This document shows, piece after piece, positions 1 through 40,943 of a stretch of 40,943 nucleotides of DNA. Source of the DNA: an uncultured Alphaproteobacteria bacterium (GTDB lineage: Bacteria; Pseudomonadota; Alphaproteobacteria; HIMB59). Each line of letters begins with the position of its first letter. Within the stretch, counting starts at the first letter, position 1. Under the pieces are notes generated by a model. That model was not told the DNA's origin. It made no database searches and worked only from the letters and a program-made list of their open reading frames with translations. The stretch is taken from assembly GCA_902527545.1 (NCBI GenBank), contig CABZPR010000011.1, forward strand, positions 1 through 40,943, read 5' to 3'. The position numbers and the translations under genes were made by a program.

Positions 1-372
1 AAGCAGTGTCGAGAGTGGCTAGACAAAGCTATTGAACTTGTTAAACCTGGGGTTTCTACAGATAAAATTGCATCAGTATGGCCGAAGGCTGAGGAATTTG
101 GTTTTGCAAATGAAATGTCAGCATTCGCATTACAGTTTGGACATGGCTTAGGTTTGGCAATTCATGAAAGGCCAATAATCAGTAGATTGGTTTCAATGGA
201 CTCACCCGATGAAATTAAAGAAGGAATGGTTTTTGCCCTTGAAACTTATTGTCCTGCAAAAGATGGTTATTCTGCTGCAAGAATTGAAGAAGAATTGATT
301 GTTACTGATAAAGGATGCCAAGTAATTTCCTTGTTCCCTGCTGAAGATCTACCTATTGCTAATAAATATTAA
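1..372 (+). CDS. M24 family metallopeptidase / Xaa-Pro dipeptidase-like protein (C-terminal part, 5' truncated by window)
   Basis: The open frame runs from base 1, so the gene begins before the window; the ATG at 115 is internal. The visible 123 residues carry the C-terminal half of the M24 'pita-bread' fold: the GHGLGL...HE metal/substrate motif, then a Glu in ALETY and a final Glu in RIEEEL, which in this family ligate the dinuclear metal centre. Family members cleave Xaa-Pro peptides or, in creatinase-like branches, C-N bonds of small compounds; the substrate cannot be told from this fragment. Its TAA overlaps the ATG of the E1 alpha gene (TAATG), so it is probably translationally coupled to the catabolic operon that follows and may act in it rather than in general peptide turnover. 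Confidence 0.85.
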   Translation, partial: KQCREWLDKAIELVKPGVSTDKIASVWPKAEEFGFANEMSAFALQFGHGLGLAIHERPIISRLVSMDSPDEIKEGMVFALETYCPAKDGYSAARIEEELIVTDKGCQVISLFPAEDLPIANKY

Positions 373-1376
373 TGGTAGATAAATTAAATGACGATATAGG
401 AGAAGAGAAAAGACTTCGATTATGGGAAATGATGCTGAAATTAAGGTTAGTCGAAAAAAAAGCATATGATCTTTTTCTTCAAAATCTTATCAAAGGTACT
501 AGCCATTTAGCTCTGGGTCAGGAAGCTATTGCAGGTGCCTTTGGAGTCGCCTTGAAACAAGGCGATTATACATTTTGCACATACCGTGGGCACGCACATA
601 CACTCGCAAGAGGATCCTCAATCGAAGGAGTTTTAGGAGAATTAATGGGTAGACAGTGTGGCTTGATGAAAGGTAAAGGAGGATCCATGCACCTTACAGA
701 TGTAGATAAAGGAGTTATGGGTTCATATGCTATTATAGGTGCTCATTTAACTATAGCCAATGGAACTGCTTTAGCATCAAAATATAATAAAACAAATGAG
801 GTAAGCGTTTGCTTTTTTGGAGACGGTACTACGAATATCGGAGCATTCCATGAGGCATTGAACATGGCAAAAATATGGAATTTACCCATAGTGTTTGTTT
901 GTGAAAATAATTTATACATGGAATATACACCAATTCATGAAGTTACTGCTGTTGAGCACCCAGCTGCTGATAGAGCAGGTGCATACAATTTAGATAAAAT
1001 TATTGTGGACGGAAATGATGCTGATGAAATGCTTAGAACAGCAGAAAAAGCTATTTCAAAAGCAAGAGAGGGTAAAGGTCCAAGTTTAATTGAAGCAAAG
1101 ACTTATCGACATAGTGGGCATTCAAGAGCTGACCCAGGTAAGTACAGACCTGATGAGGAAGTAAAAGACTGGATGGAAAACAAAGACCCAATAAAAAATT
1201 ACAGAGCAAAGTTATTAGATTTTAATATCAATGAAAAAATAATTTCTGAAATTGAGGAGAAAATTAAAGATCAAGTTGAAAAAGCAACTGAAATTTCCAT
1301 GGCTTCTCCAATTCCAGAAATTAAAGAAATATATACTGATGTATGGGCTAATGGAGGTTCTGAGTGGCACAATTAA
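372..1376 (+). CDS. Thiamine-diphosphate-dependent 2-oxoacid/acetoin dehydrogenase E1 component, alpha subunit
   Basis: The 334-residue protein has the length and order of the E1 alpha subunit of heterotetrameric pyruvate/acetoin/branched-chain oxoacid dehydrogenases. The thiamine diphosphate/Mg motif is visible as GDG (residues 150-152) followed by NN (179-180), and the phosphorylation-loop region YRHSGHSRADPGKYR is present. E1 alpha pairs with the beta subunit encoded directly downstream; the two frames overlap by 13 bases. In the family this enzyme decarboxylates a 2-oxoacid or cleaves an acyloin and passes the acyl group to a lipoyl domain. A nearby aldehyde dehydrogenase favours an acetoin-like (acyloin-cleaving) reaction, which releases an aldehyde, but the substrate is not readable. 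Pyruvate dehydrogenase E1 is the alternative. Confidence 0.9.
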   Translation: MVDKLNDDIGEEKRLRLWEMMLKLRLVEKKAYDLFLQNLIKGTSHLALGQEAIAGAFGVALKQGDYTFCTYRGHAHTLARGSSIEGVLGELMGRQCGLMKGKGGSMHLTDVDKGVMGSYAIIGAHLTIANGTALASKYNKTNEVSVCFFGDGTTNIGAFHEALNMAKIWNLPIVFVCENNLYMEYTPIHEVTAVEHPAADRAGAYNLDKIIVDGNDADEMLRTAEKAISKAREGKGPSLIEAKTYRHSGHSRADPGKYRPDEEVKDWMENKDPIKNYRAKLLDFNINEKIISEIEEKIKDQVEKATEISMASPIPEIKEIYTDVWANGGSEWHN

Positions 1377-2347
1377 CATACAGAGCAAGTGTTTCACTCG
1401 CTATAGCTCAATCCATGAGAAAGGATCAAAAAGTTTTCTTTATTGGTGAAGACGTAGGTGCTGCGGGTGGAGTATTTAAAGCGACGGTTGGTCTTTTAGA
1501 GGAGTTTGGTAAAGAGAGAGTCATGGATGCACCAATTTCAGAACAGGCGATTTTAGGTGCAGCTATGGGCGCAGCAATGACAGGCTTAAGACCAATAGCA
1601 GAAATAATGTTTTCAGATTTTTTAGCTGTTTGTTGGGATATTGTGGCAAATCAAATTGCTAAAACTAGATATATGTCAGATGGCCAAATCAACATTCCAT
1701 TGGTCATTAGGACTGCAAATGGTGGAGGATCAAAATTTGGTGCACAACATTCTCAAAGTTTAGAGAATTGGTCTATGATGATACCAGGTTTAAAAGTAGT
1801 CGCACCAAGCTGCCCTAGTGACGTGTTGGGTTTGATGGATAGTGCTGTAAAGGACCCTGATCCCGTTATATTTTATGAACATAAATCACTTTATGCATTT
1901 AAAGAAGAAATTGAACAAACTGATATATCCATTCCTATCGGGGAAGCTAATATGCTTCACGAGGGAAAAGATATTACTATTATTGGTTTAGCTTTAATGG
2001 CACAAAGAGCAAAAGAGGCTGCATTAATTTTGAAAGACAAACACGATATTAATGCAAAGGTAATCGATCTGAGATCTCTAGTGCCCCTAGATTTACAAAC
2101 AATAAAAAAATCTGTAATCGAGACTGGTCATGTTTTGACAGTAGAAGAAAATCCAAGACTTTGTGGATGGGGAGCGGAAATATCATCTTTAATCTCAGAA
2201 CATTGTTTTAAAAATTTAAAAGGTCCTGTCACTAGAGTAACTACACCACATGTACCATTACCAAGTGCCGACATACTCGAAGATAATACAATTCCATCAG
2301 TGGAACTAATTGTAAATGAGGTTATAAAAAAACTAAAAGGAGAATAA
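1364..2347 (+). CDS. Thiamine-diphosphate-dependent 2-oxoacid/acetoin dehydrogenase E1 component, beta subunit
   Basis: The 327 residues match the usual length of the E1 beta subunit. Characteristic stretches are FIGEDVGAAGGVFKAT near residue 27, the DAPISEQAILGAAMGAAMTG segment around 58-77, the AQHSQSLENW segment, and a C-terminal transketolase-type domain with VIDLRSLVPLD and VEENPRLCGWG. It should form an alpha2beta2 heterotetramer with the preceding gene, whose stop it overlaps. A strong AGGAG follows its end and serves the lipoyl-domain gene three bases downstream, so E1 alpha, E1 beta and the lipoyl carrier are one expression unit. The sequence does not decide between pyruvate, acetoin and another acyloin as substrate. 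Confidence 0.9.
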   Translation: MAQLTYRASVSLAIAQSMRKDQKVFFIGEDVGAAGGVFKATVGLLEEFGKERVMDAPISEQAILGAAMGAAMTGLRPIAEIMFSDFLAVCWDIVANQIAKTRYMSDGQINIPLVIRTANGGGSKFGAQHSQSLENWSMMIPGLKVVAPSCPSDVLGLMDSAVKDPDPVIFYEHKSLYAFKEEIEQTDISIPIGEANMLHEGKDITIIGLALMAQRAKEAALILKDKHDINAKVIDLRSLVPLDLQTIKKSVIETGHVLTVEENPRLCGWGAEISSLISEHCFKNLKGPVTRVTTPHVPLPSADILEDNTIPSVELIVNEVIKKLKGE

Positions 2348-2349
2348 TT

Positions 2350-2577
2350 ATGGAAATAATAATGCCATCCCTTGGAGAAACTGTTGACGAGGGAAAAGTA
2401 GTAAAGTGGCTTAAAAAAGTCGGAGATGAAATTAAAGAGGGAGATATCCTTTGCGAGGTTGAGACTGATAAGACAGCTGCTGAGATACCTTCAACAGTTA
2501 ATGGAAAATTAACAGAGATAATTGCACAAGAGGGAGATACGATCCCTGTAGGTGGTAAAATTGCCACTGTAGAATAA
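2350..2577 (+). CDS. Free-standing lipoyl domain protein (E2-like carrier without catalytic domain)
   Basis: The whole 75-residue protein is a single biotinyl/lipoyl attachment domain: PSLGETVDEGKVVKWLKKVGD at the start and EVETDKTAAEIPS in the hairpin, with Lys41 as the predicted lipoylated residue. An ordinary E2 subunit has 400 or more residues, including a peripheral-subunit-binding domain and an acyltransferase core; here a clear stop follows the lipoyl domain and the next frame is an aldehyde dehydrogenase. An AGGAGAA ribosome site lies at the end of the E1 beta gene. It probably accepts the acyl group from the E1 pair. The acyltransferase and E3 must come from elsewhere, or the acyl group has another fate. 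No sign of a frameshifted E2 remnant is visible downstream. Confidence 0.9.
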   Translation: MEIIMPSLGETVDEGKVVKWLKKVGDEIKEGDILCEVETDKTAAEIPSTVNGKLTEIIAQEGDTIPVGGKIATVE

Positions 2578-2601
2578 GAATTAAAACTGTTATAAATATT
2601 T

Positions 2602-4059
2602 ATGGAAATTAAAGACTCAAAATTTTATAGAGATAAGTGCTTCATTAACGGTGAATGGGTTGATGCCGACTCAGGTGAGACAATATCTGTTAACAATCCA
2701 GCTAACTTGAAAGAGATCGGCACTGTCCCTAAGTGCGGAACATCTGAAACTAGAAATGCTATAGAAGCTGCAAATAATGCTTGGCCTGAATGGAGGGCAA
2801 AATCTGCACGTCAAAGATCAGAAATACTCAGAAAATGGTTTGATTTAATGATTGAAAATAAAGAGGAATTAGCTCAAATCATGACAGTTGAACAAGGAAA
2901 ACCAATAAATGAGTCACGTGGAGAAATAGGCTATGGAGCCTCTTTTGTAGAATGGTTCTCCGAAGAAGCCAAGAGGGTTTATGGAGATACAATTCCAGAT
3001 CCCATGACCGATCGAAGAATTGTTGTTTTGAAGCAACCAGTTGGTGTAGTGGCATCCATTACCCCATGGAATTTCCCTAATGCTATGATTACAAGAAAAT
3101 GTGCACCAGCTTTAGCTGTTGGGTGCCCAGTTGTAATTAAACCAGCAAGTCAAACTCCTTATTCTGCACTTGCACTAGCTGTTTTGGCTGAGGAGGCAGG
3201 CTTCCCAAAAGGTACTTTAAATGTAATTACAGGAAAGGCCTCTGAAATCGGAGAGGAATTAGCCACAAATCCAATTGTTAGAAAATTATCTTTTACAGGT
3301 TCAACAGAAATTGGAAAAATACTTTTACAGAAATGCTCTGGAACTGTAAAGAAAGTCTCAATGGAACTTGGTGGTCACGCACCCTTCATTGTATTTAATG
3401 ATGCAAATATTGATGATGCAGTTGCCGGTGCAATCCAAAGCAAATTTAGAAATACGGGACAAACTTGTGTTTGTGCAAATAGAATTTATGTCCAAGAAAA
3501 AGTTCACGATGAGTTCTGTTCAAAATTTGTTGATGCTGTTTCTAAAATAAAAGTAGGAGATGGTTTAAATGAGGAAAATGCCTCTGGACCCATGATTGAT
3601 GAGCACTCTTTAAGTAAAGTAGAGGAGCACGTCCAAGATGCATTACAATATGGGGCAAAAGTTGCAATTGGTGGATCTAAGCATTCTTTGGGAATGAACT
3701 TTTATCAGCCTACAATCCTAACTGAAGTCGCACCAGAAGCGAAAATTACAACTGAAGAAACATTTGGACCAGTGGCTCCAATTTACAAATTTAAAGATGA
3801 AAAAGAAGTAATTAAACTTGCAAATAACTCACCATATGGACTTGCATCCTATTTTTATTCTAGAGATATCGGAAGAATATGGAGAGTTGCTGAGGCACTT
3901 GAATACGGTATGGTTGGAGTCAATACTGGATTAACTTCAAAAGCAGAGGCACCATTTGGAGGAATAAAAGAGTCTGGTCTTGGCAGAGAAGGCTCAAAGT
4001 ATGGAATTGATGATTTTATTGAAATAAAATACATCAATATGTGCGGCCTAGACAAATAA
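2602..4059 (+). CDS. gabD: NAD(P)-dependent aldehyde dehydrogenase, succinate-semialdehyde dehydrogenase type
   Basis: The full-length 485-residue ALDH has the catalytic Cys289 in GQTCVCANRIY and the general base Glu255 in MELGGHAPFIVF. The cofactor motif FTGSTEIGK and the ITPWNFPN segment are also present. The GQTCVCANRIYVQ context and overall length resemble GabD, which oxidises succinate semialdehyde to succinate. The next upstream genes are a TPP E1 pair and a lipoyl carrier, so it may instead oxidise an aldehyde released by acyloin cleavage, or a semialdehyde from inositol breakdown. The malonate-semialdehyde (CoA-acylating) enzyme IolA is a less likely alternative because the sequence looks like the hydrolytic class. 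It sits 24 bases after the lipoyl gene in the same operon. Confidence 0.8.
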   Translation: MEIKDSKFYRDKCFINGEWVDADSGETISVNNPANLKEIGTVPKCGTSETRNAIEAANNAWPEWRAKSARQRSEILRKWFDLMIENKEELAQIMTVEQGKPINESRGEIGYGASFVEWFSEEAKRVYGDTIPDPMTDRRIVVLKQPVGVVASITPWNFPNAMITRKCAPALAVGCPVVIKPASQTPYSALALAVLAEEAGFPKGTLNVITGKASEIGEELATNPIVRKLSFTGSTEIGKILLQKCSGTVKKVSMELGGHAPFIVFNDANIDDAVAGAIQSKFRNTGQTCVCANRIYVQEKVHDEFCSKFVDAVSKIKVGDGLNEENASGPMIDEHSLSKVEEHVQDALQYGAKVAIGGSKHSLGMNFYQPTILTEVAPEAKITTEETFGPVAPIYKFKDEKEVIKLANNSPYGLASYFYSRDIGRIWRVAEALEYGMVGVNTGLTSKAEAPFGGIKESGLGREGSKYGIDDFIEIKYINMCGLDK

Positions 4060-4068
4060 TTCATATTT

Positions 4069-5226
4069 ATGAACAAAGTCTTTAATGTTGGCTTAATAGG
4101 ATGTGGTCATATTTCTGAAACATATTTTAGAGGGCATGATTATTTTAATAATTTTCGCATAATTAAATGTGCTGATATTAATCATGAAAATTCTAAAAAA
4201 TGTGCCGAAACTTATAATATAAACTCTTGTTCTGTTGATGAAATATTAAATGATAGTGAAGTTGATATTATTTTAAATTTAACTATTCCAAAGGCTCATT
4301 ACGAGGTAGCAAAAAATTCGCTGGAGAGCGGTAAACATGTTTATAGTGAGAAACCAATGGCTGTAAATTTTTTAGATGGTGAAAATCTCTTAAAATTATC
4401 TAAAAGTAAAAACTTATACATTGGTAATGCTCCTGATACTTTTTTAGGTGGTGGAATTCAAAAATCTATTGAATTAATAAACGATAATAAAATTGGAAAT
4501 ATTCGGCTTGGAAATGCTATTTTTGCTTATCCAGGAGTTCAATCTTATCATCCCAATCCTGAACCGTGGTTTGCAAATAATGAAGGTGGCCCAGTTATAG
4601 ATATGGGACCATACTATTTAACAGCTTTAGTAAATTTACTTGGCCCTGCTAAAAGTGTTCATGGTATTTCTACCAAAGTTTTCGATAAAAGAGTGATAGG
4701 CATAGGCCCAAAAAAAGATCAGGAGTTTGATGTGGAATGTCAAACTAGCTATTTAGTTAATTTAGAATTTCATAATGGGGCTTTAATTCAAATAACTTTA
4801 TCGTTTGATGTTGTAGCTCACCAACGTAATCACATAGAGCTTTACGGCGATAAAGGTTCTATGATTGTGCCTGATCCAAATATGTTTGGAGGCTCAGTAT
4901 ACACAAGTACTGATGATAGTGGTGTTTGGCAAGAGCACAAAACTAATGATATGCCCCTTGGTAAAATTAATATTACATCTCATAGCGGTAGGGCTAATGA
5001 GTCGCCAACTAATGCGAACTACCGTGGTGTCGGATTAGCTGAAATGGCATACTGTATTGATAATGAACTTGAACACAGATGTAGCGGAGAATTATCGTTA
5101 CACGTTTTGGATATTATTCAATCAACAATGAAGGCAGCAGACACCAAAACACCCCAAGAGATAAAGACTACTTTTAAGAAGGCAGATTATTTTTCACTAG
5201 AGGAAATACAAAAAATTCTTAAGTAA
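4069..5226 (+). CDS. Gfo/Idh/MocA family NAD(P)-dependent oxidoreductase
   Basis: The 385-residue protein starts with a Rossmann motif (VGLIGCGHIS, residues 8-17) and has the family's EKP signature at 94-96 (SEKPMAVN), which holds the catalytic Lys. The C-terminal half contains the GGPVIDMGPYYL segment with the usual Asp/Tyr active-site region. Family members oxidise hydroxyls of sugars, inositols and sugar acids. Lying nine bases after the aldehyde dehydrogenase and 34 bases before iolC, it is a good candidate for an inositol or keto-sugar dehydrogenase of this pathway. Exact substrate and stereochemistry cannot be read from the sequence; it is not clearly IolG. Confidence 0.85.
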   Translation: MNKVFNVGLIGCGHISETYFRGHDYFNNFRIIKCADINHENSKKCAETYNINSCSVDEILNDSEVDIILNLTIPKAHYEVAKNSLESGKHVYSEKPMAVNFLDGENLLKLSKSKNLYIGNAPDTFLGGGIQKSIELINDNKIGNIRLGNAIFAYPGVQSYHPNPEPWFANNEGGPVIDMGPYYLTALVNLLGPAKSVHGISTKVFDKRVIGIGPKKDQEFDVECQTSYLVNLEFHNGALIQITLSFDVVAHQRNHIELYGDKGSMIVPDPNMFGGSVYTSTDDSGVWQEHKTNDMPLGKINITSHSGRANESPTNANYRGVGLAEMAYCIDNELEHRCSGELSLHVLDIIQSTMKAADTKTPQEIKTTFKKADYFSLEEIQKILK

Positions 5227-5260
5227 TTACAATAATTCCTCTAGACTTAATTTTCATTAA

Positions 5261-6223
5261 ATGAAATTTGATAATACAAAAAAAATTCTTGTAATAGGGA
5301 GAGCAGGATTAGATATTTATCCAGAGCCACCCGGTACAAAAATCTCCGATGTAAATAACTTTTCTTCTCATTTAGGGGGCTCGGCGGCAAATACTTGTGT
5401 TGCTCTATCGAACTTGGGTGTCAGCACTGATTTACTTACTTGTATATCTGACGATGCAATCGGAGAATACATAATTAACAAACTTAATGAATTCAAAGTT
5501 GGTGTAGAACACTGCAGAAAAGTCAATAAATCATTTCAAACACAAATAGCTGTTGTTGAAACTATTTTAAAAAATAACCAATCTATTCTTTACAGAAGTA
5601 ATCCTTGTGATCTGCAACTTAATAATGATGATATTAATAAAATTAATTTCAATAATTACTCTGCTGTATTCATCTCTGGAACTGCACTCTCTGGTGAACC
5701 TTCAAGGAATGCTGTTTTTGTTGCCTCAAAACTAACTTCAGATCTCAAAATACCATTAATAATCGATCTTGATTATCGGCCTTACAACTGGGAGTCTGAT
5801 ACAATCAAATCTGATGTTTACAAGGAAATTATGAATGAAATGGATATTATCATTGGAAACGACTTAGAATTTAATGTGGCTGATAATTCCACAAATGGAC
5901 TTGAATTAGCAAAAGTGTATATTAAAAAAAAACCATCAGTGATTATCTATAAAATGGGCGAAGAGGGATCCAAAGTATTTACTAAAGAAAATGAGAGCCA
6001 ACACGGGACATTTAATGTCGAAGCTATTAAACCTACCGGTGCAGGCGACGCATTCAATGGAGGTTTTATAAGCTCCCTATACAATGGCCTTAGTTTAGAG
6101 GATGCAGTAATTCGGGGTTCCGCAAATGCTGCAATAGTTGTAACAAGAGTAGGATGTTCCTCAGCTATGCCCAATAATCAGGAATTAGAAAAATTTATTA
6201 ACCAAAATCAAAAGGAGTTATAG
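5261..6223 (+). CDS. iolC: 5-dehydro-2-deoxygluconokinase (PfkB family)
   Basis: This is a 320-residue ribokinase-fold protein. Features seen are the N-terminal IGRAGLDIYPEP segment, the di-glycine HLGGSAANTCVALSNLG, the RSNPCDLQL stretch, and DLDYRPYNW, which is typical of IolC. The C-terminal anion-hole motif PTGAGDAF has the catalytic base Asp263. IolC phosphorylates 2-deoxy-5-keto-gluconate in myo-inositol catabolism, and the adjacent iolB makes exactly that substrate, which supports the call over a generic sugar kinase. The upstream 34-base gap is the largest break in this part of the operon but shows no convincing promoter. IolC stops directly before iolB, with an AGGAG site within its last codons. 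Confidence 0.88.
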   Translation: MKFDNTKKILVIGRAGLDIYPEPPGTKISDVNNFSSHLGGSAANTCVALSNLGVSTDLLTCISDDAIGEYIINKLNEFKVGVEHCRKVNKSFQTQIAVVETILKNNQSILYRSNPCDLQLNNDDINKINFNNYSAVFISGTALSGEPSRNAVFVASKLTSDLKIPLIIDLDYRPYNWESDTIKSDVYKEIMNEMDIIIGNDLEFNVADNSTNGLELAKVYIKKKPSVIIYKMGEEGSKVFTKENESQHGTFNVEAIKPTGAGDAFNGGFISSLYNGLSLEDAVIRGSANAAIVVTRVGCSSAMPNNQELEKFINQNQKEL

Positions 6224-7066
6224 ATGCACATCCCTTATTCAGATAATAAAAATCAAGCTTTATTTGGAGAAACAAATAAAACAGTACCTTTAGTTTATTT
6301 TAATATTATCAATTTAAAAAAAGGTGAGTCCTATGAATACCAACTATCAAAACATGAAAGTAGCGTAGTTCCAGCAACAGGTATCGTCGAGATTACCGTG
6401 GAGGATAATAAGTTAGGACATATTGGAAAAAGAACAACTGACGTATGGGATGGTGAACCTGAGGGTAGTTATATTCCTACAAATTCAAAATGTAAAATTA
6501 CTTGTTTATCTGACTCCTCTGAGTGTTTCATAGCTGGTGGAATTTATGAAAAAAAATTAGAGCCATTTCTCGTTTTAAAAGAAGAACTAGATGTTGTTCA
6601 ATACGGCTCAGACGATACTAAAACTCACAGAAAAATTAAACATATCTTAGGTGCGAAACATCATGATCAAGTTGGTCGATTATTAGTAAATGAATTATAT
6701 ACTGTTGGCGCTGGAGGGTGGTCAGGCTTCCCTCCTCACAAACACGACACAGATGATCTCCCTCAAGAAACTCGTCATGATGAAGTTTATAATTATCGAT
6801 TTAAACCAGGACATGGTTTTGGTGTTCAAATTATGCAATCAGAAGATGAAAAAGAGGGTCACGGTTATCAACTTTTTAATGGCTCTACTATTGCAATTAA
6901 TAAAGGATATCATCCATGTGTGGTTGCCCCAGGATATGAGATGTATTATTTTACAATCCTAGTAGGTCTTTCTCAAAGATCACTTATTCAATCTTTCCAA
7001 AAAACTCATGCTTACCAATTAGAAACAATCCCAGGTATTAAGGATATGATAGCAAAATATAAATGA
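6224..7066 (+). CDS. iolB: 5-deoxy-glucuronate isomerase
   Basis: The 280-residue bicupin contains IolB hallmarks: TDVWDGEPEGSYIPTNSKC in the N-terminal half and the metal-binding stretch FPPHKHDTDDLP with His172, His174 and then Glu187 in HDEVYNYRF. A late histidine lies in GYHPCVVAPGY. IolB converts 5-deoxy-D-glucuronate to 2-deoxy-5-keto-gluconate, the substrate of the kinase encoded just before it. It starts immediately after iolC with an AGGAG site, and its TGA overlaps the ATG of the aldolase (ATGA). The intact motifs suggest an active enzyme. Confidence 0.93.
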   Translation: MHIPYSDNKNQALFGETNKTVPLVYFNIINLKKGESYEYQLSKHESSVVPATGIVEITVEDNKLGHIGKRTTDVWDGEPEGSYIPTNSKCKITCLSDSSECFIAGGIYEKKLEPFLVLKEELDVVQYGSDDTKTHRKIKHILGAKHHDQVGRLLVNELYTVGAGGWSGFPPHKHDTDDLPQETRHDEVYNYRFKPGHGFGVQIMQSEDEKEGHGYQLFNGSTIAINKGYHPCVVAPGYEMYYFTILVGLSQRSLIQSFQKTHAYQLETIPGIKDMIAKYK

Positions 7067-7893
7067 CGATAGCTAGCCTCTCAGAAGTTTTACAAGAAGC
7101 AAAAAAAAATAATTATGCCGTTGCAGGATTAGTAGTATTAGGTTGGGAAGATGCAAGATGTTATGCAGAAACAGCCGAAGAGCTCAAGGTACCTGTCATT
7201 CTTCAAGCAGGACCAGGCTGTAGAGCAAATACACCTCTACCAGTTTTAGGTAAAATGTTTAGATACTTGGCTGAGCAGTCATCTAGTCCAATAGTTTGTC
7301 ATTTAGATCATGGCTATACGAAAGAAGAGTGTTTACAGGCAATTGACAACGGATTCACATCTGTAATGTTTGATGGATCCAAGCTTTCACTTAATGAAAA
7401 CGTTGATAAAACAAGTGAAATCGTTGAATTAGCTCATAAACAAAATATTTCCGTTGAGGGAGAAATTGGATTTGTTGGTTACAATGATGGTGCTAAGTCA
7501 CAAAGCACAGATCCAGAAGAAGCGAAGACATTTGCTGAATTAACCAAATGTGATGCAATGGCCATCAGTGCTGGAAACGTACACTTACAGACAAACAAAT
7601 CCTCCTCTATTGATATGCAAGTCATAAAGAAGATAGAAACCTTAACCGAAGTACCATTGGTGCTTCACGGAAGTAGCGGTATCGACGATACACTTAAAAG
7701 AACGATAGCAAATACAACGAATGTTTGTAAGTTTAATATCGGCACTGAACTCAGAAAAACTTTCGGCGATACTTTAAGAGAGGAAATTGCAAAAGATCCA
7801 AATACTTATGACCGTATTAAATTAATCAATTCAACTATTCCAAGATTAAAAGAAGTAACAAAAAAAGTTTTAGAGAATATTTCAAAAATTTAA
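7063..7893 (+). CDS. Class II (zinc) ketose-bisphosphate aldolase, probably IolJ-like
   Basis: The 276-residue protein has the class II aldolase pattern: CHLDHG with Asp82 (catalytic) and His83 (zinc), the VEGEIG segment, GNVH with His174 (zinc), LHGSSGI with His202 (zinc) and the phosphate-binding KFNIGTELR. The family splits ketose-1-phosphates or bisphosphates. Following iolC and iolB it most plausibly cleaves 2-deoxy-5-keto-gluconate-6-phosphate to dihydroxyacetone phosphate and malonate semialdehyde, as IolJ does. Fructose- or tagatose-bisphosphate aldolase is the alternative, and sequence alone does not separate them. It overlaps iolB by four bases. Confidence 0.85.
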   Translation: MTIASLSEVLQEAKKNNYAVAGLVVLGWEDARCYAETAEELKVPVILQAGPGCRANTPLPVLGKMFRYLAEQSSSPIVCHLDHGYTKEECLQAIDNGFTSVMFDGSKLSLNENVDKTSEIVELAHKQNISVEGEIGFVGYNDGAKSQSTDPEEAKTFAELTKCDAMAISAGNVHLQTNKSSSIDMQVIKKIETLTEVPLVLHGSSGIDDTLKRTIANTTNVCKFNIGTELRKTFGDTLREEIAKDPNTYDRIKLINSTIPRLKEVTKKVLENISKI

Positions 7894-7899
7894 TCATTA

Positions 7900-8853
7900 A
7901 TGATTAAATCACACACAATTGAAAATAAGTTTTTAAGAGTTAAGACTCTCAATATTGGTGCAACATTATTTGAAGTTTTTTATAAAAAGAAAAAAATCAA
8001 TTTAATTCTAAATTTAGGAAATATCTCATCATATAAAAATAATAAAAATTACTTAGGCGCAACATGTGGCAGGTATGCAAATAGAATAAAAAAAGCTCAA
8101 TTTCAGATCAAAGGAGTAAAATACAAATTAACTAAAAATGAGGGAAAAAATATACTACATGGTGGTAAAAAAGGGTTTGACTCAAAAATTTGGCAAGTTA
8201 AGAGCCTCTCCAAATCTCATATTAGCTATTATTGTATATCACCAGATAAAGATCAGGGTTTCCCAGGAGAATTATATTCCAGTTGTGATTACTCAATTGC
8301 AAATTCGACTCTCAAAATCAATATAAGTGCACAAACATCAAAAACTACTCACGTTAATTTGGTAAATCACGCCTATTGGAATTTAGATAAAATTAAAAAA
8401 GATATTTTTGATCACCACGTCCAAATCAATTCAAATCAGTACTTAGAAAATGACTCTGAAAATATACCTACCGGTAGGGTAATGAATGTAAAAGGAACAC
8501 GTTTTGATTTTAAAAAATCAACTAGGATACGCGATAAATTTACTTATAAATTCAAGGGATTTGATGAAAATTTCATTATAAAAAAGAATTCTAAGTTTGT
8601 AGCTAAAATACAATCACCAAAAAGCAATATATCCCTAAAAATTTTTTCAAATCAACCTGGTGTTCAATTTTATACTGGTCAGCATTTAAAATATTCCAGT
8701 AATCGTATTAAAATTAAAAAATATCAAGGTATGTGTTTTGAAACTCAGGGTTTTCCAAACGCACCCAATAATCGAAAATTTCCTTCAACGCAATTAAATC
8801 CATTACAAATTTATAAACATCAAATGAAGTTTGAAATTGGAGAAATTAAATAA
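7900..8853 (+). CDS. galM: Aldose 1-epimerase (galactose mutarotase)
   Basis: The 317-residue mutarotase has CGRYANRI near the start (substrate-binding Arg), the catalytic acid His157 in VNHAYWNL, GVQFYTGQHL in the last third, and the catalytic base Glu281 in CFETQGFPNAPN. The enzyme interconverts alpha and beta anomers of free aldoses, so the operon probably handles a sugar besides, or derived from, a cyclitol. The protein is rich in Lys, Asn and Ile, as expected for an A+T-rich genome. It is the last gene of the rightward operon, and its TAA directly abuts the stop codon of the convergent next gene, leaving no room for a separate terminator. Confidence 0.88.
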   Translation: MIKSHTIENKFLRVKTLNIGATLFEVFYKKKKINLILNLGNISSYKNNKNYLGATCGRYANRIKKAQFQIKGVKYKLTKNEGKNILHGGKKGFDSKIWQVKSLSKSHISYYCISPDKDQGFPGELYSSCDYSIANSTLKINISAQTSKTTHVNLVNHAYWNLDKIKKDIFDHHVQINSNQYLENDSENIPTGRVMNVKGTRFDFKKSTRIRDKFTYKFKGFDENFIIKKNSKFVAKIQSPKSNISLKIFSNQPGVQFYTGQHLKYSSNRIKIKKYQGMCFETQGFPNAPNNRKFPSTQLNPLQIYKHQMKFEIGEIK

Positions 8854-9858
8854 TTATTCGGTTTTTTCTCTTAATTTTATATTCAATGTATCAAAAAATA
8901 TTTGAGGAACGCTAAAAGCAAAATTATATAAAAAAGCAATCGAACTAACTTGTATTTGATTTCCATCTAGCAATGGATCTATAAACTTTGATATTTGAAC
9001 TTTGTCATCGACATAATTCCAATCAAAAGTAGCATGAACACCTTTACCCTCTATATCATAAAAATTTACAAATATTACAGTTCCATTATTGAGTGTAAAC
9101 CTAGTTTTTAAGTCCGGAGAGTTAGGTAATTCTGACTTAAGTATAAAGCCATTATGTTGAAGATCAGTTAATATATTTTGAGCATCAATAATTTTATCAT
9201 TATCAATTTCATTAAATTGAGAGGTTAAATTTGTGTGTTCTAGTTCTCCTTCTTTCATACTTAAATTAATCATATTCTGATTATAAATTTGAATTGATTT
9301 GATTTGAGATTTACCAATATTTATTAAATCGGTGGGTACCCAATAGAAATCAGATACATCAGCAGTTAAGTTAGTAGATACTAAATAAGATTGATTGGAG
9401 TCAGTAGCTTTTATGTAAGATCCTGGGATATTGTAATTATAAATACCGATATCTAGTGAATATAAGACCTCATCGTCTTTTGATTTTAAAATTAATTGAA
9501 TTTTATTTTCATCATCTAGACCCAATTTGTATAAAAGATCTTCGCGATTAGTTTTAGCATCTAAAATATTTGCTTCACGAAGTTGAATAAAAAACCTACT
9601 TAAAAGCTCAGTATTTGCGGGAAAATTATTTGAGCTTGAAATAAGCCATTGATTATCAATGATTTCAATAACAGATCTTCCATTTTGATTAGAAAATTCA
9701 ATGTATGCAATTTCTGGTAAAACTTCATCAAAACTAGGAAACAATACTTCAGATGATGAATTATTAGAGATATTTTTGCCATCAAAATACATACCAAGAG
9801 CAATAATTAAAAATCCAAAAGATAGTAAAACCAAGATTTTTAAATTTTTAATATACAT
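8854..9858 (-). CDS. DUF4340-like membrane-anchored protein of a Gld-type ABC system
   Basis: The 334-residue protein has a single N-terminal membrane anchor (about residues 8-25, LVLLSFGFLIIALGMYF) and then a soluble domain of repeated beta-rich modules. The phrases EIIDNQWLISSSNNFPAN and YSLDIGIYN are typical of the DUF4340 proteins that accompany GldG-like proteins. Its ATG directly follows the TAA of the GldG-like gene, so it is the last gene of that four-gene unit. The biochemical role of the family is unknown; context suggests it works with the ABC complex on the periplasmic face. No catalytic motif is visible. It ends exactly against the stop codon of galM on the other strand. Confidence 0.72.
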   Translation of the reverse strand: MYIKNLKILVLLSFGFLIIALGMYFDGKNISNNSSSEVLFPSFDEVLPEIAYIEFSNQNGRSVIEIIDNQWLISSSNNFPANTELLSRFFIQLREANILDAKTNREDLLYKLGLDDENKIQLILKSKDDEVLYSLDIGIYNYNIPGSYIKATDSNQSYLVSTNLTADVSDFYWVPTDLINIGKSQIKSIQIYNQNMINLSMKEGELEHTNLTSQFNEIDNDKIIDAQNILTDLQHNGFILKSELPNSPDLKTRFTLNNGTVIFVNFYDIEGKGVHATFDWNYVDDKVQISKFIDPLLDGNQIQVSSIAFLYNFAFSVPQIFFDTLNIKLREKTE

Positions 9859-11694
9859 TTATCTGCTTTTTCTTTTTCTGATACCGAGTTGTCTTGGAAT
9901 AAAAAACATTAGTAGAATTAAAAGTACAGGGATTAAAAAAGTATTTAATATGTTTATTTGATTTGCTAATCGATCTATGTCTTTACTTAAATTTCTTCTA
10001 ACTTCTCTTAGTTGTTTACGAGTATTTTCTACTTGTAATTGAAAATTTGCTAATTCCATTAATTGTTTGTCAGATAAATTGACACTTTCTACATCTCTAC
10101 CGCCTGATAAATTTTGAATTTGATTTAATGTATTATCAAGCTGAGCTTGTAATTGCTGTTCCTGTCCTAGATACATCTGCTCAGCTTCTGCTTGAAGTTT
10201 TTGAACTACAACAAACGGTCTAAATGGAGCCTCTTTGTTTCTCAGATCAATAAATTCGTCATAACCTGTCATTGAGTCAAATACATTTGTAACTAAACTT
10301 CCATTATCAGATGTTGCCTCTATTACATTGGTATCTAAAAACTTTTGAATTCTTGCCCAAAAGGCATTTCTTATAAAATCAGCGTCACTGAAAACTACCA
10401 CATTTATATTTTTTGAGGATGTTTCTAAATGATTATCATTTTTAAATTCGAAATCATTAAAATTACTTTTTGCGATACCATTTAATTTTACTCCAAAGTC
10501 ATAGCTAATTCCTGTTGGCTGAAAATTATTAATGAGCTTAATTGGATCATGTACCTCTTTCATAGGTAGATCCATTGTTACCTCACTGGAGGACATAATA
10601 GGAGTGTAAGAAATTTCACTTTCATCATTTAATGGGGAAAGACCACCTGGAGACACAAGTCTAATTAAAGATAAACCGTCTCCAATTTCTTCAGCTTGAT
10701 TAATGAACTGTCCTCTGACTTCAGGCCAATTCAATTTCAACATAGTTTGCAAAGATGTATTTTCAGTTATGTTTTGTTGTGTTTGCAGTCTTGTGGCTTG
10801 AGCACCATCTAAAATAACATTGCTATTATAGTTAATATTGAGGGTTTTTAAGACATTTTCTAAATTTGATGATTTATTTGAATGGTCATTTTTCTCAAAA
10901 AATGGATCAACAAAAATAACTGATTTTCCCCCATTCAAGATAAATTGTTCAACTGCATATTCAGTTTTGTCACTAATGTCAGAGGGGTGATAAACTATTA
11001 ATAAGTCTATACCTTCAAAACTCTCTACGTCTGTGTCTAAAAACTCAAAATCATAAAAATAACTAAGCTCCTCAAGTATCGTATATTCTCCTTGTCCAAG
11101 CTGATTATTTGGCATCATTGGTGGTGTAGTGTCCACCCATGATAAAAAACCAATCATTGGTTTTTTTGATCTATTAAGTTTGTATACAATGTCAGTCAAT
11201 TGTTTTTCTAATGTGCCAGCTTTTGAGGGATCAAAAAAGGGAACAGTTTCTATGTCATCTGTTGTATTTGAAGCAATTAATCCAAAATATACTTTGGACC
11301 CTTCTTGATCTATAGGAAAACCCTGCACACCATATCTATTTACATAATCTTCATCATCTGAATAAGGTTCTGGTTCAATAAAGTTTAATTCAATTTTACC
11401 TGAAGCTAGATCTGAATATCTGTTTAATAGACCTTGAACTTGATTAGCGTAATTTTGAATAATAGGAATATTTTTAGACAAGTCTCTGCTATATACAAAA
11501 TTAATTTTTATTGGCTCTTCTATTTCGTCTATAACTCTCTTAGTACCACTTGAAAGAGTAAAAGTTTTGGTAGAGGTAAAATCAACTCCCAAATTAAAAT
11601 TGATTTTTTGGATTATAAAATTAAAGGACAAAAATAAAATAACAGTGCTTAGTATAGATACTATAAGATAGTTTTTTTGTAAAAATTTATTCAT
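9859..11694 (-). CDS. GldG-like ABC-associated protein
   Basis: I chose the ATG at 11694, where it forms a TAATG overlap with the permease stop; an earlier in-frame ATG at 11736 would add 14 residues inside the permease gene. The 611-residue product has a membrane helix near its start (NYLIVSILSTVILFLSF), a large extracytoplasmic domain with the ABC-transporter-auxiliary features KINFVYSRDL-like and IGFLSWVDTTPPM-like segments, a coiled coil near the C-terminus (Gln/Leu-rich, after AEAEQMYLGQEQQLQAQ) and a C-terminal helix (FLIPVLLILLMFFIP). In Bacteroidetes GldG belongs to the gliding ABC complex; the proteobacterial relatives are of unknown function. It should pair with the permease and ATPase upstream. 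Confidence 0.8.
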   Translation of the reverse strand: MNKFLQKNYLIVSILSTVILFLSFNFIIQKINFNLGVDFTSTKTFTLSSGTKRVIDEIEEPIKINFVYSRDLSKNIPIIQNYANQVQGLLNRYSDLASGKIELNFIEPEPYSDDEDYVNRYGVQGFPIDQEGSKVYFGLIASNTTDDIETVPFFDPSKAGTLEKQLTDIVYKLNRSKKPMIGFLSWVDTTPPMMPNNQLGQGEYTILEELSYFYDFEFLDTDVESFEGIDLLIVYHPSDISDKTEYAVEQFILNGGKSVIFVDPFFEKNDHSNKSSNLENVLKTLNINYNSNVILDGAQATRLQTQQNITENTSLQTMLKLNWPEVRGQFINQAEEIGDGLSLIRLVSPGGLSPLNDESEISYTPIMSSSEVTMDLPMKEVHDPIKLINNFQPTGISYDFGVKLNGIAKSNFNDFEFKNDNHLETSSKNINVVVFSDADFIRNAFWARIQKFLDTNVIEATSDNGSLVTNVFDSMTGYDEFIDLRNKEAPFRPFVVVQKLQAEAEQMYLGQEQQLQAQLDNTLNQIQNLSGGRDVESVNLSDKQLMELANFQLQVENTRKQLREVRRNLSKDIDRLANQINILNTFLIPVLLILLMFFIPRQLGIRKRKSR

Positions 11695-12413
11695 TAGTCT
11701 CGATTTAAAAATTTTATAATTGTTAAATAATTCCAAAGAGCAATAAAGGATAAAAAGAAAAACAATCCTTTAATTGAGAAAAAACCTGTTTGGATACTTG
11801 AGAAGTGAGTCAAAAAGCTAAAACTAGAAATGAGTTCCACTATTTCAATAGGTAAAATCCCAGTTATAAAATTAATCATAAGAGGAAATCCACTTATGGT
11901 GAAAAGGAATGAGACTAAAATAGATAAAATAAAGGCAATTATTTGATTGTTAGTTAACGAAGAAAAGAAAATTCCAAGAGAGACATAAGCACCTGCCATG
12001 ATAATAACCCCAAGATATTGGCCAATAATTACAAGGTTATCAGGGTTTCCAAGATAATTTACTGTTATCCAAATAGGAAAGGTTAAAACAACAGAGAATA
12101 CAACAAAAGCCCAAGTTGCAAAAAATTTACTCAACACTATCTTCCACAAAGGAATTGGCAAAGTCATTAATAATTCAATAGTACCGAGTCTTTTCTCCTC
12201 GGACCAACTCTTCATAGTAACTGCAGAGACAAAGAAAATAAAAACCCATGGAATAAAACTAAAAAAAACAGTTAAGTCTGCAACTCCTGAGGAGAAAAAT
12301 GAGCCAAAATAAAATGTTAAGGACATAGAGGTCAAAATAAATATTGCAGTAAAAATATAGGCGACAGGAGTAATAAAATATAATTTAAGTTCTCTTTTAA
12401 TTAATGCCAACAT
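11694..12413 (-). CDS. ABC-2 type permease, GldF-like
   Basis: The 239-residue integral membrane protein has about six helices, beginning with IKRELKLYFITPVAYIFTAIF, which is the usual opening of GldF/ABC-2 permeases. The cytoplasmic segment KSWSEEKRLGTIELLMTLPI (about residues 68-87) is the typical coupling region of this family. It overlaps the ATPase stop by TAATG and the following GldG-like gene in the same way, so all four genes are tightly coupled. An export or membrane-remodelling function is expected of the family, but the cargo is unknown. It is not related to the sugar-import permeases further right. Confidence 0.88.
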   Translation of the reverse strand: MLALIKRELKLYFITPVAYIFTAIFILTSMSLTFYFGSFFSSGVADLTVFFSFIPWVFIFFVSAVTMKSWSEEKRLGTIELLMTLPIPLWKIVLSKFFATWAFVVFSVVLTFPIWITVNYLGNPDNLVIIGQYLGVIIMAGAYVSLGIFFSSLTNNQIIAFILSILVSFLFTISGFPLMINFITGILPIEIVELISSFSFLTHFSSIQTGFFSIKGLFFFLSFIALWNYLTIIKFLNRD

Positions 12414-13114
12414 TAGCTTACTAACTTTCTAAATTTTTCATCTAGGGATTTACCAATTTTTTTCTTAAGCTGTGATGGAGTTCCCTCAAAGACTTTTTGT
12501 CCATCATTAATAATAAGACACTTATTGCAAACCTCAGGAACTTCATCAAGTATGTGTGTAGAAATTATAATTGCTTTTGTTTTAGATAATTTTTTAATTA
12601 ATTTTCTTACTTCAAACTTTTGAAGGGGGTCCAATCCATCAGTTGGCTCATCTAAGATCAGTAATTTGGGATTATGAATAAGAGCCTGTGCTATTCCAAC
12701 ACGTCTTTTAAAACCTTTTGATAAAGTTTCAATAGGAACATCTTTTACTTCTTCTAGTTGCAGATCATTAATTACTTTTTTGATTGCTGCTTTTGAATTT
12801 TTTATATTTCTTACCTGGCAAACGTAGTCTAGGTAAAGATATGGTGAAAAGTCCAAATAAAGTGGAACACCTTCAGGTAAGTAGCCAATCATTGACTTTG
12901 TGTGAATGGGATCTATTTCAATGTCCTTATTGTTTATGATAACGTTTCCACTGTCAGATTTAAGATAACCTGTTATTACCCTCATGGAAGTTGTTTTGCC
13001 AGCACCATTAGGTCCAAGGAACCCCATCACATCACCAACTTTGACCTCAAAAGAGAGTTTATTAATGGCAGTAAAATCGCCAAAATTTTTAGAAATATCT
13101 ATTACACTTAACAT
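12413..13114 (-). CDS. ABC transporter ATP-binding protein, GldA-like
   Basis: The 233-residue single nucleotide-binding domain has Walker A GPNGAGKTT (Lys40), an ABC signature in the variant form LSKGF, Walker B LLILDEPTDGLD and the switch His in ISTHILDE. Length and the GLDPLQKFEVRKLI segment match ATPases of the GldA/CcmA-NatA group that energise ABC-2 permeases. It is the first gene of the four-gene Gld-like unit (ATPase, permease, GldG-like, DUF4340-like). A 74-base gap carrying an 18-base inverted repeat separates it from the upstream alcohol dehydrogenase gene, so the unit may have its own promoter. Confidence 0.93.
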   Translation of the reverse strand: MLSVIDISKNFGDFTAINKLSFEVKVGDVMGFLGPNGAGKTTSMRVITGYLKSDSGNVIINNKDIEIDPIHTKSMIGYLPEGVPLYLDFSPYLYLDYVCQVRNIKNSKAAIKKVINDLQLEEVKDVPIETLSKGFKRRVGIAQALIHNPKLLILDEPTDGLDPLQKFEVRKLIKKLSKTKAIIISTHILDEVPEVCNKCLIINDGQKVFEGTPSQLKKKIGKSLDEKFRKLVS

Positions 13115-13152
13115 TTTTTCATATTATTTAGTTTAAATTCTTAATAATTCAA

Positions 13153-13170
13153 GATGATAAATTTACCATC
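13153..13170. repeat. 18-base imperfect inverted repeat upstream of the Gld-like ABC operon
   Basis: The bases read GATGATAAATTTACCATC; eight of nine pairs match across the centre. It lies between the alcohol dehydrogenase stop (13189, - strand) and the ABC ATPase start (13114, - strand). On the minus strand it is followed by an A+T-rich stretch with TTGAAT and TAAATA, which could be a weak promoter. There is no run of T directly after it, so an operator is a little more likely than an intrinsic terminator. Confidence 0.35.
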
Positions 13171-13188
13171 TCTTATCAGATGAAGTTT

Positions 13189-14352
13189 TTACCATGCAGA
13201 CCTATAAATATCAAAAGCATCTTTTTCAGATATTTCTCTTGGGTTATTGATTAGTAATCGGGTTTGTTTCATAGCATCTCTAGCCATTGTTTCACATGCA
13301 GTTTCAGGGATGTCGAGATCTCTTAATCTTTGTTCTAAACCTAATTCACTTGATAGATCTGACAACTTTTCAATGAATTTTGAAGAAATATCTTGAGTGC
13401 TGGTGCTCATATCAATATCTGGAAAAACAATTGGGGCTATTTCACTGTAAAGTTTTGATGCATTTTGATCAGATATATTAAATCTTAACACATATGGCAG
13501 GACAAGTGCGTTGGAAAGACCGTGAGGGACATGATAAGTGCCTCCAATCGGATATGCTAAAGCATGAACGCCAGCAACTGGAGAGTTTCCAAAGGAGACA
13601 CCTGCTAACATAGAGCCAACAAGCATATTTGATCTTGCTTCAATATCCTTTCCGTTAATGACAGCTTGTCTTATAGAACTACCTAAAAGCTTCAATGCTT
13701 CCTTTGCAAGTGTTTGGGAGATCAAATTATTGTTCACACTTTTTGAAGCATAAGACTCTATCGCGTGGACCATTGCATCAATACCGGTAGCAGCAGTAAT
13801 GTGAGGGGGAAGACCGAGTGTTAATGAAGGATCAAGAATTGCAAGGTCTGGAAGTATAATAGGAGAGGAAACTCCTTTTTTTTCTAAATCTTCTTGTGTG
13901 ATAATAGAAATTGGAGTTACTTCAGAACCAGTACCAGAAGTTGTTGGGTAAAGTGCAAGAGGGAGCCTAGGCCCTTTAGCATTAGCCACTCCCCAAGCTT
14001 CATGAATATTTTCGTTTGAGCCAATCAAAAGTGCAGTTAATTTCGATACGTCCATTGATGATCCACCACCAAATCCAATTACACCTGTTGCATCAAAATC
14101 TCTTCCCTGTTGTACACAACTCATAAGTGTTTTTATAGATGGGTCAGCTTCAACATTATCAAAAATTAAAATTTCAGAGTATTTTTGAAGCTCAGTAATT
14201 GTTTTTTCGTGTAACCCAATTTTTACTAAACCCGGATCAGTTACAAATAGTATTTTGTTACCAAGTTTTTTAGAAACTTCCTCTGCTGTGCCTACTGAAT
14301 AGTCACTTCCAAATCTTATTCCAGGAGTAGTGTTGAATTGAAACGCTTTCAC
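13189..14352 (-). CDS. Iron-containing alcohol dehydrogenase
   Basis: The 387-residue group III (Fe-ADH) protein has the cofactor motif GFGGGSSMDVSK near residue 95, PTTSGTGSEVTP, and metal-ligand segments GIDAMVHAIESY, GVHALAYPIGG and VPHGLSNALVLPYV, all with their histidines in place. Enzymes of this fold reduce or oxidise primary alcohols, lactaldehyde, maleylacetate or 4-hydroxybutyrate; the sequence does not fix which. A link with the succinate-semialdehyde-type dehydrogenase in region 1 (4-hydroxybutyrate to succinate semialdehyde) is possible, but the two genes are 9 kb apart and on opposite strands. It diverges from the ParA-like gene across about 130 A+T-rich bases. Confidence 0.9.
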   Translation of the reverse strand: MKAFQFNTTPGIRFGSDYSVGTAEEVSKKLGNKILFVTDPGLVKIGLHEKTITELQKYSEILIFDNVEADPSIKTLMSCVQQGRDFDATGVIGFGGGSSMDVSKLTALLIGSNENIHEAWGVANAKGPRLPLALYPTTSGTGSEVTPISIITQEDLEKKGVSSPIILPDLAILDPSLTLGLPPHITAATGIDAMVHAIESYASKSVNNNLISQTLAKEALKLLGSSIRQAVINGKDIEARSNMLVGSMLAGVSFGNSPVAGVHALAYPIGGTYHVPHGLSNALVLPYVLRFNISDQNASKLYSEIAPIVFPDIDMSTSTQDISSKFIEKLSDLSSELGLEQRLRDLDIPETACETMARDAMKQTRLLINNPREISEKDAFDIYRSAW

Positions 14353-14481
14353 GATAGCAATATAGATGATATGAGGTTTATTTCCTATATAATTTTACCA
14401 ATCCTATTCTAAGCACCTATCAACCCACAACTTTTTTTTAATAAGGCTTTCTTAAGAGTTTTTTATTTTTATACTTGAATT
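14353..14481. promoter_or_regulatory. Divergent intergenic region between alcohol dehydrogenase and ParA-like gene
   Basis: These 129 bases separate two divergent starts and must carry promoters for both. A TATAAT hexamer lies at 14388-14393 (+ strand), but I cannot pair it with a good -35 element. A long T run at about 14430-14438 and a T-rich stretch before the ParA start are visible. No inverted repeat of note was found. Confidence 0.4.
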
Positions 14482-15120
14482 GTGTCTAAGGTTATTACCA
14501 TCGCTCAACAAAAAGGAGGCTCTGGAAAAACCACTATAGCTGCAAATTTAGCTGCTGTTTATTCTTTAAAAAATAATTTATCCACGACATTACTCGACAC
14601 AGACCCTCAAGGCAGTTTAGGTAAGTGGTTTCTTACCAGAAATGAAAAACTTAAAAATAAAAATATGATTCAGTTTAAAACAGCAAGCCTCTGGGGCGCA
14701 CAGTATGAGGCTAAAACGCTTAAAGAAAAATCTGATTTAGTAATAATTGACACTCCTCCCAAAATTGACGCTGATGGAAGACCAGCAATTGAAATAGCTG
14801 ACCTTGTCATTATACCGATATCTCCCTCTCAAGTGGATTTTTGGGCCACGGAGTCCATAATTGAATTAGCGAAAAGAGAAAAAAGAGAGATATTAATACT
14901 CATTAATAGAGCAAATGCAAAATCTAAACTTATTCAAGAAGCACATAAATTTGTTAATAAAATGAATGTTAAAAAAGCAAAAACGATTTTGGGTAATAGA
15001 CAAATATTTGTATCAACTATGGGATTAGGGTTAACAGTAGTAGAAAAACAAAGAACTGGAAAAGGGTGTTTAGAAATGTTGGCTCTAGCAAAAGAGATAC
15101 AGTCATTCTTGAAATTTTAA
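14482..15120 (+). CDS. ParA/MinD-like P-loop ATPase without a ParB partner
   Basis: The 212-residue protein opens, from a GTG start, with the deviant Walker A motif QQKGGSGKTT (signature Lys11, P-loop Lys16) of ParA/MinD ATPases. Later it has LLDTDPQGSLGKW and VIIDTPPKID (Walker B region). Its small size, without an N-terminal DNA-binding domain, matches short chromosomal ParA-like proteins that position cargo on the nucleoid. No parB-like gene or repeated parS sites lie nearby, so a role in plasmid partition is not supported. A small acidic protein of unknown family follows 15 bases later and is the only obvious candidate partner. Confidence 0.85.
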   Translation: MSKVITIAQQKGGSGKTTIAANLAAVYSLKNNLSTTLLDTDPQGSLGKWFLTRNEKLKNKNMIQFKTASLWGAQYEAKTLKEKSDLVIIDTPPKIDADGRPAIEIADLVIIPISPSQVDFWATESIIELAKREKREILILINRANAKSKLIQEAHKFVNKMNVKKAKTILGNRQIFVSTMGLGLTVVEKQRTGKGCLEMLALAKEIQSFLKF

Positions 15121-15135
15121 ATTTTAATAAATTAT

Positions 15136-15585
15136 ATGAATGAAGAAATAGATAATGAACAACTCCATGACATATGCTCAAGATTATTGAAAGGTTTTAT
15201 TAATTGGATTGAAATAAATGACAGCAAAGAAAAAGCATCAATTCTCGATAATGCATTCCAATTTAAAACATCTATCCTAGAACAAGATAAATCAACACTT
15301 CAAAAAAAATACTTTATATCACCACAGAATTTATCAAAAAAAGAAGCTGATGTTCTCTTACTACAGTGGAAAGATACTTTTTCCACATTAGTTAATTCAA
15401 ATGTCGATAGACTATCAAAGGACTCTTTTAAGATATGGTTTTTAAGCTTAGCATCATATTCGATCCCAGAATTAGAAAAGGATGCAAACGAACTATGGTC
15501 AAAACTTTTAGAGGGTGTTGAATATTGTCATAAATTTTCTATCAAAGATGTTCCATATCCGCTCAACACTATTTCAAAGAACTAA
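15136..15585 (+). CDS. Hypothetical small acidic protein next to ParA-like ATPase
   Basis: I do not recognise the family. The 149-residue protein has no signal peptide or membrane helix, is predicted mostly helical, and is rich in Lys, Asp, Ser and Leu. Two segments stand out: LLKGFINWIEIND near the start and WKDTFSTLVNSNVDRLSKDSF in the middle. Small helical proteins next to ParA-like genes, such as those linked to polyhydroxyalkanoate granules or chemoreceptor arrays, sometimes serve as cargo adaptors; that is only an analogy. It shares the strand and a 15-base gap with the ATPase gene, and the next gene starts five bases later. Confidence 0.65.
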   Translation: MNEEIDNEQLHDICSRLLKGFINWIEINDSKEKASILDNAFQFKTSILEQDKSTLQKKYFISPQNLSKKEADVLLLQWKDTFSTLVNSNVDRLSKDSFKIWFLSLASYSIPELEKDANELWSKLLEGVEYCHKFSIKDVPYPLNTISKN

Positions 15586-15589
15586 ATCA

Positions 15590-16192
15590 ATGTTAAAATT
15601 CCTTATGTTTAAGACATTATTTACGGTAAGCATGTTTTTTTGTTTGAATGCACAATCAATTGAGCTTTTTGGTTATAAATTGTACGAGGACATTCTTAGG
15701 TATGAAAATGATGGTAGAATAAAATTAAAGAAAGGTAATATTGAGAGCATTTCTATTAAAGAGGACAACGTCTTGATAGCAAACAAATATCTTACTGAAT
15801 ACACATTAAAATCAACAAAAACAGGAAATATTTACGAAATTCACGGCTCAAATAATCAATTGCAACTCAGTCCTGTTGAGTGCCTTGACATTCAAGATAG
15901 CTTTATTAATTCATTTCAAAAGAAAAACACCGAATTATTTCAAACTGAAGTTAAACAATTTCCAAATAAACTTAAAAGTAAAACAACCTGGGAAATTTAT
16001 CTTAGCAATAAATCTAATAGTAGTGAGTTAATTTTCTCAGTTACTTGTGATTATAGCTTTAATAATAGGAGAATGGATATAATTTTAACTGATAGTGCTT
16101 ATTTAAGTAATGAAAATTCGAACTATGAAAATTTACTTGATGAAAATAAAGAAAATATTTCAAAAGAAGAAATTGATACTAGTGGAATTTAG
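15590..16192 (+). CDS. Hypothetical exported protein
   Basis: A longer reading from 15515 would overlap the previous gene by 71 bases; the ATG at 15590 fits better because it starts a classical signal peptide (MLKFLMFKTLFTVSMFFCLN, cleavage likely after AQS or nearby). The mature part of about 180 residues is polar with no cysteine pair pattern or catalytic motif I recognise, and ends in a Glu/Asn-rich tail. It is probably periplasmic or surface-associated. It lies in the ParA-like transcription unit and its end overlaps, by 14 bases, the end of a small gene on the opposite strand. The function is unknown. Confidence 0.6.
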   Translation: MLKFLMFKTLFTVSMFFCLNAQSIELFGYKLYEDILRYENDGRIKLKKGNIESISIKEDNVLIANKYLTEYTLKSTKTGNIYEIHGSNNQLQLSPVECLDIQDSFINSFQKKNTELFQTEVKQFPNKLKSKTTWEIYLSNKSNSSELIFSVTCDYSFNNRRMDIILTDSAYLSNENSNYENLLDENKENISKEEIDTSGI

Positions 16193-16406
16193 TAACTAGA
16201 GATAACATATTAATAATTATATAAGACTTTATTTCTGATTTCAGTTGATCATAAGTTTCAGGTAATTTATCACTAAGTTGGAAAGCAAAGTCTATAATTT
16301 CATAAGCTTCATCTTTACTCATATAAATCTCATTACATAGGTCATGGGCAAGTTTTTCTCTTATTAATATTAAAGAAGCTAATGATCTCTTTTGTTTTTT
16401 TTTCAA
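16179..16406 (-). CDS. Hypothetical small protein (TTG start)
   Basis: The 75-residue frame begins at TTG, one base after the TAG stop of the upstream minus-strand gene, and has a very basic start (KKKQKRSLASLILI) followed by a helical acidic segment (YMSKDEAYEIIDFAFQLSDKL). It has no family match that I know. The spacing fits translational coupling to the gene before it, but the TTG start and a nearby run of nine A residues (on the coding strand) make a frameshift or a spurious frame possible. Its 3' end overlaps the convergent exported-protein gene. Confidence 0.4.
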   Translation of the reverse strand: MKKKQKRSLASLILIREKLAHDLCNEIYMSKDEAYEIIDFAFQLSDKLPETYDQLKSEIKSYIIINMLSLVTKFH

Positions 16407-16407
16407 A

Positions 16408-16956
16408 CTATTTTTTTGTTGGTTTCTTAAGTTTCATTCCGGTTCCTCCAAGTTGCATGCCACCAGAACCTTTACACAAACTTTTCTTTTCTTTGTCACA
16501 CTTTTCTATCTTCTTATCTTTTTTCTCTTCTTTTTTGACAACCTCTTTTTCTTCTTTCTTTTCTTCTGATTTTACTTCCTGATTTACAATTTTTGTATCT
16601 GAGGAAGGCTCAACATTTTGAACTGTGTTGACAGATCCAACCTGAATATTAGAGAGCATTTCTAATATTTGATCTTGTTTTGATAGTTTATCTTTCTGTT
16701 TTGCCTTCCAAGATTTTGGTAGTTTTAAATCGATACAACTCTCAGAACCGCAAAAAAGGACATCCCCAGTTTCATTATCAAATAAAAAACCACCGCAATT
16801 TTCAACACCTTTTTGAGTACAATTTGGGATGTGCATCTCATACTCTGCATTCAAATTCATCGACAATAATGGCAAACTTAGAAGAATTACAAAAATATAT
16901 CTCATCAACTTATAATGTATCATTTGTAGAAAAAATTTTCTAAATCTTTTATTCAT
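16408..16956 (-). CDS. Hypothetical secreted protein with Lys/Glu-rich charged segment
   Basis: The 182-residue product starts at 16956 (GGAGAG site ten bases upstream, 8-base overlap with the transferase gene). A start at residue 18 would also give a signal peptide (MRYIFVILLSLPLLSMNLNA). The mature N-terminal part has four cysteines in NCTQKGVENCGG and LFCGSESC, suggesting two disulphides in a small periplasmic domain. Residues of about 125-165 are almost only Lys and Glu, and the end has a GSGGMQLGGTGMKL segment. No family is recognised. Cys-pair and low-complexity organisation suggest an envelope protein, perhaps unrelated to the catabolic genes upstream. Confidence 0.6.
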   Translation of the reverse strand: MNKRFRKFFLQMIHYKLMRYIFVILLSLPLLSMNLNAEYEMHIPNCTQKGVENCGGFLFDNETGDVLFCGSESCIDLKLPKSWKAKQKDKLSKQDQILEMLSNIQVGSVNTVQNVEPSSDTKIVNQEVKSEEKKEEKEVVKKEEKKDKKIEKCDKEKKSLCKGSGGMQLGGTGMKLKKPTKK

Positions 16957-17563
16957 ACTTAAAACTCTCTCCAGGTAAGGTTGATTTCATAAAATCATTC
17001 TTGGTAATATTTTCTAACCATTTTTTTAATTTAATATTATTGTCTCCCCAAGCATCAGTAAATCTAAAAGATGTATAGTCTAATGCACAGGCAACAGATA
17101 TTTGATCAATCGTTAACCTGTCAGTCACGAACTCATCATATTTTTTTTCAATCCAATCAATGGATCTTAAAATTTTTTTCTCATATCGCTCTATAGATTT
17201 ATGTCTTTGCTCTAATTCTGGTATAGCTGACATTTCTATATAACGATTAACTGCATTTTCCATAATTCCATTTGAAACACTTATCATTGTCATACTTTCC
17301 CAATAACGATCTTTTGGATATATAGAGTCTTTTTTTGAAATACTATCAAAGTACAAACAAATATTATCGCTGTCTGTGATCGTTTTATCACCAACTATTA
17401 AAGTAGGAACTTGTCTTAATGGATTAAATTCATCTAGAAATCTTGATTTATAGATATTTATCTTTTCTTCTTTATGAGCAACATCTAATACAAGAGCAGA
17501 TACTTTACATTTTCTTCCAAAAGGAGAAGTAGGCCCATTATATAAAAGTGGAGTATCTGTCAT
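16949..17563 (-). CDS. Glutathione S-transferase family protein
   Basis: The 204-residue protein has the GST fold signature: thioredoxin-like start (LLYNGPTSPFGRKC, Ser in the catalytic position), the cis-Pro RQVPTLIV, and the glutathione gamma-glutamyl-binding Asp-Ser pair in TITDSDNICLYF. An all-helical C-terminal domain carries the N-capping-type region DRLTIDQISVACALDY. Its ATG directly follows the TAA of the biotin-carrier gene, so it belongs to the pxp operon. 5-Oxoproline is a breakdown product of glutathione, so a glutathione-related enzyme beside 5-oxoprolinase-type genes is suggestive, but the substrate is unknown. Confidence 0.85.
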   Translation of the reverse strand: MTDTPLLYNGPTSPFGRKCKVSALVLDVAHKEEKINIYKSRFLDEFNPLRQVPTLIVGDKTITDSDNICLYFDSISKKDSIYPKDRYWESMTMISVSNGIMENAVNRYIEMSAIPELEQRHKSIERYEKKILRSIDWIEKKYDEFVTDRLTIDQISVACALDYTSFRFTDAWGDNNIKLKKWLENITKNDFMKSTLPGESFKYE

Positions 17564-17782
17564 TTAATCAATGATTATAGCAACAGTACCAGGGCTTACA
17601 CCCTCTTGGTCGTTCCTAATGTTAACTTGAGTTATCGTTCCACTAACTGGAGCGTTATGATTGACCTCTGATTTCATAACTTCCATAATAAATAATATAT
17701 CCCCCTCACTTACTTCATCACCAACTTCTACTAAAACTTTCCATATGTTACCTGGAACTGACGTTAAAACTTCTGTAGACAT
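17564..17782 (-). CDS. Small biotin carboxyl carrier protein
   Basis: The whole 72-residue protein is one biotinyl domain: VPGNIWKVLVEVGDEVSEGD and then the biotinylation motif IMEVMKSE, in which the Lys of MKS is the predicted biotin site, followed by NAPVSGTI. Normal AccB is about 150 residues with an N-terminal linker; this minimal form matches carriers associated with YcsF/KipI/KipA loci. It should shuttle carboxyl groups between the biotin carboxylase encoded on the other arm of the locus and the PxpB/PxpC carboxyltransferase-like pair. It lies three bases after pxpC and directly before the transferase gene. Confidence 0.92.
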   Translation of the reverse strand: MSTEVLTSVPGNIWKVLVEVGDEVSEGDILFIMEVMKSEVNHNAPVSGTITQVNIRNDQEGVSPGTVAIIID

Positions 17783-17785
17783 ATA

Positions 17786-18754
17786 TTATATGACACTTCC
17801 CATTGAGCAGATGGAGGTTTGTTCAGATCTCATTTCCTGTGCCTCTTGCACACTTATTTCTTTAAACTTAAATTTTTCATTTGGTTTAGCTTGACCTAAT
17901 TTCCAAAAAGAGGCTGATGGAACAGTAAAAGGTACAATAAACCCACCCATGCTAGGCCCATCATTTACAAGTATTATTGGCGTTTGACCCGCCAAATTAA
18001 TACCACCAATTGGGTAGCCCTGATCTATTATATTTGAGGGTTCATAGCCATGTTCAGGAGATTTATTTGTAGCTTTTTCGGTAAAACTTAAAGTGGGTCC
18101 ATCCAACCTAAATCCAGTACGATCACTTCTTGCTTGCAGTTTCCACTCTGCTTTTAGAAAAGTGTCATATCCTTCATCGTCAAGCCAATCATCATTTGGA
18201 CCACGTACAACCTCAATTTCCCAAATACCACTATTGCTAATCTCTGGAATTGAGTCAGTTCTAATTTTTCTGCCGATCTTCCCATTTGCTTGACCTAAAG
18301 GAATTCTTTGACCGTCTTTCAAAGCATGACCATCAATGCCACCAACGCCTGCTTTGTGAAAAGTTGATTGAGAGTTTAGCCATTTTTCTGACTCAATGCC
18401 ACCAGCAAAAGACACATAAGATCTTGCACCAGATACTGTAAAACCCATTTCAAGAGTTTGTCCAGATTTTATTAAAACGCTCTCCCACATAGGAATAGAA
18501 TTACCATTTATTTTGGGTTGCATATCCGCACCACAGACTGCAATGACGTGATCTTTTTCAAATTTTAAAGTTGGACCAGTGTACTGACACTCGAGTGCTG
18601 CAAAACTCTCCTCATTACCTACAAGTAAATTGGCAAGTCGAAAAGACCAACTATCCATTGGCCCTGAGGGAGGAAACCCTTGGTTAAGATAACCGACTCT
18701 CCCAGGATAATCTTGCACTGATGTTTCTAGTCCTTGTTTAATAACTTCAAACAT
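17786..18754 (-). CDS. pxpC: 5-oxoprolinase subunit C / KipA-type biotin-dependent carboxyltransferase domain protein
   Basis: The 322-residue protein has the KipA/AHS2 layout: QDYPGRVGYLNQGFPPSGPMD at the start, LVGNEESFAALEC, the central RSDRTGFRLDGP motif and GQPxI-type C-terminal segments (AGQTPIILVNDGPSMGGF). AHS2 domains form the PxpC subunit of ATP-dependent 5-oxoprolinase and half of the carboxyltransferase domain in urea carboxylase. Its ATG overlaps the stop of pxpB (TAATG), so the two partners are made together. The presence of dedicated biotin carboxylase and carrier genes favours a biotin-dependent version. The substrate could be 5-oxoproline or another cyclic amide. Confidence 0.9.
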   Translation of the reverse strand: MFEVIKQGLETSVQDYPGRVGYLNQGFPPSGPMDSWSFRLANLLVGNEESFAALECQYTGPTLKFEKDHVIAVCGADMQPKINGNSIPMWESVLIKSGQTLEMGFTVSGARSYVSFAGGIESEKWLNSQSTFHKAGVGGIDGHALKDGQRIPLGQANGKIGRKIRTDSIPEISNSGIWEIEVVRGPNDDWLDDEGYDTFLKAEWKLQARSDRTGFRLDGPTLSFTEKATNKSPEHGYEPSNIIDQGYPIGGINLAGQTPIILVNDGPSMGGFIVPFTVPSASFWKLGQAKPNEKFKFKEISVQEAQEMRSEQTSICSMGSVI

Positions 18755-20016
18755 TAAAACTTCTTATTGTAATCTAGTTTAGACAACCAGTTTTTATATT
18801 TTTTGATAGAAAATTTATGCTCTTCAATTAAATCATATCGATATGATTTATCTTCAACTTTTTTTTCAATCATTTCAAACTCATCATAATCACAAGGCAC
18901 AAATTTAATTCTATCTCCTGGCCTAAATAGACAAATACTATCTTTGAAAACATCAAAATTTTTGTAAGGATCCCAAATGGGAACAGGGGTTCTTCCAAAA
19001 ATCTGATAACCTCCAGGTAGTCTATCAGGATAAATAGCTGTGGACGATCCCCCCATACCCACAGTTCCTTTTGGTGTCCATGTTCTAGGTGGGTTATACT
19101 TTGGAGCGGTTAATTTACACCTAGGGTCAAGCGGCATTGTAAATGGTAAACCAGGCCAAAAACCGAGCGAAGCCACCCAATACTCAGTTCCAGAGTGAAC
19201 TCTGACAAAATGATTAACATCATCTAATTGATTTAACTCTGTAATGAACTCAGGATCTGGCTTTTTCATTGTGATTTTAGCTATATAGTCTTCAATTGCT
19301 TCTTTAGTCCATTTGTCAAGATAGACAGTCGGGAAATGAAAAAGTCTGCTATTTACAACTGTATCATCATTATCTTTCATATCTTTTAGCAATGACTTCA
19401 ATTCATTAATTAAATCTTGAAAGCCTATATCATCTGGATTGTAGTGAACTATCATTGAGGCAAAACATGGGAGTGTTTCGTAAACTCCCTTAATATTTGC
19501 TGTCTTAATTAAATTTGATAGTCCCTGCGCTTTAAAGTTCAATTCTAAATTCATAACATTACCAAATTCTATTAATAAATACTTATCACCACCTGGTAAA
19601 AACTTTGGCTCAGGGTAAATTCCTTGAAATATCTCTGAGGTTTTATCTTTTGTATTCTTTGAATCTAAATTGGGATAAGAGCCATCCTCGTTTATATGTT
19701 TTTTTACAGAGAGTTTACTAACATTTAATTTAGGTTGAGAGATATTATGAGGATACATATTTTTGAAACTAGCATAATCGTCAACATCGAGTTGAGAGAA
19801 TAAAATATCATCAAGTTTTTTCGATTTGTCTTGAGATAAATGGCTCTCTAAATTTTCAAATTTTGAAATCTCGTGATTTAAATAATTAAATTCAATATTA
19901 TTATTTTCTTTTTGCGAGGAACCTATCTTGTTTTTTTTTAATAACTCATCTTTAGGATTGGATAAATCTATTTTATCAAATAAATCTAAATCTGTATTTT
20001 TATATTCTTGAACCAT
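18754..20016 (-). CDS. pxpB: 5-oxoprolinase subunit B / KipI-type protein with long N-terminal extension
   Basis: Residues of about 140-400 form a KipI/AHS1 domain with its hallmark segments: PCFASMIVHYNPDD, ASLGFWPGLPFTMPLDPRC, GTVGMGGSSTAIYP and DRLPGGYQIFGRTP. Typical PxpB proteins are 220-240 residues long; this one has about 140 extra N-terminal residues that are polar, Asp/Lys/Asn/Ser-rich and probably disordered. With PxpC it should form the heterodimeric catalytic core. The single long frame, with A+T content like its neighbours, argues against a sequencing artefact. The only in-frame methionines in the extension region do not offer an obvious shorter start with a ribosome site near the domain. 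Confidence 0.88.
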   Translation of the reverse strand: MVQEYKNTDLDLFDKIDLSNPKDELLKKNKIGSSQKENNNIEFNYLNHEISKFENLESHLSQDKSKKLDDILFSQLDVDDYASFKNMYPHNISQPKLNVSKLSVKKHINEDGSYPNLDSKNTKDKTSEIFQGIYPEPKFLPGGDKYLLIEFGNVMNLELNFKAQGLSNLIKTANIKGVYETLPCFASMIVHYNPDDIGFQDLINELKSLLKDMKDNDDTVVNSRLFHFPTVYLDKWTKEAIEDYIAKITMKKPDPEFITELNQLDDVNHFVRVHSGTEYWVASLGFWPGLPFTMPLDPRCKLTAPKYNPPRTWTPKGTVGMGGSSTAIYPDRLPGGYQIFGRTPVPIWDPYKNFDVFKDSICLFRPGDRIKFVPCDYDEFEMIEKKVEDKSYRYDLIEEHKFSIKKYKNWLSKLDYNKKF

Positions 20017-20021
20017 TGAGT

Positions 20022-21806
20022 TTAAAAATATTTAACTTTAATCTTTTCTTTGCTCTTAGGTTTATCTGTAAAATCCACTACTTTAACATTTGTAGGTACT
20101 GTTGGTTTAATTATTTTATTTTGAATTTCTGCATTACTATTAGAATTATGATTTGAATTTTTTGCGTTTGATAAATTATTATCATTAGATTTCTTTTGAG
20201 TATGACCAAACATTCCCTCAAGGATAGTATTTGGATTGATATCCTCTTTTTCAAATGTCTCAAATATACTCCCATCCCTAAAAACTAAAACTCGATGACA
20301 TAGTCCTATGAATTCCTCGAGTTCACTTGATAGAAATATCGCTGTACCACCTTCATTTACAAAATTTCTTAAGTGCTTATATAAGTCTCGTTTTGCACCA
20401 ACATCAATACCTCGCGCTGGATCGTTAAGTATCAGTATCTTTGGAGTTGTTGTGAAAGCTCTGGCAATCATGACTTTTTGCTGATTTCCTCCACTCAATG
20501 AGGTAATTAGATTATTTTTTGGACCTGTCTTAATACTTAATCTTTCTACTTCCCAATCAAAAATACCGTTTAATTCCATCCATTTAATAAAACCAATAAA
20601 TCCACCTGATGTTTTAGCTTGTTTTCCTTTATATAAGGGTATCACCATATTTTCATATATGCTCATGTTAGGAAAAATACCCTCTTTTTTTCTATCTCCA
20701 GAAACGTATCCAACTCCACTTTTCTTGGCATCTAACAAGCTATTTACAGTTGTGTAATCTTTCTTGGTTCTTTCTCGTTCCTCATCAGACTGTTTAACAA
20801 TTACTTCTCCGCTAAGTGGTTGATCAATACCTGCCAGAGCCTTAACAAAATTATCTTGTCCTTGTCCATCAAGTCCTGTGACTCCAAGTATCTCACCTTT
20901 TGGTAGGTCAAAGTTAATAACATCTCCATTGTCCCAAACTTTTAAATCTTTAGCAGACAAAACTATTTCATCTAAGATTGAGTCTGGAGGTGTAGCTTTT
21001 ATTTCTGATGCTGTAGAAAATTTTTTATCACCTGTCATAAGTCCGAGAAGATTTTTTTCAGTAATTTCCTCTCCTGCTAAAACTCCAACATCAACCCCAT
21101 CTCTCATAACCGTTGCTCTATCGCTTATTCTAACTAGCTCTGCAATTCTGTGAGTTACTATAAATATTGCTGCACCTTGATCTCTTAATGTTCTCATTTT
21201 TGCAAAAAGTCTTTCTGTAGAGTCAAAATCGAGTGCAGCTGATGATTCATCTAAAATTAGTACTTTAGGATTTCTTAAAAATGCTCTACCAATTGTTATC
21301 CAAGCTTTCATACCAAGCGATAATTGACTTGCTATTGTATATGGATCGACAAATTCACCGGATAGCTCTAACATTATAGAGGCAGCTTTTTCGACCCTAT
21401 CTCGATGTGCTAATTTTTTTCCAAAAAAAGAGTCATATCCAATAAATAAATTTTCATAAACAGTAGCCTCTTCAGCTATCATTACTTCTTGAAAAACTGT
21501 AGCAATGCCAACTCTTTGGGCTTCAATTGGGGAATTGGGTGAATGACCCATAATAGAGACCTTTCCTTTGTCCAAAGGTAAAACTCCTGAAATAACCTTT
21601 GCCAATGTACTCTTACCACATCCATTACCACCAACAATGGCGTGGATTTCACCAAAGTTAGCTTTAAAATTTACACCGTTTAGAGCTTTTGTAACACCAA
21701 AGGATTTTGATGCATCTTGAACATAAATATCCCCTCCAACTTTAGAGGAGTTAGACTGTGCCCCATTCCCGTTTGGGGCACTGTCCAAAGTTTTTTCTTC
21801 ATTCAT
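20022..21806 (-). CDS. Ribose-type ABC importer ATP-binding protein (tandem nucleotide-binding domains)
   Basis: The 594-residue protein has two RbsA/MglA-like domains. The first has an intact Walker A (GGNGCGKST) and Walker B (VLILDESSAALD) but a degenerate signature (LSLGM). The second lacks a functional Walker A (GLDGQGQDNF) but keeps LSGGNQQKV and a weakened Walker B (LILNDPARGIDVG). Only one composite ATP site is therefore expected, as in much of this family. After the usual end near residue 510 there is a tail of roughly 80 residues, rich in Asn, Ser and Lys. It serves the binding protein just upstream and, presumably, the two permeases on the other arm of the divergent locus. Confidence 0.92.
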   Translation of the reverse strand: MNEEKTLDSAPNGNGAQSNSSKVGGDIYVQDASKSFGVTKALNGVNFKANFGEIHAIVGGNGCGKSTLAKVISGVLPLDKGKVSIMGHSPNSPIEAQRVGIATVFQEVMIAEEATVYENLFIGYDSFFGKKLAHRDRVEKAASIMLELSGEFVDPYTIASQLSLGMKAWITIGRAFLRNPKVLILDESSAALDFDSTERLFAKMRTLRDQGAAIFIVTHRIAELVRISDRATVMRDGVDVGVLAGEEITEKNLLGLMTGDKKFSTASEIKATPPDSILDEIVLSAKDLKVWDNGDVINFDLPKGEILGVTGLDGQGQDNFVKALAGIDQPLSGEVIVKQSDEERERTKKDYTTVNSLLDAKKSGVGYVSGDRKKEGIFPNMSIYENMVIPLYKGKQAKTSGGFIGFIKWMELNGIFDWEVERLSIKTGPKNNLITSLSGGNQQKVMIARAFTTTPKILILNDPARGIDVGAKRDLYKHLRNFVNEGGTAIFLSSELEEFIGLCHRVLVFRDGSIFETFEKEDINPNTILEGMFGHTQKKSNDNNLSNAKNSNHNSNSNAEIQNKIIKPTVPTNVKVVDFTDKPKSKEKIKVKYF

Positions 21807-21818
21807 TAATTACTTAAA

Positions 21819-22979
21819 TTAAAGTAATGCTTCTCCACGATCGAAGAAATTATTTAGATATTCATCACTTGCCCAGTTTTCAATTCCAACAGTTCTAAAC
21901 TCACTTGAGTTTCTGTCACAATCTTCAGGAACAAAAGACTGAATAGTCTCAACATCTTCTTCATATGGAGGAACTAAAATAGACTGGATTTTAAGGCCCT
22001 GACCATACATAGTTCTTAAAAGAACATTCATCGCAAACTCTGCATCATCGCCAGGAGGCCATGCATAGACCGCTCTGTCGATAAAGTCTGGATTATTTCT
22101 CCAATAGCAGAATGCACCAATTTCTCCACCCAAAGCCATAGGCACCATTGGTCTTCCAGATGATTCTAGAGCGTTAAGTGCTCCGGACTCTCCTGAAGAC
22201 TGAACAGCAAATCCGTCAACTTGAGTTGTGTTAGCTGATAACCATTTTTGAAGTTCAGCTTGAGCAATTTGTGGTGTCCACATGTGTGCAATTTCAGCAA
22301 CAACAGTTATGTCTGGATATTCTGCAAATCCATCTAGCATACCTTGGTGCTGTGAGTCAGATGCTGATGTTCCAGGAATTCCTTCCATAATAACAACATT
22401 ACCTTCACCACCAATAGTTTCTGCTAACCATTGTGCAATATAATATCCGGTTAATTTGTAGTTAACAGATGTACTGATAGCATATTCTGAAGTTAAGTAT
22501 CCTGTCATTGAAGCAGTAGGAACACCTTTTCCGTATGCATACTCAATAGTTGGATTTAATGCAACAGGATTTGAGCAACAGACTATTAATCCATCAACTC
22601 CTTGATCAGTTAACTGTCTCATTTGTTGAATTTGAACCGCGTCTTTTAGATTAGATTGTGTAACAACGATATCGTTAAGAATACCTGCTGCTTTCATTTT
22701 TGGTAAATAGTCACCATACAATCTTTCCATCACACCTTTTCTCCATAGATTACCTGCGTAAGAACTTGCATAACCGATAGTCCAAGGAAGTGGTCTATCA
22801 CTTTTCCAATTTCTGTATACACTTTCACCAAGCGGTTGGTTAGGATCCATAAAGTCAGGATTATAAACGAAGTCTCTAATATCAGCTGGAATTTCGTCTA
22901 AAATGTCAGCATTTAAGTTACCTGCGACACCGACAAAACTAACAGCTAAAATAGCTATGAACTTTTTAAGCAATGTCAT
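21819..22979 (-). CDS. Periplasmic substrate-binding protein of ribose-type ABC importer
   Basis: The ATG at 22979 is preferred over a longer reading from 23060: it has a perfect AAGGAGG site and starts a signal peptide (MTLLKKFIAILAVSFVGVAG, cleavage near LNA). The mature protein of about 365 residues has the type I periplasmic-binding fold of sugar importers: WTIGYASSYAGNLWRKGV, the QIQQMRQLTDQGVDGLIVC segment, VVIMEGIPGTSASDSQHQG and GFAVQSSGESGALNAL. Ligand identity cannot be read; relatives bind sugars, polyols or nucleosides, yet its gene neighbours here are lactam/amide enzymes. It is first in the leftward operon and the most strongly ribosome-signalled gene there. Confidence 0.9.
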   Translation of the reverse strand: MTLLKKFIAILAVSFVGVAGNLNADILDEIPADIRDFVYNPDFMDPNQPLGESVYRNWKSDRPLPWTIGYASSYAGNLWRKGVMERLYGDYLPKMKAAGILNDIVVTQSNLKDAVQIQQMRQLTDQGVDGLIVCCSNPVALNPTIEYAYGKGVPTASMTGYLTSEYAISTSVNYKLTGYYIAQWLAETIGGEGNVVIMEGIPGTSASDSQHQGMLDGFAEYPDITVVAEIAHMWTPQIAQAELQKWLSANTTQVDGFAVQSSGESGALNALESSGRPMVPMALGGEIGAFCYWRNNPDFIDRAVYAWPPGDDAEFAMNVLLRTMYGQGLKIQSILVPPYEEDVETIQSFVPEDCDRNSSEFRTVGIENWASDEYLNNFFDRGEALL

Positions 22980-22986
22980 AGTTTTA

Positions 22987-22994
22987 TCCTCCTT
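22987..22994 (-). promoter_or_regulatory. Strong Shine-Dalgarno sequence of the binding-protein gene
   Basis: The minus strand reads AAGGAGGA, ending seven bases before the ATG at 22979. It is among the best matches to the 16S anti-SD in the window, where many genes have weak or no such site. It decides the start codon and predicts high translation, as is usual for periplasmic binding proteins. Confidence 0.8.
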
Positions 22995-23009
22995 ACTTAT
23001 ATATAAGTA
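22994..23009. repeat. Perfect 16-base palindrome next to the binding-protein ribosome site
   Basis: The bases read TACTTATATATAAGTA; all eight pairs match. It borders the Shine-Dalgarno of the leftward operon, within its 5' leader. It might be an operator or an RNA hairpin in the leader, but its A+T content makes chance occurrence quite possible. Confidence 0.35.
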
Positions 23010-23051
23010 TTTATAATAATACCTATATTCTGAAAAATATAAGCAAAATTG

Positions 23052-23066
23052 TTCCAACATGTGGAA
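23052..23066. repeat. Inverted repeat TTCCA-N5-TGGAA, candidate operator
   Basis: Two perfect five-base arms flank ACATG. The site sits six bases upstream of the proposed -35 of the rightward pxpA operon and in the middle of the divergent region, where one regulator could control both arms. The arms contain the only G+C-rich symmetry in this region. Confidence 0.4.
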
Positions 23067-23126
23067 AAGATTTTCACATAAAAGCCTGATTTTCTGTAAA
23101 TTATAAATGAGAGGAATTTGTTATTC

Positions 23127-23912
23127 ATGGTCGATTTGAATTGCGATATGGGTGAGGGTTTTGGTATTTACTCCTTCGCAGATGACGAAGAAATAATGCC
23201 TTATATAGATGCTGCTAATGTAGCCTGTGGGTTTCACGCCTCAGACCCAAACACAATGAGGAAAACTGTCGAGCTTGCAAAAAAATATGATGTGAAAGTT
23301 GGATCGCACCCTGCCTATCCTGACTTAGTAGGATTTGGAAGAAGGCCGATGAAAATGAAACGTGATGAAATCAAAAATCTTGTGATGTATCAAACTGGTG
23401 CCATCAAAGCCTTTCTTGATGAGTATGGAATGCCATTAAACCATATCAAACCTCATGGATCTTTATATGGTGTCTCCGCGAAAGAGGAAGATGTGGCTCA
23501 TGGAATTGCTGACGCAGCTGAAATTTTTAATGTTGGTATTTTCGGAATGGTTAATACTTTTCACGAAAAAGTATACAAAGAAAGAGGAATAAAATTTTAC
23601 GGAGAATTTTACTCTGACTTGGAATATGATGAAACAGGTTATTTGGTTATAGCCAAGGGTCGAAATAAATATTATCCAACTGATAGAGCTGTGGAGCGTT
23701 GTTTAAGAGCAATGAATGAAAATAAAGTTAAAACTGTTCAAGGAAACGATGTAGTTGTAGGATGTGAAACAATTTGTGTCCACTCTGACACTCCTAATGC
23801 TGTAGAAATCTTAAAGGCTCTGAGAGAAAAAATTTCCTCTGATAAAAAAATTCCACAAAAAACTTCAAACGGCAATCATACCAAAATGCCTTATATCGTT
23901 GATAAGAAATGA
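23127..23912 (+). CDS. pxpA: 5-oxoprolinase subunit A / LamB-YcsF family protein
   Basis: An upstream in-frame TTG at 23118 is possible, but the ATG at 23127 gives the family's usual start (VDLNCDMGEGFG) and has GAGG at a suitable distance. The 261-residue product has the YcsF hallmarks: ANVACGFHASDP, KVGSHPAYPDLVGFGRR, HIKPHGSLY and the C-terminal VCVHSDTP-type motif (here ICVHSDTPNA). PxpA is the likely hydrolase subunit of ATP-dependent 5-oxoprolinase, acting with PxpB and PxpC. It begins the rightward arm, while its partners are on the leftward arm. The biotin carboxylase follows with an ATGA overlap. Confidence 0.92.
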   Translation: MVDLNCDMGEGFGIYSFADDEEIMPYIDAANVACGFHASDPNTMRKTVELAKKYDVKVGSHPAYPDLVGFGRRPMKMKRDEIKNLVMYQTGAIKAFLDEYGMPLNHIKPHGSLYGVSAKEEDVAHGIADAAEIFNVGIFGMVNTFHEKVYKERGIKFYGEFYSDLEYDETGYLVIAKGRNKYYPTDRAVERCLRAMNENKVKTVQGNDVVVGCETICVHSDTPNAVEILKALREKISSDKKIPQKTSNGNHTKMPYIVDKK

Positions 23913-25411
23913 AAAAAATTTTAATTGCTAATCGCGGTGAAATAGCAAATAGAATTATAAAAAGTTGTAAAATATTAGGTCACAAATCTGTAGCTGTTTA
24001 TTCAGATGCAGATAAGAATTCAAAGCATGTAAGATTATCTGACGAGTCTTATTATATAGGACCTAGTAAAGCTCAGGAAAGTTATCTTTCTTACAATAAG
24101 ATTTTAGAAATAGCTACAAAATCAAATGTGGATGCTATTCATCCTGGTTTTGGTTTTTTATCGGAAAACGACACTTTTGCTCAAGAGGTTATAGACAGAG
24201 GTATCACATGGATTGGTCCAAAACCAAAATCAATAAAATCAATGGGAAATAAGGATATTGCTCGTGAATTGGCTTTAAATTCCAATATTCCTATTTGTCC
24301 AGGCATAAATAATGTTCACAAATTAAGTGATGAACAACTTAAGACAAAATGTGAAGAGATTGGCTACCCTTTACTTGTAAAATCAAGTGCTGGCGGTGGG
24401 GGGATAGGCATGAGCGTCGTCCAAAATTTCAAAGACCTAGCCAATTCAATTGAAAAAACTAGTAATCTTGCTGCAAAATCTTTTGGTAATGGAGATATTT
24501 TTATTGAGAAATTTATCACCAACGCTCGACATATAGAGATACAAGTTTTTGGATTTGGTGCAAAAGGATCTGTGCATCTGTTCGAAAGAGATTGCTCTAT
24601 GCAAAGAAGATATCAAAAGATAATTGAGGAGTCTCCGGCACCAGAGGTAGATAGAGAATTAATAAATAATATGGCAAAAGCCGCTGTAAAATTATCTTCT
24701 GATGTAAATTACGAAGGAGCCGGAACTGTAGAGTTCATATATGATGTTCAAGAAATGAAATATTATTTTCTTGAGATGAATACAAGAATTCAAGTTGAAC
24801 ATCCTGTTACAGAGTTAGTGACAAATAATGATTTAATTTCTATGCAAATAAATTTTGCTTTTAATAGAAAAAATAAATTTTTAAATCAAAATAAAATTAA
24901 AACTTATGGACATTCAATTGAATGCAGAGTCTATGCAGAGGATCCATCTCAAAATTTCTTACCATCTCCAGGAAAAATAACTAAATTAAAGTTTCCTAAA
25001 ATACCAAATGGCATAAGACTAGATTGGGGATACGATGAAAGAGATGAAGTAAGTTTCTATTATGATCCGATGATAGGAAAAATTATATCTCACGACTTAA
25101 TTCGAGACGATGCTATATCCAAATTAATAAAATTTTTAGAAGGCACTCAGATTGAGGGCATTAAGACAAACATCCCTTTTTTAATTTGTCTTCTCAAAGA
25201 CAAAAACTTCATAGATGGTAAACACAACACTAAATATATCGAAAATAATTTAAACACTCTTATTAGTAAGATATCTTTTAAAAATGGCTTTACTAAAAAT
25301 ATTGATTTGGACTCAAAGAGAATTAAAATTGTTGAAACAGACAAACTTAAAGTAGGTCATAGAAGATCGCAGTCTGACAGAGGGGGTATCAAAGTCGTTT
25401 ATTTTGACTAA
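23909..25411 (+). CDS. Biotin carboxylase of the pxp locus
   Basis: The 500-residue protein is a biotin carboxylase: ILIANRGEIANRII at the start, HPGFGFLSEN, the ATP-grasp glycine loop SSAGGGGIGMS, MQRRYQKIIEESPAP, and EMNTRIQVEHPVTE with the catalytic region. The loop reads GGIGM rather than the GGRGMR of acetyl-CoA carboxylase AccC; from memory the GIGM form is found in urea-carboxylase-type enzymes. A C-terminal stretch of about 50 residues extends beyond the usual core. It should carboxylate the 72-residue carrier encoded on the other arm. The location between pxpA and the ABC permeases indicates a dedicated, not housekeeping, enzyme. Confidence 0.9.
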   Translation: MKKILIANRGEIANRIIKSCKILGHKSVAVYSDADKNSKHVRLSDESYYIGPSKAQESYLSYNKILEIATKSNVDAIHPGFGFLSENDTFAQEVIDRGITWIGPKPKSIKSMGNKDIARELALNSNIPICPGINNVHKLSDEQLKTKCEEIGYPLLVKSSAGGGGIGMSVVQNFKDLANSIEKTSNLAAKSFGNGDIFIEKFITNARHIEIQVFGFGAKGSVHLFERDCSMQRRYQKIIEESPAPEVDRELINNMAKAAVKLSSDVNYEGAGTVEFIYDVQEMKYYFLEMNTRIQVEHPVTELVTNNDLISMQINFAFNRKNKFLNQNKIKTYGHSIECRVYAEDPSQNFLPSPGKITKLKFPKIPNGIRLDWGYDERDEVSFYYDPMIGKIISHDLIRDDAISKLIKFLEGTQIEGIKTNIPFLICLLKDKNFIDGKHNTKYIENNLNTLISKISFKNGFTKNIDLDSKRIKIVETDKLKVGHRRSQSDRGGIKVVYFD

Positions 25412-25416
25412 TTATA

Positions 25417-27690
25417 ATGGTTAATCAACTTGTAGCAGCAATAAAACCCTCTCAAATTCCAGGTTCTGATCCCCAGTCAACAAAATACTTAATCGTTCCA
25501 ATATTTATATTTTTTGCCCTAATGATTTTTGCAATGATTAGAGGACCACAAATAATTTCAGGCTCGGGTATTGGAACTGCAATTATGGTTTCAACACCTC
25601 TTATTCTTGCTACTTATGCTCTTACTGCGTTGGCTTTAGCCGGCAGAGTGACAGTCGATTTATCAATAGGACCACTTATTGGTTTTATTAATGTAACGAC
25701 AATACAACTTTATGCTGCAGGTTACATTCAATCGCCAGTTGCGTATTTCATATGTGCTCTTGCAATAGGAGTAATTTACCAATTTCTTTATGCCTTAATC
25801 GTAATTTTTATTAGAGTTCAACCAATAATAGTTGCCTTAAGTATGTTTCTTGCTTTCTCTGGTATCAATTTAGTTATTTTACCAAGACCAGGAGGTAGAG
25901 CACCTGATTGGATGTTATCTTGGAGCGCTGGAACTGAGGTAGTACAACCCACACTGATACTTTTGATTTTCTCGACACTTATTTGGTATGCACTAACTCA
26001 TACTGCTTACTGGCAACATTTAAAATTAATGGGTTCAGATGAAAAGTCTGCTTATACAAGTGGAGTGAGAATTTACATTGTAAGAATTGGTGCTCATATT
26101 ATCGGTGGAGTTTACGCTGCACTCGCAGCTATTGCTTTTACAGGTTTGATTGGTTCTGGAGACCCAACTCAAGGTACTACTTATACATTGATGGCAGTTA
26201 CAGCACTTGTATTAGGTGGGTCAAGTTTAATTGGTGGAAGAGGCGGTGCGTTTGGAGCTATTCTAGGTTCAGTTAACATTTATTTGATAAATTTTATTCT
26301 ATCAACTTTTAGGTTTGAAAGATTTCAAAGTTTTGTAACAGACTTATCATATGGTGCGGTATTGGTGGCTTCTCTTTTAATACTTATTGCGCTTCCTTAT
26401 ATTCAAAAAGCATTCAAAAATTTATCAGTTTTTGTATTTTTTATTATTGGAACATTAAGTGCTGCTGCTGTTCAAATTCATATGAAATTTGATCAAGTAA
26501 CCAGAGGGACTGTGGGAGGTTTTGGAGGTAAATCTAAAGATGCTGAAATTTTTGAAAAAGCTCTTGAGTCCGGGAGTGATTGTTTAATCACAGGTAAGGC
26601 ATGCGCAGAGGGTGGAAATTCTACAGTGTGGATGTTTATTGCTATCGGAATAGCAGCCTTGATTTATCTCGTCTATTTGCTTGTTAAACATAGAGATGGC
26701 CCAACAGTGTCTTTTATTATTGCAGCAATTGTTATTTTCTTCGGTTGTGTTTGGAGTGGCACGAGAGAGGCTTATTTTGTTAACGCTGATTTGGGTACCA
26801 ACTTACAATATATTTTAAATTATGCTCCTCAGTATTTTACATCTGAATATCTAAGAGTTGGTGCGGGATTGCCTGATTTTTCATCTTCCTCGAGTGCTTT
26901 GGTTGGCCTCGCTTACGCTGTCGCAACTTTAGGAGGAATAGTTTTCTTTACATCTGCGATAGTAATAATTGCTATGCCAAGATTTAGAAAAGAAATCAAA
27001 ACACAAACATTGGTATTATTTGCAATAGCAATTTCATTTATTGTATTTGCTGCAATATCTTATTACGGAATTGAGTCAAATAGACAGAGTTTCTTCGGCA
27101 TAGATGGATACGCTGTAATACTAATTTTATTTTTACTTTTTTTACTCACGGCACCAACTCTTTTTTCGAATATCAATTTGAATAATGTTTTCATTATTTT
27201 CCTCGGTGTATTAGCAATACTCGCTGTATACTTTTTAGCCTCACCATCTGGAACAATTATTACTGATGATGGAAGTAAGTTTTACTCTCCAATTATTACA
27301 GAATTAATTGTTGGCGATACATCATCAATCAACTATACAAGACCTATACGAGGAGAATTTATCACAAGTGATGTTACTTGGCTTAAAGAAGCAGCTCTAA
27401 TTATATTCGCAATATTTGTATTTCAATTTTTTACATATTTAACAATGGGAGCAAAAATATCATTTGCTAGATTCAGACCTTACATTGCTATTTTAAGTAT
27501 AGCTGCATTAACATGGTCTGCGATGTTCTTCGCAATTGGTTATCCTTATTGGAAAATGATTTTAATTACTGCAATTGGAATAGCTATTTCGCCTCTGATA
27601 TGGCAAGCGTTTGGTGTTTATAAAATAAAATTAAAATCTCAAGAAGGACTTGAAAAATGGGGAGGTCTATCAGAAGATAGAAAAGTTTAG
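25417..27690 (+). CDS. Large ribose-type ABC importer permease with extra C-terminal membrane domain
   Basis: The first ~340 residues form an RbsC-type permease (BPD_transp_2): VDLSIGPLIGF, VQPIIVALSMFLAF, and the coupling-region glycine pattern LVLGGSSLIGGRGGAFGAILG. Family permeases are about 320-350 residues long; here 400 more residues follow, with roughly eight to ten further predicted membrane helices and at least two soluble loops (one with Cys at DCLITGKAC, one around DDGSKFYSPIITELIVGD). I do not recognise that second domain. No second coupling motif is evident, so it may be an accessory rather than a second permease unit. It begins five bases after the biotin carboxylase stop with no clear ribosome site. 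Confidence 0.85.
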   Translation: MVNQLVAAIKPSQIPGSDPQSTKYLIVPIFIFFALMIFAMIRGPQIISGSGIGTAIMVSTPLILATYALTALALAGRVTVDLSIGPLIGFINVTTIQLYAAGYIQSPVAYFICALAIGVIYQFLYALIVIFIRVQPIIVALSMFLAFSGINLVILPRPGGRAPDWMLSWSAGTEVVQPTLILLIFSTLIWYALTHTAYWQHLKLMGSDEKSAYTSGVRIYIVRIGAHIIGGVYAALAAIAFTGLIGSGDPTQGTTYTLMAVTALVLGGSSLIGGRGGAFGAILGSVNIYLINFILSTFRFERFQSFVTDLSYGAVLVASLLILIALPYIQKAFKNLSVFVFFIIGTLSAAAVQIHMKFDQVTRGTVGGFGGKSKDAEIFEKALESGSDCLITGKACAEGGNSTVWMFIAIGIAALIYLVYLLVKHRDGPTVSFIIAAIVIFFGCVWSGTREAYFVNADLGTNLQYILNYAPQYFTSEYLRVGAGLPDFSSSSSALVGLAYAVATLGGIVFFTSAIVIIAMPRFRKEIKTQTLVLFAIAISFIVFAAISYYGIESNRQSFFGIDGYAVILILFLLFLLTAPTLFSNINLNNVFIIFLGVLAILAVYFLASPSGTIITDDGSKFYSPIITELIVGDTSSINYTRPIRGEFITSDVTWLKEAALIIFAIFVFQFFTYLTMGAKISFARFRPYIAILSIAALTWSAMFFAIGYPYWKMILITAIGIAISPLIWQAFGVYKIKLKSQEGLEKWGGLSEDRKV

Positions 27691-27693
27691 TAA

Positions 27694-29085
27694 ATGGAGA
27701 AAAGAACTCATAATTTTTTAAAAGGACTTGGAATTCTTTTTGCTGTTGCTGCTGGGATAGGTACTGCAGTTCTTGGTTATGTAGATAGAACTGATTGGAT
27801 ACAGGTTGCATTTTACTCTGTAGCTGTTGTCGCCATTATTCTTTGGGGCTGGCATTTTTTCTTAGTTAGATGGTCTTATCGATCTTTAGTAAAGGAAGAT
27901 GGATCTAAACCTCCTGAAACTACTGAAACCACAAGTAAAAGAAGCCTTTTTTGGGACCTCATTGCAAAGAACTGGATAGCTGTTACGGGATTTTTACTTC
28001 TTTTAGGCCTTTTTATATTACTATGTTTTTTGGTACCCGGGTTCTTCTCAGGTAGAACAGTCGTATCAGCAATCATATTATTAGGTTTTTTAATCTTAGC
28101 ATTTCTTGCTTACAAATTTTTAAACATTAACAAAAGCGTAATTATAGGAGTCGCCGTACTAGTTGGTCTTTTTATAATAGGATCAGTTTCTATTGATGGC
28201 TTCTTATCATTACAGAATATTAAATCTATGTTAGTTTTTGCTTCTTTCTTAGGAATTGCAACAATTGGACAGACATTAGTTGTGATGTTAGGCGGCCTCG
28301 ATTTATCAATACCATTTTTAATCGGAGCGACTAATTTAGGATTAATGTCACTTATTTCACTTGGAGTTCCTCCTTGGCTTGCGTTTATAGTTATTCTTGC
28401 ATTTGGCACGATCGTCGGGCTTTTTAATGGGTTGATAAGTTTTAACCTCCAAGGTCAATCACTAATAGTCACGCTTGGAGTTGGCTTCATGGTAGTAGGT
28501 GGAGTACAGATATTGGTATCACTTCCTACTGTTACAGGTGGAACTGTTTTTGGTGTTGTTCCAGATTGGTTAAAAAATTTGGCCTCATTAAATGGAAAAT
28601 TTTTTGGTCTTCCAATACCTCCAGTTATTTTAATTTGGATATTGATTTCAATTTTATTAATTGTTGGACTTAGACACACTAAGTGGGGAAGGAATTTATA
28701 TGCTGTTGGTGGAAAAAGGTTATCTGCTGACAGATTGTCAATTTCTGAGAGAGCATATTGGGTTGGAGTTTATGTCATTAGTGGATTTACCTCTGCAGCA
28801 ACCGGAGCAATGTTACTGGGTTGGAGCGGTGGAGGGTTCATTGGTGTAGGTGATCAATATTTATTTTTAACAGTGGCAGCTGTGGCTGTAGGAGGAACTT
28901 CCTTATTAGGTGGATATGGAGGATACGGCTTTACAGTAATCGGTGTTCTTGCACTGCAAGTAATTAGTACATTTTTGGCAGGTCTAGGCTTAAGTTTTGA
29001 GGGTCAGCAATTTATATTTGGTCTTCTTATTTTACCTCTTGTTGCTCTTTACTCCAGAGCACCCCATATTAGGGAGCAAATATAA
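27694..29085 (+). CDS. Ribose-type ABC importer permease
   Basis: The 463-residue integral membrane protein carries an RbsC-like permease from about residue 140 onward: TLVVMLGGLDLSIPFLIGAT, LIVTLGVGFMVVGGVQIL, VGGTSLLGGYGGYGFTVIG, and the cytoplasmic NLYAVGGKRLSADRLSI coupling region. Before it lie about 140 extra residues with some four predicted helices and a charged loop (KEDGSKPPETTETTSKRS), which ordinary RbsC lacks. With the 757-residue permease it would make a heterodimeric membrane channel for the ATPase encoded on the other arm. It is the last gene of the rightward pxp arm. Confidence 0.88.
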   Translation: MEKRTHNFLKGLGILFAVAAGIGTAVLGYVDRTDWIQVAFYSVAVVAIILWGWHFFLVRWSYRSLVKEDGSKPPETTETTSKRSLFWDLIAKNWIAVTGFLLLLGLFILLCFLVPGFFSGRTVVSAIILLGFLILAFLAYKFLNINKSVIIGVAVLVGLFIIGSVSIDGFLSLQNIKSMLVFASFLGIATIGQTLVVMLGGLDLSIPFLIGATNLGLMSLISLGVPPWLAFIVILAFGTIVGLFNGLISFNLQGQSLIVTLGVGFMVVGGVQILVSLPTVTGGTVFGVVPDWLKNLASLNGKFFGLPIPPVILIWILISILLIVGLRHTKWGRNLYAVGGKRLSADRLSISERAYWVGVYVISGFTSAATGAMLLGWSGGGFIGVGDQYLFLTVAAVAVGGTSLLGGYGGYGFTVIGVLALQVISTFLAGLGLSFEGQQFIFGLLILPLVALYSRAPHIREQI

Positions 29086-29208
29086 AAAAATGTCTTTAAT
29101 CAACAGATTTTGTTGTTTTTACAATGAATATTTATTTCAAAATATGAAACAAAAATTATTATTAGTTAAAGAGGACGGGTAATATGTACTTAAGAGGAAT
29201 AAGTTTTA
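29086..29208 (+). promoter_or_regulatory. Leader/promoter region upstream of the rhodopsin gene
   Basis: This 123-base A+T-rich gap separates the ABC permease from the rhodopsin. TTTACA near 29116-29122 with an A+T-rich -10-like stretch 17 bases on is the best promoter candidate, but it is weak. A GAGG near 29171 precedes a tiny ten-codon frame listed separately, and AAGAGG at 29192-29197 precedes the rhodopsin ATG. I saw no terminator-like hairpin for the upstream operon. Confidence 0.4.
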
Positions 29209-29216
29209 ATGAATAA
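29184..29216 (+). CDS. Possible ten-residue leader peptide overlapping the rhodopsin start
   Basis: The frame MYLRGISFNE starts at 29184, nine bases after a GAGG at 29171-29174, and stops at 29214-29216, just inside the rhodopsin gene (ATG at 29209). Such an arrangement could couple translation of the rhodopsin to a short leader. It is too short to judge by composition and may be chance. Confidence 0.2.
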   Translation: MYLRGISFNE

Positions 29217-29910
29217 AATGCTTCTCCCTTACGACATTGTAGGGGGGTCTTTCTGGTTAATTTCTGTTGGCATGATTGGTGCCACATTGTTTTTCTTTTT
29301 TGAGCGTAGCAAAGTAAGCACAAGATTTCATACACCGATGACAATGATAGCTGTTGTATGCTTGATGTCCTCTATACATTATTTTTTCGTAAAAAATCTC
29401 TGGGTAGTCAGCGGCACCGCCCCGACTTTATTAAGATATATAGATTGGTTTCTTAACTTTCCAATGCTTGTGCTTATTTTTTATGCAATGCTTATGTCAG
29501 TTGTCAAAGTTAAACAAGGCATGTTCTGGAGATTATTGGTTGGAACTTTAGTTTTTGTTGTAGCAGGTTTCTTAGGTGCAGCTGGTTATATGAGCAAGAC
29601 ATTAGGTTTCATTGTTTGGTTAGCTGGATGGTTGTACATCCTCGGTGAGCTATATGTTGGAGAGGCCGGAAGAGCAAATGCTAGATGCGGAAACGAAAAT
29701 GTACAAATGGTTTTCTTCTCGAACAGACTTATTATTACAATTGGATGGGCTATATATCCAATGGGATATTTCATAGAGCATTTGGGCGGGGGCATTGACC
29801 CCAATAGTGTTAATGTGATTTATAATTTAGCAGACTTTTTAAATAAAATAGTTTTTGGTTTAATAATTTACAAAGCAGCAATACAAGACATGAGAGTTAA
29901 TGGACAATAA
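29209..29910 (+). CDS. Proteorhodopsin-family microbial rhodopsin with Asp-Asn-Ile helix-C motif
   Basis: The 233-residue seven-helix protein aligns along its whole length with proteorhodopsin. Retained residues are the helix-B His57 (HYFF), helix-C Asp79 (RYIDW, proton-acceptor position 97), helix-G Asp209 and the retinal Lys213 (NLADFLNK). In place of the usual Thr101 and Glu108 it has Asn83 and Ile90; the tuning position 105 is Leu87, the green-absorbing type. Without a carboxylate proton donor, fast pumping is doubtful; a slow photocycle, sensor or modified pump is possible. The N-terminus lacks the cleavable signal of classical proteorhodopsin. It is followed at 27 bases by a flotillin gene. 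No retinal-synthesis gene is in the window. Confidence 0.93.
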   Translation: MNKMLLPYDIVGGSFWLISVGMIGATLFFFFERSKVSTRFHTPMTMIAVVCLMSSIHYFFVKNLWVVSGTAPTLLRYIDWFLNFPMLVLIFYAMLMSVVKVKQGMFWRLLVGTLVFVVAGFLGAAGYMSKTLGFIVWLAGWLYILGELYVGEAGRANARCGNENVQMVFFSNRLIITIGWAIYPMGYFIEHLGGGIDPNSVNVIYNLADFLNKIVFGLIIYKAAIQDMRVNGQ

Positions 29911-29919
29911 CATCAACTT

Positions 29920-29929
29920 AGGAGGTGAT
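29920..29929 (+). promoter_or_regulatory. Near-perfect extended Shine-Dalgarno before the flotillin gene
   Basis: The bases AGGAGGTGAT match the full extended anti-SD complement and end eight bases before the ATG at 29938. In a window where many starts have poor sites, this predicts strong and independent translation of the flotillin gene within the rhodopsin transcript. Confidence 0.75.
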
Positions 29930-29937
29930 AAATAGGT

Positions 29938-31926
29938 ATGAACATTACTAGTGGTGCAGATATTATTGCAATAATAATCTTAATAGCGTTAGCAATAGCA
30001 ATTATAGTTTACTTGCTACATTGGCTGTACAGGCGTTCCTCAAAGGAAATAGCGTTTGTTAGAACTGGTATGGGAGGTGAACAAGTTGTGATCAGCGGAG
30101 GTGCCTTCGTTTTGCCTATTATTCATAACATTACCTCAGTGGGTATGAAAACTCTTTGTATAGAGGTTCAACGAAACGGAAGTAAATCTTTTATCACAAA
30201 AAATAGAATGAGGGCTGAAGTAACCGCTGAATTCTACGTTAGAGTAGCGCCTACAACTGAAGCTGTCTCAATAGCCGCGCAAACATTGGGAAATAGAACA
30301 CTAGAGCCTGATCATTTAAAAGAACTTGTTCAAGGTCGTTTTGTTGATGGATTAGGTGTTGTTGCCGCAAAAATGAGCCTTGATGAAATTCAAGAGAATA
30401 GATCTGAGTACATTAAAAATGTTGCATCTCATGTTGAAGAAGCAATTAAGCACACTGGTTTGGAGTTAGAGACCGTGTCTTTGACATCTCTTAACCAAGC
30501 TCCCGTGGGTGTATTCGACCCTTCAAATACATTTGATGCTGAGGGTTTAACTCAAATTACAGAATTTACTCAGTCACGTAAAAAGAAAAGAAATGATATT
30601 GAGAAAGATACAGAGGTAAGTATTCGAAATAAAAACCTCCAATCTATCAAGCAAACTCTTGAAATTGAAAAAGAGGAAGAATTTTCAAAGTATCAACAAA
30701 AACGTGAAATTGAACAACAAAGAGCTATCGAAAATACTGAGACAGTAAAAACAAAAGCTGAGAAAGACAAAGAGTCTGAGCTGGCTGAAATTTCCTCAGA
30801 AAAAGATATTGAGATAGCTAAGATTAGCAAGAAAGACTTTGTTGAGATGGAAAAAAGTTTACAAGAAACTAAACTTATCCAAGAAATTGAGAAAAGAAGA
30901 AAAGAACAAAATGAGTTTAAACAACAAACTTCTATCGAGATTAAACAGAAAGATATTGAGACAGAAAAAACTATTCTTGAATTGGAAAGAGATGTTGAAT
31001 TCAGTCGTCTAGAAAAACAAAGATCAGTTGATATTAAACTTGCTGAGGAAAAAGCTCAAACAGCAAAAGAAGAGGCTAGAAAAAGATATGAGTCTGAAGA
31101 GGCTTATATTATGGCTGAGGAGCAAATTAAAAATGCAAAAACTGCTCAACAGAAAAATGTTGATGCGTTCAAAATTGCCGCTGAGCAAGAGACAAGAGTC
31201 TTAGATATTGAAAAGGCAAAAAGAATAGAAATTGAAGAAAAGCAAAAACAAATGGAAGTCCTAGAAAAATCTAAGTCAGTCTTAAAAACTAAAATGGAAG
31301 AAGAAAATGCTCGCGCTAAGGCTGTAGAAGCTGAGGAAAAAGTCAACACCATTAGAGATGTTGAACAAGCTGAGAAGACAAAAGCTCTTGGAGTAATAGA
31401 CGCTAGTAAAAATGCTGAGAGAGAAAAGTTAGCATCGATGGCTGCGAAAATTAGATATGAAATTGAAGCAGCTGGCAAAAAAGCCCTAAATGAAGCGGAA
31501 AATGCTAGAAGTGATGCAAGTAGAAGAAGTGCACTTAGACAAAAACTCGCTGAAAAAATTGAGGGTATTATTAGAGAATGGGTTAGACCAATGCAAAACA
31601 TTGACTCAATTAAAGTTGTCGATGTAAATGGATTACCTGGATTTAGTCAAGGAGGAGGAGCTGAAGGAAGCGGCAAAGCTGATAACCCCTCTGCGTCCTC
31701 AGGTGGATATTCCAAAAAAGGATCTTTAGCAGATAATGTTGTGAATTCTGCTCTTCGATATAGAGCACAACAGCCGTTCTTAGATAGTCTTTTAAAAGAA
31801 ATTGGTATGTCGCCCGGTGAGGCAAGTAATATCAGGAATATTTTAGGTGACTACGATGATCCTAAGAAGGACAAGCATATGAGATTTGATGAACAAGCCA
31901 CAAAGACACCCAGGAAAAAGAAATAG
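29938..31926 (+). CDS. Flotillin-like SPFH-domain membrane scaffold protein
   Basis: The 662-residue protein has an N-terminal membrane segment (about residues 9-30, mostly Ile/Ala/Leu), an SPFH domain (about 34-200; starts at FVRTGMGGEQVVISGGAFV, a flotillin hallmark), then about 300 residues of Glu/Lys/Ala coiled coil and a C-terminal domain. A Gly/Ser linker lies near 568-592 and the end is basic (KKK). Flotillins oligomerise into cage-like membrane assemblies that organise lipid microdomains. The gene lacks the NfeD partner that usually accompanies bacterial flotillins. It sits 27 bases after the rhodopsin and ten bases before an SCP2-like lipid-binding protein. Confidence 0.92.
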   Translation: MNITSGADIIAIIILIALAIAIIVYLLHWLYRRSSKEIAFVRTGMGGEQVVISGGAFVLPIIHNITSVGMKTLCIEVQRNGSKSFITKNRMRAEVTAEFYVRVAPTTEAVSIAAQTLGNRTLEPDHLKELVQGRFVDGLGVVAAKMSLDEIQENRSEYIKNVASHVEEAIKHTGLELETVSLTSLNQAPVGVFDPSNTFDAEGLTQITEFTQSRKKKRNDIEKDTEVSIRNKNLQSIKQTLEIEKEEEFSKYQQKREIEQQRAIENTETVKTKAEKDKESELAEISSEKDIEIAKISKKDFVEMEKSLQETKLIQEIEKRRKEQNEFKQQTSIEIKQKDIETEKTILELERDVEFSRLEKQRSVDIKLAEEKAQTAKEEARKRYESEEAYIMAEEQIKNAKTAQQKNVDAFKIAAEQETRVLDIEKAKRIEIEEKQKQMEVLEKSKSVLKTKMEEENARAKAVEAEEKVNTIRDVEQAEKTKALGVIDASKNAEREKLASMAAKIRYEIEAAGKKALNEAENARSDASRRSALRQKLAEKIEGIIREWVRPMQNIDSIKVVDVNGLPGFSQGGGAEGSGKADNPSASSGGYSKKGSLADNVVNSALRYRAQQPFLDSLLKEIGMSPGEASNIRNILGDYDDPKKDKHMRFDEQATKTPRKKK

Positions 31927-31935
31927 GTATAAAAC

Positions 31936-32325
31936 ATGAGTATAGATGTAAAATCCTGGGCAAAAAAATATAAAGAGCTTACTGAAAAAGATGAAACCAT
32001 AAAAGCGATGGCTAAATATTATACTTGTTCATTTCTTTTCGACATGGGTAGTGTGAAAGTAATTATCGAGATGCATGATGGAAAGGTAAAAAATATTAAT
32101 ACCAACCCTGGTGGTTTAGATCCATATGACTTTGCATTAAGGGCATCAGAGCAAACATGGAGAGAGTTTGCAAAGCCTGTTCCAAAACCTATGTTTCATG
32201 GTATCTATGCAGCCTCATTTAGAGAAGACCTTAAAATCGAGGGCAATCATTTAGTCTTAATGCAAAATCTTAGAAACTTTACTGTTCAATTTGAATTGCT
32301 AAGACAATCAGGAGTCCCAGTATGA
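31936..32325 (+). CDS. SCP2-like (sterol-carrier-type) domain protein
   Basis: The 129-residue soluble protein resembles a lone SCP2 fold: FLFDMGSVKVIIEMHDGKVKNI gives the beta-sheet part, followed by DFALRASEQTWREFAKPVPK and a C-terminal amphipathic helix near LMQNLRNFTVQFELLRQ. SCP2 domains bind lipids or other hydrophobic ligands in a tunnel. Its position ten bases after the flotillin suggests a lipid-handling partner for the membrane scaffold, although similar proteins also occur beside hydrolases of unknown role. No signal peptide is present, so it is cytoplasmic. The family call rests on fold-like patterns, not on a catalytic motif. Confidence 0.65.
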   Translation: MSIDVKSWAKKYKELTEKDETIKAMAKYYTCSFLFDMGSVKVIIEMHDGKVKNINTNPGGLDPYDFALRASEQTWREFAKPVPKPMFHGIYAASFREDLKIEGNHLVLMQNLRNFTVQFELLRQSGVPV

Positions 32326-32350
32326 TCAAGAGAATTGAAAGGAAAAATTT

Positions 32351-33214
32351 ATGGCAGTAAAACATCATGACCCAATAGGTAGATACGTTACCATCGAGGT
32401 AGATGGTCAACAGTATAAAGTCTTTTATCTTTCAAATGGAAAAGGCACTCCATTAGTATGTCAGCATACTGCTGGATGCCACAATCATCAGTGGAGAGGA
32501 TTACTGGAAGATGAAGAAATTACTCAAAATTATCAAGTTATCGCTTACGACCTTCCAAGACATGGTAAATCAGATCCACCTCATAATACAGAATGGTGGA
32601 AAGAGGAATACAAATTAACAGCAGAGCATTACTGTAATTTTATTGTAGAACTTTGTAAGGCCTTAGACCTTGAAAACCCTATATTTATGGGTTCTTCTTT
32701 TGGAGGAAACGTGGCTCTTCAATTAGCTCTGAAGTATCCTAATAAATTTAAAGCTGTGATCCCTGTCGAGGCTGCGCATTATTCCCCTGGCTTTTATATT
32801 GATTGGTGGAGGCATCCTCATGCCAATGCAGCTCAAGTGTGTGGTAGTGGTGTTTGGGATTTAATGGCCCCACAATCTCCAGATATGGATAGATGGTTAA
32901 CTTGGCATTATTACACTCAAGGATCAGAGGCTTTTAAAGGAGACCTTCATTTTTATTCAGTTGATCATGATTTAAGAGATGAGCTACAAAATATCGATGG
33001 TCACAAGTGCCCTGTTATCATGCTGACTGGTACTTATGACTACCTAACCCCTCCCGAAGCAACAGAAGATACTGCCAGACAAATAAAAGGAGGAGTTTAT
33101 ATTGAAATGAGAGATATTGGTCATTTCCCGATGAGTGAAAACCATGAAGTCTTTAGAGTATATTTATTAGAGGCACTCAGAATTATTAAGGAAAAGACTG
33201 ATTACAACTCTTAA
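32351..33214 (+). CDS. Alpha/beta-fold hydrolase
   Basis: The 287-residue hydrolase has the nucleophile elbow GSSFG (Ser116), an Asp in GTYDYLTPPEAT and a late His in DIGHFPMSENHE, so the catalytic triad is complete. The oxyanion region is around CQHTAGCHNHQW, an unusual His/Cys-rich stretch. The AAAGGA site and 25-base gap tie it to the SCP2 gene. Substrates of this fold range from esters and lactones to amides; next to an N,N-dimethylformamidase-like enzyme an amide or ester side-reaction is plausible. No signal peptide is seen. The exact activity is unknown. Confidence 0.88.
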   Translation: MAVKHHDPIGRYVTIEVDGQQYKVFYLSNGKGTPLVCQHTAGCHNHQWRGLLEDEEITQNYQVIAYDLPRHGKSDPPHNTEWWKEEYKLTAEHYCNFIVELCKALDLENPIFMGSSFGGNVALQLALKYPNKFKAVIPVEAAHYSPGFYIDWWRHPHANAAQVCGSGVWDLMAPQSPDMDRWLTWHYYTQGSEAFKGDLHFYSVDHDLRDELQNIDGHKCPVIMLTGTYDYLTPPEATEDTARQIKGGVYIEMRDIGHFPMSENHEVFRVYLLEALRIIKEKTDYNS

Positions 33215-33228
33215 TTCAAGTTTGAGTT

Positions 33229-35283
33229 ATGGTCGCTAATCTTTATTGGTTTTTTTTCTTTCTTGTCCTTTATATAAGCTTTTGTCTTTTTTGGGGAGCT
33301 AGAACTCTTAGAAAAAATAAAACCCCTGAGGCTTACTATTTAGCAGATAGAAGTGTATCTCCTTGGGTATTCTTTTTCTCTGCAACAGTAACTACATTTG
33401 CAGGCATAACTATCATTTCTTTTCCATCATTAATTTATGCAGATGGATACTCTTTTCTAGCTACTGCTGCAATTGTAATAACAATTCCTCTTGGAAGTAT
33501 ATTATTTTTTAAAAGGCAGTGGATGTTAAGTAGAAAATTTAATTTTATCACTCCAGGAGAGATGTATTATAAATATTATCAAAGTAATACTCTTAGAATT
33601 GTAGTACTAATAATCGGATTATTTTTTGCTGTTCCATTTCTTGGTATAATTATTGGATCAACAGGTAATGTTGTAGAGTTTATTAGCGGAGGTGAAATAA
33701 CCAGAGACTCTGCAATGTGGGCACTAACTGCTGTTGTCTTATTTTATATAGTATCTGGTGGATTTAAACCCATGGTGAGTGTAAGCGTTGTTCAATCATG
33801 GTTATTTTTTGTTTTTTTCTTAGCACTTGGTGTTGGTGTATTTAATTACTTAGGAGGTTTAAGTTTTTTTGAAGACCTATCTATGGCGAACAGTTTTATG
33901 TCGTTTGGAGCTTGGGGAACTACTGGAGGTTACGGAGGCGGTGATATTTCAGGATATTTCAACGTTCCTGGTGTAATTCAGTGGGTTGCAGGTATTGGAA
34001 AAAATAACCCGTTAGGAGGCCCTTGGACAGCAGTTATGATTTTATCCTTTACTCTCTCTTATATGGGTATTGTGCTTTCTCCTACATTTTCGATGTGGAG
34101 CTATTCAGTAAAATCACCGAGGTCATTTTATTTTTACCAAGTTTGGGGTTCAGGTGCTGTTGTTGGAATATTTTTATTTATATTCGCCCCTTTATTAGGT
34201 GTTGGAGCACATCTTCTTGGAGCTAATAGTATTGTTAATTCAAATGGTTTTGCCATTAACCAAATATTCCCTGAGTTAAGTTTACAAAATATATCATCTT
34301 TAATTTATGTGTTTGTTGAAAGCTTTAGCAATCTCTCACCAATTATTGTTGGATTTTTAGCAATATCCATAATTGCTGCGCTGCAATCTACATTATCTGC
34401 TTTTTTAATGACTTCAGGCAGCATGGTGGCAAGAGATCTCTATAGACCATATATCGATAGTAACCCTACATGGAAAAGGGAGTTATTAGTTGCTAGGTTA
34501 GCGATGTTGTTATTAAGCCTAGCGGCATTGTATCTTGCAACTTTTTTTGAAACTTCTCTAATATTACTTGGTGGATTAGCAATCGCTTTTGGTTTCCAAT
34601 TATTTCCTGTTTTACTTGGAATGCTTTGGTTTAAATGGATCACAAGAGGTGGGGCAATTCTAGGACTCATCACCGGATTAGGTTTTGTAACTTTAGCTGA
34701 AACTTTTGGTCATAAGCTAACAGGAAATTCTCTTCCTTGGGGGCGATGGCCACTAACAATCTACTCTGGTTTATGGGGTTTATTCTTTAATGTGATTGTA
34801 TGTTTTTTATCCTCTATATTTGCAAGTAACGATACAGATAAAGAACATCGAGCATCATTCCACAATTTTTTAAATGAACATATGGGTATTCACCCATCAA
34901 GAAAAAAAATAAAATCTCTCGCCTATGTCTTTTTTTTAATTTGGGCATTCTTTTCTATTGGTCCAGGTTTAATTTTTGGAAACTTAATATTTGGTAGCGC
35001 GGATCAAAGTTATGATAATTGGGTGATGGGAGTCCCTTCACTATGGGCTTACCAAATAATTTGGTGGGTAGCAGGTATATTTCTAATTTGGTTTTTAGCT
35101 AATAAGATGGACTTATCGACTTTGCCAAAAAAACCTATACTAAATGGTGATGAATATTTGGCACCTGACGATGTTGAGGAACAAGGAAACTATATTGATA
35201 GAATGGGAGGCGGATATGGTTGGCCACTTATATTAATAGGAATGGCTGTGGCAACTGTAATACTTTCCGTTTATGCATTATGA
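33229..35283 (+). CDS. Sodium:solute symporter (SSF family)
   Basis: The 684-residue membrane protein has about 14 predicted helices. Helix 2 region FFSATVTTFAGITIISFPSL and the later LSAFLMTSGSMVARDLYRPY segment are typical of the SSF family (sodium-coupled uptake of sugars, amino acids, pantothenate, choline and others). The C-terminal part, including a domain after residue about 530, is longer than in PutP or SglT. Its place between a hydrolase and the dimethylformamidase-like genes suggests it imports that pathway's substrate. A sodium-driven carrier next to a rhodopsin is worth noting, because light-driven ion gradients could energise it. The substrate is not readable. Confidence 0.88.
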   Translation: MVANLYWFFFFLVLYISFCLFWGARTLRKNKTPEAYYLADRSVSPWVFFFSATVTTFAGITIISFPSLIYADGYSFLATAAIVITIPLGSILFFKRQWMLSRKFNFITPGEMYYKYYQSNTLRIVVLIIGLFFAVPFLGIIIGSTGNVVEFISGGEITRDSAMWALTAVVLFYIVSGGFKPMVSVSVVQSWLFFVFFLALGVGVFNYLGGLSFFEDLSMANSFMSFGAWGTTGGYGGGDISGYFNVPGVIQWVAGIGKNNPLGGPWTAVMILSFTLSYMGIVLSPTFSMWSYSVKSPRSFYFYQVWGSGAVVGIFLFIFAPLLGVGAHLLGANSIVNSNGFAINQIFPELSLQNISSLIYVFVESFSNLSPIIVGFLAISIIAALQSTLSAFLMTSGSMVARDLYRPYIDSNPTWKRELLVARLAMLLLSLAALYLATFFETSLILLGGLAIAFGFQLFPVLLGMLWFKWITRGGAILGLITGLGFVTLAETFGHKLTGNSLPWGRWPLTIYSGLWGLFFNVIVCFLSSIFASNDTDKEHRASFHNFLNEHMGIHPSRKKIKSLAYVFFLIWAFFSIGPGLIFGNLIFGSADQSYDNWVMGVPSLWAYQIIWWVAGIFLIWFLANKMDLSTLPKKPILNGDEYLAPDDVEEQGNYIDRMGGGYGWPLILIGMAVATVILSVYAL

Positions 35284-35369
35284 TGATAAAGTACTTAAAA
35301 TTGAGGAGGAATAAGAATTTTTCGTATTGTGTTTCATTATTTGGAACAAAAAACTGTGCGAAAGGTTAA
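35283..35369 (+). CDS. Possible 28-residue peptide after the symporter gene
   Basis: An ATG at 35283 overlaps the symporter TGA (TGATG) and opens a frame of 28 codons, basic at the start (MIKYLKLRRNKNF) with two cysteines near the end. Coupling through the overlap would permit translation, but there is no database evidence and the A+T-rich gap allows chance frames. A GAGGAGG stretch lies inside it, without a good start after it. Confidence 0.2.
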   Translation: MIKYLKLRRNKNFSYCVSLFGTKNCAKG

Positions 35370-35388
35370 CTATATTTAAAATATAATT

Positions 35389-35817
35389 ATGTCTGATTAC
35401 AGCTACAAGCATCCCTCAAACGTCCAATTAAATAAAGGACATAAACACACTGATGATTTTATTACCAAAAAATACATTTTAAAAATGTTGAGAGATCCTC
35501 AAAAATTAAAATCTTTAATTGAAGAACACAGAGCAACTCCAGTTGGAAGGGCTGCTACTCGAGACCATGGTGTCATTCAGCATAGCCAAGATCTCCAAAC
35601 ATTATTAGATAAGTTAAGAAGAGGAAGTAAAGAAAATGGTTTTGTAACTGTTTGTTTAAGAAGGCATGAAGATTATAGAGTTGGAATAACAACAGGAGTT
35701 AGAGGTGAGCCAGTTGAAATAACTGAAGACTCTTATTCATCTGAAGAGGCATGTGAACATGCAATATTTTTAAAAAGAATTAACAGACTTCTTGAGGAGT
35801 ATAGTGGGGAAGAGTAA
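35389..35817 (+). CDS. dmfA1: N,N-dimethylformamidase-like alpha (small) subunit
   Basis: The 142-residue basic, helical protein precedes and overlaps (TAATG) the large dimethylformamidase-like subunit, the same order and sizes as the alpha (about 15 kDa) and beta subunits of bacterial N,N-dimethylformamidase. Sequence features are a helix with RDPQKLKSLIEEHRATP, a middle LLDKLRRGSKENGFV and an acidic C-terminal helix (SSEEACEHAIFLKRINRLL). The small subunit has no catalytic residues; in the known enzyme it packs around the large one. The call depends mostly on context. A possible promoter region of about 100 bases, with TATATTTAAAATATAAT just before the ATG, lies upstream. Confidence 0.7.
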   Translation: MSDYSYKHPSNVQLNKGHKHTDDFITKKYILKMLRDPQKLKSLIEEHRATPVGRAATRDHGVIQHSQDLQTLLDKLRRGSKENGFVTVCLRRHEDYRVGITTGVRGEPVEITEDSYSSEEACEHAIFLKRINRLLEEYSGEE

Positions 35818-38171
35818 TGTTAAAAATAACAGGTTATAGCGATAAGTACTCAGCTCATCCAGGTGAAGAAGTTAAATTTTATATTAATGCAGAATACAAT
35901 GATAGTTATGAAGTTCAATTAGTCCGTCTTATACACGGTGATACAAATCCTGAAGGCCCTGGGTATAAAGAAGCTGAAATAGATGCCAGTTGTAATGGAG
36001 CTTATCAAGGGAAAAACCAGAGAATACATGGTGGATCGTACATCATCATGCCTCAGCATGATAATTTAAATTTAGAGAGCTTTACTATGCAAGCTTATAT
36101 TTTTCCTACAACGCCAGATAAAGGTAGACAAGGAATTTTCACTAAATTTAATGAAGAAGAAAAAAAAGGCTATGGTCTCTTCATTAATGATGAGGGATGT
36201 TTATCTGTAGAAATAGGAGATGGATCTCAGGTTGTTACTGTCTCCTCAGAAAAAAAACTTTTAAGAAAAGTTTGGTATCTGGTAATTGCAACATTTGATG
36301 CACAATCAAGAAGGCTTACCCTTCACCAAGAACCTAGGGTTACATCCACAAATGGTGGTTTAGGTATGGCTATTTTGAATCCAATTGAAGAAACCTCAGC
36401 TATTATTGAGACCACTAGTTCAGTTTTACCTGCCGCTAATGATGCTCCATTGTTAATTGCAGCTACTACATTAAATAATAGATCTGGTAGGCACATTTCC
36501 GGAGGTCATTTTAAAGAAGTACCTCATCCCATTGAATTACCTGAGCAAACCAAGACTTTTAATGGCAAGATAGACAGACCTAGATTATCTAATATCGCGC
36601 TATCGAAGGCTGAGATCGAAACACTTGCATCAAGCTATGATGAGTGTAATACCACTGTCAGGTCAACAGTCGTAGGCGCTTGGGACTTTCATGCGAATAT
36701 TGGCAAAAACATTGCTTCAACAAAGATTGTTGATACTTCTCCAAATAATCACCACGGATTTATTATTAATATGCCAAACAGAGGTATGACAGGACATAAC
36801 TGGACAGCGGATGAAATGGTTTTCCATCACAAACCTGAAGAGTACGGAGCTATCCATTTCCATGATGATGATATCGATGATGCAAGATGGGATGTTGATT
36901 TTACATTAAAAATCCCAGAGGGTCTGAAAAGTGGTGTGTATGCTGCTCGACTTAGAGTTGATGGAAGAGAAGAGTCAGAAAATGAAGATTATATTCCTTT
37001 TTGTGTAAAACCTCCAAGAGGGAAAGCCACAGCTAAAATTTTATTTCTCTTACCCACAAACAGTTATATGGCTTACTCCAATGATAATCTTGGAACTAAT
37101 TCTGTCGTAGCTCAATTACTCGCAGGTAAAGTTCCTGTGCTAGAACCTGCAGATTTATATTTAAATGAACACAGAGAATATGGTTTATCAACTTACTCAC
37201 TTCACTCTGATGGACATGGTGTATCTATTTCATCAAGACTTAGACCAATCCTTAATATGAGACCTAAATACAGACACTGGCTTTCTCCATCATTATGGCA
37301 ACTAAATGCCGACTTACATTTAACAGACTGGCTTGAGGAAAAGGGCTTTGAGTTTGATGTTCTTACAGATGAAGATTTGGAACATGAAGGTATAAATTTA
37401 TTAAATCGTTATAAAGTCGTGATGACTGGAAGTCACCCTGAGTATTCATCTGAGAAATATATGGACGCCTTAGAGTCCTATCAAATGCAAGGTGGTAGAT
37501 GTTTTTATTTAGGTTCGGATGGATTTTACTGGATTAGTGAATATCATCCAGACAACTCCAATATTACTGAAGTACGAAAAGGTGAGGCTGGCACAAGAGC
37601 ATGGACATCTAACCCAGGTGAATACAATAATGCCTTTGATGGTAAATATGGAGGTATGTGGAGAGCTCGAGGAAGAATACCTTCTAAAGTTTGTGGTTTA
37701 ACTTTTACATCATATGGATTTGACGTTTCTTCATACTACAAAAGAGAAGAAGATAGCTTTAAACCTGAATGTTCATGGATCTTTGAAGGGATTGGAGCAG
37801 ATGAGGTTATTGGTGACTTTGGTTTAGTTGGTGGAGGAGCTGCTGGTTTAGAATTAGATAGGTACGACTTAGAGTTTGGAACTCCACATAATGCATATTA
37901 TTTGGCTCGTTCACAAGATCACTCTAATATGATGTTGCAAGTTAACGAGGAAATACACTTTGCTGTTCGCGGCTACTATGGCGGTGGTCATGAAAATCCA
38001 ATGGTAAGAGCTGATATGATTTACTATAAAACACCTAATAACGGAGCTATGTTTGCACCAGGGTCTTTGGCTTGGTGCGGTAGTCTTTCACATAATAATT
38101 ATAATAATAATGTCTCTAGAATTATGGAAAACACTCTTAAAGGTTTTTTAAAGGACGGGCCTTTACCTTAA
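35817..38171 (+). CDS. dmfA2: N,N-dimethylformamidase-like beta (large, catalytic) subunit
   Basis: The 784-residue protein has an N-terminal beta-rich domain, a LamG/concanavalin-like domain (about 60-280; LESFTMQAYIFPT and LRKVWYLVIATFDA) and a C-terminal catalytic domain from about 400. From memory the known enzyme (about 760 residues) holds a mononuclear iron with two Tyr, a Glu and a nearby His in an H-x-E motif. Here Tyr420 (NSYMAYSN), Tyr460 (STYSLHSD) and His540-Pro-Glu542 (GSHPEY) have about the right spacing. The enzyme class hydrolyses dimethylformamide or other small amides to formate (or an acid) and an amine. Marine homologues may have other amide substrates. No signal peptide is present. 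Confidence 0.8.
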   Translation: MLKITGYSDKYSAHPGEEVKFYINAEYNDSYEVQLVRLIHGDTNPEGPGYKEAEIDASCNGAYQGKNQRIHGGSYIIMPQHDNLNLESFTMQAYIFPTTPDKGRQGIFTKFNEEEKKGYGLFINDEGCLSVEIGDGSQVVTVSSEKKLLRKVWYLVIATFDAQSRRLTLHQEPRVTSTNGGLGMAILNPIEETSAIIETTSSVLPAANDAPLLIAATTLNNRSGRHISGGHFKEVPHPIELPEQTKTFNGKIDRPRLSNIALSKAEIETLASSYDECNTTVRSTVVGAWDFHANIGKNIASTKIVDTSPNNHHGFIINMPNRGMTGHNWTADEMVFHHKPEEYGAIHFHDDDIDDARWDVDFTLKIPEGLKSGVYAARLRVDGREESENEDYIPFCVKPPRGKATAKILFLLPTNSYMAYSNDNLGTNSVVAQLLAGKVPVLEPADLYLNEHREYGLSTYSLHSDGHGVSISSRLRPILNMRPKYRHWLSPSLWQLNADLHLTDWLEEKGFEFDVLTDEDLEHEGINLLNRYKVVMTGSHPEYSSEKYMDALESYQMQGGRCFYLGSDGFYWISEYHPDNSNITEVRKGEAGTRAWTSNPGEYNNAFDGKYGGMWRARGRIPSKVCGLTFTSYGFDVSSYYKREEDSFKPECSWIFEGIGADEVIGDFGLVGGGAAGLELDRYDLEFGTPHNAYYLARSQDHSNMMLQVNEEIHFAVRGYYGGGHENPMVRADMIYYKTPNNGAMFAPGSLAWCGSLSHNNYNNNVSRIMENTLKGFLKDGPLP

Positions 38172-38174
38172 ATT

Positions 38175-38534
38175 ATGAAAAAACAAAATATGCAGGAGAT
38201 TCCATGGGGAAAAGAAACACTTGGAGCTCTTGATACTCCTTTAAATGAACTAGAAAAAAAAGCACTTCAAAATTTAGACATAGATAAATTAAATGATATG
38301 GCAGAGTGCCTTTTTGCTTTAAATAACAGGCATTATGGTCCTATACCTGGAACATATATGGTCATGTGTGTTGAACCCGGTAAGACCTGGTGTGTTGGAC
38401 AGCTCAGTGCTGATAGAGCAAAACCTTTTGTTCTTTTTCCTGAACTTGTTTTCGACTCAGTTGAAAAAGCAACAAAAGCTGCCGAAGCTCTAAAGGCTGA
38501 AAAAGCTGAGGGCGTACCCTGTAGAAATATCTAA
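38175..38534 (+). CDS. Hypothetical protein of the dimethylformamidase-like operon
   Basis: I do not recognise the family of this 119-residue soluble protein. It has three cysteines in its body (AECLFALNN, VMCVEPGKTWCVGQ) and one near the end (VPCRNI), a YGPIPGTYMVMC beta segment and an Ala/Lys/Glu helix near the C-terminus. It begins three bases after the large amidase subunit and ends four bases before the cupin gene, so it is very likely co-translated. An accessory or assembly role for the iron enzyme is a possibility only suggested by context. Confidence 0.7.
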   Translation: MKKQNMQEIPWGKETLGALDTPLNELEKKALQNLDIDKLNDMAECLFALNNRHYGPIPGTYMVMCVEPGKTWCVGQLSADRAKPFVLFPELVFDSVEKATKAAEALKAEKAEGVPCRNI

Positions 38535-38535
38535 C

Positions 38536-38556
38536 GACATGGCTAAAGCCAATGTC
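38536..38556 (+). promoter_or_regulatory. Hairpin across the cupin start codon
   Basis: GACAT and ATGTC (five pairs) enclose GGC-TAAA-GCC (three pairs) with one bulged A. The ATG at 38539 is inside the stem, so in RNA the hairpin could hide the start unless ribosomes arrive from the upstream gene. It may reflect translational coupling. Confidence 0.35.
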
Positions 38557-38814
38557 ATGATAGATAATCAAAAAACCAGAGTTACAGAGTGGTCTTTTGA
38601 AGTTGGGGACTCAACTGGTCAGCATATCCATGAATACGATTATGTGGTAGTACCCTTGCTAGATGGGGAACTAAAAATTGTTAATCATGATGGCGAGGAA
38701 ACAATTTCAAAACTAGCAAAAGGTGGATCTTACTTTAGAGAAAAGGGAGTTAACCACAATGTATTTAATAACAATGATTTTATTTACAAATTTATTGAGA
38801 TAGAATTTAAATAG
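38539..38814 (+). CDS. Small cupin-domain protein
   Basis: The 91-residue single-domain cupin has the metal-type pattern: GQHIHEYDYVVVPLLDGELKI gives the first motif (H-x-H with downstream acidic residues) and GVNHNVFN contributes the late His of the second motif. Its length is enough for one beta-barrel. Small cupins act as isomerases, dioxygenases or metal-dependent hydrolases, or serve as binding proteins; the activity cannot be predicted. It abuts the metallo-beta-lactamase-fold gene without a gap (stop followed by ATG), so the two are co-translated. Confidence 0.85.
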   Translation: MAKANVMIDNQKTRVTEWSFEVGDSTGQHIHEYDYVVVPLLDGELKIVNHDGEETISKLAKGGSYFREKGVNHNVFNNNDFIYKFIEIEFK

Positions 38815-39768
38815 ATGGAAAAAAAATTGAGCGTAAGTTACAAAAAATCTGATTTGGATCAATTTGATAAAATTATTACTAATAAACAGACGGATCAAAA
38901 AGTTAAAGAATATTCCATAAAAGAAGCAATTGAAAAGTCAAAAAAAGAATATAGTCACTTGACGAACTCACAAGTTTCTACTGATATGAGACTCTATATG
39001 TTTCAGACCGGCACACTAAAAACAAAAATGAAATATATAAAAATGAACCAATCTAATGAGGATTTTGAGATACCTGTTCCATGGTTTTTGATAAGACACC
39101 CAAAAGGGGATGTGGTAATTGACGGAGGCAATGCAAAAGAGGTTAGTGAAGATAAACATGCTCATTGGGGTTCTGTTGTTGCTGCTTATGATCCAATTAT
39201 GGGAAAAACTGAAAATTGTATTGATCAACTTAACTCTATTGGGGTTAATCCAGCAGGTATAAGATACGTCTTACATTCTCATCTTCACCTCGATCACTCA
39301 GGTGGTGTTGGAAGGTTTCCTAATGCAACACACCTAGTTCAACAAAAGGAATATGATTATGCTTTTAATCCTGATTGGTTCTCAAAGCCTGCTTATATTA
39401 GAAAAGACTTTGATAAACCTGGAATTAATTGGAAATTTTTAAGAGATAAAAATGATGACTTTTATGACTTATATGGCGACGGATCAATAATTGTAATTTT
39501 TACTCCGGGGCATGCACCGGGCCATCAGTCTTTTTTAGTTAATTTACCAAATTCAGGTTATGTATTGCTTACTATAGATGCAGCTTACACAATGGATCAT
39601 TGGAACAATTTAACACTACCAGGTCTTGTTTGCTCTGCTGTTGACGTTGTTGACTCTGTAAAAAAACTCAAAAAAATTGCAAAAGACAAAAATGCTACAG
39701 TAGTCACAGGGCACGACCCGCATGCTTGGGAAGAATTTAAAAAAGCCCCAATGTTTTATTACGACTAA
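38815..39768 (+). CDS. Metallo-beta-lactamase-fold hydrolase, N-acyl-homoserine-lactonase-like
   Basis: The 317-residue protein has the dinuclear metal motif HLHLDH (His156, His158, Asp160, His161), later TPGHAPGH with further ligand His, DAAYTMD (bridging Asp) and TGHDPHAW. An N-terminal extension of about 70 residues precedes the fold. The pattern resembles AttM/AiiA-type lactonases, which hydrolyse lactones, but the wider family includes many other hydrolases. In a catabolic operon without quorum-sensing genes, a lactone or amide intermediate is a likelier substrate than a signal. The xylose isomerase gene follows three bases after its stop. Confidence 0.87.
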   Translation: MEKKLSVSYKKSDLDQFDKIITNKQTDQKVKEYSIKEAIEKSKKEYSHLTNSQVSTDMRLYMFQTGTLKTKMKYIKMNQSNEDFEIPVPWFLIRHPKGDVVIDGGNAKEVSEDKHAHWGSVVAAYDPIMGKTENCIDQLNSIGVNPAGIRYVLHSHLHLDHSGGVGRFPNATHLVQQKEYDYAFNPDWFSKPAYIRKDFDKPGINWKFLRDKNDDFYDLYGDGSIIVIFTPGHAPGHQSFLVNLPNSGYVLLTIDAAYTMDHWNNLTLPGLVCSAVDVVDSVKKLKKIAKDKNATVVTGHDPHAWEEFKKAPMFYYD

Positions 39769-39771
39769 TTT

Positions 39772-40943
39772 ATGTCTGATTATTTCAAAGATATACCTAC
39801 AATTAAATATGAAGGTAGAGACTCTACAAATCCACTTTCATTTAAATTTTATGATGCTAATAAAAAAATTCTAGGAAAAACATTAGAGGAACATCTGAGA
39901 ATGGCAGTATGTTACTGGCACACTTTTAATTGGCCAGGGGGTGACCCTTTTGGAGGACAGACATTTTTAAGACCATGGATGGAAGCAGGAGATAAAATAG
40001 AACAAGCAAAAGATAAGCTCAATAATGCATTCGAATTTTTTGAAAAATTAGGAATACCATATTTCTGTTTTCATGATGTAGATGTTGCTCCAGAGGGTGA
40101 AAGTTTTTCAGAGACAGAAAAAATTCAAAAAACTATTATTGATGAAATTTCAAAAAAACTTGAAACAAGTAAAGTAAAACTTCTTTGGGGAACAGCAAAT
40201 TTATTCAGCCATCGCAGATACATGTCTGGTGCTGCTACTAACCCTGATCCTGATGTTTTTCAATATGCAGCTGCTCAAGTGAAGATGTGTATGGAAAACA
40301 CAATGTTTTTAGGTGGACAAAATTATGTTTTATGGGGAGGCAGAGAGGGTTACGAAACAATTCTAAATACTAATATGAAACAAGAATATGATCAGCTTGG
40401 TAGATTTTTGAACATGGTAGCTGAGCATAAGCACAAAATTGGTTTTAAGGGTCTACTCCTCATTGAGCCGAAACCCCATGAGCCAACGAAACATCAATAT
40501 GATTTTGACTCTGCTAATGTTTTCGCATTTCTTCAAAAATATGGTTTAGAAAAAGAATTCAAGCTAAATATCGAGCAAAATCACGCTATTTTAGCAAAAC
40601 ATTCATTCGAGCACGAGATTGCATATGCACTTTCCAATGACATCTTTGGGAGTATTGATATTAACAGAGGAGACTACTTAGTAGGATGGGATACAGACCA
40701 ATTCCCTAACAATGTAGAAGAATTAGTTTTGCCTTTTTACTATATTTTTAAAAATGGAGGTTTTTCCTCAGGAGGTCTTAACATGGATGCTAAGATTAGA
40801 AGGCAATCAATAGATCCTGAGGATCTATTCTATGCACATATTGGCTCTATGGATACTTGTGCTAGAACTCTTATTGCTGTTGAAAAAATGATTAACGATG
40901 GTGGTTATGAGAATTTTTTAAAACAAAGATATGAACAGTGGGC
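39772..40943 (+). CDS. xylA: Xylose isomerase (3' end beyond window)
   Basis: The frame starts at ATG 39772 and is open to the last base, giving 390 residues of an enzyme that normally has about 435-440. Hallmarks are [18 protein letters not shown], the catalytic FHDVD (His101, Asp104, in the same numbers as the E. coli enzyme), [24 protein letters not shown] and metal-ligand regions [11 protein letters not shown] and GSIDINRGD. The enzyme converts xylose to xylulose; related isomerases accept glucose. The gene follows the hydrolase by three bases, so it may be read through from the amidase operon, or it may begin a pentose operon whose remaining genes are to the right. Confidence 0.95.

Follow-up and report, generated by a model that had tools for sequence, protein, structure and literature searches.

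A HIMB59 flotillin-associated rhodopsin with a putatively filled retinal cavity and a possible light-independent role beside uptake genes

The rhodopsin gene at positions 29209..29910 of the 40,943-nucleotide stretch analysed here (the window), which comes from an uncultured alphaproteobacterium of the HIMB59 lineage, encodes a flotillin-associated rhodopsin (FArhodopsin, FAR) of the HIMB59 DNI subgroup, a kind of protein that is already known. We favour, with a probability of roughly 0.6, a reading in which this FAR is a seven-transmembrane (7TM) protein that works independently of light as a partner in a flotillin patch serving uptake genes. The protein would fold like a proteorhodopsin, with side chains (F84 and W137 in the window protein, F/H84 and E/Q120 in its relatives) filling the retinal cavity, so that it would work without light; it would then bind flotillin and play a structural or regulatory part in a membrane patch scaffolded by flotillin, and this patch would serve the uptake genes of the FAR gene cluster, namely an ABC importer, a symporter and genes of amide or lactam catabolism.

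FArhodopsins were named in 2023, and the main text of PMC10308929 gives their motifs as DTT in Pelagibacterales, DTL in Pseudothioglobus and DNI in HIMB59/AEGEAN-169, each with an adjoining flotillin gene. The first-pass annotation of this DNA, which had presented DNI as a group it did not recognise, is refuted on this point, since this motif has been published for the FArhodopsins of HIMB59.

Gene, protein and structural model

The open reading frame is intact, lies on the forward strand and encodes a type-1 rhodopsin with a Pfam Bac_rhodopsin match (PF01036, 1.1e-31); its N terminus is shorter than that of the pump paralogue (open frames of 235 and 260 aa, respectively). Alignment with proteorhodopsins bears out the helix-C register D79/N83/I90 of the first-pass annotation, along with its H57, D209 and K213, and we take Asp79, Asn83, Leu87 and Ile90 to be the equivalents of D97, T101, position 105 and E108 of proteorhodopsin (PR). 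The helix-C signature of a proton pump, Asp-Thr-Glu or another carboxylate donor, is absent from the window protein. Coordinates of the gene, its key codons and its neighbours are collected in Table 1.

Table 1. Features in and around the FArhodopsin gene of the window
Feature	Position	Strand	Remarks
Two genes with CT_A_B and CT_C_D carboxyltransferase domains	17786..20016	-	
ABC importer ATPase (ABC_tran)	20022..21806	-	two ABC_tran stretches
ABC importer periplasmic binding protein (Peripla_BP_4)	21819..23060	-	
LamB_YcsF and biotin carboxylase genes	23118..25411	+	
Second ABC importer permease (BPD_transp_2)	25417..27690	+	
ABC importer permease (BPD_transp_2)	27694..29085	+	immediately upstream of the rhodopsin gene
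FArhodopsin gene	29209..29910	+	233 aa, motif DNI
Asp79 codon	29443..29445	+	aligned helix C
Asn83 codon	29455..29457	+	aligned helix C
Phe84 codon	29458..29460	+	V in 31/31 distinct DTE pumps; H in PsFAR
Leu87 codon	29467..29469	+	tuning site
Ile90 codon	29476..29478	+	aligned helix C
Gly120 codon	29566..29568	+	G in pumps; E in DNI FARs with Q87 and in PsFAR; Q in DTT-type FARs
Trp137 codon	29617..29619	+	G in 31/31 distinct pumps and 45/58 distinct marine-type FARs
Lys213 codon	29845..29847	+	Schiff-base lysine position
Flotillin gene	29938..31926	+	662 aa, Band_7 and Flot domains; 27 bp downstream of the rhodopsin gene, same strand
p129 of the cluster, conserved 129-aa protein	31936..32325	+	without Pfam match
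Alpha/beta hydrolase of the cluster	32351..33214	+	
Sodium:solute symporter (SSF)	33229..35283	+	
N,N-dimethylformamidase-like gene (DMFA2_C)	35817..38171	+	

By sequence, the best PDB matches of the window protein are 9r23 (E 1.6e-91) and 9r21 (9.7e-91), both titled 'flotillin-associated rhodopsin', and the same two entries are its best matches by fold when a structure model is used that was built from a 57-row alignment (pLDDT 90.5), from which L039 (a MAG copy with a non-matching N-terminal part), L138 and L130 were left out. Only 7 rows went into an earlier model, which was set aside for its low pLDDT of 53.1. The RNA fold of the spacer upstream of the rhodopsin gene showed nothing unusual (z 0.49), and promoter- and terminator-like matches occur near the gene.

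Distribution, phylogeny and selection

Some match to the window protein, pumps included, is found in 125 of the 162 genomes of the order, and a FAR gene is carried by 38 of the 52 genomes of the window's genus (window genome included), so that the DNI gene is no sequencing accident. The motif, the synteny and neighbouring single-cell genomes lead us to place the window in HIMB59. The first-pass annotation had proposed following the motif across collections and building a tree: 37 of the 38 genus genes have DNI and one has DNV, and the DNI sequences form a clade. In a tree of 96 rows, with the mutant 9r23 and the truncated L130 left out, FARs including PsFAR make up a clade of 58 rows (support 98/99) apart from the proton-pump proteorhodopsins; within it lie the DNI clade of 17 rows (98/97) and the window's subclade of 13 rows (100/99). 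A second, unrooted tree of 44 rows, which omits L138, 9r23, L130 and rows more than 93% alike, groups its 11 FAR rows together (100/99).

Purifying selection on the window rhodopsin is strong, about as tight as that on the pump or tighter: omega ranges from 0.011 to 0.066 in 7 of 11 pairs with relatives (two with dS near 3 and hence unreliable; the other four pairs saturated) and from about 0.03 to 0.14 in four pump pairs.

Two observations concern the spread of FAR types. One assembly, G118, holds a DNV-type FAR (L034, G118:C23) and a DTT-type FAR (L033, G118:C125) on separate contigs; the contig with the DTT-type gene clusters with Pelagibacterales and could be a contaminant (estimated contamination 4%). 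FARs with H84/E120 (L126, L128) are present in MAGs labelled, as deposited, Chromatiales and Hyphomicrobiales, beyond the three marine taxa in the main text of PMC10308929.

Residues of the retinal cavity

All of the retinal-binder residues Lys213, Asp79, Asp209, W180, Y183 and P184 are kept in the window protein. The 31 distinct DTE pumps invariably carry V84, G120 and G137, whereas all 58 distinct marine-type FARs combine F/H84 with either E/Q120 and G137 (45 sequences) or G120 and W137 (13 sequences), never with both blockers; 'marine-type' is our label, stretched to cover the three H-type sequences from MAGs, and this set of 58 includes the truncated L130 and omits PsFAR, the reverse of the 58-row tree clade. 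The combinations are constant within each type: F84, W116, Q120, G137, F180 and H184 in DTT-type FARs (38/38 distinct sequences), H84, E120 and G137 in H-type FARs (3/3), F84, F116, E120 and G137 in DNI/DNV FARs with Q87 (4/4), and F84, F116, G120 and W137 in DNI FARs with L87, the window's subclade (13/13), to which W137 is confined among the 58.

It seems, to judge from these residues, that the second cavity blocker moved from position 120 to position 137 in the window's subclade. A comparison of the two DNI subclades (12 and 4 distinct sequences, with the MAG copy L039 set aside) shows 14 fixed differences, among them positions 87, 117, 120 and 137, which presumably correspond to bacteriorhodopsin L93, I119, G122 and S141 and line the cavity. 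Cavity positions are weakly over-represented in this set (4 of 14, P 0.03); the comparison was post hoc and used a list of 22 cavity positions of bacteriorhodopsin, and its outcome supports the moved-blocker reading without proving it. By its title, PDB 9r23 is the 'double mutant H84V/E120G' of PsFAR, and 9r22 is the 'light-driven proton pump PsPR'; from these titles we infer that the double mutant was made to admit retinal. The glycine engineered at position 120 in 9r23 is natural in the window's lineage, but there it stands alongside W137.

Flotillin and the surrounding gene cluster

The flotillin gene of the window is the only Flot match in its genome (86.75% complete), the Flot profile PF15975 also ringing in 5 of 14 control genomes. 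Flotillin ORFs directly follow 122/122 non-DTE rhodopsins versus 0/9 DTE rhodopsins, many of these loci being one place taken from two collections, and none of the 31 distinct pumps has flotillin beside it within pump-locus flanks of only about 0.4-1.5 kb. In the loci compared, flotillin adjoins the rhodopsin in 91 of 91 (repeats of one place included), and p129 and the hydrolase then follow in 83; L129 and L179 are long loci that lack p129, and contig ends are possible in the remaining six. An importer permease is located immediately upstream of the rhodopsin in 48 of the 91 loci, namely those of HIMB59, the family f145, the genome G352, the Chromatiales MAG, the Hyphomicrobiales MAG and two DTT genomes (four loci), but the permeases are not adjacent in most Pelagibacterales loci, which argues against the importer link, nor in L129.

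The window holds the FAR gene cluster, with symporter, translocator, carboxylases, dimethylformamidase and a PxpA-like gene. We take the CT_A_B/CT_C_D genes to be of the 5-oxoprolinase type and LamB_YcsF to be of the PxpA type; these 5-oxoprolinase-type genes (CT_A_B, CT_C_D, YcsF and biotin carboxylase) are interleaved with the ABC importer at 17786-25411. Together with the dimethylformamidase-like gene, this stretch suggests that an amide or lactam is imported and opened.

A separate DTE proteorhodopsin (G000:C1) is encoded elsewhere in the window genome. A lycopene cyclase match lies about 2.5 kb past it and a BCD match about 3.6 kb past it, and this gene content indicates that the genome makes retinal. 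The lycopene-cyclase scan is unspecific, ringing in 8/8 genomes and in 10/14 control genomes, and is no proof that a beta-cyclase is absent from other genomes; the one match of the window genome spans profile positions 1-282 of 380, and the other listed matches at most 104 positions. In the control genomes, PF01036 and PF15461 ring in 0/14 and PF03055 in 2/14.

Flotillin-linked rhodopsins outside the marine clade

A phylum-wide draw gave matches in 12 of 398 genomes and a class-wide draw in 36 of 385. Flotillin-linked rhodopsins occur in G352 (3.8 Mb) and in G718, G804 and G874 (one family, f145; 4.0-4.5 Mb), which belong to the same class as the window, and each of these four genomes (96-100% complete) has a single PF01036 match, the flotillin-linked one. 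Profile searches of the four returned no BCD/Blh match; RPE65-family oxygenases are present in the three f145 genomes, and no RPE65 match was obtained in G352 (100% complete by estimate). The G352 rhodopsin (L179, G352:C33:154000-170000, rhodopsin at 7967-8701 on the minus strand) has Arg in place of the Lys and lies beside flotillin and an ABC importer, while the f145 rhodopsins (L176, L177 and L178) have pump-like V84/M116 but A120, with the motifs DTV, DTI and DTT.

None of the four belongs to the 58-row FAR clade: the G352 row has a very long branch, and f145 is placed between it and the remaining rows with weak support (94/51). When the long G352 row is removed, three groups appear (pumps, FARs and f145), and in this unrooted tree f145 may be read as sister to either FARs or pumps. 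If the G352 and f145 proteins are counted as FARs, it is because of f145 identity (52-54% to the window protein, versus at most 48% for pumps), the flotillin gene and synteny, with the binding protein, the ATPase and both permeases ahead of the rhodopsin and flotillin behind it, and not because of tree placement. Some f145 proteins may bind retinal in an open cavity; since f145 keeps V84 and M116 and has RPE65-family oxygenases, a single cavity rule for all FARs is weakened.

Within the marine clade, G139 (94% complete, window's genus) has one PF01036 match, the FAR; G118 (86%) has two, both FARs; and G001 (84%) and G004 (53%) have one FAR each. Missing contigs could explain these four cases.

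Possible functions

According to the hypothesis of PMC10308929, FAR and proteorhodopsin form a hetero-oligomer in a flotillin raft that tunes or boosts the DTE pump in dim light. A FAR and a DTE pump do coexist in the window genome, and the main text of that paper states that every SAG with a FAR also had a proteorhodopsin. We nevertheless hold this role to be improbable, its standing being lowered by the four nearly complete genomes outside the marine FAR clade whose sole rhodopsin is flotillin-linked, with the marine FAR-only genomes as weaker cases.

It also appears unlikely that the FAR binds retinal, possibly only together with flotillin or native lipids, and acts as a light sensor, a channel or a slow non-pump. 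Such a role would accord with the kept Lys213, Asp79, Asp209, W180 and Y183, with a G120 as in pumps and with the retinal predicted to be made by the genome, all of which oppose the retinal-free reading, and with the recruitment of the DNI cluster, which is highest in the light-rich upper photic zone (PMC10308929, main text). Against it stand F84 and W137 instead of V and G and a Pfam scan of 30 of the window's 36 ORFs of at least 100 aa, which gave no transducer gene. Moreover, DTT-T relatives produced in E. coli gave no pigment and no pH change, a result inseparable from misfolding (PMC5864233, as far as its text describes them). The AlphaFold models in the main text of PMC10308929 suggest that retinal may not fit FArhodopsin, for which non-binding was proposed. 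The first-pass annotation had read the motif as a sign of a slow photocycle or of a sensor, channel or other non-pump role. Its expectation that the protein is probably not an ordinary pump holds, and the window rhodopsin is likely a non-pump, for which the blocked-looking cavity is a better reason than the motif. A slow photocycle presumes bound retinal and is thereby weakened; a retinal-free role is likelier than one as sensor, channel or slow pump because residues 84 and 137 are bulky, because DTT relatives did not bind retinal when made in E. coli, and because one flotillin-linked homologue lacks the lysine.

Far less probable still is a chemical 7TM sensor whose cavity takes up another ligand, such as a short apocarotenoid, a fatty acid or the importer's substrate: the cavity residues are clade-specific yet fixed within each clade at most positions, and PDB 8cnk is by title a retinal-free proteo-opsin bound to decanoate, but the analyses run gave no evidence of a ligand or a transducer.

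The light-independent flotillin partner is thus our preferred reading. A more ambitious version, which we offer tentatively and would not yet expect to hold in full, is that selection keeps the cavity closed, E120 having been lost and W137 gained, and that FARs are a light-independent rhodopsin branch whose members act not as pump helpers but as 7TM partners in an ABC uptake complex organised by flotillin. Closure as a selected trait is suggested by the 120/137 difference fixed between sister DNI subclades and by the persistence of flotillin-linked rhodopsins, one without the lysine, as sole rhodopsins. The retinal-free reading makes testable the idea of a rhodopsin branch repurposed to work without light, and the clade-specific blockers at 84, 120 and 137 are a compact set of changes to try. 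Genomes with a flotillin-linked rhodopsin alone argue against pump assistance as a general function; if the G352 and f145 proteins are FARs, assisting DTE pumps would not be the general role, though possibly still a role in the sea.

Comparison with known systems

The open full-text literature, a scope that leaves aside preprints and most subscription journals, yielded nothing on the biochemistry of a DNI protein or on the 120/137 exchange. With the HIMB59 FArhodopsin of PMC10308929, the window protein shares the DNI motif, L or Q at the tuning site, the flotillin neighbour, the cluster genes and a DTE paralogue elsewhere; there is no difference in kind, and the split between G120/W137 and E120/G137 is absent from the main text of that paper. 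PsFAR (PDB 9r21), flotillin-associated by title, is 57-58% identical to the window protein, residues 1-229 of both being aligned, but has Thr83, Met90 and H84/E120/G137 in place of Asn83, Ile90 and F84/G120/W137. The Pelagibacterales DTT-T rhodopsins, as described in the text of PMC5864233 and PMC10308929, are a sister group inside the FAR clade and also have flotillin; unlike the window protein, they carry T83/T90 as well as the W116, Q120, F180 and H184 given above for the 38 distinct sequences, and in two of them Glu replaces Asp at position 79. The DTE proteorhodopsin of the window genome itself shares the fold, the Lys, the Asp and the His with the FAR at 49% identity, and differs in its V84/G120/G137, its Glu donor, the retinal-synthesis genes nearby and 1.5-kb flanks without flotillin.
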